Positions 1 to 34,738 of a DNA stretch of 34,738 nucleotides are shown here, piece after piece. Numbering within the stretch: the first letter of the stretch is position 1; every line of letters starts with the position of its first letter. The stretch is from a virus: positions 1-34,738 of the IMG/VR virus record IMGVR_UViG_3300017987_000231; one strand, written 5' to 3'. The position numbers and the translations under genes are program-made. Under the pieces are notes generated by a model, which was not told the DNA's origin, ran no database searches, and saw only the letters and a list, made by a program, of their open reading frames with translations.

Positions 1-1
1 C

Positions 2-565
2 GTGGCAACAGACCATGAGCAACGTCCGTCTGGTGATGGCACTGGTGGTACTGGTCCTAAAGCAGGAACTCGTGTAAGTCTGGTTGAATCCGATGCATTC
101 AATACTTCTTCCGACTTCAGTAGAATTAAGTTAGCGGTGCATGCAGAAGATGATGCCTGTCCTACGGCTCTGTTTGCTTTCGCGACAGATATTTCACTGA
201 CCATTAACAACAACATTTCGCCGAATAAAGCAATCGGCGTTCTTGGTGCATTCGATGTTACTGCTGGTACATTCCAAGTTGGAGGTAACATTACTGCTTA
301 CTTTGCTGATATTGCGGCAGTGACTGCTGTTCGGAACAATTCGGACATTACGCTCGATGCCCATTTGGTTAAATCCAATGCCGGCATCAGCATTGATCTT
401 CCGCTCATAACCCTGGGCGATGGTCGTGCAAACGTGGAGCAGGACTCACCGATCACGTTACCGCTTAGCAAAGAAGCTGCTACTGGTGCAAAGATTAGCT
501 CGGACTTAGACCACACTTTGTTAATGTGTTTCTATGACTACCTGCCGAGCTTGGCTGATGTTTAA
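2..565 (+). CDS. Phage major tail tube protein, 5' end outside window
   Basis: The reading frame is open at the left edge, so the GTG at the first codon is probably internal and the visible 187 residues are the C-terminal part. The segment has a Ser/Thr/Asp-rich beta-protein composition, with the pattern of a tail tube protein ending: [15 protein letters not shown], then a [11 protein letters not shown] strand, and a [10 protein letters not shown] strand. It directly precedes the tail assembly chaperone pair, the usual position of the tube protein in siphoviruses. Function is inferred from position and fold-like pattern, not from a unique motif. A tail terminator or a fused Ig-like domain are less likely alternatives. 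Confidence 0.65.
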
Positions 566-586
566 TGTTTTTATAGGGAGCACACT

Positions 587-1051
587 ATGAGCTTGAAAAG
601 ACAGTTTAAGACAGACTCCTCGTTGGAGTCGAAAGGTATCGTCATTGATTATGGCGATGCAAGAATCCGCATTGCACGTGCAGGTGGTGCGAATAAGAAG
701 TTCGCTCGGATCTTGGATATCAAGACCAAACCATTCCGACGTGCAATTGCTGCTGGATCGTTCGATAATGATAGATCGAATACGATCCTCATGGAAGTGT
801 ATGCCGATACGGTTGTGCTGGATTGGGAGACCAATGTTGGTAATGATGCTGATCCCAAATGGCAAAAAGGTATAGATCCGGAAGACGCTGGCGTGGAGAG
901 CGAAAAAGGTAAACTCTTGCCAGTAAATAAGGATAATGTCATGAAGGTCTTCCGTAATCTTCCCGACTTGTTCTTTGACATCCAACAACAGGCTCAAGCC
1001 GGAGCCTTGTTCCGAGCAGAATTGGACGAATCTGCTGCAAAAAACTCGTAG
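587..1051 (+). CDS. Tail assembly chaperone, short (gpG-like) product
   Basis: 154 residues. ATG start with a TAGGGAG Shine-Dalgarno element, 21 nt after the tail tube gene. It lies between tail tube and tape measure, as lambda gpG does, and its product would bind the tape measure before tube polymerisation. The N-terminal part is beta-rich and the C-terminal part is helical and acidic (residues about 100-150). The last codons contain a canonical A-AAA-AAC slippery heptamer in the correct frame, so ribosomes that shift back by one base continue into the next frame and make a longer gpGT-like protein. No motif proves the family. Position plus the frameshift signal is the main evidence. Confidence 0.75.
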   Translation: MSLKRQFKTDSSLESKGIVIDYGDARIRIARAGGANKKFARILDIKTKPFRRAIAAGSFDNDRSNTILMEVYADTVVLDWETNVGNDADPKWQKGIDPEDAGVESEKGKLLPVNKDNVMKVFRNLPDLFFDIQQQAQAGALFRAELDESAAKNS

Positions 1052-1082
1052 CGGTCCTGCTTTATTCAATAGAGCAAGGACC
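1039..1082 (+). promoter_or_regulatory. Programmed -1 ribosomal frameshift signal
   Basis: The slippery heptamer A-AAA-AAC occupies 1039-1045 in the zero frame (codons GCA AAA AAC). A 7-nt spacer follows, then a hairpin: the 5' arm at 1053-1064 pairs with 1070-1082, including GGTCC with GGACC and TGCT with AGCA, one bulged A, and a 5-nt loop. Heptamer, spacer and hairpin have the arrangement known from -1 frameshift sites in siphovirus tail assembly genes. Slippage at 1045 enters a frame with no stop until 1378-1380. Confidence 0.85.
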
Positions 1083-1380
1083 AGTCGAGCAGAAGATTAT
1101 CGACCAGTGTATGCGGGAACGGCTTCCTCTGCCAAAACGCATTCAGAATGCACCTGAAATGTGGATTGGACTTGAGTTATATTATGGAGCCTTTTTGGAT
1201 CTAAATACGTGTCGTCCAAGTGGCTGGAGTGTATGCCCTATCCCTTGGACTGCCATTGCTGATTATGCTGTAGCACATGAGATAAAAGGAGAACAGCGAG
1301 ACGACCTATTTTATTTCATTAGGTATCTTGATTCGGCATACCTGAAGTATTACGAAAAGAAGAATAAGTCTAAGAAATAG
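1045..1380 (+). CDS. Frameshift extension of tail assembly chaperone (gpT-like part)
   Basis: This frame is entered by the -1 shift at 1045 and adds about 111 residues to the 153 upstream, giving a fusion of about 264 residues. The join reads LVAVLLYSIEQ directly after the slippery codons. The frame has an internal ATG at 1111 but no Shine-Dalgarno element before it, so independent translation is unlikely. The extension is rich in Trp, Tyr and Lys (W-x-G-x-ELYYGAFLDL, then a basic tail of KKNKSKK). By analogy with lambda gpGT, the fusion would link the tape measure to tail tube subunits and be removed before completion of the tail. Confidence 0.8.
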   Translation, partial: LVAVLLYSIEQGPVEQKIIDQCMRERLPLPKRIQNAPEMWIGLELYYGAFLDLNTCRPSGWSVCPIPWTAIADYAVAHEIKGEQRDDLFYFIRYLDSAYLKYYEKKNKSKK

Positions 1381-1389
1381 GAGAGCAAC

Positions 1390-1842
1390 GTGAGCTTAGA
1401 GAGCTTCAGCCGAAGAATCAAGATCCGAGCGAATAACCTTCCTGGCGAAACGAATCGGGTCGTCAAGCAATGTGCTCTGGCTGTTGATCAGACTGTAGTT
1501 CTCGCCACACCTGTGGACACCGGTCGTGCCCGCTCCAACTGGCTCGTCTCCCTGGGCAATCCTGTCGAGCAGGTCATAGATCCCTATCAACCCTTGCCCA
1601 AGGGGACGAATCCAGACAAAGTTGGGGAGACGGGGAATGCTCGAGGAGCAATAGAACAAGGTAAGCAAGTTATCACGAGTCGGCAACCAGAGCAAACTGT
1701 ATTCATTACCAATAATGTTGATTATATTGGTTATCTTAATGAAGGAAGTTCTGCTCAGGCTCCAGCAATGTTTGTTGAGGCAGCAGTACAAGCTGGAGTG
1801 GCTGCGGTTCGTGGTGCTAGAATTGATACAGGGAAACGATAG
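1390..1842 (+). CDS. HK97 gp10-like / tail completion protein
   Basis: 150 residues. GTG start with a TAGGAGAG Shine-Dalgarno sequence. It carries the usual pattern of the gp10-like family: an N-terminal basic helix, then ATPVDTGRARSNW (residues about 39-51), the P-x-DTG-x-x-R-x-S-W signature in this family, then NNVDYIGYLNEGSSAQAPAMF near residue 110-130, where the Y-x-x-x-x-E-G-SS-x-QAP motif is typical. These proteins act at the head-tail connector or tail end. Here the gene sits between the chaperones and the tape measure, not upstream of the tube gene as is commoner. Its stop overlaps the next start by one base. Confidence 0.75.
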   Translation: MSLESFSRRIKIRANNLPGETNRVVKQCALAVDQTVVLATPVDTGRARSNWLVSLGNPVEQVIDPYQPLPKGTNPDKVGETGNARGAIEQGKQVITSRQPEQTVFITNNVDYIGYLNEGSSAQAPAMFVEAAVQAGVAAVRGARIDTGKR

Positions 1843-4793
1843 TGGCTACCGAACGAATTACTATAGTTGTAGAAGAGAAAGGAACTCGTGTTGTCAAGCG
1901 AAGAATTGGCGACATTGGTGACAGTGCAACTCTATCAGCTAAGGGTGTAGATCTTCTTAAGAGATCGTTAGTCACATTGGGAGCAGGTTATGTTGTGCGA
2001 GAACTTATTCGTACAGCAGATGCTTTCACAAATCTACAAAACCGATTGCGATTGGCAACAAGTGGCACTGCTGAATTGAACGCAGTGACTCGAGAATTGT
2101 TGGCAATTAGTAATAGAACCAGGACATCGTTAGAAGATAATGCTGAACTGTTTAACCGTGTGGCATTATCTGTTAGAGAGATGGGGATTAGTCAACAAGA
2201 TGTCCTCAATTTCACTGAGAGTTTGAACCAGGCAATTCTGATCTCTGGTGCTAATGCTCAAGAGGCACGAATGGGTATTATCCAGTTGAGTCAGGCTTTG
2301 GCTTCTGGCCGGTTGCAGGGAGATGAGCTTCGATCAGTCATGGAACAGCTTCGTGCTGTGAGTCAGGTTATTGCTAATGAGCTTGGTGTAACTCGTGGTG
2401 AATTGAAGAAGATGGGTGAGGAAGGAAAGATCTCGAGTGAAATAATTGTTAAGGCATTCATGAATGCTCGAGAAGAGTTGGCTGAACGCTTTACAAAGGT
2501 TATTCCTACTGTTGGTCAGGCTTGGCAAGTATTGCGCAATTCTGTTGTTGCTTACATTGGTGAGGCTAATACTGCTATTGGTGCTACACAATCGTTAAGT
2601 AGAGTAATGATTGTGCTTGCTAATAACTTGGATATAGTGATTCGTTCTGCCATTGTGCTTGGTGCAACATTCGCTGCTATTAAGATGGCACCATTTGTGC
2701 AGCAAACAATTCTGGCATCAGCAGCGTGGTATAAATTCCATCGAACGATTGCGATGGGAAATGCTGTACTATTAGGTTCAGCGGAAGCTACACGTCAACA
2801 AGCTGCTGCACAAGTCGCTGCTGCTGCTGCAGATTTACAAAAGACTCAGGCTGTATTGGCAAATGTACGGGCAGAGATGGCTCGTGCTGTAGTGGTTCGT
2901 GGTTCTACAGAAGCTCTTTTTGCTCAAGCTGCCATGGAAACACAGGTGGCTTTGCTGGAGAAACAGTTAGTAACTCAACATGCTGCTCTCACTGCTGCAC
3001 AAACGAACTTACGAAGAGCCACTCGTGCTGTTCGAATCGAAGGTACATTATTTGGTAGAACTCTAAAGGTTATTCGTGGAGGAATACATTCACTTACTGC
3101 TGCAATAGCTGCGAATCCTGTTGGTGCATTGTTAGTAGCTCTCACTGCTGCGACTACTTTATTGGTAGTCTTTAGTGATAAGATTAAACTGGCTGAAGGC
3201 TCTTCTGTTACGTTACGTGATGTTGGAGTTGCTGCTTTTGCAGAGTATCAGGATATTATTGGCGGATGCATGCTTGCTTTGAAGCAGTGGGTTGCAGAGT
3301 TTGAACCTTTACGGCAAGCTGTTATTTCTGTCTTTGGTGACATTAACTTTAACATGAATTCATTCCTACATGCTGCTGCTAAAGTAGCTGATAGTTTCGT
3401 TGGATTCTTTGTTGGTTCGTTCTATGCTTTAGGTAGATTATTCCAGCAATTCCCGAATCTAATAATTTCTGCTTTATTAGCTGCTGTGAATGGAGCCATT
3501 GCTTTAATTGAAGGTTTAATCAATGGTGCTATCAGTGCCATAAACTTCTTAGTTCAAAAAGCAGAGAATCTTATCAACAGTCTTATCCGAAGTGTGAATA
3601 AGGTTATTGACATTATTCCCGGTATTGATAAGGCATTGAGTGAAATTTCTTTAGGGAAAATAGAGACTGTAGATCTTGGTAGAATTGAAAATGATCTTGG
3701 CCAAGCTGCTACAGATTTTAGTAATGCTATTATTGGTGGTTTTGAAGAGGGCTTTACCAGAATTCATGGAGTTCAGGATCTGTTAGACCGAGCAATTGCT
3801 AGGGCAGAGGCTGCTGCCGCAAAACAAGGCGAGGGACCAGACCTGGCTACAGCCGCCGCTGGTGGTGCTCCCGCAGCGGAAACAGGTAAGTCCCCCGCCG
3901 AAAAAGCTCTTGAGAAACAAATAGAGGAGCAACAACAATTACAGAAATTGCTTCGTATGACCAATGAACAACGTGAAGTTGAAAATGAACTGATAAAGAT
4001 CACAGATAAACTTACACGAGAAAAAATAACACTTACGGATGCTCAAAAAGATCAATTGCGTGTAGAGCTTGAACGAACACAGTTATTGGAACAAGTGGCT
4101 GGTGCTTTGGATGAAGTTCGTGGAGTAACGATTGATCTCACTGCTGCACAAGCTGAACTTAATTCTCAAGTTGCCCGCCACGTTATCACTCAAGAACAGG
4201 CAACGCAGGCTTATCGTAAGTTACAGGATCAGATGCTTCAATCTTCCACCACAGCCGAAGCTGGTTGGACTCGTGGCTTGAATCGAATTGTAGATAAGGT
4301 AAATGACACAGGTGCAGCTGTAGAAGACACCTTGGTTAATGCTTTCAACAGTGCGGAAGATGCGTTGGTGGAATTTGTACAGACTGGTGAGTTTAATTTC
4401 AGCAGCCTGGTGGATTCCATCCTTGCGGATCTTACTCGCTTGCTCGCAAGACAAGCTATCTCTGGGCTTATTGGGATGATCGGTGGCCCAGCGGGTATGC
4501 TCGGTGGGTTATTTGCCAGTGCTGCTACATCGAGACAGGGTGGTGGCCCAGTAACTCCTGGCCATGGGTATTGGGTTGGAGAGAAAGGTCCAGAGCCATT
4601 TATACCGGATAGACCTGGCCATATTGTACCAGCACAGCAAGCTGCGGCTGCGGCTGCTCCGGAAGTGAATGTGCATATAACCAATGTAACGGATCCGAAT
4701 GAAGTGGCTGGTGCGTTAGCTACTCCAGATGGTGAGAAGGCAGTATTGAATATAATTCATCGTAATCGACGAGCTATACAAGGAATATCATAA
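1842..4793 (+). CDS. Tail tape measure protein
   Basis: 983 residues with a GTG start overlapping the upstream stop. Residues about 30-220 match the tape-measure N-terminal domain, with a DAFTNLQNRLRLATSGT segment followed by long helices and GRLQGDELRS-like turns. The middle is Ala-rich helical and coiled-coil-like (about 310-400), with hydrophobic stretches near 430-455 and 520-580 that resemble the membrane-active segments of tape measures. The C-terminal part holds the G-E-K-G-P-E-x-F-I-P turn and G-H-I-V-P (about 910-930), a conserved ending of lambda gpH-like proteins. The length would correspond to a tail of roughly 145 nm at 1.5 angstrom per residue, an inference only. Confidence 0.92.
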   Translation: MATERITIVVEEKGTRVVKRRIGDIGDSATLSAKGVDLLKRSLVTLGAGYVVRELIRTADAFTNLQNRLRLATSGTAELNAVTRELLAISNRTRTSLEDNAELFNRVALSVREMGISQQDVLNFTESLNQAILISGANAQEARMGIIQLSQALASGRLQGDELRSVMEQLRAVSQVIANELGVTRGELKKMGEEGKISSEIIVKAFMNAREELAERFTKVIPTVGQAWQVLRNSVVAYIGEANTAIGATQSLSRVMIVLANNLDIVIRSAIVLGATFAAIKMAPFVQQTILASAAWYKFHRTIAMGNAVLLGSAEATRQQAAAQVAAAAADLQKTQAVLANVRAEMARAVVVRGSTEALFAQAAMETQVALLEKQLVTQHAALTAAQTNLRRATRAVRIEGTLFGRTLKVIRGGIHSLTAAIAANPVGALLVALTAATTLLVVFSDKIKLAEGSSVTLRDVGVAAFAEYQDIIGGCMLALKQWVAEFEPLRQAVISVFGDINFNMNSFLHAAAKVADSFVGFFVGSFYALGRLFQQFPNLIISALLAAVNGAIALIEGLINGAISAINFLVQKAENLINSLIRSVNKVIDIIPGIDKALSEISLGKIETVDLGRIENDLGQAATDFSNAIIGGFEEGFTRIHGVQDLLDRAIARAEAAAAKQGEGPDLATAAAGGAPAAETGKSPAEKALEKQIEEQQQLQKLLRMTNEQREVENELIKITDKLTREKITLTDAQKDQLRVELERTQLLEQVAGALDEVRGVTIDLTAAQAELNSQVARHVITQEQATQAYRKLQDQMLQSSTTAEAGWTRGLNRIVDKVNDTGAAVEDTLVNAFNSAEDALVEFVQTGEFNFSSLVDSILADLTRLLARQAISGLIGMIGGPAGMLGGLFASAATSRQGGGPVTPGHGYWVGEKGPEPFIPDRPGHIVPAQQAAAAAAPEVNVHITNVTDPNEVAGALATPDGEKAVLNIIHRNRRAIQGIS

Positions 4794-6346
4794 TGGCGTT
4801 TCAAAGTGGAACAGCAACGGATTATCGAGATCTATTAGATCTTGTTGATAAGTTTGTTACGAATAGACATGTATCGGAAGTGGCTATCAATGCTGCTGGT
4901 ACTGGTTATGTTGTTGGTGATATTCTCACTGTCGCTGGTGGTACAGCTGAAGGTAGTATGACCGCTCAAATAGAGGTTCTCACTGTTGGTGGTTCTGGTG
5001 ATATTACTGCTGTTCGTGTTTATCAATCGGGAGCTTATTCTGGTGATCCGACTACAACAGCAAATGCTGTAACGGGTGGAACTGGTTCCAGTGCTACTAT
5101 GGATTTGACCATGGCAGATACTGGTTGGACGAATCGTATTAAGAACATTGCTGCTGCCACTGGTCCTATCGAAGTTGCTTCTGGAAATATCAGTGATGAT
5201 GGTAGTGGTTATGCTGTAGATGATATTGTTACTTTGAATGATACGTTTTCTGGTACATCTAAGGCACAATTCAAAGTATTAACTGTTGGTGGAAGTGGAC
5301 AAGTTCTTGCGATTGAAGTTTATGATCCTGGTGATTATGATGTTTATGGTTCAGGTTCACAACCCACAACTGGTGGTTCAGGAACTGGTTTACTAATAAC
5401 TCCTACTTTCATTCCTACACGAGATGAATATATGTGGGAAGGAAGTGGCACTGGTGGTAATGCTGTTTTTGTTGGTATAAGAACTGGTTATGCCTATAAT
5501 GAAGATCAAGTATCATGGGAATTGGCAGGTTATACTGGATATGGAAGTGGTTCCGATTGGGAGGGACAACCAGGTTTAAGCCCAGGGAGATGTGAGTTAG
5601 GAACCAGTAAGTATGGTTCAGTGGTATTATTATCGGAAGCCTCTATGAGTTTTTGGTTCTATGCTTCTGTGCGAAGAATCATTGTGGTAGCAAATGTATC
5701 TGGTAACTATCAATCCTGCTATCTTGGATTGTTAGATCCATTCGGAACTGATATTGAAATTCCTTATCCGCTCTTTGTTTGTGGATCGACGGATCGTTTT
5801 GATCGTGATATAGGAACTGCTCCTATTGATGTGCGTAGCATTGCTGATCCTACTTGTTATAGTGAGACTTCTGTTGGTCCTGGACAATTTCGTGATGGGG
5901 ATGCGTCATGGAATAAAGTTTGGAATGGTAATTATTATAGAGGCTACATACAAAATTCTGGTGCTATATCTGGATACTTTGTTTATCCTTGTTCTGAACC
6001 AAGCACCAGTGGAATGCAAGATGAAAATTTGTTTACCACGTTTGTTTCCCCTTGTTGGGAAGATGTGATTCAGGATAACAGATATTCTGCACAAGATGTA
6101 AGATTCAAACCTTCACCTGATTCTGGTGGAGATATATATTGGCCTATTCCTTGTGTTATTATGAGAAGTGAAGGAGTGGGGACATTTAAGGTTATTGGTG
6201 AAATAAATGGAGTGTTCTGGTTAAGTGCAGAAGATGGCATTGCTGTTGAAGATCGATTAATTACAGCGGGGGGCAGATACTTTAGAGTCTTCCAAATGGG
6301 AGCAAATTCAGTGCCTTATGCACACTTTTGTGTTGAGGAAAACTAA
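4793..6346 (+). CDS. Virion structural protein with two internal repeats
   Basis: 517 residues. The ATG overlaps the tape measure stop (TAATG). The N-terminus MAFQSGTA is shared with the next gene (MAYSSGTA), so the two are probably related. Residues about 30-105 and 125-200 are two copies of a Gly-rich beta unit: each has G-x-GY-x-V-x-D-I-x-T, then a (K/E)VLTVGGSG strand, then an (A/E)V-Y-x-x-G-x-Y strand. After residue 215 comes a domain with a FWFYASVRRIIVVANVSG strand and a later YP-LFVCGS segment, a pattern I associate with phage tail-tip or fibre-associated virion proteins. Exact role unknown; located among tail-tip genes, so probably distal tail or adhesion. Confidence 0.6.
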   Translation: MAFQSGTATDYRDLLDLVDKFVTNRHVSEVAINAAGTGYVVGDILTVAGGTAEGSMTAQIEVLTVGGSGDITAVRVYQSGAYSGDPTTTANAVTGGTGSSATMDLTMADTGWTNRIKNIAAATGPIEVASGNISDDGSGYAVDDIVTLNDTFSGTSKAQFKVLTVGGSGQVLAIEVYDPGDYDVYGSGSQPTTGGSGTGLLITPTFIPTRDEYMWEGSGTGGNAVFVGIRTGYAYNEDQVSWELAGYTGYGSGSDWEGQPGLSPGRCELGTSKYGSVVLLSEASMSFWFYASVRRIIVVANVSGNYQSCYLGLLDPFGTDIEIPYPLFVCGSTDRFDRDIGTAPIDVRSIADPTCYSETSVGPGQFRDGDASWNKVWNGNYYRGYIQNSGAISGYFVYPCSEPSTSGMQDENLFTTFVSPCWEDVIQDNRYSAQDVRFKPSPDSGGDIYWPIPCVIMRSEGVGTFKVIGEINGVFWLSAEDGIAVEDRLITAGGRYFRVFQMGANSVPYAHFCVEEN

Positions 6347-6348
6347 TT

Positions 6349-7368
6349 ATGGCATATTCAAGTGGAACAGCAAGCAGCATGAATGACCTTATGAGTCAGC
6401 TGTCTACGTTCTGTCAAGCGAACGGCTGGACTCAGGATCAATATACGGCTGAATCTGGTGGGACACACGGTAAACTCTCTCTTCATAAGGGCACTGTGTA
6501 TGTTCATTTTCAATGGAATTCTAGCATTGCTGCTAGTATAGCAATGTATCAATCATTAGGATTTATAAGTTCTGGTACAAATATATGGGCACATACGGAT
6601 GATTCAGGAAATGGGCCTTCAACTGTTCCTATTGCTACATGGGATAATCCTACTTACACAGGTCGTTATCGCTTGATAAGTGAAATTGGAGCCGGTCCTT
6701 ATACTTCTCATGCTTTCTTTCAAGGTAATGGCGTGGAAGATTATGTACACGTGGTTCTTGAATTTGCACCTTATATTTATCGGCATTTTGGATTTGGTAT
6801 TTTAGAAAAATCTTGGGATTGGACTGGTGGTGAATATGCTTATGCCCATTGCCAAACTTATACTCCTGATAATTATTTTCAGGATATCCTTCTTCCTTCA
6901 CAAGGAGTAGCAAGTTCTACCTATGCAAATCGTTTTGCCACTGTGCATGCAGAAGGATTGCCTGGTGAACCTGTAAATAGTAAATGGGGAACGTTTGCTA
7001 AATTTAGTGCATTGAATTCCAGCTGGTCTGATCGGGCCGGTGAATATCAAATTCGTTTTCTTGGTGGTAGTCCTGGTGGATTTATTGGTAATCATTTTAT
7101 CAACATGCCTAGTAATGCTGGTGATGGGTTTTTACCATTAAATGCTAATGCTATTTTCTATCGTGATCTTTCACCTACACCTGATAATCTTTATTTCATG
7201 GGATTCCAACCTGATGTGCGTTCTTTGAATATGAAGAGCTTTTCTCCAAAAGATGAGGTAAGTGTGGCCGGTGATACATGGGTTATATTCCCTGCGGTAA
7301 GAAAACAAAACACAGGCGATAAAAATGAATCAGAGAATTGGGGTATTGCATATAAAAAGATAACTTGA
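6349..7368 (+). CDS. Virion structural protein, relative of the preceding gene
   Basis: 339 residues. ATG two bases after the upstream stop. It begins with the same MA-x-x-SGTA-x-x-x-x-DL pattern as its neighbour but lacks the two Gly-rich repeat units, so it keeps only the N-terminal cap and the C-terminal domain type. The middle contains YIYRHFGFGILEKSWDWTGG, a motif seen in a family of phage virion proteins found next to tail-tip genes. No enzymatic motif is visible. The stop overlaps the next start by one base. Probably a distal tail protein, with function not assignable from sequence alone. Confidence 0.6.
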   Translation: MAYSSGTASSMNDLMSQLSTFCQANGWTQDQYTAESGGTHGKLSLHKGTVYVHFQWNSSIAASIAMYQSLGFISSGTNIWAHTDDSGNGPSTVPIATWDNPTYTGRYRLISEIGAGPYTSHAFFQGNGVEDYVHVVLEFAPYIYRHFGFGILEKSWDWTGGEYAYAHCQTYTPDNYFQDILLPSQGVASSTYANRFATVHAEGLPGEPVNSKWGTFAKFSALNSSWSDRAGEYQIRFLGGSPGGFIGNHFINMPSNAGDGFLPLNANAIFYRDLSPTPDNLYFMGFQPDVRSLNMKSFSPKDEVSVAGDTWVIFPAVRKQNTGDKNESENWGIAYKKIT

Positions 7369-9110
7369 TGGCAGATTATATAGCACAAATTGATGATCGT
7401 GTTTCCCTATCAGAATTTCTTGGTACAAATCGTTTTGTACCAACTGGTGTAGGTTCATATATTCTTCGAGCACAAAGTGAACAAGGAACAGTTCTTCGTC
7501 TTAATCCAGATATTCCTATTGATGGTGATTGTGAATTAGATCCTGTTTCTCCGAAGACTGAAGTTAATTTAGATAAACACGATGCCATTGCTTATGCTGA
7601 CGATCGTTTTGATGAAGCTGATGTTTGGTTTGAACAAGCCATCGTACGACCATTAGCATTTAGTTTTGGCAATATTCTTTCTACACAAACTGATGAGATC
7701 ACAGTTTATAGCTCTTATCGTTGGGATGACATTACTCTCACTGAAGTGGTAAATAATCTTGGTGCTGGAGTAGAGCTTCCCGACCTTCCTTCACTACCAA
7801 CTATATTACAGCCACAATCTGGATTTGTGGTAACATTACAAGTTTCTACAGAAGGCAGCCCAACACTTAACGATACACTTGATTTTGTATTTGACGTTGA
7901 TACAGTTAGTGTGCTTATAACTGGTCGTCGTATTGTCATGTTTCCTGTACGACCGGAAGCTCCTGTCAAGGAAATCTTAGAATTTCTTACTGATATCATG
8001 GAGCATCTTGATGGTTCAGAACAACGAGTTGCTGATCGTAAGAATCCGAGACAGGAGTTCGAATTTGCTTTGGCCTTAGATGGTAACACTCGTCGGTTCG
8101 TAGAGAACTTACTATTCGACTGGCAATCCCGTGTATTTGGCTTACCAATTTGGCATGAGCCTTCTTTTCTCACGGCTGCTGCCACCCTTGGGCAGTCATC
8201 GATCTCCGTTGATGACACGACGTTGGGAGATTATAGAGAAGGTGGTATGGCCATTGTCCTCACGGACCGATTTACCTATGATGCTTTGGAGATTGCTACT
8301 CTTGGCTCCCAGACTATTACATTTACCAGTCCTTTGAACAATTCATATCCTGCTGGTACAGAAGTCTATCCACTCCGCACGGCTATAACCACAAGCCCAT
8401 TACGAGGTAGTCGTTCTTTATTCAATAATCGAAACATGGCTATAAAGTTTCGTGTTCTTGATAATGATGTTGGAGATAGTTTTGCAGACACCAGTGCATT
8501 TAATACACTTAGTAGCAAGGTTCTATTAGATGGACCGAATGCTTCTGAGCGAGACATGAGTGATATTCTTGCCAGACGAATGGTGGAATTTGATAATGAA
8601 ACTGGTGCATTTGGTATAAGTAGTCCATGGAGTCGAGGGAAACGGACTGCAGTAAAAGGCTTCATAATGCACAGTCGACAAGATGTGTGGGATGTTCGTC
8701 GATTGCTTCATGCTTTACGTGGCCGGCAAATATCATTCTATATGCCTACTTTTTACGATGAGTTTGAACTCACCATTAAACTGCAAAATGGAAGCCAGAC
8801 TATTAACATTGTGAATGTTGGCTTTGCACAATTCGCACAAGGTCGCATGCCTTCTCGTGGTATTATTCGTGTTATACGAACTAATGGAGATATCCTTGTA
8901 CGAAACATTAATTCAGCCGGTGAAGTAGATGCTGAGAATGAACAGATAATTGTAGATGTGGCCTGGCCAGAAGATATTGAAATAGAAGACATCGAGCGAA
9001 TTGAATATGTGGAGCTTGTACGAGCAGACACAGATCGTTTTACCTTTGAACATTACAATGCTATTGGAGATGCTTCTCTTAGCTTTCCTGTGAAAGTTGT
9101 GTTTGCATGA
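7368..9110 (+). CDS. Tail tip / distal tail-like protein
   Basis: 580 residues. I take the ATG at 7368 that overlaps the upstream stop; a TTG at 7365 would add one residue. The protein is beta-rich and acidic. It has a central SRVFGLPIWHEP segment (about 260-272) and a late LLHALRGRQISFYMPTFYDE segment (about 445-465). These two motifs recur in phage proteins encoded just before the BR0599-family hub gene, and fit a role at the distal end of the tail tube. It is translationally coupled to the next gene (ATGA). No peptidase or hydrolase residues are recognised. Confidence 0.6.
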   Translation: MADYIAQIDDRVSLSEFLGTNRFVPTGVGSYILRAQSEQGTVLRLNPDIPIDGDCELDPVSPKTEVNLDKHDAIAYADDRFDEADVWFEQAIVRPLAFSFGNILSTQTDEITVYSSYRWDDITLTEVVNNLGAGVELPDLPSLPTILQPQSGFVVTLQVSTEGSPTLNDTLDFVFDVDTVSVLITGRRIVMFPVRPEAPVKEILEFLTDIMEHLDGSEQRVADRKNPRQEFEFALALDGNTRRFVENLLFDWQSRVFGLPIWHEPSFLTAAATLGQSSISVDDTTLGDYREGGMAIVLTDRFTYDALEIATLGSQTITFTSPLNNSYPAGTEVYPLRTAITTSPLRGSRSLFNNRNMAIKFRVLDNDVGDSFADTSAFNTLSSKVLLDGPNASERDMSDILARRMVEFDNETGAFGISSPWSRGKRTAVKGFIMHSRQDVWDVRRLLHALRGRQISFYMPTFYDEFELTIKLQNGSQTINIVNVGFAQFAQGRMPSRGIIRVIRTNGDILVRNINSAGEVDAENEQIIVDVAWPEDIEIEDIERIEYVELVRADTDRFTFEHYNAIGDASLSFPVKVVFA

Positions 9111-9934
9111 CAGATTATAATGCATTTGAAATATCAGAACAAAGCGGTCAGCCAACCGAATTTTATGAGTTCGTGTTGTCTGATACTCAATATAATTACA
9201 CATCCGCAGAAGATGAAATCACAATAGGTGCTATAACCTATTTACCTATTTCGATTGCTCGATCTAACATTCTTCTTGGAGTAGAACAACGGCAGGAAAT
9301 TCTTACAATCACCATGCCCAGTGGGACTGCACCGGCGGATGAGTTCATCGCCGTCGTCCCTGGGCAGATATGCACCCTCACGATCAAGAGACGACATCGA
9401 ACAGATACACCAACACCAGAATTGATTGTGATCTATAAGGGCATAGTTCGTTCAGTAGCATACACCAAGAATGGATATGAAAGTGAACTGGCTGTTGTGC
9501 CTCTTACTTATGGACTTGGTAAAGAGGTGCCTCGGTTTACTTATCAGGGATTATGTAACCATATTTTGTATGATACTTATGGTTGTAAAGTATCTTCTGG
9601 GAGTTTTAGTTTTACGGGTGAAGTAACTAATGTTGATGGAAATGTATTGACAATACCAGGCATTGGTTCAGGTGATGGTTATCCTGATAAATGGTGGACT
9701 GGTGGATATGTGCAATATCAAACGAATGATTGGCGATTGATTATAGATCATACTGGAGAAGACATTACTTTGCTTTTACCGTTTCCGTCTAATGTAGATG
9801 GACAGGACGTTACAATCTTTGCTGGTTGTGATCACACCATTGCTGTTTGTAAAGCTAAATTCAATAATGTGGAGAATTATGGTGGCTTTGCGTTTGTGCC
9901 ACAAAAAGATATCTTTAGAAATGGAATAGATTAA
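9107..9934 (+). CDS. Phage BR0599 family tail hub/baseplate protein
   Basis: 275 residues. The ATG overlaps the stop of the preceding gene. The C-terminal half matches the BR0599 family: Y-x-x-LCNHILYD-x-YGCKV (about 145-160), a G-x-V-x-x-V-x-G-x-x-L strand, a DKWWTGGYVQ segment, and FAGCDHTIAVCKAKFNNVENYGGF near the end. The four Cys in these motifs (two in the first pair, GCD and VCK later) suggest a metal or disulfide site. In gene transfer agents and lambda-like tails this family lies between the distal tail and central tip proteins. It ends on PQKDIFRNGID, close to the usual family end. Confidence 0.8.
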   Translation: MTDYNAFEISEQSGQPTEFYEFVLSDTQYNYTSAEDEITIGAITYLPISIARSNILLGVEQRQEILTITMPSGTAPADEFIAVVPGQICTLTIKRRHRTDTPTPELIVIYKGIVRSVAYTKNGYESELAVVPLTYGLGKEVPRFTYQGLCNHILYDTYGCKVSSGSFSFTGEVTNVDGNVLTIPGIGSGDGYPDKWWTGGYVQYQTNDWRLIIDHTGEDITLLLPFPSNVDGQDVTIFAGCDHTIAVCKAKFNNVENYGGFAFVPQKDIFRNGID

Positions 9935-9935
9935 C

Positions 9936-10499
9936 ATGAGAAAAGCATTTATGATTCTGTTGGTTTTTGTGATGTGTGGTATGTGTTTTGCTGAAGAATG
10001 TATTTGGGAAAGAGGTCCAGGTGGGTGGGCTAATTGGTCCGATCCAAATAATTGGTGTGACGGGAAAGTGCCTAGTAATCCTAATGATATAGCAAGTTTT
10101 CCTGAATGGGAATATTCCAATATCTTGGTTGAAGATGAAGATATTATTATTGCAACTATTAATGCTGGGAATTATACACAATTTCGTTTTGTGAATTCTA
10201 ATGTTGAAATAATCTATTTTAATTCAGGAACAACTACTGGAGTTGAATTGTGGTCAGGATTTTTAAGTATTGATATTATTAGTGGCGGACATTTTCTAAT
10301 AGGTTCTGGCACATTTATTTTTAATACTTTTAATTTTAATTCCACTCATGGAAACGGAAATTTGTCAATAAATCAAAATGCTTATATTCAAGGTAGGGAT
10401 AGTATTCTTGGAGATTTTAATAGTGATGGTTTTGTTAATTTAATGGATTTATCTATTTTAGCACAACATTGGCTCGAAACAACGGAGCATCCAGAATAA
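9936..10499 (+). CDS. Secreted dockerin-repeat protein inserted in the tail module
   Basis: 187 residues. Residues 1-19 form a signal peptide (MRK, hydrophobic core, cleavage after CFA). Residues about 28-55 have GGWANWSDPNNW followed by VPSNPND, a beta-helix entry motif common in planctomycete secreted proteins. Residues 55-157 look like short beta-helix turns rich in Asn, Phe and Ile. Residues 160-180 form a half-dockerin: D160, N162, D164, G165 and D171 line the Ca loop, and HWL ends the helix. The gene sits between two tail-tip genes with a 1-base gap upstream and no clear Shine-Dalgarno sequence, and is more AT-rich than its neighbours. It may be a moron or an envelope-facing virion factor. 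Exact function unknown. Confidence 0.7.
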   Translation: MRKAFMILLVFVMCGMCFAEECIWERGPGGWANWSDPNNWCDGKVPSNPNDIASFPEWEYSNILVEDEDIIIATINAGNYTQFRFVNSNVEIIYFNSGTTTGVELWSGFLSIDIISGGHFLIGSGTFIFNTFNFNSTHGNGNLSINQNAYIQGRDSILGDFNSDGFVNLMDLSILAQHWLETTEHPE

Positions 10500-10500
10500 T

Positions 10501-13335
10501 ATGGCTTTCTTTGTTACTCTATTATTGTTTGCTGCTGCCTTAGTTCTCAGCGAAGTTCTTAAACCAAAACCTGAGAATGAAAATGTACGTCCAGCAGCAT
10601 TGGGAGATTTTACGTTTCCAACCACAACAGAAGAACGAGTGGTGCCATTAATCTGGGGCACTGTTAAAATGGAGGGACCAAATGTAATTTGGTACGGAGA
10701 TCTTAAACAGAAAGCTATCAAGGAGAAAGTAAAAACTGGTTTATTTTCTTCGGATGAAATCACGACTGGTTATGAGTATTACATCGGGATTCAATTTGGA
10801 TTGTGTCGTGGCCCAGTAGATAACATTCGTCGGATATGGATTGGGGATGAGGAGGTCTGGTCTGGAGCACAAGCCTCCGGTGATATTGCTATTAGTGAAC
10901 CGAATTTATTTGGTGGAAGTGAGCTTGGTCAAGGTGGTGTTGTAGGAAACTTTAATTTTTATAATGGCAGTTTGGTGCAGTCTGTTAATCCTTATATATC
11001 TGCATTTCAACAAGAGGGAGGAGATACACCAGCTTATCGTGGCACTTGCTATGGTGTATTTAAACATGGATATATTGGCAACTCTACTAATATAAAAGCA
11101 TGGTCATTTGAGTTACGTCGTATTCCTGAGGGACCGGGTGGTCTCACCAAAGCAGTCAATGATGGTAATGATGCGAACCTTGCTTATGTTGCTTATGAAA
11201 TCATAACAAATAGAGAATGGGGATTGAATTTTCCACCTGCAGATGTAGATGAAGATGCATTTAATGCTGCAGCAACTACCTTACAGAGTGAAGGTAATGG
11301 TTTCAGCTTCATACTTGATAGTGCTCGGGATATCTCAGAACTATTAGAAGAAGTTCAACGACAGATGGATGGGGTGATCTTTTTAGATACGAGCACAGGG
11401 AAGTGGACTATTAAACTGGCTCGCAACGATTATAACCCTGCCACTATCCCTGTGCTTAGTGAAACGAATATTGTGGAAGTCAAGGACTTTACTCGTGGTA
11501 CATGGCAAGACACCACAAATTATGTTACGACTCCATTCAAAGATAGAGCAAGAGATTATTTTGGTACGTTTGGTTTGGCTCAAGATATGGCCAATTATAA
11601 TATTCAACAAAAAATTGTAAAATCAAGCATAAATTTTCCTGGAGTAAAGGATGCCACTCTGGCAAATTCTCTTGCTTGGAGAGAATTACGAGCATTAAGT
11701 TTTCCGTTAGCAAAGGCAACTCTTATCGTAAACAGAGAAATGTGGGAGCTTACACCAACGTCTGTTCTTAAATGGACATCGGCTGCCCTTGGCTTTGAGA
11801 ATCTTATTATGCGAGTAAGTCGCATTGATCTTGGTGAATTGATAAATGGTCGTATCACTCTTACTCTCGTGCAGGATGTTTATGCTACAGAGCCTCCTTC
11901 CTTCGGTGATCCTCCTGCTTCTGGTTGGACACCACCGAGTAATGTAGCTGTAGCAATACCGTCTGCAGAATCAGTGGTCATAGAGGCTCCGCTTGCTATA
12001 TCGATTCGCGATCCTGATGCTTCTACTAACAGTTTACCATTCAGAATATGGGCAGCAGGTAGGAACCAAAACGATGGCAGCGTGGAGTTTGATCTACGCA
12101 CTCGCAAAGATGGTGGTGGTTCGATCTATGAGACAGAACGAACTATTGATAAATTCCTATTGATAGGAGAATTGGTTGGCACATTAAGTGAAGCGGTATC
12201 TGATGCCACTATTGATGTAGATCCTGCATCGGATAATGTCGATGAAATGCTGGATGAATTCCAAACCGTGGACGATACTATTCTCGGTAACGATCTCACA
12301 CATTTAATTCTCATTGATTCTGAATTCATATTAGCAAGATCAGCAAGTGATGTTGGTGGCAATCTTCGTTTAGCCAATGTATATCGTGGTGTGTTGGATT
12401 CTGCGATCACCACTCATGGAGCAAGCAGCAAGGTCTATCTCCTTTTTGCCGGTGGAGGAATTGGGAACCGCTCCTGGGCTAATGGGAACACAGTCTTCTC
12501 CAAGTTGGTTACTCGAACAACGGATGGGGAATTAACAGAGGGTGATGCTACCATTAAGACAGTGGTTATGAACAATCGACATCTTAGACCTTATCCACCT
12601 ATTGGCTTTGATTGTAATGGAGCAGGGGATTATGATACCGGTCCGCATAGTTTAGATGCAAATGGTTCTTTAGATGCTGCTGGCATTGAAGTTACTTTTA
12701 AGCGACGAGACTATCTTGAATATCAGGAAAATATCCGACAGGTAAATGATAATGATGCTGCTCCTTCTGAAGCTTCAACTGAATATCGTATTAAAGTATG
12801 GAACATGAGCGGTACACCAACAGTTCTTTATACTGAAGATTATAATGGTGGTGGCAATACTGTATTCATTGAAAGAACAAGAGTTCTTCGTTATAATGCC
12901 GGTGTAATTCCCAGTTCGTTACGAGGAGATATACAAACAAAACATACACTTAGTGCTGTTGATTATACTGCATTGCAAGATGCCATCTTTGAATTTGATG
13001 TCAGTTCCACAGAATTAAGTGGTGATTTTAACTTTGGTGTTCTTGCGGCCAGTGCTGTTTCTCCTGCTTGGACTGCTCCTGATACTGGCAGCTATTCTCT
13101 TGATATAGGAACAGCATTTACATCTGGTACAATACGAGCACGAATCAATGGAGGTAGTTGGCAGGATATAATAACTGCAGGGAATACGAATGGGAGCCTG
13201 ACGGGTGTTACGGCAGGTGATACAATAGAGGTTTATGCAACCGGAGTAAACTTCGGGGGAGTGAGGAACGAAACTATCCTCATCGTGGATTCGCCAGTGT
13301 CCTCCACCGATGCTTACGCAATCTTTAGGGTATAA
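10501..13335 (+). CDS. Tail tip attachment protein (gpJ / phage tail protein 3-like)
   Basis: 944 residues. ATG one base after the previous stop. Residues 3-17 are hydrophobic. Then come PLIWGTVKMEGPNVIWYGD (about 50-68), a conserved entry in gpJ-like central tip proteins, and YRGTCYGVFKHGYIGNS-x-NI with WSFELRRIP (about 180-210). The next part, YEIITNREWGLNFP and the DISELLEEVQRQMDGVIF region (about 230-300), matches the hub domains of lambda gpJ and gene transfer agent tip proteins. The C-terminal third is beta-rich with fibronectin-like strands and a DTIEVYATG segment, suitable for receptor contact. It is probably the host-range determinant of the tail tip. Confidence 0.8.
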   Translation: MAFFVTLLLFAAALVLSEVLKPKPENENVRPAALGDFTFPTTTEERVVPLIWGTVKMEGPNVIWYGDLKQKAIKEKVKTGLFSSDEITTGYEYYIGIQFGLCRGPVDNIRRIWIGDEEVWSGAQASGDIAISEPNLFGGSELGQGGVVGNFNFYNGSLVQSVNPYISAFQQEGGDTPAYRGTCYGVFKHGYIGNSTNIKAWSFELRRIPEGPGGLTKAVNDGNDANLAYVAYEIITNREWGLNFPPADVDEDAFNAAATTLQSEGNGFSFILDSARDISELLEEVQRQMDGVIFLDTSTGKWTIKLARNDYNPATIPVLSETNIVEVKDFTRGTWQDTTNYVTTPFKDRARDYFGTFGLAQDMANYNIQQKIVKSSINFPGVKDATLANSLAWRELRALSFPLAKATLIVNREMWELTPTSVLKWTSAALGFENLIMRVSRIDLGELINGRITLTLVQDVYATEPPSFGDPPASGWTPPSNVAVAIPSAESVVIEAPLAISIRDPDASTNSLPFRIWAAGRNQNDGSVEFDLRTRKDGGGSIYETERTIDKFLLIGELVGTLSEAVSDATIDVDPASDNVDEMLDEFQTVDDTILGNDLTHLILIDSEFILARSASDVGGNLRLANVYRGVLDSAITTHGASSKVYLLFAGGGIGNRSWANGNTVFSKLVTRTTDGELTEGDATIKTVVMNNRHLRPYPPIGFDCNGAGDYDTGPHSLDANGSLDAAGIEVTFKRRDYLEYQENIRQVNDNDAAPSEASTEYRIKVWNMSGTPTVLYTEDYNGGGNTVFIERTRVLRYNAGVIPSSLRGDIQTKHTLSAVDYTALQDAIFEFDVSSTELSGDFNFGVLAASAVSPAWTAPDTGSYSLDIGTAFTSGTIRARINGGSWQDIITAGNTNGSLTGVTAGDTIEVYATGVNFGGVRNETILIVDSPVSSTDAYAIFRV

Positions 13336-13342
13336 TACTAAT

Positions 13343-13672
13343 ATGGCAGACGATAAGAAAACAAACGAACAAGTTCCGCAGTGTACTCATCCGAACTGTA
13401 TTCTCATGACTCGAGAAGAGTTTCGGGAAGAGTTATCAGGTCTGGTAAAAACAACGGTACAGGAATCCGTAAAGGAGACCTTTACCCTATTTGGGATAGA
13501 TGTGGCCAAGCCCATAGAATTACAGCGGGACTTCCAGTTCCTCCGGGACTGGCGAATCACCACAGCGTCCATACGGGGTAAGGCTATCATCACCGGAGTC
13601 GGTCTTATCGTTGCCGGCATCATCGCTGTCGCCTGGCTCGGCATTAAAATCCTAATATCTAAGGTGCCGTAG
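13343..13672 (+). CDS. Small membrane-anchored phage protein
   Basis: 109 residues from the ATG at 13343; an upstream in-frame start at 13310 would lie inside the gpJ-like gene. The N-terminal part is hydrophilic with a C-x-HPNC motif (residues 14-19). A helical amphipathic middle (EELSGLVKTTVQESVKETF) follows, and then one strong transmembrane helix at about 82-105 (AIITGVGLIVAGIIAVAWLGI). It closes the tail module. The position fits a holin-like or virion-associated membrane protein, but holin function cannot be shown: there is no adjacent lysin in the window. Confidence 0.6.
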   Translation: MADDKKTNEQVPQCTHPNCILMTREEFREELSGLVKTTVQESVKETFTLFGIDVAKPIELQRDFQFLRDWRITTASIRGKAIITGVGLIVAGIIAVAWLGIKILISKVP

Positions 13673-13692
13673 GGCGGGGACTGTGGTATCGA

Positions 13693-14022
13693 TCGATCTG
13701 GGTCGATCTGGAGCGTTTCCGTTTCCGACTCTACTCTTAGCCCTGGACTCTACTTCCGACTCTACTTCATGAATGAGTGATCCTCATGCCCAGGGAGTCA
13801 TGGAGTCGAAAAATCGACGTGGACTCTACCGACTCTACCGACTTCACTCCATTTCCTATTGCTGGCAGCAGCAGCACCAGTGGCAGCTGGTTGGACTCGT
13901 CTTGGTTTTTATAAGTATTACCCCCTTTTCGAGTAAAGTCGAGTAAAGTCTAAAGTAAATAGAGCCACCAGCCGAGTAATCCGACTTCACTCCCGACTCT
14001 ACTCCCCTGGGCGACTTCACTC
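13693..14022 (+). repeat. Cluster of decamer repeats GACTYYACTC in a non-coding region
   Basis: The gene-free stretch 13673-14183 contains nine + strand copies of GACTYYACYY-type sequence, starting at 13727, 13746, 13758, 13822, 13831, 13840, 13983, 13995 and 14013. Two tandem inverted copies, GAGTAAAGTC, are at 13931 and 13941. Three copies at 13822-13849 are head to tail with a 9-nt period. Extra GAGTC or GACTC pentamers lie at 13795, 13803 and 13893. A separate 10-nt-period duplication of TCGATCTGG is at 13693-13711. CCCTGG/CCCAGG-type sites are interspersed. The remainder up to 14183 shows no gene. The region separates late tail genes from early genes, so iterons of an origin or operator sites are the leading ideas. 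Confidence 0.8.
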
Positions 14023-14183
14023 TTTTTGGTTTTCCCTCACTTTTCAACACCTGAGATAAAATGTATCGGTTGTACTGGTTGCCTGAGGTGAAGTGTGGAA
14101 ATATTCATGAAAAAAGTCTGCAGCTGGCTGAGCTTTCTTGCTTTGCGACAAAACATATTTTATACTACAGGTGGAGATTGATT

Positions 14184-14393
14184 ATGTGGATTGATCTAAT
14201 AGATGTTGAAACTGGCCGAGAAACGGCAAAAGCAATTCAACTAAACCTAAAGGGTGATAGAGATTATTGGGTTTGGTGTCCGAAGTCCTGTCTCCGGACG
14301 ATTGATCGGAGTAACTTTAAGGTCACTCAGATTAAGAAATGGATTGTGGCTAAGAATGGCTGGTATCGAAGAAAATGGTGTTTTGGTTTATAG
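14184..14393 (+). CDS. Small phage protein with WCPKS motif
   Basis: 69 residues from the ATG at 14184, which has GGTGGAG 7-9 nt upstream; the longer open frame back to 14061 overlaps no Shine-Dalgarno element and has a poor N-terminus. The core reads AIQLNLKGDRDYWVWCPKS, then a Lys/Trp-rich end with IKKWIVAKNGW. It resembles the small phage proteins with a W-(L/V)PKS strand followed by a PEWL-A-KKG-like end, which are common in early regions. Function unknown. It is first in a run of small genes after the repeat region. Confidence 0.6.
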   Translation: MWIDLIDVETGRETAKAIQLNLKGDRDYWVWCPKSCLRTIDRSNFKVTQIKKWIVAKNGWYRRKWCFGL

Positions 14394-14403
14394 GGAGAAA
14401 GCT

Positions 14404-14631
14404 ATGAAACGAACAACAGATCTTGCAGTGGCTCGAGTATTTACCGAAGGGCTTAAAGCCGGTCACCTGTCTCGTCTTTTTGTGGATGATTTGGTAGATA
14501 AGCTCATGGAATTGGCTGCTGATTTTGAGATTGAGGCTGATGAGACCGATAATAAAATTCTTCGTAATCGTGCTCATTTGGCCGGTGATATTGCTGACAA
14601 TATCGAGGATGAGTTAAAAAAGATCAAATAA
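14404..14631 (+). CDS. Small acidic helical protein, unknown
   Basis: 75 residues from the ATG at 14404 with TAGGGAG upstream; the open frame extends back to 14254 but that part overlaps the previous gene. It is predicted to be almost all helix, acidic in the second half (DFEIEADETDN, then DIADNIEDELKKIK). No family recognised. It is likely co-transcribed with its neighbours. Confidence 0.6.
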   Translation: MKRTTDLAVARVFTEGLKAGHLSRLFVDDLVDKLMELAADFEIEADETDNKILRNRAHLAGDIADNIEDELKKIK

Positions 14632-14696
14632 TTTTGGTTTTTCCGGAGCTCAGCGTCAAAATATATGTTATATTATAAATAGTTAAGGAGTAAATT

Positions 14697-14777
14697 ATGG
14701 AACTTATCAAAACACAGTTTGAAGAATTAAAGCCTATTTTAGTGCTGGCGTTCTTCACGTATTTGGCCTTGTGCTAA
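14697..14777 (+). CDS. 26-residue membrane micro-protein
   Basis: The ATG at 14697 is preceded by a strong Shine-Dalgarno sequence (TTAAGGAG, 6 nt spacing). The product starts MELIKTQFEELKPIL and ends in a hydrophobic stretch LVLAFFTYLALC, enough for a short membrane helix. The stop at 14775 is followed at once by the Shine-Dalgarno sequence of the next gene. Too short for family assignment, but the ribosome site and spacing support a real gene. Confidence 0.5.
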   Translation: MELIKTQFEELKPILVLAFFTYLALC

Positions 14778-14788
14778 GGGAGAAGATC

Positions 14789-15037
14789 ATGCAATTAGAA
14801 AAGAAGATTTTGAAGTATCTGGAAAAGTATGGCTGGACCGCCATGGATGTTGGCATTGCCCTCATGAAGTTTAAGGAAACTCATGGAGAAGATAAGGTCA
14901 AAGCCATGGAGCGGTTCATTGAGAAAGCGGAAGCTGACAAGGATCGGTTCCCGGACAGCATGATTGCTGTTACACTTGGTCACGACCTTAAAGGTTGTGA
15001 GGATGCATTAATGTCCCCTCGGACGAGTAGTTATTAA
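14789..15037 (+). CDS. Small helical protein, unknown
   Basis: 82 residues from the ATG at 14789, which has AAGGGAGAAG just upstream; a GTG at 14771 overlaps the previous gene and lacks a ribosome site. Helical and charged (KKILKYLEKYGWTAMDVG, then FIEKAEADKDRFPDSM). No family recognised. It precedes the DUF932 gene by 16 nt and is probably in the same operon. Confidence 0.6.
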   Translation: MQLEKKILKYLEKYGWTAMDVGIALMKFKETHGEDKVKAMERFIEKAEADKDRFPDSMIAVTLGHDLKGCEDALMSPRTSSY

Positions 15038-15053
15038 GATAAGGAGAAAATTC

Positions 15054-16103
15054 ATGAGTCATGAAATCGAAGCAAGAGATGTGTTTGGTGAAGTGCGGGT
15101 GCACGGTCAACGTGCATGGCATGGACTGGGAGTTGAGATCCCGGACGGTTTAACGGTCTGGCCGGCATTTGAACAGATCGGATTGGGTTGGGAAACTGAA
15201 TTGCTACCGGTGGTGGCAATGTACAGTGATCCTGATGGTAAGAAGCGTCAGTTCAAGATCCCGACTCACAATGCTCACGTGAAAGCGGATGACAAGTATT
15301 TGCTCGGTATGGTGGGAGCAGGTTATCGGCCGATCAGTAATCGAGAGATGGCTGAGTTCGCCGATGCCTTGGTTGAAGTTGACAAGTCCGTCGTTGTAGA
15401 GACAGCCGGTTCGCTGCGTAATGGCCGATGTATCTTTACATTGGTCAAGCTGCCACAGAATATCGAGGTCACCGATGAGGATGTCCTTAACCAATACGTG
15501 CTGATCCGCAACAGCCACGATGGTTCCACCAGCTTTCAAGTTTATCCCACTTCCGTTCGGGTGGTATGTGCCAACACCCTTCGCTGGTCGGAGCGGGATG
15601 CTGGCCGTGGAATCTCATTCCAACACACAGGTGACGTGAAGACTAAGATCGAGCACGCTCGCCTCGCCCTTGGGCTTATCACGGACGAGACCAAGAAGTT
15701 CGAAGCCCAGGTGCGGATCCTCGCTGCGAAGCACTTGAAGAAGAATGAAGTTGCGGAATATTTCCGGTCCGTATATGATAGAACGTTTGGAGTCGTGCCT
15801 GAACATGCCGAATCGGACGATCCTAGGGATACGAAGCGATTCGAACGGCAGCTGGAACGACGAGATGCGTTACTTGCCAGATGGCAGACGAACTTTGAGA
15901 ATAAGGAGCAATCGTTAGATGGTATTCGTGGAACAGCGTGGGCTGCTTATAATGCCATCAGCCAATGGCAGGATCACGAGCGTGGCCGGTTCAAATCGGT
16001 ACAAGAATCCGATGGCCGTGTACACTCGAACTTGTTTGGGACATCGCATGCGGAAAAGATGATTGCTTTTAAGTATGCGTTGGACCTTTGCGGAACATTG
16101 TAA
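15054..16103 (+). CDS. DUF932 / TIGR03299 phage-plasmid-like protein
   Basis: 349 residues, ATG with AAGGAGA upstream. The N-terminus has RAWHGLGVEIPDG (about 20-32) and TVWPAFEQIGLGWETEL, both diagnostic of the family that includes TIGR03299. A GAGYRPISNREMAEFADALVE segment lies near 93-115, and VYPTSVRVVCANTLRW near 163-178, also typical. The family is common in phages and plasmids near replication genes; its biochemical role is not established. The more GC-rich middle differs from the AT-rich neighbours. The stop overlaps a small gene (TAATG). Confidence 0.88.
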   Translation: MSHEIEARDVFGEVRVHGQRAWHGLGVEIPDGLTVWPAFEQIGLGWETELLPVVAMYSDPDGKKRQFKIPTHNAHVKADDKYLLGMVGAGYRPISNREMAEFADALVEVDKSVVVETAGSLRNGRCIFTLVKLPQNIEVTDEDVLNQYVLIRNSHDGSTSFQVYPTSVRVVCANTLRWSERDAGRGISFQHTGDVKTKIEHARLALGLITDETKKFEAQVRILAAKHLKKNEVAEYFRSVYDRTFGVVPEHAESDDPRDTKRFERQLERRDALLARWQTNFENKEQSLDGIRGTAWAAYNAISQWQDHERGRFKSVQESDGRVHSNLFGTSHAEKMIAFKYALDLCGTL

Positions 16104-16285
16104 TGCCGAGCAATGGTGCAGTATATCTGGCTGGACGAATTCATGATGCTATAGACTATTGCCGGCAAGAATGGGAAATGAGTTACGCAGAGACCATAGG
16201 AGTCTTAGAAATTGTTAAGTGAGATATATTTGCCGAAATGCTGGAAGGAATGGATGATGACGAAGATCCCGAGGTTCTTGGTTAG
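16103..16285 (+). pseudogene. Small phage gene interrupted by an in-frame TGA
   Basis: From the ATG at 16103, which overlaps the DUF932 stop, 39 codons lead to TGA at 16220-16222. The product includes AIDYCRQEWEMSYAETIGVLEIVK, similar to a family of short phage proteins with M-(T/S)-YAE-x-IGVLE. The same frame then continues DIFAEMLEGMDDDEDPEVLG to TAG at 16283, which looks like the expected acidic C-terminus. So either the gene is truncated by a TGG to TGA change, or it is read through, or the base is an error. TGA is a normal stop in other genes here. The 39-residue product (16103-16222) could still be functional. Confidence 0.5.
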
Positions 16286-16378
16286 CCTCGGGATCGGCTT
16301 TGGTTGCCACCAGCCGAAGCCTGAGCCGATTTTACTTAAATCGGTTGAGGCTTCGGTTGTTCAACAAGATGAACAACC
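16265..16378. other. Cluster of strong hairpins
   Basis: Three inverted repeats lie in series. The first is perfect: 10 bp, 16265-16274 with 16286-16295, and the stop codon of the preceding frame is in its loop. The second pairs 16311-16332 with 16338-16359 over about 22 positions with one mismatch and some G-U pairs. The third is perfect, 8 bp, 16355-16362 with 16371-16378, and shares 16355-16359 with the second, so these two cannot form together. No U-run follows, so these are not typical intrinsic terminators. Could be a structured RNA, attenuator or processing site. Confidence 0.6.
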
Positions 16379-16379
16379 A

Positions 16380-16580
16380 ATGGGGCAATATTATTACCCT
16401 GATTGGTATTGTGTTCCATCGGCCAGGTGGGCACTCTTCAATAAAGGGATTCCAAATTGGCTCCAGCCAAAGGAATCAATCAACGGTAAGACCACTAAGG
16501 TTTTTGGTCTGCCTGGTCTTTTTGATTTGATCAGGAGAGGTAGAGAAAACGAACAAGCTGGTGTTAATTGTTTTGAATGA
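16380..16580 (+). CDS. Possible small protein, unknown
   Basis: 66 residues from the ATG at 16380 with no clear Shine-Dalgarno sequence; the frame is open further upstream to 16212, but that part covers the hairpin cluster and is unlikely to be coding. The product begins MGQYYYPDWYCVPSARWALF and contains KTTKVFGLPGLFDLIRRGR. No family recognised. It ends 3 nt before the helicase start. Weak candidate. Confidence 0.35.
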   Translation: MGQYYYPDWYCVPSARWALFNKGIPNWLQPKESINGKTTKVFGLPGLFDLIRRGRENEQAGVNCFE

Positions 16581-16583
16581 CAT

Positions 16584-18050
16584 ATGAGTTATCAATATAA
16601 AACAAAACCTTTCGATCATCAACGAAAAGAATTTGAAGAACATGGAATAGATCCATCGAGAGGATTATTCTGGGAGCAGGGGACAGGTAAGACTAAGCCT
16701 GTCATAGATTCAACAGCTATGCTGTATGATGCGGATGAGATTGATGGCCTTTGTGTTATTGCTCCTAATGGTGTACACAGGAATTGGGTATCAGATGAGT
16801 TGCCAGCACATCTTCCTGATGCCATTGCTGAACGAACACGTGCACATATTTGGTATAGCACAGATGCTTTATACCATAAAGAATCGTTTAATGAGACATT
16901 GAAGCATGATGGTTTAGCTGTCTTTGTCATTTCTTATCCAGCTATATGGACCGATCGAGGACGGGATGCATGGAAAGCCTTTTTGAAGAAGCGACGTTGC
17001 ATGTATGTTCTTGATGAAAGTCAGCGGGTAAAAAATCCTAATGCTAAATGGTCTCGTAGGATTATGGGGAGTAGTACAGTTGGAGCGGATTATCGTAGAT
17101 GTTTGAGTGGGACTCCTTGTAGTAATAGTCCTTTTGATGTGTACAATCAATTGCGTTTTCTAGATCCAGATATTTGGAAACGGCTTGGTCTTTTAGACTT
17201 TAGTATGTTCAAACAATATTTTGGATTCTGGCAGACATTTGTTCGTAAGGATGAACGAACATTTACGCAGTGTGTTGCTTATAAGAATCTAAATACACTT
17301 CATCAGCTTCTACACCAGCTTGGTTCTCGTGTGACTAAAGATGAAGTCTTTGATCTACCTCCCAAACTGTATTCTAAACGATATTTTGATGTGAGTCCTA
17401 AGCAAGCAGAGATCTATCAGAAATTAAAAGATGAGTTGATGGTAGAATTAAAGAATGGTACACTTTCTGCTCCTTTAGCAATTAATCGTTTATTACGGTT
17501 TCAACAGATTGCTTGTGGATATTTACCAGCAAGTGATGATGATCCCACCTTACAACCAATAGATAAGATTAATAGACGGTTACAATGCACAATAGAAACT
17601 TGTGAAGATCTTAGTCATCAAGCCTTAATATGGGCACGGTTCACTCAAGATATAGATTTGCTTCGTAATCATGCCTTCATGCGAGAAAAGGATCGTTGTG
17701 TATTTGTAGATGGACGAATTACTGGTCCTAAACGTGGAGAAGAACTGGATAAGTTCAAACGTGGAGATGTGCAATTTCTCATTGCTAATGTACAGACGGA
17801 TGGTGTTCGTTCAGGACAGACCTTATTAGGTAAGACCGTGATTTATCATAGCAATGACTTCAGCCTAGAACATCGTCAACAGTCAGAAGATAGAGCACAC
17901 CGGTGGGGAGCAGATACGGAAGAATCTGTAAACTACATTGATATTGTCGCTCATGGAATCCCAATAGATATGAGAATTATAGGCTCTTTACGTGAGAAGC
18001 TAGATGTCGCCAGCATGGTGACTGGCGATAATATAAAAGACTGGATTTAA
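16584..18050 (+). CDS. SNF2-like superfamily 2 DNA helicase
   Basis: 488 residues. Motif I is EQGTGKT (31-37), motif II is DESQ (144-147, in the place of DEAH/DESH and followed by RVKNP), motif III is SGTP (175-178), and the RFLDPDIW stretch after it is typical of phage SNF2 helicases. The C-terminal half holds the second RecA domain, with HRQQSEDRAHRWG as motif VI near 430-445. Such helicases accompany family A polymerases in many phages and may drive replication or recombination. Complete, with the family's usual length. The ATG at 16584 has no strong ribosome site. Confidence 0.9.
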   Translation: MSYQYKTKPFDHQRKEFEEHGIDPSRGLFWEQGTGKTKPVIDSTAMLYDADEIDGLCVIAPNGVHRNWVSDELPAHLPDAIAERTRAHIWYSTDALYHKESFNETLKHDGLAVFVISYPAIWTDRGRDAWKAFLKKRRCMYVLDESQRVKNPNAKWSRRIMGSSTVGADYRRCLSGTPCSNSPFDVYNQLRFLDPDIWKRLGLLDFSMFKQYFGFWQTFVRKDERTFTQCVAYKNLNTLHQLLHQLGSRVTKDEVFDLPPKLYSKRYFDVSPKQAEIYQKLKDELMVELKNGTLSAPLAINRLLRFQQIACGYLPASDDDPTLQPIDKINRRLQCTIETCEDLSHQALIWARFTQDIDLLRNHAFMREKDRCVFVDGRITGPKRGEELDKFKRGDVQFLIANVQTDGVRSGQTLLGKTVIYHSNDFSLEHRQQSEDRAHRWGADTEESVNYIDIVAHGIPIDMRIIGSLREKLDVASMVTGDNIKDWI

Positions 18051-18063
18051 TAGGAGAATCGGC

Positions 18064-18585
18064 ATGAAAAAGAAAGTGACCTTGGCAATTGGCTTATTGG
18101 TTTGTTGCATTGCTGTTATTTGTGCGGTGGTGCATGCGCAGCAGCCAATAACGGATGGGAATGGCGACGGTCAGGTGAATATGCAGGACTTTGCCAATAT
18201 GGCGAATGACTGGTTAACATCTGGCTATGCTGGTCTTGGCAGTAATGCCAGGATTGATGTTGGCTTTTATACGGGTAATGGTACATCAGCCAATACCATT
18301 CAAATGGTTTTACATTACCTGGAACGTGTACCGGATTTTATCTTGGTGTTTCCGCTGAGTGCGACTCACGATATTTTTCCGGCTATTATACTTAATGACG
18401 GTGACGATACAAAGATTAAGTTCTTCAACAATCGAGACTGCGATGTCTTTGAGGAGCTAATGAGTATCGAGTATAATAATTTCAAAGTAACCAATATCAC
18501 CACCAACGGGAGCTTCTGGCTAAACCGAGATGGTGATCGGTATTTCTATGTCGCTGTCAGCAAAGAAATACCGGCAATGCCCTAA
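18064..18585 (+). CDS. Secreted protein: half-dockerin fused to fibre-tip-like domain
   Basis: 173 residues. Strong Shine-Dalgarno (TAGGAGA). Residues 1-25 form a signal peptide ending VHA. Residues 31-51 are a dockerin repeat with Ca-loop positions D31, N33, D35, G36 and D42, and a final DWL. Residues 62-173 resemble the C-terminal domain of phage tail fibres: VGFYTGNGTSANTIQM, then PDFILVFPL, and near the end GSFWLNRDGDRYFYVAV. It is placed between helicase and recombination-type genes, away from the tail module. A tail adhesin domain with a secretion signal and a dockerin could be a surface-exclusion or envelope-anchored factor. That role is inference. Confidence 0.72.
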   Translation: MKKKVTLAIGLLVCCIAVICAVVHAQQPITDGNGDGQVNMQDFANMANDWLTSGYAGLGSNARIDVGFYTGNGTSANTIQMVLHYLERVPDFILVFPLSATHDIFPAIILNDGDDTKIKFFNNRDCDVFEELMSIEYNNFKVTNITTNGSFWLNRDGDRYFYVAVSKEIPAMP

Positions 18586-18596
18586 AGGAGATTCAG

Positions 18597-19148
18597 ATGT
18601 CCCCAGATCAATTTGCTGACTTTCGTCCAGAGGAGAAGCCTTCCGACGAGGCATTCGCTAAACTAGACCAGATGATTAAGGATCTGGTTGCCTCTCGTAC
18701 TGCCGTGGCTGATGCTGAGGATGCCCTCAAGAAAGCCCAAGAGAACCGACGGCAGTTGGAGGAGTTTACCATTCCTGAGTACATGATCGACACCCTTGGG
18801 CTTGAGGAGTTCCGCAACAAGGATGGACTTCGAGTGAAGGTGGTTAAGAAGATACGAGCCTCTATCGGGAAAAGGAAGGCAGAGGCATTCCAATGGCTTA
18901 TCGATAATGGATATGATACCTTAATCAAACGTACAGTACAGGTTGCCTTTAACCGTGAGCAAGGCGACGATGCTGAAGCATTGATGAAGGAATTGGAGCC
19001 TAAGTTTGCCGGTGTGCGGCAGGACATGAAGGTTGAAGCTGCAACACTTACAGCGTGGGTGAAGAAAATGTTGGAAGATGGTAAGGAAGTTCCCCACGAT
19101 ATATTCGGTGTATTTGAACAGCGTTTTGCTGAAATAGACGTAAAGTGA
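18597..19148 (+). CDS. Coiled-coil phage protein of replication/recombination region
   Basis: 183 residues, ATG with AAAGGAG upstream. Residues about 18-60 are a coiled coil (LVASRTAVADAEDALKKAQ). Then comes FTIPEYMIDTLGLEEF, a KVVKKIRASIGKRK strand, EAFQWLIDNGYDTLIKR (about 98-115), and VEAATLTAWVKKMLEDGKEVP (about 145-168). This series is typical of a conserved phage protein that is commonly encoded beside an ssDNA-binding protein, as here. No catalytic motif. It may act as an accessory to DNA annealing or protection; function not established. Confidence 0.65.
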   Translation: MSPDQFADFRPEEKPSDEAFAKLDQMIKDLVASRTAVADAEDALKKAQENRRQLEEFTIPEYMIDTLGLEEFRNKDGLRVKVVKKIRASIGKRKAEAFQWLIDNGYDTLIKRTVQVAFNREQGDDAEALMKELEPKFAGVRQDMKVEAATLTAWVKKMLEDGKEVPHDIFGVFEQRFAEIDVK

Positions 19149-19230
19149 TCCCGCTTTTAACTCTAAGGGATCGTGCCGATACGCTGGAGCACGTTAAAGA
19201 GTCCACCGTATATTTTAGGAGTATTGTATC

Positions 19231-20037
19231 ATGACAGAGAAGAACGAACTGGCAAGAAAAGAGGCAGCAGGCGTGCTGGCCAAAGCCGACTTCGGAGATT
19301 TTTCCGGGATGGGCTTTGAAAACCAGACGTCGAACGACATGGTGATCCCGTTTATTGGATTGTTGCAGGCTTTAAGTCCGCAGGTTCAAGATTCAGATCC
19401 GTCCCGGATCAAGGAAGCCAAAGCCGGTGACCTGTTTAATACGGTCACACAAGAACTCATTCCGGCTCCGGCATATTTTGTGCCTTGTTGCACAGATAAT
19501 GTCTATGTCGAATGGGTTCCTCGGGACAGTGGTGGTGGATTCGCTGGGATCCACACGTTGGATTCTGACATTGTTGGCATTGCCAGACAGTCGGCAGCAT
19601 CCTTTAATGAACTGAAGACGCCAGAAGGTAACGATCTCATTGAGACGTTTTACATTTATGGTCTTCTGTTGGAAGGTCCGGACGACAAAGAATCTGTCAG
19701 TCCGATTGTATTGGCCTTCACATCTACCAAGATCAAGATTTACAAACGCTTGATGACCACGCTGCGGACGATCAAAGGTCGACCGCCGATGTTCGCTTTC
19801 CGATTGGCAATAAGTTCAGTCGATGAAGTGAACAAGAAGAAACAGGCATACAAGAATTTCAAAATCGAGCCGGTGCACGGTTCGTTGGCCGAATCGGCTA
19901 ACCTGCCGGGATCCGATTTTGAGTGTCTCCTCGCTGAAGGTAAGGCTCTTGTAGAAGCTATCCGTGGCGGTAAGGCACGTGCGGCTCATGAATCCCAGAC
20001 AGTGTCTCCAGTCGGTGATGGTGACGAACCATTTTAA
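19231..20037 (+). CDS. Putative single-stranded DNA-binding protein
   Basis: 268 residues, ATG with TAGGAG upstream. The body is a beta-rich domain (VIPFIGLLQALSPQV near 34-50, AYFVPCC and VYVEWVPRDSGGGF around 80-105, and SPIVLAFTSTKIKIYKRLMT near 155-175). The C-terminus ends DGDEPF (263-268), an acidic tip like the DDDIPF end of bacterial SSB that recruits partner proteins. Its position between the coiled-coil protein and helicase/polymerase genes supports a role in coating ssDNA. The body is not a classic OB signature by eye, so the name rests on the tail and context. A terminator follows 18 nt after the stop. Confidence 0.55.
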   Translation: MTEKNELARKEAAGVLAKADFGDFSGMGFENQTSNDMVIPFIGLLQALSPQVQDSDPSRIKEAKAGDLFNTVTQELIPAPAYFVPCCTDNVYVEWVPRDSGGGFAGIHTLDSDIVGIARQSAASFNELKTPEGNDLIETFYIYGLLLEGPDDKESVSPIVLAFTSTKIKIYKRLMTTLRTIKGRPPMFAFRLAISSVDEVNKKKQAYKNFKIEPVHGSLAESANLPGSDFECLLAEGKALVEAIRGGKARAAHESQTVSPVGDGDEPF

Positions 20038-20054
20038 TGACTGGGCCATCCCCC

Positions 20055-20091
20055 ATAGCCCTGTTTGAGCCTAGCAGACAGGGCTATTTTT
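20055..20091 (+). terminator. Rho-independent terminator
   Basis: A perfect 10-bp stem, ATAGCCCTGT (20055-20064) with ACAGGGCTAT (20078-20087), and a 13-nt loop, followed by a T-run at 20087-20091. It lies after the SSB-like gene and before the tRNA-like element and HNH gene. Confidence 0.85.
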
Positions 20092-20159
20092 GCCACCGTC
20101 CGGTGACACGGCAGGCCCACATATCCTTCCGAGGATAGGTTCAACTCCTATCGGTGGCA
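20092..20159 (+). pseudogene. Degenerate tRNA-like element
   Basis: The ends pair perfectly as a 7-bp acceptor stem (20092-20098 with 20152-20158). A perfect 5-bp T-stem with a TTCAACT loop lies at 20135-20151, giving the classical GGTTCAACTCC box. But only 68 nt are present; the anticodon arm is not canonical, and a competing hairpin TATCC-TTCCGA-GGATA overlaps the T-stem. A D-arm is possible but weak (3 bp). No CCA is encoded. I read it as a tRNA remnant that lost about 5 nt, or a tRNA-like structure. The HNH gene starts 3 nt later. Confidence 0.35.
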
Positions 20160-20161
20160 TT

Positions 20162-20674
20162 ATGAAAGAGATTTGGAAAATCATACAAAATACCACTTAT
20201 CAAGTGTCTTCTCAAGGTAGAGTAAGAAAATCTGATGGTACAATCTTACAACCAGGAATTTCAAAAGGATATGAGCATGTGGGCTTAATTCTTGCTGGTA
20301 AGAAATATAATTTTAAGATTCATTATCTTGTTTGTTTAACTTTTAATGGTGTAAAACCAGTAGAGGCTAATTGTGTGAGACATCTGAATGGAAATAAACG
20401 AGATAATTATTCTTGTAATTTGAGATGGGGAACTAATAAAGAAAATGCACAAGATACTATTGTTCATGGCAGACAAATATGTGGGTTTGATCATCCTAAT
20501 GTACATATAACAAAACAAGAAGCAAGAATAATTCGCAATCATTATTTTCAACACATGAAGAATCGAAAAAAGGCTAAGAATGGATTTATAAAAGAATTGG
20601 TAAAACAATTTCCTCATCTTAGTTATAAATGTGTGTATAAAGCGGCACAGGGGGCATATGATGCAATGGAATAG
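20162..20674 (+). CDS. NUMOD4/HNH homing endonuclease
   Basis: 170 residues from the ATG at 20162. The N-terminal NUMOD4 domain is visible as EIWKIIQNTTYQVSSQGRVR (3-22) and a hydrophobic IHYLVCLTFNG (53-63). The HNH core follows: VRHLNGNKRDNYSCNLRWGT (72-91), with KENAQDT after it, the standard HNH_3-type signature. The C-terminal 50 residues are basic with a helix-turn-helix-like PHLSYKCVYKAAQG. It is more AT-rich than its neighbours, and overlaps the helicase start by 17 nt. Free-standing homing endonucleases of this type are selfish genes that cut phage DNA at a specific site. Confidence 0.88.
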   Translation: MKEIWKIIQNTTYQVSSQGRVRKSDGTILQPGISKGYEHVGLILAGKKYNFKIHYLVCLTFNGVKPVEANCVRHLNGNKRDNYSCNLRWGTNKENAQDTIVHGRQICGFDHPNVHITKQEARIIRNHYFQHMKNRKKAKNGFIKELVKQFPHLSYKCVYKAAQGAYDAME

Positions 20675-21881
20675 AGAACAACAAGAAGCACTTAATGCTG
20701 TTGGACGATGGCTGAAAGATCCAAATAAACAACAAGTTTTTAGAATGTTTGGATTTGCTGGTGTTGGTAAAACCACGTTAGCTCAATACTTGGCCGATGG
20801 AGCGGGACGTGTGCTCTTTGGTGCGTACACAGGCAAGGCTGCTTCAGTTTTACGGGACAAGGGATGCTTTGGGGCAGCTACCATACACCAGCTGATCTAT
20901 GTGCCGGCAGAGAAGTCCAAGAAACGACTCCGGGAGCTACAGGAAGCTTATGCAGAATTGGCAGTTGAACTATCTCCAGAGGAACGGGAGCACAGCACTA
21001 AGCTGAAACAGCTGCGGGCAGATATTTCTCGCGAGGAGGAGAACGTAAAACAACCGGCCTTTACCCTTAATCTCGAGTCCCCCGTCGAGGACGCTGATCT
21101 GGTGATCATAGATGAATGCTCCATGGTCGATGAGCGGATGGGGGAGGATTTACTTAGCTTCGATGTACCAGTATTAGTTCTTGGAGATCCAGCTCAGTTG
21201 CCTCCTGTCAGGGGAGGAGGATACTTCACCAGTAAGACACCAGATATCATGCTTACCGAGATCCACCGGCAGGCAAGAGATAATCCTATTATAGATCTCG
21301 CAACACGAGTTAGAGAGGGCCAGGAATTGAGGCCTGGTCAATACGGGGAGTCTCTAGTCATGGAGGGTAAGCCTCCGGTGGATCTTGTTAGATCAGCCGA
21401 CCAGATCCTTACCGGTGCTAATGCTACCAGACGCCGGTGTAATGCCCGCATGCGTCGTCTCCTGGGCCATGGAGAGGATCCTTGCCCAGTGGAAGGGGAT
21501 AAGCTGGTATGCCTGAGGAATGACCATGAGGTAGGACTGCTCAACGGTACGATCTGGCACACAGAGGCAGTGCGACCTGTAGAGGGATTGGGGAGTAAGG
21601 ACCGAATCAATCTGCTCATTCGGAATGGGGATGAGTATAGTTTAGATGTCGAAGCTCATATGCATTACTTTGAAGGGAGAGAAAAGGATTTACCCTATTG
21701 GGAGATCCGGAGTGCTCAGTGCTTCGACTTTGGATATGCTTTAACGACACACAAGGCTCAAGGTTCACAGTGGGATAGTGTGTTTATCTTTGATGAAAGT
21801 TATGTGTTCCGGCAGAATGCTCGACGATGGCTTTATACCGCTATAACTCGAGCAGCCGAGAAAGTTGTTATTTGTAGGTGA
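20658..21881 (+). CDS. RecD/Dda-like SF1B DNA helicase
   Basis: About 407 residues from the ATG at 20658 (a second ATG at 20661 has better spacing to the AGGGGG ribosome site). Walker A is GFAGVGKTT (about 32-40), followed by GAYTGKAASVLRDKG and a TIHQLIY segment. Walker B is VIIDECSMVD, motif III is VLGDPAQLPPV, and TEIHRQ is motif IV. The C-terminus has FGYALTTHKAQGSQWDSVFIF and RRWLYTAITRA, the UvrD_C_2 signature. T4 Dda has the same set. An insert of charged helices lies between motif Ia and motif II (about 90-135). Role in replication start or recombination. Confidence 0.92.
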   Translation: MMQWNREQQEALNAVGRWLKDPNKQQVFRMFGFAGVGKTTLAQYLADGAGRVLFGAYTGKAASVLRDKGCFGAATIHQLIYVPAEKSKKRLRELQEAYAELAVELSPEEREHSTKLKQLRADISREEENVKQPAFTLNLESPVEDADLVIIDECSMVDERMGEDLLSFDVPVLVLGDPAQLPPVRGGGYFTSKTPDIMLTEIHRQARDNPIIDLATRVREGQELRPGQYGESLVMEGKPPVDLVRSADQILTGANATRRRCNARMRRLLGHGEDPCPVEGDKLVCLRNDHEVGLLNGTIWHTEAVRPVEGLGSKDRINLLIRNGDEYSLDVEAHMHYFEGREKDLPYWEIRSAQCFDFGYALTTHKAQGSQWDSVFIFDESYVFRQNARRWLYTAITRAAEKVVICR

Positions 21882-21884
21882 CGT

Positions 21885-22121
21885 ATGGAATGTAGCCACT
21901 TTTGGGTTGCTCGAACCGATGGATATGAAGAACAATGTTCACCAGCAATTTGCTTAGTTTGTGGTAAGTATGGTTGCTGGTGTAATTTTATGTCTTCTAT
22001 TCGAGACCTACCTGAATGGATGCAGGAACGTCGTAAACAATTATTTAATGATCTAGGAATCGAGGGCAACAACCATGAGATTGAGAATACAGAAGCGGGA
22101 CGGATCCCTGCAAAAGTTTGA
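21885..22121 (+). CDS. Small Cys-rich, possibly zinc-binding protein
   Basis: 78 residues. ATG 3 nt after the helicase stop. The N-terminal part reads MECSHFWVARTDG, then CSPAICLVCGKYGCWC. The Cys/His pattern (C3, H5, later C-x-x-C and C-x-C) would suit a Zn ribbon, but no family is certain. The C-terminal half is polar helix. It overlaps the reductase gene by 47 nt, so the two are probably coupled. Confidence 0.5.
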   Translation: MECSHFWVARTDGYEEQCSPAICLVCGKYGCWCNFMSSIRDLPEWMQERRKQLFNDLGIEGNNHEIENTEAGRIPAKV

Positions 22122-24261
22122 TAAGAAGAAGATTCATAAAGCACTGATGAGTGCTTTTCACGAGGCAGGCGAAAATGTTAATATGGCTCATACTGCTACC
22201 AATATGGTGGTAGATCGAATAAAAGATTCACCGAAGATCGATGCGGGGATTATCAATATTGAAGTTATACAGGATTTAGTTGAAGAAGTTCTTATGGCTT
22301 CCTATCCTGTTGTGGCCAAGGAATATATTACTTATCGGCAACAGCGGGCACAGGATAGAAAGCAACGGTTAAAACCAGATCCAGATGCATTGGCAAATTA
22401 TATCCACTTCTCTAAGTATTCTCGATTTGATAATGATAAAGGTCGACGGGAGACATACGAAGAGACAGTGGATCATGTTTTGAATATGCATCTACAGAAA
22501 TATCCGAATTGCCGAGCGGAGATTATCAATAGTTTTGAACTTGTTTTTCAAAAACGAGTTCTTCCTTCTATGCGTTCCATGCAGTTTGCTGGTAAAGCTA
22601 TTGAGGTGGCCAATGCTCGTATGTATAATTGTTCCTTCACCTTAATAGATCGGTCAAGTGTATTTGGTGATATCCTTTATCTCCTGCTATGTGGTTGCGG
22701 TGTAGGATTTTCTGTCCAATGGCCACATGTAGAAAAGCTGCATAAGCTGGCTCGTATTGGCCGTAAAGTTAAACATGTGACCATTCCTGACTCTTGTGAA
22801 GGATGGGCTCAGGCTCTTCATGAATTGTTAATTAGCTTTATAATGGGTTATCATGTTGAGTTTAATTACAGTCAAATTCGAGATGAGGGGAAGCTCTTAG
22901 TGACAAGTGGTGGATTGGCTCCTGGCCATTTACCATTGAAGATAGCGTTGGAGAATATACGTGGTGTGCTACTTAAAGCACAAGGTCGTAAACTCCGACC
23001 GATAGAATGCCATGATATAGTTTGCTATTCAGCAGAGGCTGTTCTTGCCGGTGGAATCCGACGGAGTAGCCTTATTAGTTTATTCTCTGCGCAAGATACT
23101 GAGATGCTTTATGCCAAGTCCACTGGCAATTATGATCCGATGCGAGGGTTGAATAGCCAGCGTGCTATGGCGAATAACTCTGCGGTGCTTTTCCGAGGAA
23201 CACAGAATCAAGATTTATTTCGTCGTATTGTTCGCATTGCAGAAGAAGGATTTGGTGATCCTGGTTTCTTCTTTACTAACAACGTGGATTATGGATGTAA
23301 TCCTTGTGGGGAAATTGGACTTCATCCTGTATATGAAGGAAATACAGGATTTAGTTTCTGTAACTTGTGTGAAATCAATGTTGCTGCTGCCAAGAATCGC
23401 AAAGAATTGTTACGAGCAGCAACCGCTGCTGCAGTGATCGGTACATTGCAAGCCGGTTATACAGACTTCCCATTTCTTGGCAGTGTAACAGAGGAGATAG
23501 TTCGACGAGATGCTTTGCTTGGTGTCGGGATGACTGGTATGATGGATAATCCAGATATTGCTTTTGATCCTAACTTGCAACGAGAAGCAGCAAAGGAAGT
23601 GTTACGAACCAATGCTATTGTTGCCAGGAAAATTGGTATTAATCCTTGTTCCCGAGCCACTACTATTAAACCTGGTGGCACGGCTCCATTAGAACTTGGT
23701 GGTGTAGGATGTGGGATTCATCCGCACCATGCTCGTCGTTATTTCCGTCGTGTAACTGCAAATCCTATTGAACCGGCTCTCTTACACTTTATGCGGTATA
23801 ATCCCCACATGGTGGAGGAGAAGCCTAATGGGGATCGAGCTATCGTCTTTCCTGTAGAAGCACCAACAGTTGCTAAGACGGTAAAGGAAATGTCAGCCTT
23901 AGAATTCATGGAGCTCATTTTCTTAACATACGATAATTGGGTCATGACCGGAAACGAAAGCGACGAGGATCTCACGCACAACGTCTCAGCGACTGTTACC
24001 CTGGGCCCAGAGGAACAGGAAGCTGTGGTGGAGTTGATCCTTAAGAATCAACATCGAATTGCTGCTATGTCGTTTGCTCCTCGTTTATTGGACAAGAAGT
24101 TTCCTTTTGCTCCTCGAGAAGAAGTCACGCCAGCAGACGAGTCTCGCTGGAATTATTTGATAGAGAACTATCGTAAGGTGGATTGGACTACTATTTCCGA
24201 GAAAGGAATGGAGATCCTTAATCCTGGTGTTGAATGTTCAGGAGCTAAATGTGACCTTTGA
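22075..24261 (+). CDS. nrdJ: Class II (adenosylcobalamin-dependent) ribonucleotide reductase
   Basis: 728 residues, ATG with GAGGG upstream. An ATP-cone occupies about residues 1-95 (RIQKRDGSLQKFDKKKI). The catalytic barrel contains NARMYNCSF with C186 (redox Cys), NPCGEI with C411 (thiyl radical Cys), FCNLCEIN with C429/C432, the KPGGTAPLELG phosphate loop region and GIHPHHARRYFRRV, all typical of B12-dependent NrdJ. A C-terminal Cys pair (C721 and C726) would be reduced by thioredoxin. No adjacent NrdB-like gene is needed. The host must provide or import cobalamin. The enzyme makes the deoxynucleotides for replication and for base modification. Complete, uninterrupted by an intein or intron. 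Confidence 0.92.
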   Translation: MRLRIQKRDGSLQKFDKKKIHKALMSAFHEAGENVNMAHTATNMVVDRIKDSPKIDAGIINIEVIQDLVEEVLMASYPVVAKEYITYRQQRAQDRKQRLKPDPDALANYIHFSKYSRFDNDKGRRETYEETVDHVLNMHLQKYPNCRAEIINSFELVFQKRVLPSMRSMQFAGKAIEVANARMYNCSFTLIDRSSVFGDILYLLLCGCGVGFSVQWPHVEKLHKLARIGRKVKHVTIPDSCEGWAQALHELLISFIMGYHVEFNYSQIRDEGKLLVTSGGLAPGHLPLKIALENIRGVLLKAQGRKLRPIECHDIVCYSAEAVLAGGIRRSSLISLFSAQDTEMLYAKSTGNYDPMRGLNSQRAMANNSAVLFRGTQNQDLFRRIVRIAEEGFGDPGFFFTNNVDYGCNPCGEIGLHPVYEGNTGFSFCNLCEINVAAAKNRKELLRAATAAAVIGTLQAGYTDFPFLGSVTEEIVRRDALLGVGMTGMMDNPDIAFDPNLQREAAKEVLRTNAIVARKIGINPCSRATTIKPGGTAPLELGGVGCGIHPHHARRYFRRVTANPIEPALLHFMRYNPHMVEEKPNGDRAIVFPVEAPTVAKTVKEMSALEFMELIFLTYDNWVMTGNESDEDLTHNVSATVTLGPEEQEAVVELILKNQHRIAAMSFAPRLLDKKFPFAPREEVTPADESRWNYLIENYRKVDWTTISEKGMEILNPGVECSGAKCDL

Positions 24262-25117
24262 CCTGCAAGATAGTAGAGTACAAGAATATTTCAGTACCGC
24301 TCGTGAGCGGTATGAGATATTTCTGCGGAGAAAGGCAGGTGTTTCTCCTCCTTATACGGAAGATCCTGCCTTTCGTGATTGGCGATTTTGTAATGTATTC
24401 CGAGAGGATGATCGAGTTACAGTGTGGATTCGAGAGAACGTGCGGGATCGATTGCAAGAGAATCCTCATGTATTATTAGCTATGGTGACTTGCCGATTGT
24501 TTAATCGGATTGAGACCATGGAGATACTTAATAACAATGGATTGTTTGATCGTTGGGATTCTCGCAAAGCTCGGAAATTATTACATGGAATCGAGCCAAT
24601 TGTGGGAGCAGCCTATGTGATCAAGACACCAGATGGCATGAATAAGTTAGATGGTGTTTTGTACATGGTGGATGCTGTTAAGGAGGATGCCTTACATTTA
24701 GCAACTCATGGAGACTATGCCATGGGAATTGCTTTAGAAGGTATATGGGAAGTTTTGCAAACGTATCCTTGCATTGGCCGGTTTATTGCGTATGAGATAG
24801 TTAGTGATTTGCGACATACTTATATTGGCAGAAAAGCAACTGATATAAGAACGTGGGCGAATCCTGGACCAGGAGCATGTCGTGGTTTATCATTCCTAGT
24901 GAATGACGATCTTGAATCAATACAGCCAGCCGGTCGTAATGTGCGAGAGAAGATTGTTAAGACTATGATGAAGCTACTTGATTTGAGTAATAACAAAGAA
25001 CTCTGGCCAACAAAGTGGCCACGATGGGAAATGCGTGAAGTAGAGCATTGGCTCTGTGAATATGCTAAATGGGTAAAGGTAACGCATCTTGGGATGCGTA
25101 TGAAGAGGAGATTTTAA
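24251..25117 (+). CDS. HMUDK-helical / AGPT pyrophosphorylase-like DNA base hypermodification protein
   Basis: 288 residues from the GTG at 24251, which has AGGAG 6 nt upstream and overlaps the reductase stop. Residues 18-60 contain RERYEIFLRRKAG, PPYTEDPAF and RFCNVFREDDRVTVWI, a block diagnostic of the helical family found in 5-hydroxymethyl-dUMP DNA kinases and the alpha-glutamyl/putrescinyl-thymine pyrophosphorylases. Later comes NPGPGACRGLSF (about 200-212), also typical. Members take part in installing hypermodified thymine in phage DNA. No P-loop kinase domain is fused here, so this is the stand-alone form, closer to the pyrophosphorylase type. The exact product cannot be read from sequence. 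Confidence 0.72.
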   Translation: MTFDLQDSRVQEYFSTARERYEIFLRRKAGVSPPYTEDPAFRDWRFCNVFREDDRVTVWIRENVRDRLQENPHVLLAMVTCRLFNRIETMEILNNNGLFDRWDSRKARKLLHGIEPIVGAAYVIKTPDGMNKLDGVLYMVDAVKEDALHLATHGDYAMGIALEGIWEVLQTYPCIGRFIAYEIVSDLRHTYIGRKATDIRTWANPGPGACRGLSFLVNDDLESIQPAGRNVREKIVKTMMKLLDLSNNKELWPTKWPRWEMREVEHWLCEYAKWVKVTHLGMRMKRRF

Positions 25118-25118
25118 T

Positions 25119-25937
25119 GTGAAGATCTACATCCCTACTTACAATCGTTACATGGCAAGGCTGGCACAAGCTCTTTGGATTTGGCCGAAAGATCTACCAG
25201 TCTTTGTTGTCGTTAGACCAGAGGAGTTAGAACGGTATGAACAACTCTTAACTAATATTGGTCTGCGACAATGGACAATTCTTCCTTTTGGTCAAGAAGG
25301 TGTTATGCTTACCCGTAATGCTATTCTTGACCATGCGACTGGTATAAAAGAAAATCGCATTTTTATTCTCGATGATGATATCAATTTCTTACGACGAAAA
25401 GACGATCACGCATGGAAATTGCGTGGTGCCACTGACGAAGAAGTCATCGAGATGTTTAACGAACTTACCGAAGCTCTTACAGATTATGCACATGTTGGTG
25501 TGTCCGGTCGTGAAGGCAATAATCGAGTGCTTGATGATTGGGTAGAAAATACCCGTATCATACGATTTATTGGTCTTCGAATGGATGTGTTGAACAAGCA
25601 CGGTATTCGTTACCGATTGCATAATCGCGAGGACTTCGATCTCACCCTTCGTCTCCTCTCCCTGGGCTGTAAGAATCGAGTGTATTACAAGTATGCCCAG
25701 GGGCAGAAGGAATCAGGGATGGCTGGAGGATTGAGCGGGTCACCAGTGCGGGAGCCAGAAGCGATGGCTGCTAATGCTCATGAGCTTGCGGATCTACATC
25801 CTGGCTTGGTAAAGGTAGTCCAAAAGAAGACTAAGACTTCCTTTGGTGGAGGAACAAGGACGGACGTGATTTGTTATTGGAAGAAGGCTTATGAGCGGGC
25901 AGTTAAAACCGGCGAAATACCTTCCACAGCTTTTTAA
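25119..25937 (+). CDS. GT-A glycosyltransferase, TET-associated (TAGT)-like
   Basis: 272 residues, GTG start with GAGGAG 8 nt upstream. The N-terminus MKIYIPTYNR is a GT-A start. The DDD motif at 85-87 (FILDDDINF) would bind metal and the sugar nucleotide. HVGVSGREGNNR and a later NREDFDLTLRLL segment match phage glycosyltransferases known as TET-associated, which add sugars to hydroxymethylated bases. No TET dioxygenase is in the window; the partner here may instead be the thymidylate-synthase-fold enzyme at 27642. It could glycosylate a modified base, or a protein or surface target. It follows the hypermodification gene by one base. Confidence 0.65.
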   Translation: MKIYIPTYNRYMARLAQALWIWPKDLPVFVVVRPEELERYEQLLTNIGLRQWTILPFGQEGVMLTRNAILDHATGIKENRIFILDDDINFLRRKDDHAWKLRGATDEEVIEMFNELTEALTDYAHVGVSGREGNNRVLDDWVENTRIIRFIGLRMDVLNKHGIRYRLHNREDFDLTLRLLSLGCKNRVYYKYAQGQKESGMAGGLSGSPVREPEAMAANAHELADLHPGLVKVVQKKTKTSFGGGTRTDVICYWKKAYERAVKTGEIPSTAF

Positions 25938-26229
25938 TCTTGATTTGATACGACGACTTGTTAATGGAGTCAAGATAGATAAAGATACTGGCTGTTGGAT
26001 TTGGAAAGGTTGTAAACATCATAAAGATGGTTATGGCCAAATTTGGTACGATGGTAAAGCACGGCAAGTGCACCGTGTTTCGTATGCTATATTCAATGGA
26101 GAGATTCCTGATGGAATGACTGTTGATCATACGTGTTTTAATCCGGCATGTTGTAATCCGGAACATTTGACCTTAATGACGCATAGCGAGAACTGCCAGA
26201 GGAAAAATGATCGGTCAGGAATTGATTGA
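25891..26229 (+). CDS. HNH endonuclease
   Basis: 112 residues; the ATG lies inside the end of the glycosyltransferase gene (47-nt overlap). The core is an HNH_3-like pattern: CWIWKGCKHHKDGYGQIWYD, then VHRVSYAIFNGEIPDG, then VDHTCFNPACCNPEHL, with Cys positions that suit Zn binding, and ending T-x-SENCQRKN. This pattern is typical of small free-standing phage HNH proteins. Probably a selfish gene in the modification island, the second HNH gene in the window. Confidence 0.82.
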   Translation: MSGQLKPAKYLPQLFNLDLIRRLVNGVKIDKDTGCWIWKGCKHHKDGYGQIWYDGKARQVHRVSYAIFNGEIPDGMTVDHTCFNPACCNPEHLTLMTHSENCQRKNDRSGID

Positions 26230-26383
26230 TTTTATAATAGAAAGTGGCCTTGTTATGATAGATGACAGGTGCTTGAAAGAAGGTTATACCAGTGGTGTGC
26301 TTATCTGGTCTGCCAATTCGGATGAACAGATAACACAATTTATAAAGGAACATTATGACGGAAATACAGAGTCCTCCTTATAG
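26207..26383 (+). CDS. 58-residue protein upstream of the radical SAM gene
   Basis: The ATG at 26207 has AGAGGA upstream and overlaps the HNH stop; the gene runs into the radical SAM gene by 29 nt. The product begins MIGQELIDFIIESGLVMIDD and ends QFIKEHYDGNTESSL. It is hydrophilic, with acidic ends, and no family is recognised. The ribosome site and the two overlaps support translation, but it is short. Confidence 0.45.
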   Translation: MIGQELIDFIIESGLVMIDDRCLKEGYTSGVLIWSANSDEQITQFIKEHYDGNTESSL

Positions 26384-27311
26384 CGTGCAAGTAGAACCGG
26401 TTGAAGGGTGTCCCTTGCGTTGTCCATTTTGTGGCATAAATGGTATTCGTGGAAATGAACGTGATTATAAATATATGACACTGGATACAGCTGCCACTAT
26501 AGCAGCACAGATTGCATGCTTTAAGTGGACCTCACGAATTGAATTTGCTATGCATGGTGAACCCACTTTGCATCCTGATCTCGTTAAGATCATAGAGATT
26601 TTTAGATCCCATCTTCCTGATAATTATTTTCTGCTTACAACTAATGGTTATGGGTTACGACCAAAAACTAAGCAGAAGATCATGGAACTTTTGGATGCAG
26701 GCATTGATTGTCTTGCAATTGATCGGTATGAAGGTGTTACCTGGTCCGCTGCAATTATGAAACGATTAGGGAATACACCTTACTTAAAGTATCCAGAGGA
26801 TTCAGCTGGCAATCCTCATACACGTAGCAAGAAGAAACGTATCGTGTTTCTTGCTCCTATCAATATAACCAGTGAAGGCACACATGGTAAAAAGATCTTT
26901 GGTAATCATTGTGGAGCCGGTGCTGAATTGGATTTTTCCGCAAAGGAAAAACGATGTGCTCGTCCTTTTCGTGAATTGTCTTTTCGATGGGATGGAAATG
27001 TAGCTCTTTGCTGTAATGATTGGCGTGGTTTATATCGTATAGGTAATATTCACGATATGCCTCTAGAGGATTTATGGCAGCATCCACACTTTCGAGCAGC
27101 CAGAAGAAAGCTCTACCATAAGCAACGAGACTTTGGTCCATGTAATGGTTGCAATCACCTTAGTTTTCGGGTTGGTTTCTTGCCTGATAAACAAGGCAAG
27201 GAGACATTACCTTTGCCAAATACAAACGATAAGAAAATAATAAGAAAAGCCCTCAGCGGTGAGCCGATGGCAAAACCAGTGTGGAGAGAATGGGAAAGAA
27301 TAAATGCTTAA
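26355..27311 (+). CDS. Radical SAM / SPASM-like enzyme of the modification island
   Basis: 318 residues, ATG with AAAGGA upstream. C19, C23 and C26 (GCPLRCPFCG) form the Cx3Cx2C site for a 4Fe-4S cluster and S-adenosylmethionine. MHGEPTLHPDLVKII is the usual GGEP-like strand, followed by LLTTNGYG. The C-terminal part has RCARPFRELSFRWDGNVALCCNDW and a final GPCNGCNH, a SPASM-type auxiliary cluster region. Phage hypermodification clusters are known to include radical SAM enzymes. The substrate is unknown: modified base or a small precursor. Peptide modification is the alternative, but no precursor peptide is seen nearby. Confidence 0.82.
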   Translation: MTEIQSPPYSVQVEPVEGCPLRCPFCGINGIRGNERDYKYMTLDTAATIAAQIACFKWTSRIEFAMHGEPTLHPDLVKIIEIFRSHLPDNYFLLTTNGYGLRPKTKQKIMELLDAGIDCLAIDRYEGVTWSAAIMKRLGNTPYLKYPEDSAGNPHTRSKKKRIVFLAPINITSEGTHGKKIFGNHCGAGAELDFSAKEKRCARPFRELSFRWDGNVALCCNDWRGLYRIGNIHDMPLEDLWQHPHFRAARRKLYHKQRDFGPCNGCNHLSFRVGFLPDKQGKETLPLPNTNDKKIIRKALSGEPMAKPVWREWERINA

Positions 27312-27651
27312 ATGGATATTTACTAATATTGAAGGTGAAAAATCAGATTGGTATTTAGCTATTGTTGCCAATGGAGGTTGTTATTTTCCTGAGGTTGGTT
27401 TCAAATGTAATGAAAAGGAACTAGCTGGTTGCAAGACTTCACCGGTACATACTCCGAAGCTAATGGAAGAATGGAAAAATGTTGTGCTAGGCTTATTGGA
27501 TGTGGTTAATACCGGTGTGTTAAACCCACCGAATCATGTGTGCGGAACACCAAATAGTCAATGCGATAATTTGTGTTCGAACTTTGCGTATCAATGTCAA
27601 ACAATTGCAGAAGCAAAAAGATTATTAAAGGAATATGAGGCATGCAAGTAA
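27304..27651 (+). CDS. Cys-containing small protein, unknown
   Basis: 115 residues. The ATG overlaps the radical SAM stop by 8 nt and its own end overlaps the next start by 10 nt, so it is probably a translated link in the operon. It holds nine Cys (including GGCYF, FKCNEKELAGC, HVCGTPNSQCDNLC and YQC), an unusual density that might bind metal or iron-sulfur. No family recognised. Because it lies between the radical SAM and the TS-fold gene, an accessory role is possible. Confidence 0.5.
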   Translation: MLKWIFTNIEGEKSDWYLAIVANGGCYFPEVGFKCNEKELAGCKTSPVHTPKLMEEWKNVVLGLLDVVNTGVLNPPNHVCGTPNSQCDNLCSNFAYQCQTIAEAKRLLKEYEACK

Positions 27652-28685
27652 TAAAAGCACGTAATGTTGGTCAAGCCTTTCCAGAAGTGATGTACCATTT
27701 GAAGCATCATGGAGTAAGGATGGACAGTCGTAATGGACCGGTGGTGAAAATTCCGGAACCATGCACTATTCTTTATGAAAAGCCGGAAGAACGAGTGCTC
27801 TTTTGTAAAGAACGGGATGCGAATCCATTTTTCCATCTCATGGAATCACTTTGGATGTTGGCCGGTCGTAATGATTTGGCTTTTCCGGTCAGCATTGTGA
27901 AGAATATGGCTAACTTTTCCGATGATGGTAAGATTTTGCAAGGTGCTTACGGTTATCGATGGAGACAACACTTTGGCTATGATCAGTTGAGCAGAATCGC
28001 TTATGCTCTTAAAGCGGATCACACTTGCCGTCGCCAGGTTCTTCAACTATGGGATGCCAAGAATGATCTTGGTTTACCATCGAAGGATTTACCTTGCAAT
28101 ACTCAGATTTACTTCTCCATCAATCACGAAGGTCAATTGGATATGATGGTCACCAACCGTTCCAATGATGCAGTATGGGGAGCATTGGGAGCGAACGCAG
28201 TACACATGTCCATTCTGCAAGAGTTCATGGCCGGTTGGATTGATGTTCCTATTGGTAGATATTGGCAGGTCAGCAACAATCTCCATCTCTATTTGCGAGA
28301 GCACGAGGATCTGATGAACCTCATGGCCGAGCGAGCCTTCCCCTCTGGGCAATACAAGTATAACGATCCGTATGAGTGCCAAACGGTAAAGCCCACTCCT
28401 CTATTGCCCAAGGGAGACATCGATAAGTTTCAGCAGGATCTTAAGATCTTCCTTGATGAAGGATTGGTGCTTGGTATTCGGGATTCATTCTTGTTTAGGG
28501 TGGCTGCTCCTATGCTTACTGCTATACGAGTGTATAAGCAGACACCGGCTCCTAAGAGATTTGAACTCATGGAGAAGGAACTTAGCAAGATGGATCCAAG
28601 TTTAGATTGGTGTCAGGCAGCTAAGTGTTGGTTGCTTATTCGGCATCATCGGTGGGAAGAGAAACAACGGGAGCATGATGACTAG
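27642..28685 (+). CDS. Thymidylate synthase-fold enzyme (dTMP synthase or dUMP hydroxymethylase)
   Basis: 347 residues. The ATG overlaps the upstream gene. The family marks are R130/R131 (CRRQVL, phosphate binding), the nucleophile C152 in DLPCNTQ, NRSND (172-176), and GANAVHMS with N185, then YWQVSNNLHLY. These cover the nucleotide and folate sites. An Asn in the base-recognition loop favours dUMP over dCMP. The enzyme can either methylate dUMP to dTMP or hydroxymethylate it to 5-hydroxymethyl-dUMP as in SPO1-like phages; sequence by eye cannot separate these. Its neighbours argue for the hydroxymethyl version, an inference. Confidence 0.82.
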   Translation: MQVIKARNVGQAFPEVMYHLKHHGVRMDSRNGPVVKIPEPCTILYEKPEERVLFCKERDANPFFHLMESLWMLAGRNDLAFPVSIVKNMANFSDDGKILQGAYGYRWRQHFGYDQLSRIAYALKADHTCRRQVLQLWDAKNDLGLPSKDLPCNTQIYFSINHEGQLDMMVTNRSNDAVWGALGANAVHMSILQEFMAGWIDVPIGRYWQVSNNLHLYLREHEDLMNLMAERAFPSGQYKYNDPYECQTVKPTPLLPKGDIDKFQQDLKIFLDEGLVLGIRDSFLFRVAAPMLTAIRVYKQTPAPKRFELMEKELSKMDPSLDWCQAAKCWLLIRHHRWEEKQREHDD

Positions 28686-29076
28686 TGTTTATTTAATATG
28701 TCCAGTAAGAAATTGTCCACCAGAAGAACGGAAGTTAATGGACAAGTATGTCTCTGATCTAGAGGATCAGGGATACAGAGTTCATTACCCACCAGAAAGT
28801 GTGGATCAATTCAATGATGACGGTGGTGTTCGTATTTGCCACGAGCATCGTGAATTCATGCGGCATCTTAGTTATCGAGATGAAGTTCATGTCTGGTTGC
28901 TTAATGGTAAATTAACAGAGGGTGGTTACTTTGATTTTGGCATGGCGTTCATGCTAAGTTGGTGGGTTCATGGAATAAAGTTTGTAATAGCGAACGGGCC
29001 ATTACAACAAACTGAACATAAATCTTTTGAGAATTTGTTACGGAGTATAGCTAATGACCAAGATGGAACAAAATGA
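28675..29076 (+). CDS. Nucleoside 2-deoxyribosyltransferase-like protein
   Basis: 133 residues; two adjacent ATG codons at 28675 and 28678, overlapping the TS-fold stop. The pattern VYLICPVRN-x-x-PPEE, then DLEDQGYRVHYPP, VRICHEHREFM, and EGGYFDFGMAF matches the small Rossmann-like deoxyribosyltransferase family found in phages. It would act on nucleotides or deoxynucleosides in the pool. The catalytic Glu is not certain by eye. It could also be a DUF4406-like relative. Confidence 0.55.
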   Translation: MMTSVYLICPVRNCPPEERKLMDKYVSDLEDQGYRVHYPPESVDQFNDDGGVRICHEHREFMRHLSYRDEVHVWLLNGKLTEGGYFDFGMAFMLSWWVHGIKFVIANGPLQQTEHKSFENLLRSIANDQDGTK

Positions 29077-29425
29077 TCACATGTATGGTGAGGACGATTA
29101 TCTCAATCACCTTGATGCGATTGCCAAAGAGGATGCTGATGGCTTAAAAGTGGCTCATAAGTCTTATGGCAATAGTTGGAAGAAGCGTGGTGGAGCCGGA
29201 GCCTATATGATTATGGCTCGTAAGTTTGATAGGTTGGATAACACCATGCCGAAGTTTAATCACGATATATTCCGAGCCGTTTTGGAAGATCAACGATCGG
29301 AAGGTGTGATTGATGACATTCGAGATCTACGTCGTTACCTCATGTTGATTGAGGCAGAAATACGGGCAAAGGGAATTAATCCTGTACATCGAGACAATGA
29401 TGAGCGAAACATCGGAACTGAGTAA
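29054..29425 (+). CDS. Nmad1/MazG-like nucleotide modification-associated protein
   Basis: 123 residues. The ATG at 29054 overlaps the previous gene (a second at 29063 is possible). The core HKSYGNSWKKRGGAGAYMIMAR (about 36-57), then KFDRLDN, with a later GVIDDIRDLRRYLMLIEAE (about 93-110), resembles the all-helical MazG-like domain described as nucleotide modification associated domain 1. Such proteins may hydrolyse or sense non-canonical nucleotides. The metal ligands are not certain. The context with Nudix, deaminase and TS-fold genes supports pool control. Confidence 0.5.
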   Translation: MTKMEQNDHMYGEDDYLNHLDAIAKEDADGLKVAHKSYGNSWKKRGGAGAYMIMARKFDRLDNTMPKFNHDIFRAVLEDQRSEGVIDDIRDLRRYLMLIEAEIRAKGINPVHRDNDERNIGTE

Positions 29426-29699
29426 AGAAGATCAAAAGTATGTGGAATTTCAGACTGCTATACTGGAAGCCACAAAGGACGCTATAACCAAGCATGCCCC
29501 CGGCATGTTGTTGGCATATCTACATAAGCATATGCGGATGATTGGTGGGGATGTGTTGGTGCTTGGTAAAGATACAATTGGTGTGCCGAATACAAATCCA
29601 TTCAGGATTCGTGTGCAAATTCGTAAAGAATCTAGATTTGCTAAGGATGGTAAAGGCTATCAGGTTCATTTTGTTAAACGAGTTATTGGATGGGGATAG
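29397..29699 (+). CDS. Conserved-looking small protein, unknown
   Basis: 100 residues from the ATG at 29397 (or 29400), overlapping the upstream gene by 29 nt. There is a helical N-terminal half, then GGDVLVLGKDTIGVPNTNPF and RIRVQIRKES-like strands. No family recognised. It ends 8 nt before the Nudix start, and its last codons hold the TAGGAG ribosome site of the next gene. Confidence 0.45.
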   Translation: MMSETSELSKEDQKYVEFQTAILEATKDAITKHAPGMLLAYLHKHMRMIGGDVLVLGKDTIGVPNTNPFRIRVQIRKESRFAKDGKGYQVHFVKRVIGWG

Positions 29700-29707
29700 G
29701 AGTTGCC

Positions 29708-30154
29708 ATGGTTAAGTATGTTGTTGGTTTAATGTTTGATGATTCCATGAATAGGCTGGTGCTTATTCATAAGCGTCATGGACCAGAATGTGTGATTGGT
29801 AAATGGAATGGTGTAGGTGGTCACATCGAAGAGGGAGAACAACCAACACAAACAATGGTTCGAGAGTTTGAAGAAGAGACTGGTGTTTTACACACAGATT
29901 GGCATAAATTCTGTGTTCTGAAACATCCACAATCAGAATGTGAGGTTCACTTCTTTTATGCTAAGAGCACCGATGCTGTACAACGGGTGAAGACTTTAAC
30001 TGATGAAGTGGTATCGATTTTCCGATTAGCTTACTCTGGTGTTGAGATGACGGTTCTGCCTTTAGACATTATGCAGAATCTCACATGGATGGTTCCCTTT
30101 GTCCGTGACACCACTATCCCTCATGACCTTGGCACAATTGAGACTGTATTATGA
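29708..30154 (+). CDS. Nudix hydrolase
   Basis: 148 residues from the ATG at 29708, which has TAGGAG at 5 nt; an upstream in-frame ATG at 29690 lacks a site. The complete Nudix box is visible: G-H-I-E-E-G-E, seven residues, then REFEEETGV, fitting Gx5Ex7REUxEExGU. WNGVGGHIE is the standard lead-in. Enzymes of this kind hydrolyse nucleoside diphosphate derivatives, for example 8-oxo-dGTP or unwanted dNTPs. In this setting it might clear canonical or damaged dNTPs. It overlaps the polymerase start by four bases (ATGA). Confidence 0.88.
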   Translation: MVKYVVGLMFDDSMNRLVLIHKRHGPECVIGKWNGVGGHIEEGEQPTQTMVREFEEETGVLHTDWHKFCVLKHPQSECEVHFFYAKSTDAVQRVKTLTDEVVSIFRLAYSGVEMTVLPLDIMQNLTWMVPFVRDTTIPHDLGTIETVL

Positions 30155-32073
30155 CCGGTGGCATACAACTACCTTTATTCCAGCCGGAATGCGACTGGAA
30201 GCCACCCAAGGTCTCTGATTTACCAAGCTGGGACCAAGCTAAGAGAGTCTCCATAGATATAGAGACCTATGATCCTTTGCTAAAGAAGCTCGGTCCAGGA
30301 GTGAGACGTGGGGGATATATTGTGGGGGTTTCCTTTGCGATAGAAGATGGGCCATCTCATTATGTTCCTTTACGACATTATGGTGGAGACAATGTAGCTG
30401 ATCCAGAACACGCTCTGCAATACTTCCGTGACCAAGCTAAACTATATAAGGGCATATTATGTGGAGCCGGAATGCAGTATGATCTGGACTTCTTAGCGGA
30501 AGAAAAAATCATATTTCGTTCGGTGAAATGGTTTCGTGATTGCCAAATTGCAGAGCCTCTTCTCGATGAGCTTCAAGAATCCTATTCTCTTGATGCTATT
30601 GCAACTCGAAGAGGAATACCAGGCAAAGACGAATCTCTTCTTAGACAAGCTGCCAGTGATTGGGGGATTGATCCTAAGAATGATATGTGGAAATTGCCGG
30701 CTCGTTATGTTGGGGGTTATGCTGTACAAGATGCTATTCTCCCTTTACAATTGTTACGTAGACAAGAACGAGAAATAGATGAGCAAGATTTATGGAGAGT
30801 GTATGATCTTGAAAGTCGAGTGCTACCTGTCCTCGTAAAAATGCGGAGACGTGGCATACGAATCGACTTTAAGAAATTAGAAGAAGTAGAACGCTGGTCA
30901 GAAGAACAAGAAGCCTTATGTCTTGAGAAAGTATATCAAGACACTGGTGTTCGTATCGCCGTGGGAGATGTGTGGAAGCCTGAACCACTAGCCAAGGCTC
31001 TAACAGCTATCGGCATAGAAGTGCCAAAAACACCAAAGACAAATCAACCTTCGATCGACAAGAACTTATTCAATACAATAAATCACCCTGTAGCCACTGC
31101 CTTGGAGCGTGCTCGTAAAGTAAATAAACTACGAACCACCTTTGCCAATAGCGTACGAGAACATGCTGTGAATGGTAGGATTCATTGTACATTTAATCAG
31201 TTACGCAAAACAGACGATAACACTGGCATGGATCAGGGGGCACGTTATGGCCGTTTATCCTGTACCGATCCCAACCTGCAGCAGCAGCCATCAAGAGATG
31301 ACTTTGCTCCCATGTGGCGGTCGATCTATGTCCCGGACGAAGGTGGTCTCTGGGCTTCCTGCGACTACAGTCAGCAAGAACCTCGCATGCTGGTGCACTT
31401 TGCTGTCTTGGCCAAATGCCCAGGAGCATCGATGGCAGCGGATAAATATTGCAATGATCCAAATGCCGATAACCATACGATGATGGCTCGTATGATCTAT
31501 GGCTATGGGGATGACGAGGAACCATCTAAGAAACATCGTACCAATGCGAAGATTATCTTTCTCGGCTTATGTTACGGGATGGGTGGAGCGAAGCTGGCTC
31601 GTGATCTTGGCTTGCCCACGAAGTGGATAACGAATCGGCAGGGTAAATACATCGAAGTGGCTGGTGATGAGGCTCAGGCTATCTTAAACCAGTTTAATAG
31701 GCAAGTGCCTTTCGTGAAGAAAATAGCTGAAATGGCTACTGGTAAGGCACAGCGTGTTGGTTACATTAAGACTGTGGCCGGTCGTCGGTGTCGTTTCCCG
31801 AAGGATGAGGTGACTGGTAAATATGATTGGTGTCATAAAGCTCTTAACCGGTTGATTCAAGGTTCGTCTGCGGATCAGACTAAAGAAGCTATGGTCATGT
31901 TGGATGAAGCCGGTTATAAAGTACAATTGCAAGTTCACGATGAAGTGGATCAAACAGTAGAAAGTAAACAGCATGCAGAGGGCATTGCTAACATTATGCG
32001 AAATTGTATGGAACTGGTTGTTCCTAGCAAGGTGGATGTGGATTTAGGACCGAGTTGGGGCAAAGCATCATGA
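30151..32073 (+). CDS. Family A DNA polymerase with 3'-5' exonuclease
   Basis: 640 residues. The exonuclease domain starts with VSIDIETYD, with D36 and E38. Polymerase motif A is DYSQQEPRM at 405-413 (D405 metal ligand), preceded by RLSCTDPNLQQQPSRD. Motif B is R463, K467 and Y475 in RTNAKIIFLGLCYGM. Motif C is H596-D597-E598 in LQVHDEVDQ. The residue equivalent to E. coli Phe762 (eight after R463) is L471. No 5'-3' exonuclease domain. The length is that of phage replicative Pol I-like enzymes. The stop overlaps the next start. Confidence 0.95.
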   Translation: MTGGIQLPLFQPECDWKPPKVSDLPSWDQAKRVSIDIETYDPLLKKLGPGVRRGGYIVGVSFAIEDGPSHYVPLRHYGGDNVADPEHALQYFRDQAKLYKGILCGAGMQYDLDFLAEEKIIFRSVKWFRDCQIAEPLLDELQESYSLDAIATRRGIPGKDESLLRQAASDWGIDPKNDMWKLPARYVGGYAVQDAILPLQLLRRQEREIDEQDLWRVYDLESRVLPVLVKMRRRGIRIDFKKLEEVERWSEEQEALCLEKVYQDTGVRIAVGDVWKPEPLAKALTAIGIEVPKTPKTNQPSIDKNLFNTINHPVATALERARKVNKLRTTFANSVREHAVNGRIHCTFNQLRKTDDNTGMDQGARYGRLSCTDPNLQQQPSRDDFAPMWRSIYVPDEGGLWASCDYSQQEPRMLVHFAVLAKCPGASMAADKYCNDPNADNHTMMARMIYGYGDDEEPSKKHRTNAKIIFLGLCYGMGGAKLARDLGLPTKWITNRQGKYIEVAGDEAQAILNQFNRQVPFVKKIAEMATGKAQRVGYIKTVAGRRCRFPKDEVTGKYDWCHKALNRLIQGSSADQTKEAMVMLDEAGYKVQLQVHDEVDQTVESKQHAEGIANIMRNCMELVVPSKVDVDLGPSWGKAS

Positions 32074-32507
32074 GAAGAAAGGCTGACGAAGAGCTTATGA
32101 ATCATCGTAATTATTATACAGCATTACGGTTTCAAGATCGTAATGATCTACATTTAACGCTCCATTATTACAAGAATCTGGCTCCCAAAGACCTAGCCAT
32201 CTTAATCATGGAGACGGAAAATAAATTCCATCAAGCCAGCGATAAGCATCAATTTCCCCTTGTGCTTGATCGAGTGGACTGGTTTGGGTATCGAAAAGAC
32301 ATACGAGTTCTGCGACCACCTGTAGATAGTTTTGACAAGGACAAGATGGTGGCGAATATGACGATCTGGCCACCGTGGGTTACACAATACACTCCCAAGT
32401 CATGGACACCGCATGTGTCCTGCGACGATAAGAGTCTGAATCTAATTGTGAATGGATTGGCTATTATGAAGGGTAAAGTGGAAATTGTATCATGGGCAAT
32501 TTATTAA
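32070..32507 (+). CDS. 2H phosphoesterase-like protein
   Basis: 145 residues from the ATG at 32070, which overlaps the polymerase stop (ATGA). The two signature motifs are H28-L-T30 in DLHLTLHYY and H115-V-S117 in WTPHVSCDD, the H-x-(T/S) pair of the 2H superfamily (2'-5' RNA ligase/cyclic phosphodiesterase fold). Spacing of about 87 residues and overall size fit. Known phage members act in RNA end repair or, as anti-CBASS Acb1 (T4 gp57B), hydrolyse cyclic oligonucleotide signals. Which one applies here is unknown. The neighbours are replication and nucleotide genes. Confidence 0.65.
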   Translation: MRRKADEELMNHRNYYTALRFQDRNDLHLTLHYYKNLAPKDLAILIMETENKFHQASDKHQFPLVLDRVDWFGYRKDIRVLRPPVDSFDKDKMVANMTIWPPWVTQYTPKSWTPHVSCDDKSLNLIVNGLAIMKGKVEIVSWAIY

Positions 32508-32953
32508 ACGAGAAGTGGGACCGAAGATTCTTGGACCTGTGCAAAACAATCGCCAGCTGGTCCAAAGATCCCAGCACAAAGTGCGGTGCGGTAATCGTGC
32601 GGCCAAATCGCACCATCGTCTCCCTGGGCTATAATGGGTTCCCCAGGGATATTTGTGACACAGCTGAGAGATTAAATGATCGGCAAGTGAAATATAGTTT
32701 AACGGTTCACAGTGAAATGAACGCATTGCATAATGCTCCTTGCTCTGTGGATGGATTTACTATATACTGTTATCCGTTCGTTGCTTGCAACGCTTGTACG
32801 ATTCATTTGATTCAAGCAGGAATAAAACGTGTAGTGGCACCGCTGCCTTCTGGCGACATACTCAGCCGATGGGCAAGTGATATTAAAGTAACTAAGGAGC
32901 TTTTGAAAGAAGCTGGTGTTGAATTGACAGAGTATGATTTAGGAGTACAATGA
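32492..32953 (+). CDS. dCMP deaminase-family protein
   Basis: 153 residues, ATG overlapping the upstream gene. Zn site: H73-S-E75 in TVHSEMNAL, with C99 and C102 in PFVACNACTIHLIQAGI. DPSTKCGAVIV and YNGFPR at the start are typical of dCMP deaminases. It converts dCMP (or a derivative) to dUMP, which feeds the TS-fold enzyme at 27642. The stop overlaps the next start (ATGATGA). Confidence 0.88.
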   Translation: MGNLLNEKWDRRFLDLCKTIASWSKDPSTKCGAVIVRPNRTIVSLGYNGFPRDICDTAERLNDRQVKYSLTVHSEMNALHNAPCSVDGFTIYCYPFVACNACTIHLIQAGIKRVVAPLPSGDILSRWASDIKVTKELLKEAGVELTEYDLGVQ

Positions 32954-33303
32954 TGAGTAATGGCAATGGTTTGGATGGACTGACTCTGAAAGATCTGGCT
33001 CGCATTTACAATGCGATTGCCCAGAGGTACGAGGATGTCAAGAAAGTGTCGCGATTCTCCGATCGCAAGTCGGCAGTGGCCAAAATCATGGCTCTCCTCA
33101 AGGAGACCGGTGATAAGGTTATTCGTCTGTTGGAACCGGAATATGTGAAGCGTGGTGCCGCAGCTGCACGTTTTCCGTTTTACAAAGATGGAATGCTGGC
33201 CAGCGAATATGTGGAATTGTGCAAGAAGGATGGCCATACGGTTGGTCATGCTAAACGAGACTTGCGGTACGATAATGTGAGAGGCTTGATCAAACTTGTC
33301 TGA
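32950..33303 (+). CDS. Helical phage protein, unknown
   Basis: 117 residues (ATG at 32950 or 32953). The pattern LTLKDLARIYNAIAQRY and KKVSRFSDRKSAVAKIMALL (about 12-55) resembles small phage proteins with an L-x-x-LYN then F-x-x-(K/R)-x-x-A-x-x-R/K series, of unknown role. The C-terminal half is basic with YVELCKKDGHTVGHAKRDLR, which could bind DNA. It overlaps the deaminase stop. Confidence 0.5.
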   Translation: MMSNGNGLDGLTLKDLARIYNAIAQRYEDVKKVSRFSDRKSAVAKIMALLKETGDKVIRLLEPEYVKRGAAAARFPFYKDGMLASEYVELCKKDGHTVGHAKRDLRYDNVRGLIKLV

Positions 33304-33310
33304 AAGCGGT

Positions 33311-33706
33311 ATGCGTCAGCGATTAATACGATCGCTTCGTTCCCTGCATGCTGTTTCTGTTGAGAACAAGGTTGGTCCTGGAACACCGGATATAAATTAT
33401 GTTGAAGGTTGGATTGAATGTAAATGGCTTCGATCATGGCCAAAACGACCAGAAACACCTGTGCGACTCGATCATGAGTTAACAGCGGAGCAGCGGGTAT
33501 GGCTTCGTAAGCGGGAAGCTCATGGTGGAGTTGCATGGGTGATCTTGCAGTGCGGACGAGAGTGGTTGATATTTAAGGGCAGCATTGCTGCCGATGTCCT
33601 TGGCACATCTACTAGACAGGAGTTATGTGATCATGCTCATAGACGATTAATAAGCCCTTCAGAGATGGAACTCATTAAGGCATTAACATATGCAGCCAAA
33701 TTATAA
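33311..33706 (+). CDS. PD-(D/E)XK nuclease, VRR-NUC-like
   Basis: 131 residues from the ATG at 33311; a TTG at 33296 would add five residues and overlap the previous stop. The catalytic pattern is clear: VENKVGPGTPD with D27, then EGWIECKWL with E36 and K38, the spacing of VRR-NUC-type phage nucleases. Then LTAEQRVWLRKREAHGGVAWVI, as in that family. It may resolve branched DNA or process ends during replication. It overlaps the primase start by 17 nt. Confidence 0.75.
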   Translation: MRQRLIRSLRSLHAVSVENKVGPGTPDINYVEGWIECKWLRSWPKRPETPVRLDHELTAEQRVWLRKREAHGGVAWVILQCGREWLIFKGSIAADVLGTSTRQELCDHAHRRLISPSEMELIKALTYAAKL

Positions 33707-34738
33707 TGCATCTATAGAGTTTTTACAAAAGTGGTGTCCTGATGGACCATGGGTTCTGACGGCCATCACGCTTGATAAAAAGAGCATAGACACTCAGACC
33801 TTTACGAATGCTGAGGAAGTCAAGAAGTGGTTGGAGCAATATGGTAAAAATCGTAATATCTATTTCTCCGTAAACCCAACAATACATCCAGTAAATAAAA
33901 AGCCAATGCGAGAAGATGTTAAATCGCTCGATTGGCTTCATGTCGATATAGATCCCAGGGTGGGAGAGGATATAGATGAAGAACGAAAACGAGCTTTACA
34001 CATCTTACAGAATCCACCTAATAATATCCCTGCTCCAACTGTTATTGTGTTTAGCGGAGGCGGATATCAAGGATTCTGGAAACTCTTGGAGCCGAAGGAG
34101 ATTAACGGGGAGGAAGCACTCTTTGAAGACGCTAAGCGATACAACCAGGCACTCGAACTCGCCTTTGGTGCAGATAATTGTCACAACGTGGACCGCATTA
34201 TGCGTTTGCCTGGTACTATTAATCGTCCTGATGCTAAGAAGAAAAAGAAGGGACGAACCGAAGCTCTTGCTGAGCTAATAGAATGGCATGATGATCGTAT
34301 CTATCAACTTTCTACCTTCACACCAGCACCAGCAGTACAGACAGAACAAAAAGGCTTTGGCAATACAAAGCGTATTCATGTCTCTGGTAACATTCCTCGC
34401 ATAGACGATGTAAACGATTTACCAGAGAAAGTCAGCGACTTGTGCAAGGTGGTTATTGTACAAGGCACTGATCCCGATAACATTAATCGGTTCCCCTCTC
34501 GCAGCGAAGCTCTATTCTTCGTATGTTGCGAATTGGTACGAGCCGATGTTGATAACGATACCATCTATTCTATCATAACCGATCCCGACTTCCAAATATC
34601 ATCTTCTGTCATAGACAAAGGTCGTAATGCAGAAGGCTATGCCTTACGACAGATCGAGCGGGCACGAGAAGATGCTATCGATCCCAACCTCCGTGAACTA
34701 AACGAACAGTATGCAGTGGTCGTAATGGGTGGCAAGTC
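33690..34738 (+). CDS. Archaeo-eukaryotic primase-like protein, 3' end outside window
   Basis: At least 349 residues from the ATG at 33690, open at the right edge. DWLHVDIDP at 81-89 gives the catalytic DxD (D86, D88). FSGGGYQGFWKLLEP (121-135) and NVDRIMRLPGTINRP (166-180) are the other two core motifs of AEP/RepB-like phage primases. The visible end, LNEQYAVVVMGGK, resembles the linker that leads to a helicase or D5-like domain, so the full protein is likely a primase-helicase fusion. It follows polymerase and nuclease genes and would start lagging-strand synthesis or the origin. Confidence 0.82.
   Translation, partial: MQPNYNASIEFLQKWCPDGPWVLTAITLDKKSIDTQTFTNAEEVKKWLEQYGKNRNIYFSVNPTIHPVNKKPMREDVKSLDWLHVDIDPRVGEDIDEERKRALHILQNPPNNIPAPTVIVFSGGGYQGFWKLLEPKEINGEEALFEDAKRYNQALELAFGADNCHNVDRIMRLPGTINRPDAKKKKKGRTEALAELIEWHDDRIYQLSTFTPAPAVQTEQKGFGNTKRIHVSGNIPRIDDVNDLPEKVSDLCKVVIVQGTDPDNINRFPSRSEALFFVCCELVRADVDNDTIYSIITDPDFQISSSVIDKGRNAEGYALRQIERAREDAIDPNLRELNEQYAVVVMGGK

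What the first reader, a model, noticed from the sequence alone, without database searches (positions are those of the whole stretch)
18064..18585. Dockerin repeat fused to a phage fibre-tip-like domain with a signal peptide
This small protein combines secretion, a half-dockerin and a domain of the kind found at the end of tail fibres. It is coded in the replication region, not with tail genes. A receptor-binding domain exported to the cell surface during infection could mask the receptor (superinfection exclusion) or free progeny from debris. I know of no described system of this design.
Basis: inference. Interest (0 to 1): 0.75.

Follow-up and report, generated by a model that had tools for sequence, protein, structure and literature searches.

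The report
Exported phage protein with fibre-tip domain
A virus of bacteria carries, among its DNA-copying genes, a small gene for an exported protein that joins a calcium-binding tag to a piece resembling the tip of a virus tail fibre, which could let it coat the surface of an infected cell; what it does is untested.

Summary
Window 18064-18585 is a credible gene (173 aa) in the replication operon. It encodes a Sec-type signal peptide, one calcium-loop dockerin repeat, and a C-terminal domain (about residues 63-172) of the kind that ends phage tail fibres. A profile built from 55 representatives of 117 fibre open frames sharing GxYTGNGT scores it 42.7 bits, and 16.1 bits with that motif removed, against at most 6.5 for 1000 shuffles. 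All six of those fibre proteins scanned belong to DUF7483 / 'tail fiber protein'. The protein itself stays below Pfam's cut-offs for DUF7483 and Dockerin_1.

The combination was not found in 117 fibre frames or in the other loci. A looser design, signal peptide + N-terminal dockerin + another domain (LamG in some), recurs in six other viral contigs that carry head, tail or packaging genes. This phage also encodes a second exported dockerin protein.

Best reading: an exported adhesin, coded with replication genes, that occupies surface glycans (superinfection exclusion or anti-readsorption). No function was tested. The window's own tail proteins lack this domain, which weakens self-receptor masking. 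Host unproven (probably Planctomycetota).

The parts
18064..18585 (+). CDS, 173 aa, the exported dockerin / fibre-tip protein (P0001)
   Evidence: codon usage
18052..18057 (+). ribosome-binding site AGGAGA
   Evidence: read from sequence
18064..18141 (+). Sec-type signal peptide, about residues 1-26, probable cut after HA
   Evidence: sequence; home-made rule; no lipobox seen (motif recalled)
18154..18213 (+). single dockerin repeat with calcium loop, residues 31-50 (D31, N33, D35, N39, D42, W50)
18250..18579 (+). fibre-tip-type domain (GxYTGNGT / DUF7483 C-terminal module type), residues 63-172
   Evidence: weak structural support
16584..18050 (+). upstream neighbour: SNF2-family helicase
   Evidence: relatives
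18597..19148 (+). downstream neighbour: DUF7307 (Pam3 gp33-like; annotated host-nuclease inhibitor in Pam3)
9936..10499 (+). second exported dockerin protein of the same phage (P0002, 187 aa), dockerin at the C-terminus
   Evidence: 21.2 bits, below the cut-off; 23 bits, over the cut-off
10413..10472 (+). dockerin repeat of P0002

Best explanation
The gene encodes a phage protein exported by the host's Sec system. Its C-terminal domain is a single fibre-tip module of the type that ends DUF7483 tail fibres, probably a beta-sandwich that binds a cell-surface glycan. Its N-terminal calcium-loop half-dockerin probably holds it to the host's own envelope or extracellular matrix, for instance to host cohesins. 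Made with the replication genes, before lysis, it most likely occupies surface glycans so that further phages do not adsorb, or so that progeny are not trapped on infected cells and debris. Shown by sequence: gene, signal peptide (simple rule), dockerin loop, fibre-type domain, operon position. Inferred: export, surface retention, glycan binding, timing, exclusion.
For: Fibre-type domain: 42.7 bits; motif-free part 16.1 bits vs at most 6.5 in 1000 shuffles; motif kept and rest shuffled at most 30.0. Among 6,840 open frames from other loci and the window it ranks just behind L143, whose frame holds three such modules in a contig with a tape-measure gene. The module is terminal in fibres: it starts within 140 aa of the C-terminus in 84 of 104 3'-complete frames, and 6 of 6 scanned are DUF7483 / phrog_24898 tail fiber protein. 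Signal peptide. Dockerin loop. Replication operon slot that holds a different gene (PF23992) in PaMx11 and Pam3. Six other viral contigs encode signal peptide + N-terminal dockerin proteins; LamG passes its cut-off in L076 and in a second dockerin protein of L079. Phages are known to make envelope proteins that block receptors (T5 Llp, PMC9586334, passages read).
Against: No other frame of the window carries the domain, so it does not copy a visible tip of this phage. Of 20 viral records examined (the window and 19 others with dockerin frames), DUF7483 was found only in L143's record. No cohesin in 9 viral records; a host cohesin is assumed. A single repeat is not a classical dockerin. In a diderm host Sec export alone reaches only the periplasm (general knowledge). 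Found in one contig only. The domain is below Pfam's DUF7483 cut-off, and hhalign against DUF7483 modules gave only 13.7% probability.
Confidence: 0.35

Rival explanations
1. Host-benefit or host-modification gene (moron): the exported adhesin lets the infected or lysogenic cell stick to polysaccharide or neighbours, or changes its matrix, without blocking phage adsorption.
For: A second exported dockerin protein of different design (P0002) in the same phage. Many dockerin-motif frames in viral contigs look exported: 31 of 93 against 50 of 921 other frames in the same loci, home-made rule. Papers place dockerins among carbohydrate- or peptide-degrading functions of Planctomycetes (PMC5264255, PMC6461901, passages read).
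Against: The C-terminal domain resembles phage fibres rather than a host surface protein. No integrase was noticed in the window (not searched for specifically). Position inside the replication operon.
Confidence: 0.22
2. Release factor: acts late at the envelope, as a partner of lysis or by competing with virions for debris.
For: In L064, L112 and L130 the dockerin gene lies near small membrane-protein genes that look holin-like by eye (no meaningful family match for the L064 one).
Against: Here it lies with replication genes, not next to the holin-like gene at 13310-13672 (holin-like by eye; only a family of unknown function matches).
Confidence: 0.13
3. A passenger gene with no selected role, kept by chance after a recombination replaced the Pam3_gp32-type gene.
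For: Single known copy. The slot holds another gene in relatives and that family is absent from the window.
Against: Intact frame, good ribosome-binding site, phage-like codon usage, GC 0.433 equal to the window's 0.434, three domains in a sensible order.
Confidence: 0.15
4. An ordinary virion part (short fibre or decoration) whose N-terminus only looks like a signal peptide.
For: The domain is a virion domain elsewhere. One 1793-aa and one 676-aa fibre frame also begin with a signal-like stretch by the rule used (2 of 91).
Against: 173 aa, whereas all 78 complete fibre frames have at least 250 aa. No virion-attachment region recognised. Not among tail genes.
Confidence: 0.1

Closest known systems
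DUF7483 (PF24299) tail fibres, phrog_24898
   Same: C-terminal module with GxYTGNGT, P, N and Y.Y.A positions
   Different: One module instead of a 330-position domain or more; 173 aa instead of 250 aa or more; signal peptide and dockerin added; below the Pfam cut-off
Dockerin type I (PF00404), as in cellulosomes and the proposed planctosome (PMC6461901, passages read)
   Same: Calcium loop D-N-D-N-D and spacing; exported
   Different: One repeat only; at the N-terminus of a fibre-type domain; no cohesin in the window
Phage T5 Llp and related superinfection-exclusion lipoproteins (PMC9586334, passages read); Ltp of TP-J34 (PMC3952083, abstract start and passages read)
   Same: Small phage-encoded protein with an export signal
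   Different: Those are lipoproteins; this one has no lipobox and has a fibre-type domain. The shared function is a guess
Signal peptide + N-terminal dockerin proteins in viral contigs L064, L076, L079, L112, L130, L133
   Same: Same order: signal peptide, dockerin loop, then another domain; contigs have phage structural or packaging genes
   Different: Their C-terminal parts are LamG or unassigned (L130 and L133 are cut by the contig or locus end), not fibre-tip; the neighbours seen are structural or packaging genes

Membership tests
DUF7483 (PF24299) | score over the curated cut-off (27 bits) | tested here: not met
   no match of P0001 at E<=1 or of its pieces at E<=10; no match in the window
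GxYTGNGT fibre module (C-terminal module of DUF7483-type fibres; my grouping) | profile match clear of shuffles, also without the motif | tested here: met
   42.7 bits; 16.1 without motif vs at most 6.5 in 1000 shuffles
GxYTGNGT fibre module (C-terminal module of DUF7483-type fibres; my grouping) | same fold | tested here: inconclusive
   alone pLDDT 49.0; with 23 fibre rows 66.3, pTM 0.61, which leans on those rows; BFVD top hit a tail fiber protein, E 6.4e-5; PDB best E 0.16; VIA best Z 5.3
Dockerin type I (PF00404) | score over the curated cut-off (22.9 bits) | tested here: not met
   16.4 bits, 17.6 bits
Dockerin type I (PF00404) | calcium-loop residues | tested here: met
   loop pattern matched, 0 expected
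Dockerin type I (PF00404) | two repeats | tested here: not met
   one loop; in the viral sample 59 of 116 frames had one loop, 57 two
Dockerin type I (PF00404) | binds a cohesin | not testable with these tools
   no cohesin in 9 viral records; host genome unknown
Llp/Cor/Ltp-type superinfection-exclusion lipoproteins | lipoprotein signal (lipobox) | tested here: not met
   read from sequence, no lipobox before any cysteine (motif recalled)
Llp/Cor/Ltp-type superinfection-exclusion lipoproteins | blocks adsorption or DNA entry | not testable with these tools
   needs an assay
Structural tail fibre | part of the virion | not testable with these tools
   needs mass spectrometry; length and signal peptide argue against

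The most novel reading that the evidence does not exclude
A class of exported phage decoys: phages of bacteria that build their surface with dockerins (probably Planctomycetota) put lectin or fibre-tip domains on the infected cell through the host's own dockerin-type attachment, and so close it to competing phages. This gene would be the clearest case, because its displayed domain is itself a tail-fibre tip module.
Probability: 0.22. Interest if true: 0.82.

Novelty: new variant of a known kind. Interest (0 to 1): 0.56.

Why it matters
If the inference is right, a phage has separated a fibre tip from its fibre, given it an export signal and a host-style attachment tag, and used it as a soluble surface blocker. 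The known exclusion proteins that I compared (T5 Llp, Ltp) are lipoproteins. The wider sample suggests that exported dockerin proteins are a repeated feature of viral contigs (31 of 93 motif frames by a simple rule), which makes host surface attachment by dockerins a testable theme in phage-host contact.

Tried and rejected
Close relatives: none for P0001 in viral contigs (5 stretches) or genome contigs (53 stretches); phages gave one match at E 5, plasmids two at E 8-9; PDB by sequence none. PHROGs and NCBIfam: none. A second genome-contig scan with P0002 gave only a weak Solirubrobacter match, judged unhelpful; that genome has no P0001 match. The host could not be surveyed because no planctomycete genome could be reached.

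Similarity to this phage's own tail proteins: BLAST of the domain against eight of them gave nothing better than E 0.78; hhalign of 6349-7365 against the fibre modules scored 3.5% probability.

Profile-profile test: hhalign of the domain against 23 DUF7483 modules gave 13.7% probability, score 22.9; the best of 150 shuffles had 22.0. The 150 'other frame' pieces of that test reached 71.7%, but their pool contained DUF7483 proteins themselves, so that control is void. The cleaner tests are. First profile (36 DUF7483 modules): 14.6 bits vs at most 8.5 in 998 shuffles; with the 21 rows below 65% identity to the first member 13.3, and with the 13 rows below 60% 11.5 vs 8.0. L003 was chosen because it was the best hit, so these weaker figures are biased upward. 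The later GxYTGNGT set was chosen by an 8-residue motif, hence the motif-free control.

Structure: Foldseek against PDB had no match at E 0.001 or better; VIA matches (galectins, phage tailspikes, T7 gp17 tip) have Z 5.3 or less, which the tool calls possibly only a common arrangement. The model was guided by fibre sequences, so its likeness to fibres is partly circular. A profile of that alignment against PDB sequences gave one chance-level match (E 0.45).

Signal-peptide counts use a home-made rule that misses two cases I accept by eye (L079, L112) and includes greedy open frames that may not be genes. Scans with the neighbouring genes brought no close relative of this phage.

Full report
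What is there. The window is a 34,738-base virus record from a tailed phage whose replication block resembles that of PaMx11 (Mesyanzhinovviridae) and Pam3: SNF2 helicase, one small gene, a DUF7307 gene, further helicase, ribonucleotide reductase. In PaMx11 and Pam3 the small gene between helicase and DUF7307 gene is of the Pam3_gp32 family, PF23992. In the window that family is absent and the slot holds the 173-aa gene of the finding. It has its own ribosome-binding site, gaps of 13 and 11 bp to its neighbours, GC of 0.433 (window 0.434) and codon usage in the range of true genes.

Three parts. (1) Residues 1-26 look like a Sec signal peptide without a lipobox. By the rule used only three window frames pass: this one, P0002 and a frame at 16212. 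(2) Residues 31-50 form one dockerin calcium loop followed by the tryptophan spacing also seen in P0002; the joint pattern has two matches in the window and none in 100 shuffles. Pfam's score is below its cut-off, so 'half-dockerin' is the right word. (3) Residues 63-172 match the C-terminal module of DUF7483-type tail fibres.

How the fibre assignment was tested. The first lead was weak: one tblastn hit at E 5 in a marine phage protein that proved to be DUF7483. A profile from 36 such modules gave 14.6 bits against at most 8.5 in 998 shuffles and kept 11.5-13.3 bits when close relatives of the lead were left out. Among 6,840 open frames from other loci and the window, only L143 ranked above it; L143 holds three such modules and lies in a contig with a tape-measure gene. 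Of 104 with a complete 3' end, 84 have the module starting within 140 aa of the C-terminus; all 78 complete frames have 250 aa or more. Six scanned were all DUF7483 and phrog_24898 'tail fiber protein'. A profile of 55 representatives gave the domain 42.7 bits. With everything up to and including the motif removed it gave 16.1, while 1000 shuffles of that part reached at most 6.5; with the motif kept and the rest shuffled the best of 1000 was 30.0. I take this as good evidence of common descent. Structure prediction adds little: pLDDT 49.0 alone, 66.3 with fibre rows, and the fold matches are weak or partly circular. hhalign was unimpressive.

How unusual is the combination. None of the 117 GxYTGNGT frames holds a dockerin motif, and 2 of 91 with a complete 5' end pass the signal rule. 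Apart from the window's gene, no frame in the dockerin sample matches the fibre profile clearly, except that L143 carries both features in different frames. Yet the looser design is not rare. In a capped scan of viral contigs for the dockerin pattern (119 stretches), 31 of 93 distinct motif frames have signal-like starts against 50 of 921 other frames in the same loci. Six contigs have the same order as our protein, signal peptide then dockerin: L064, L076, L130 and L133 by the rule, L079 and L112 by eye. LamG passes its cut-off in L076 and in the second dockerin protein of L079. All six contigs carry phage head, tail or packaging genes. So the gene looks like a special case of a wider class of exported viral dockerin proteins, with a fibre-tip module in place of a lectin-like or unassigned domain.

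What it may do. The parts point to an exported adhesin. The operon position suggests production during replication, before lysis. The most economical role is to occupy surface glycans: against later phages, or so that progeny do not stick to infected cells and debris. That purpose is described for T5 Llp, by another mechanism (PMC9586334, passages). Two results speak against the simplest version: the tail proteins of this window lack the module, and of 20 viral records searched only L143's holds DUF7483. The blocked competitor would therefore have to be another phage, or a fibre outside this window. Attachment to the host through dockerin and cohesin is also only inferred: no cohesin is coded in 9 viral records. 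Planctomycetes are reported to carry dockerins, and cohesin-dockerin modules without evidence of cellulose degradation (PMC5264255, PMC6461901, passages), but the host of this phage is unproven; the link to that phylum rests on my recall of their dockerin style.

Literature. Full-text searches combining dockerin with phage, tail fiber, signal peptide, Planctomycetes, Phycisphaer-, prophage or phage genome showed no description of such a protein in their listings. The one phage paper among them that links dockerin to a virion protein concerns a carbohydrate-binding module likeness in an E. coli phage structural protein (PMC5967307, passages).

Verdict. New variant of a known kind.

Noticed in passing
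window 9936-10499 (+): A second exported dockerin protein (187 aa, C-terminal dockerin, 23 bits and over Pfam's cut-off, 21.2 and below it) sits between a BR0599-type gene and the J-like tail gene; its GC is 0.324 against 0.434 for the window, suggesting recent acquisition.
   Followed up: partly
window 1-11144 and L121: IMGVR_UViG_3300017989_000790 matches window 1-11144 at 99.94% and runs about 1 kb further upstream. I recognised no capsid, portal or large terminase gene in the window, so it looks like a partial genome.
   Followed up: partly
L064, L079, L112: In three divergent viral contigs the signal-dockerin protein is followed by a protein with a DGKT(L) stretch, and small membrane or exported proteins lie nearby: possibly a conserved little cassette (by eye).
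   Followed up: no
L143: A viral contig with three tandem fibre modules after tail genes also codes, at its other end, a protein with S-layer-like repeats (by eye) and a dockerin motif.
   Followed up: no
L261: A 1793-aa GxYTGNGT frame begins with a signal-peptide-like stretch, unusual for a fibre.
   Followed up: no
Viral contigs sample L063-L181: Dockerin loops are common in viral frames without a signal peptide too, some apparently structural; 57 of 116 frames have two loops, 59 one.
   Followed up: partly

Follow-up and report, generated by a model that had tools for sequence, protein, structure and literature searches.

The window that we analysed is a 34,738 bp fragment of a Mesyanzhinovviridae-like phage genome. 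Its plus strand carries, in a single tight operon and in this order, genes for a HMUDK_hel protein (P0001, 24227..25117, PF18723), a TAGT-family glycosyltransferase (P0002, 25119..25937, PF20691), a BtrN-like radical SAM/twitch enzyme (P0003, 26355..27311, Radical_SAM and SPASM in Pfam) and a TS-fold enzyme that is predicted to be a dUMP hydroxymethylase (P0004, 27642..28685, PHROG 5131 and Thymidylat_synt). The original prediction for this DNA was that four such families stand together in one island. Pfam finds all four within 24227-28685, and the profile searches for the named families recovered matches and placed none of them in unrelated families. The island is less contiguous than it had seemed, being interrupted by two genes that were missed earlier, both on the plus strand. 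One is an HNH homing-type endonuclease (25891..26229; HNH_3 E=3.2e-15, Pfam), which sits between the TAGT and radical SAM genes and is outside the modification pathway. A 48% identical copy is found at the same position after the TAGT gene in a related locus, L001. The other is a Cys-rich ORF of 115 aa (27304..27651), an operon member by position that directly overlaps the radical SAM gene. It belongs to no recognised family, with zero PHROG or NCBIfam matches and only a sub-threshold Pfam match to DUF4912 (E=0.017). A by-eye likeness of 28675-29076 to nucleoside deoxyribosyltransferases was dropped, as Pfam and PDB searches with this region gave no match.

Upstream lies a class II (adenosylcobalamin) ribonucleotide reductase (22075..24261, plus strand; TIGR02505 E=2.9e-57, PHROG 367 E=1.5e-103). 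Downstream, on the same strand, are a phage PolA-type DNA polymerase (30151..32073), which is 50-60% identical to its counterparts in MP1412, PaMx11 and loci L001-L004, and a dCMP deaminase (32492..32953; PF00383 E=9.6e-16 in Pfam, PHROG 174 E=3.9e-42). We treat these genes as context to the cassette: the reductase as dNTP supply, the polymerase as the predicted user of hmdUTP, and the deaminase as an enzyme that would supply dUMP. The reductase had been correctly identified beforehand; the role then given to it, of providing precursors for the modification, does not hold up, because L001, MP1412 and PaMx11 have differently organised reductases at this place. We regard it as part of ordinary phage nucleotide metabolism.

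The TS-fold enzyme matches Thymidylat_synt (E=1.1e-18, Pfam) and PHROG 5131 (E=1e-124), and its catalytic Cys152 lies within a PCN motif. Asn185 aligns with N177 of E. coli thymidylate synthase, a position where Asn is typical of dUMP enzymes and Asp of dCMP enzymes (PMC8670742). The residue does not vary among 31 cassette and M6-like enzymes, which bears out the earlier reading of a dUMP-type Asn. The protein shares 36% identity (147 bits) with the TS-like protein of the hmU phage SP82G, compared with a score of 49 bits against a T4-type thymidylate synthase, and it is 56% and 51% identical to the enzymes of PaMx11 and MP1412, respectively. On these sequence grounds we predict that it is a dUMP hydroxymethylase that makes hmdUMP.

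The first protein of the operon matches HMUDK_hel (PF18723) with E=1.2e-39 and 136.8 bits, where the cut-off is 25 (Pfam). An alignment of this family that takes in the MP1412 and PaMx11 members shows invariant residues at R28, R59, D62, R90, D194, D206, GPG 214-216, C277-E278 and K281. PDB sequence searches with the protein and with the family profile gave no match. The AlphaFold2 model (pLDDT 92.9) has a helical, DNA-glycosylase-like fold; its top Foldseek match is the PaMx11 gp46 glycinyltransferase (8z2n, E=0.023, probability 0.97), followed by HhH DNA glycosylases such as OGG. We predict that it is a recognition and base-flipping partner for 5-hmU. By sequence classification HMUDK_hel is the family of the helical partner of 5-hmdU kinase, distinct from the amino acid:DNA transferase family PF18724. 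The Pfam assignment rules out that the protein is itself such a transferase; profile-profile comparison of the two families found no relation, and Foldseek finds their folds weakly similar. Consequently, the 'AGPT-like', pyrophosphorylase-like part in the original prediction is not supported: the protein falls in the kinase-partner family, and PF18724 is absent from the window.

It had also been suggested to look for a P-loop base kinase elsewhere in the genome, and this search was negative across the 34.7 kb fragment. Neither the P-loop subunit of 5-hmdU kinase (PF18748) nor PF18724 has a match in the 34,738 bp window, in searches whose controls recovered both the MP1412 and PaMx11 kinases and the corresponding transferases (E=2.6e-48 and 3.3e-29, respectively). 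A P-loop scan near the HMUDK_hel gene, under relaxed rules that still missed some kinase controls, returned the Dda helicase alone. A window-wide scan, with a length filter that let through two kinase controls only, returned helicases or out-of-gene frames only. The window being incomplete, the rest of the genome may still carry a kinase. In the radical SAM-bearing IMG/VR records searched, on contigs of up to 178 kb, neither family is present over its cut-off. A kinase adjoins HMUDK_hel in one of the 58 loci that have both radical SAM and HMUDK_hel genes, and locus L149 unites HMUDK_hel, kinase, TAGT and radical SAM genes, which refutes the strict claim that the kinase is always absent.

The glycosyltransferase matches TAGT (PF20691) with E=4.5e-17 and about 63 bits, well over the Pfam cut-off of 27.5, and PHROG 842, 'beta-glucosyl-HMC-alpha-glucosyltransferase', with E=2e-36. 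A DxD-type motif, D85-D86-D87, is invariant in 27 aligned sequences. PDB sequence searches with the protein, with the TAGT profile and with c8, a GT-B-like family described below, gave no match. The protein is predicted to glycosylate 5-hmU in DNA. The TAGT of T6 is in the same Pfam family, and the T-even TAGTs that have been studied use hmC that is already glucosylated (PMC13216743); direct glycosylation of hmU is for this reason an assumption. A 2026 paper on T4 glucosyltransferases found solitary TAGTs of undefined function in 288 of 753 phage genomes (PMC13216743).

The third protein of the cassette had been taken for a radical SAM/SPASM enzyme, and the first half of that name stands: its Pfam matches to Radical_SAM (E=9.7e-14) and SPASM (E=4.8e-13) are both above cut-off, and the CX3CX2C motif for the SAM cluster is formed by C19, C23 and C26. 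The SPASM half does not. The seven-Cys SPASM motif, CX9-15GX4C...CX2CX5CX3C...C, holds two auxiliary clusters (PMC6231123). Only C201-x12-G214-x4-C219 and C263-x2-C266 of this motif are present and conserved here, a four-Cys twitch arrangement for one auxiliary cluster. All seven cluster cysteines of the protein are conserved, the three of the SAM motif and the four auxiliary ones being invariant in 34 relatives. BtrN comes first in a PDB profile search (E=2.6e-27, runner-up 1.1e-6) and also ranks first in Foldseek with the predicted structure (pLDDT 93.2; E=2.5e-14, TM 0.62/0.78). The top fold matches further include SpeY, which like BtrN is a radical SAM dehydrogenase of the twitch type. The SPASM/twitch family has diverse functions and its reaction types are hard to predict by sequence (PMC6231123). 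Our prediction for this BtrN-like radical SAM/twitch enzyme is that it oxidises or epimerises a hydroxyl of the attached sugar.

Relatives of the radical SAM enzyme are numerous in IMG/VR. We surveyed 76 non-identical radical SAM loci, which do not count as phylogenetically independent; their layouts were obtained by tblastn, because greedy ORF calling lost TAGT genes beneath antisense ORFs. A recognised glycosyltransferase candidate, be it TAGT, TAGT-like (families c39 and c54, aligned to the TAGT profile with probabilities of 98% and 94%) or GT-B-like (c8), occurs in 71 of the 76, and the two genes are adjacent within 150 bp in 52. Among the five remaining loci, L113 and L154 have another, weakly GT-B-like gene just upstream, and the other three lie close to a contig end or at it. 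The HMUDK_hel gene is found in 55/76 loci, the TS-fold enzyme in 60/76 and Tet_JBP in 8/76. Tet_JBP loci without the TS-fold and HMUDK_hel genes still have the radical SAM and glycosyltransferase pair, and one prophage locus of this kind, L068 of Actinomadura rayongensis DSM 102126, adds a C5-cytosine methylase, its glycosyltransferase candidate being of family c8. This indicates that the radical SAM enzyme tracks glycosylation and not one base. Several glycosyltransferase families interchange beside the same radical SAM family. The gene set is common to dozens of other uncultured phages, and because the same genes co-travel in many unrelated phage contigs, the idea of a base-hypermodification island acting on uracil or thymine, and probably sugar-bearing, is supported, even though the pyrophosphorylase-like argument for it is not supported.

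The closest known systems are those of the Pseudomonas phages M6/MP1412/SN1 and PaMx11. They are in the same phage family as the window and have Dda helicase, RNR, modification genes, TS-fold hydroxymethylase, PolA and dCMP deaminase in the same order, with HMUDK_hel and hydroxymethylase proteins homologous to those of the window (31-56% identity). However, they have a P-loop kinase and an amino acid:DNA transferase, neither of which was found in the window, together with PLP/photolyase-like radical SAM or flavin/acetyltransferase genes; in the window their place is taken by a TAGT together with a radical SAM enzyme of the BtrN type. A combination of HMUDK_hel-type, TAGT-type and TS-fold genes is present in pelagiphages, L001, L059 and Brevibacterium phage LuckyBarnes, where a kinase was neither reported nor detected; LuckyBarnes has two TAGT genes. 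The pelagiphage clusters are described as TS, aG/PT-PPlase1, a putative beta-glucosyl-HMC-alpha-glucosyltransferase and a 5'-deoxynucleotidase, with no mention of a BtrN-like radical SAM gene (PMC9599517); we looked for that gene in L001, L059 and LuckyBarnes and did not find it. The radical SAM family does recur in Tet/JBP clusters with glycosyltransferases of the TAGT family (L021-L024, L051, L052 and the prophage L068). In these the hm-pyrimidine is made on DNA by Tet_JBP, presumably from 5mC in L068, with no dUMP hydroxymethylase route. T-even and SPO1-type phages form the hm-pyrimidine at the nucleotide level, as is predicted here, and T-even phages then glucosylate it, although their base is C and that of the predicted cassette is U. 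Glycosylation is not known from SPO1-type phages, nor is a radical step known from either system. BtrN, the 2-deoxy-scyllo-inosamine dehydrogenase of butirosin synthesis, and SpeY share with the window's enzyme the fold, the CX3CX2C motif and the four-Cys pattern of the auxiliary cluster. The setting differs: the substrate of BtrN is a free aminocyclitol on the way to an antibiotic, and the phage family goes with DNA glycosyltransferases. BtrN is about 17-19% identical to the window's enzyme in the structural alignment.

We consider it fairly probable that the operon is a post-replicative DNA-glycosylation cassette on 5-hydroxymethyluracil, followed by BtrN-like radical chemistry on the sugar. 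The TS-fold enzyme would convert dUMP, fed by the dCMP deaminase, to hmdUMP, and hmdUTP would enter the DNA instead of some of the T. HMUDK_hel would then recognise hmU in the duplex and flip the base, and the TAGT would transfer a sugar onto its hydroxyl. Finally, the radical SAM enzyme would take an H atom off a carbinol carbon in the DNA-attached sugar, which would either be oxidised to a keto-sugar, with the auxiliary 4Fe-4S cluster as electron acceptor, or be epimerised. The glycosylation cassette itself is well supported, while the sugar chemistry of the radical SAM enzyme is something that we infer. So are each catalytic step, the step order, the sugar identity and the placing of the radical step on DNA and not at the level of the sugar nucleotide. 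More tentatively, and with doubt slightly outweighing belief, we propose that this enzyme family abstracts an H atom from a sugar on a base of double-stranded DNA, and that HMUDK_hel is a general module for flipping 5-hmU that was repeatedly coupled to a kinase or to glycosyltransferases. The product may then be uracil bearing a keto-, epi- or deoxy-sugar, with cytosine as the base in the Tet/JBP relatives.

Gene linkage by itself leaves the order of steps free, so the radical SAM enzyme could act before transfer or elsewhere, oxidising or epimerising the sugar on the nucleotide donor or in a free nucleotide, or oxidising the 5-hydroxymethyl group, with the glycosyltransferase using the product and the DNA still glycosylated. 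The substrate of BtrN is itself a small molecule (PMC9012708), a DNA-modification carbamoyltransferase of another cluster uses the triphosphate as well as DNA (PMC8670742), and the co-occurrence of the radical SAM gene with hm-pyrimidine makers would also suit oxidation of the hydroxymethyl group. We nevertheless think this unlikely, given the swapping of glycosyltransferase families beside one radical SAM family and that sugar-nucleotide biosynthesis genes were looked for beside the window's cassette and none was recognised. Synteny with MP1412 and PaMx11, the normal role of HMUDK_hel as a kinase partner, and the presence of a radical SAM gene next to the hypermodification cluster of M6-like phages (PMC9476957; 6938-8380 in the M6-like locus L007) could instead suggest that a kinase and a transferase lie outside the fragment. 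An amino acid would then be put on 5-phosphomethyl-dU and rearranged by the radical SAM enzyme, the TAGT being an extra. That the window and, over cut-off, the radical SAM-bearing IMG/VR records searched lack PF18748 and PF18724 makes this distinctly improbable. Furthermore, the M6-like radical SAM protein matches Pfam Radical_SAM weakly (E=1.8e-4) and SPASM not at all, and it did not cluster with P0003. With HMUDK_hel being a kinase-partner family and both partners missing from the window, the M6/PaMx11 amino-acid/pyrophosphate route is not indicated.

Small peptides are the substrates of many SPASM/twitch enzymes (PMC6231123), and the overlap of the 115-aa Cys-rich ORF with the radical SAM gene could make that ORF the substrate of an enzyme maturing a peptide or metalloprotein, its pairing with glycosyltransferases being incidental. 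No homolog of that ORF turned up in the scanned loci, as against a glycosyltransferase partner in 71 of 76, and the nearest fold to the model is a sugar-alcohol dehydrogenase and not a peptide enzyme, which leaves peptide maturation very improbable. The least credible account, to which we give almost no weight, is an ordinary nucleotide-metabolism operon, with dTMP as the product of the TS-fold enzyme and the remaining genes as unrelated morons. Homologs of this enzyme are indeed annotated as thymidylate synthases in databases, but it resembles the SP82G and M6-like enzymes far more than it does thymidylate synthases, and the four genes occur together in unrelated phage contigs.

If the favoured reading of glycosylation followed by radical chemistry is true, a sugar on hmU reshaped by a radical enzyme would be a DNA decoration not described before, and radical chemistry on DNA-linked sugars would be a new reaction class in DNA modification. 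An aminoglycoside-type enzyme would become a DNA-tailoring tool, and the solitary TAGTs would gain a concrete set of partners and a predicted product. In this cassette HMUDK_hel stands apart from its kinase, a point of relevance to the role of that subunit. Such cassettes would have gone unnoticed in isolate-based surveys, since the radical SAM enzyme has no match among 50,697 phage records. A search of genome contigs yielded a single close relative, from an Actinomadura prophage.

We think it somewhat probable, overall, that this phage makes hmU, incorporates it into its DNA, glycosylates it and then radically modifies the sugar. In this pathway dCMP would be converted to dUMP, hmdUMP and finally hmdUTP, which the phage polymerase would incorporate. 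The hmU would then be exposed by the HMUDK_hel protein, a sugar would be added by the glycosyltransferase TAGT, and that sugar would be oxidised (or epimerised) by the radical SAM enzyme. A DNA-glycosylation cassette acting on hmU is highly probable, while we see roughly even chances that the radical SAM enzyme alters the DNA-linked sugar by radical chemistry.

The window, an entire linear IMG/VR record of 34,738 bp in the virus class, is probably a phage genome fragment. Its first third holds tail genes and the remainder matches, gene by gene, the replication/modification half of Mesyanzhinovviridae siphophages. Its relatives include the Pseudomonas phages MP1412 (Yuavirus, M6-like) and PaMx11 (Abidjanvirus), the nearest being an IMG/VR contig, L001. 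Profile searches confirmed each family named in the original prediction, all on the + strand: a class II RNR (22075-24261), HMUDK_hel (24227-25117), TAGT (25119-25937), a radical SAM enzyme with a SPASM-type domain (26355-27311) and a TS fold (27642-28685). The cassette genes all lie on the + strand and overlap or almost abut. An HNH endonuclease (25891-26229, +) sits between the TAGT and radical SAM genes, and L001 carries its counterpart in the matching position, 3' of its TAGT. For a 115-aa Cys-rich ORF (27304-27651, +) we found no convincing relatives. At 28675-29076, where relatives have an HD phosphohydrolase, a 133-aa protein looks by eye like nucleoside deoxyribosyltransferase/dNMP glycosidase proteins, a resemblance without database support. 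Elsewhere, a 173-aa protein (18064-18585) begins like a signal peptide and includes a DGNGDGQVNMQDF stretch that is dockerin/EF-hand-like, which is unusual in a phage replication region.

The dUMP/dCMP switch residue of the TS-fold enzyme is Asn (N185), invariant in 31 sequences. The enzyme carries the PCN/GAN signature of its counterpart in the hmU phage SP82G, not that of T4-type thymidylate synthase, and matches the former at 36% identity and 147 bits versus 49 bits for the latter. Phages of the SPO1/SP82 group contain hmU. Judged from sequence, these features and the phage dCMP deaminase (32492-32953) point to hmdUMP as the product. As a side observation, the T4-type 'thymidylate synthase' td of Escherichia phage VR25 (L207, 430-1290) has Asp (GLPFD) where TS has Asn at this switch, and may be specific for dCMP.

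In MP1412 and PaMx11 a P-loop kinase gene precedes the HMUDK_hel gene, with an amino acid:DNA transferase (PF18724) upstream. The MP1412 kinase matches PF18748; that of PaMx11 matches AAA_33 and, weakly, PF18748. The gp46 protein of PaMx11 is a 5-phosphomethyl-dU glycinyltransferase of solved structure (8z2m/8z2n). In contrast, neither a P-loop kinase nor PF18724 was found in the 34,738-bp window. We searched 47 records for each family. HMUDK_hel was detected in 38, and PF18748 in both isolates, in all four kinase-type contigs and in no radical SAM-bearing record. Matches to PF18724 above cut-off were confined to MP1412, PaMx11 and the L004 contig, and three radical SAM records gave no more than sub-threshold scores. 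In a larger set of 58 radical SAM + HMUDK_hel loci a single one, L149 (2393-10687), has a kinase homolog (GTCGAGKS), placed between HMUDK_hel and TAGT, so the absence of the kinase from such loci is usual rather than strict. L001 encodes an AAA_33 P-loop kinase (18901-19407, E=3.9e-14) beside its dCMP deaminase, without a PF18748 match and without an equivalent in the window.

Residues R28, R59, D62, R90, D194, D206, GPG, CE and K281 are invariant in both kinase-linked and glycosyltransferase-linked HMUDK_hel members. These two kinds are intermixed in the family tree, where at least four changes of radical SAM/GT label are needed to account for the well-supported branches. Structurally, the model of the protein (pLDDT 92.9) weakly resembles gp46 as well as HhH DNA glycosylases. 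On the simplest reading, HMUDK_hel would be a module for base recognition or flipping that has been reused alongside different catalysts.

For the radical SAM enzyme, a profile of 34 relatives matched BtrN among solved structures at E=2.6e-27, the next match being at 1.1e-6. In a Foldseek search with its AlphaFold2 model (pLDDT 93.2), BtrN again ranked first (E=2.5e-14, TM 0.78 on BtrN); the matches also included AbmM, DesII, SpeY (a radical SAM dehydrogenase of the twitch type) and peptide enzymes. The cysteines of the SAM-cluster motif (C19/C23/C26) and the four auxiliary ones (C201/C219/C263/C266) do not vary among relatives and align with those of BtrN. BtrN carries out a two-electron oxidation of 2-deoxy-scyllo-inosamine at a secondary alcohol, and its auxiliary cluster is fully ligated (PMC9012708). 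For members of this superfamily it is difficult to predict what type of reaction they catalyse (PMC6231123).

The enzyme had no tblastn match among 50,697 phage records, and a second family member matched only distantly (22-24% identity), to Campylobacter phages and a single record of a faecal phage. In one of the former, vB_CjeM_WX1 (L075, 4312-11318), the remote BtrN-like gene adjoins an amidinotransferase, an aminotransferase and more radical SAM genes, a set that looks like an aminocyclitol/guanidino-sugar pathway. Relatives are numerous in IMG/VR, where HMUDK_hel, glycosyltransferase, radical SAM and TS fold recur together, often with HD phosphohydrolase and PolA. Among 76 loci that differ from one another in the radical SAM core but are not independent lineages, 71 have a glycosyltransferase candidate, which in 52 is no more than 150 bp from the radical SAM gene; HMUDK_hel occurs in 55, TS fold in 60 and Tet_JBP in eight. 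Three of the five loci lacking a recognised glycosyltransferase lie at or near contig ends, and the other two have a different gene directly upstream with weak Glycos_transf_1 or Glyco_trans_1_2 similarity. The candidates are TAGT, two TAGT-like kinds (c39 and c54, at 98% and 94% profile-profile probability) and c8, whose only similarity is to GT-B (Glyco_trans_1_2, weak, best E=0.002). Any T-even-type or TAGT homolog is found in 111 of 5,388 RefSeq phages (PMC13216743).

We found no description of a BtrN-like enzyme in such clusters in the open literature, a search outside which key papers fell. Lee et al. 2022 reportedly described combinatorial hypermodification clusters in metagenomes. The grouping of TS, aG/PT-PPlase1, a TAGT-like gene and deoxynucleotidase is already known, having been noted in pelagiphages (PMC9599517).

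Some loci, a minority, have a Tet/JBP dioxygenase (PF12851, E=1.3e-19) in place of TS and HMUDK_hel. They retain the radical SAM and glycosyltransferase genes, so it is glycosylation, not uracil, that the radical SAM enzyme tracks. The Actinomadura rayongensis prophage adds a C5-cytosine methylase to the dioxygenase; its locus in strain DSM 102126 (L068, 7902-13778) comprises radical SAM, methylase, ParB-like protein, c8 candidate and Tet_JBP, which means that the radical SAM family occurs in a cultured strain. The isolate Brevibacterium phage LuckyBarnes (L076, 3601-7616) encodes an HMUDK_hel protein, a TS-fold enzyme and a tandem pair of TAGTs, with no kinase or radical SAM gene detected, and is a cultured phage in which hmU glycosylation could be tested.

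Some TAGT + radical SAM clusters also encode adenylylsulfate kinase (in L049, PF01583 at E=1.6e-57) and/or c37, a protein that looks by eye like a sulfotransferase and has no Pfam match. In these loci (L038 8398-11568, L039, L040, L049, L045, L010 8217-9008 and L113 5292-5999) a sulfated sugar on phage DNA is possible.
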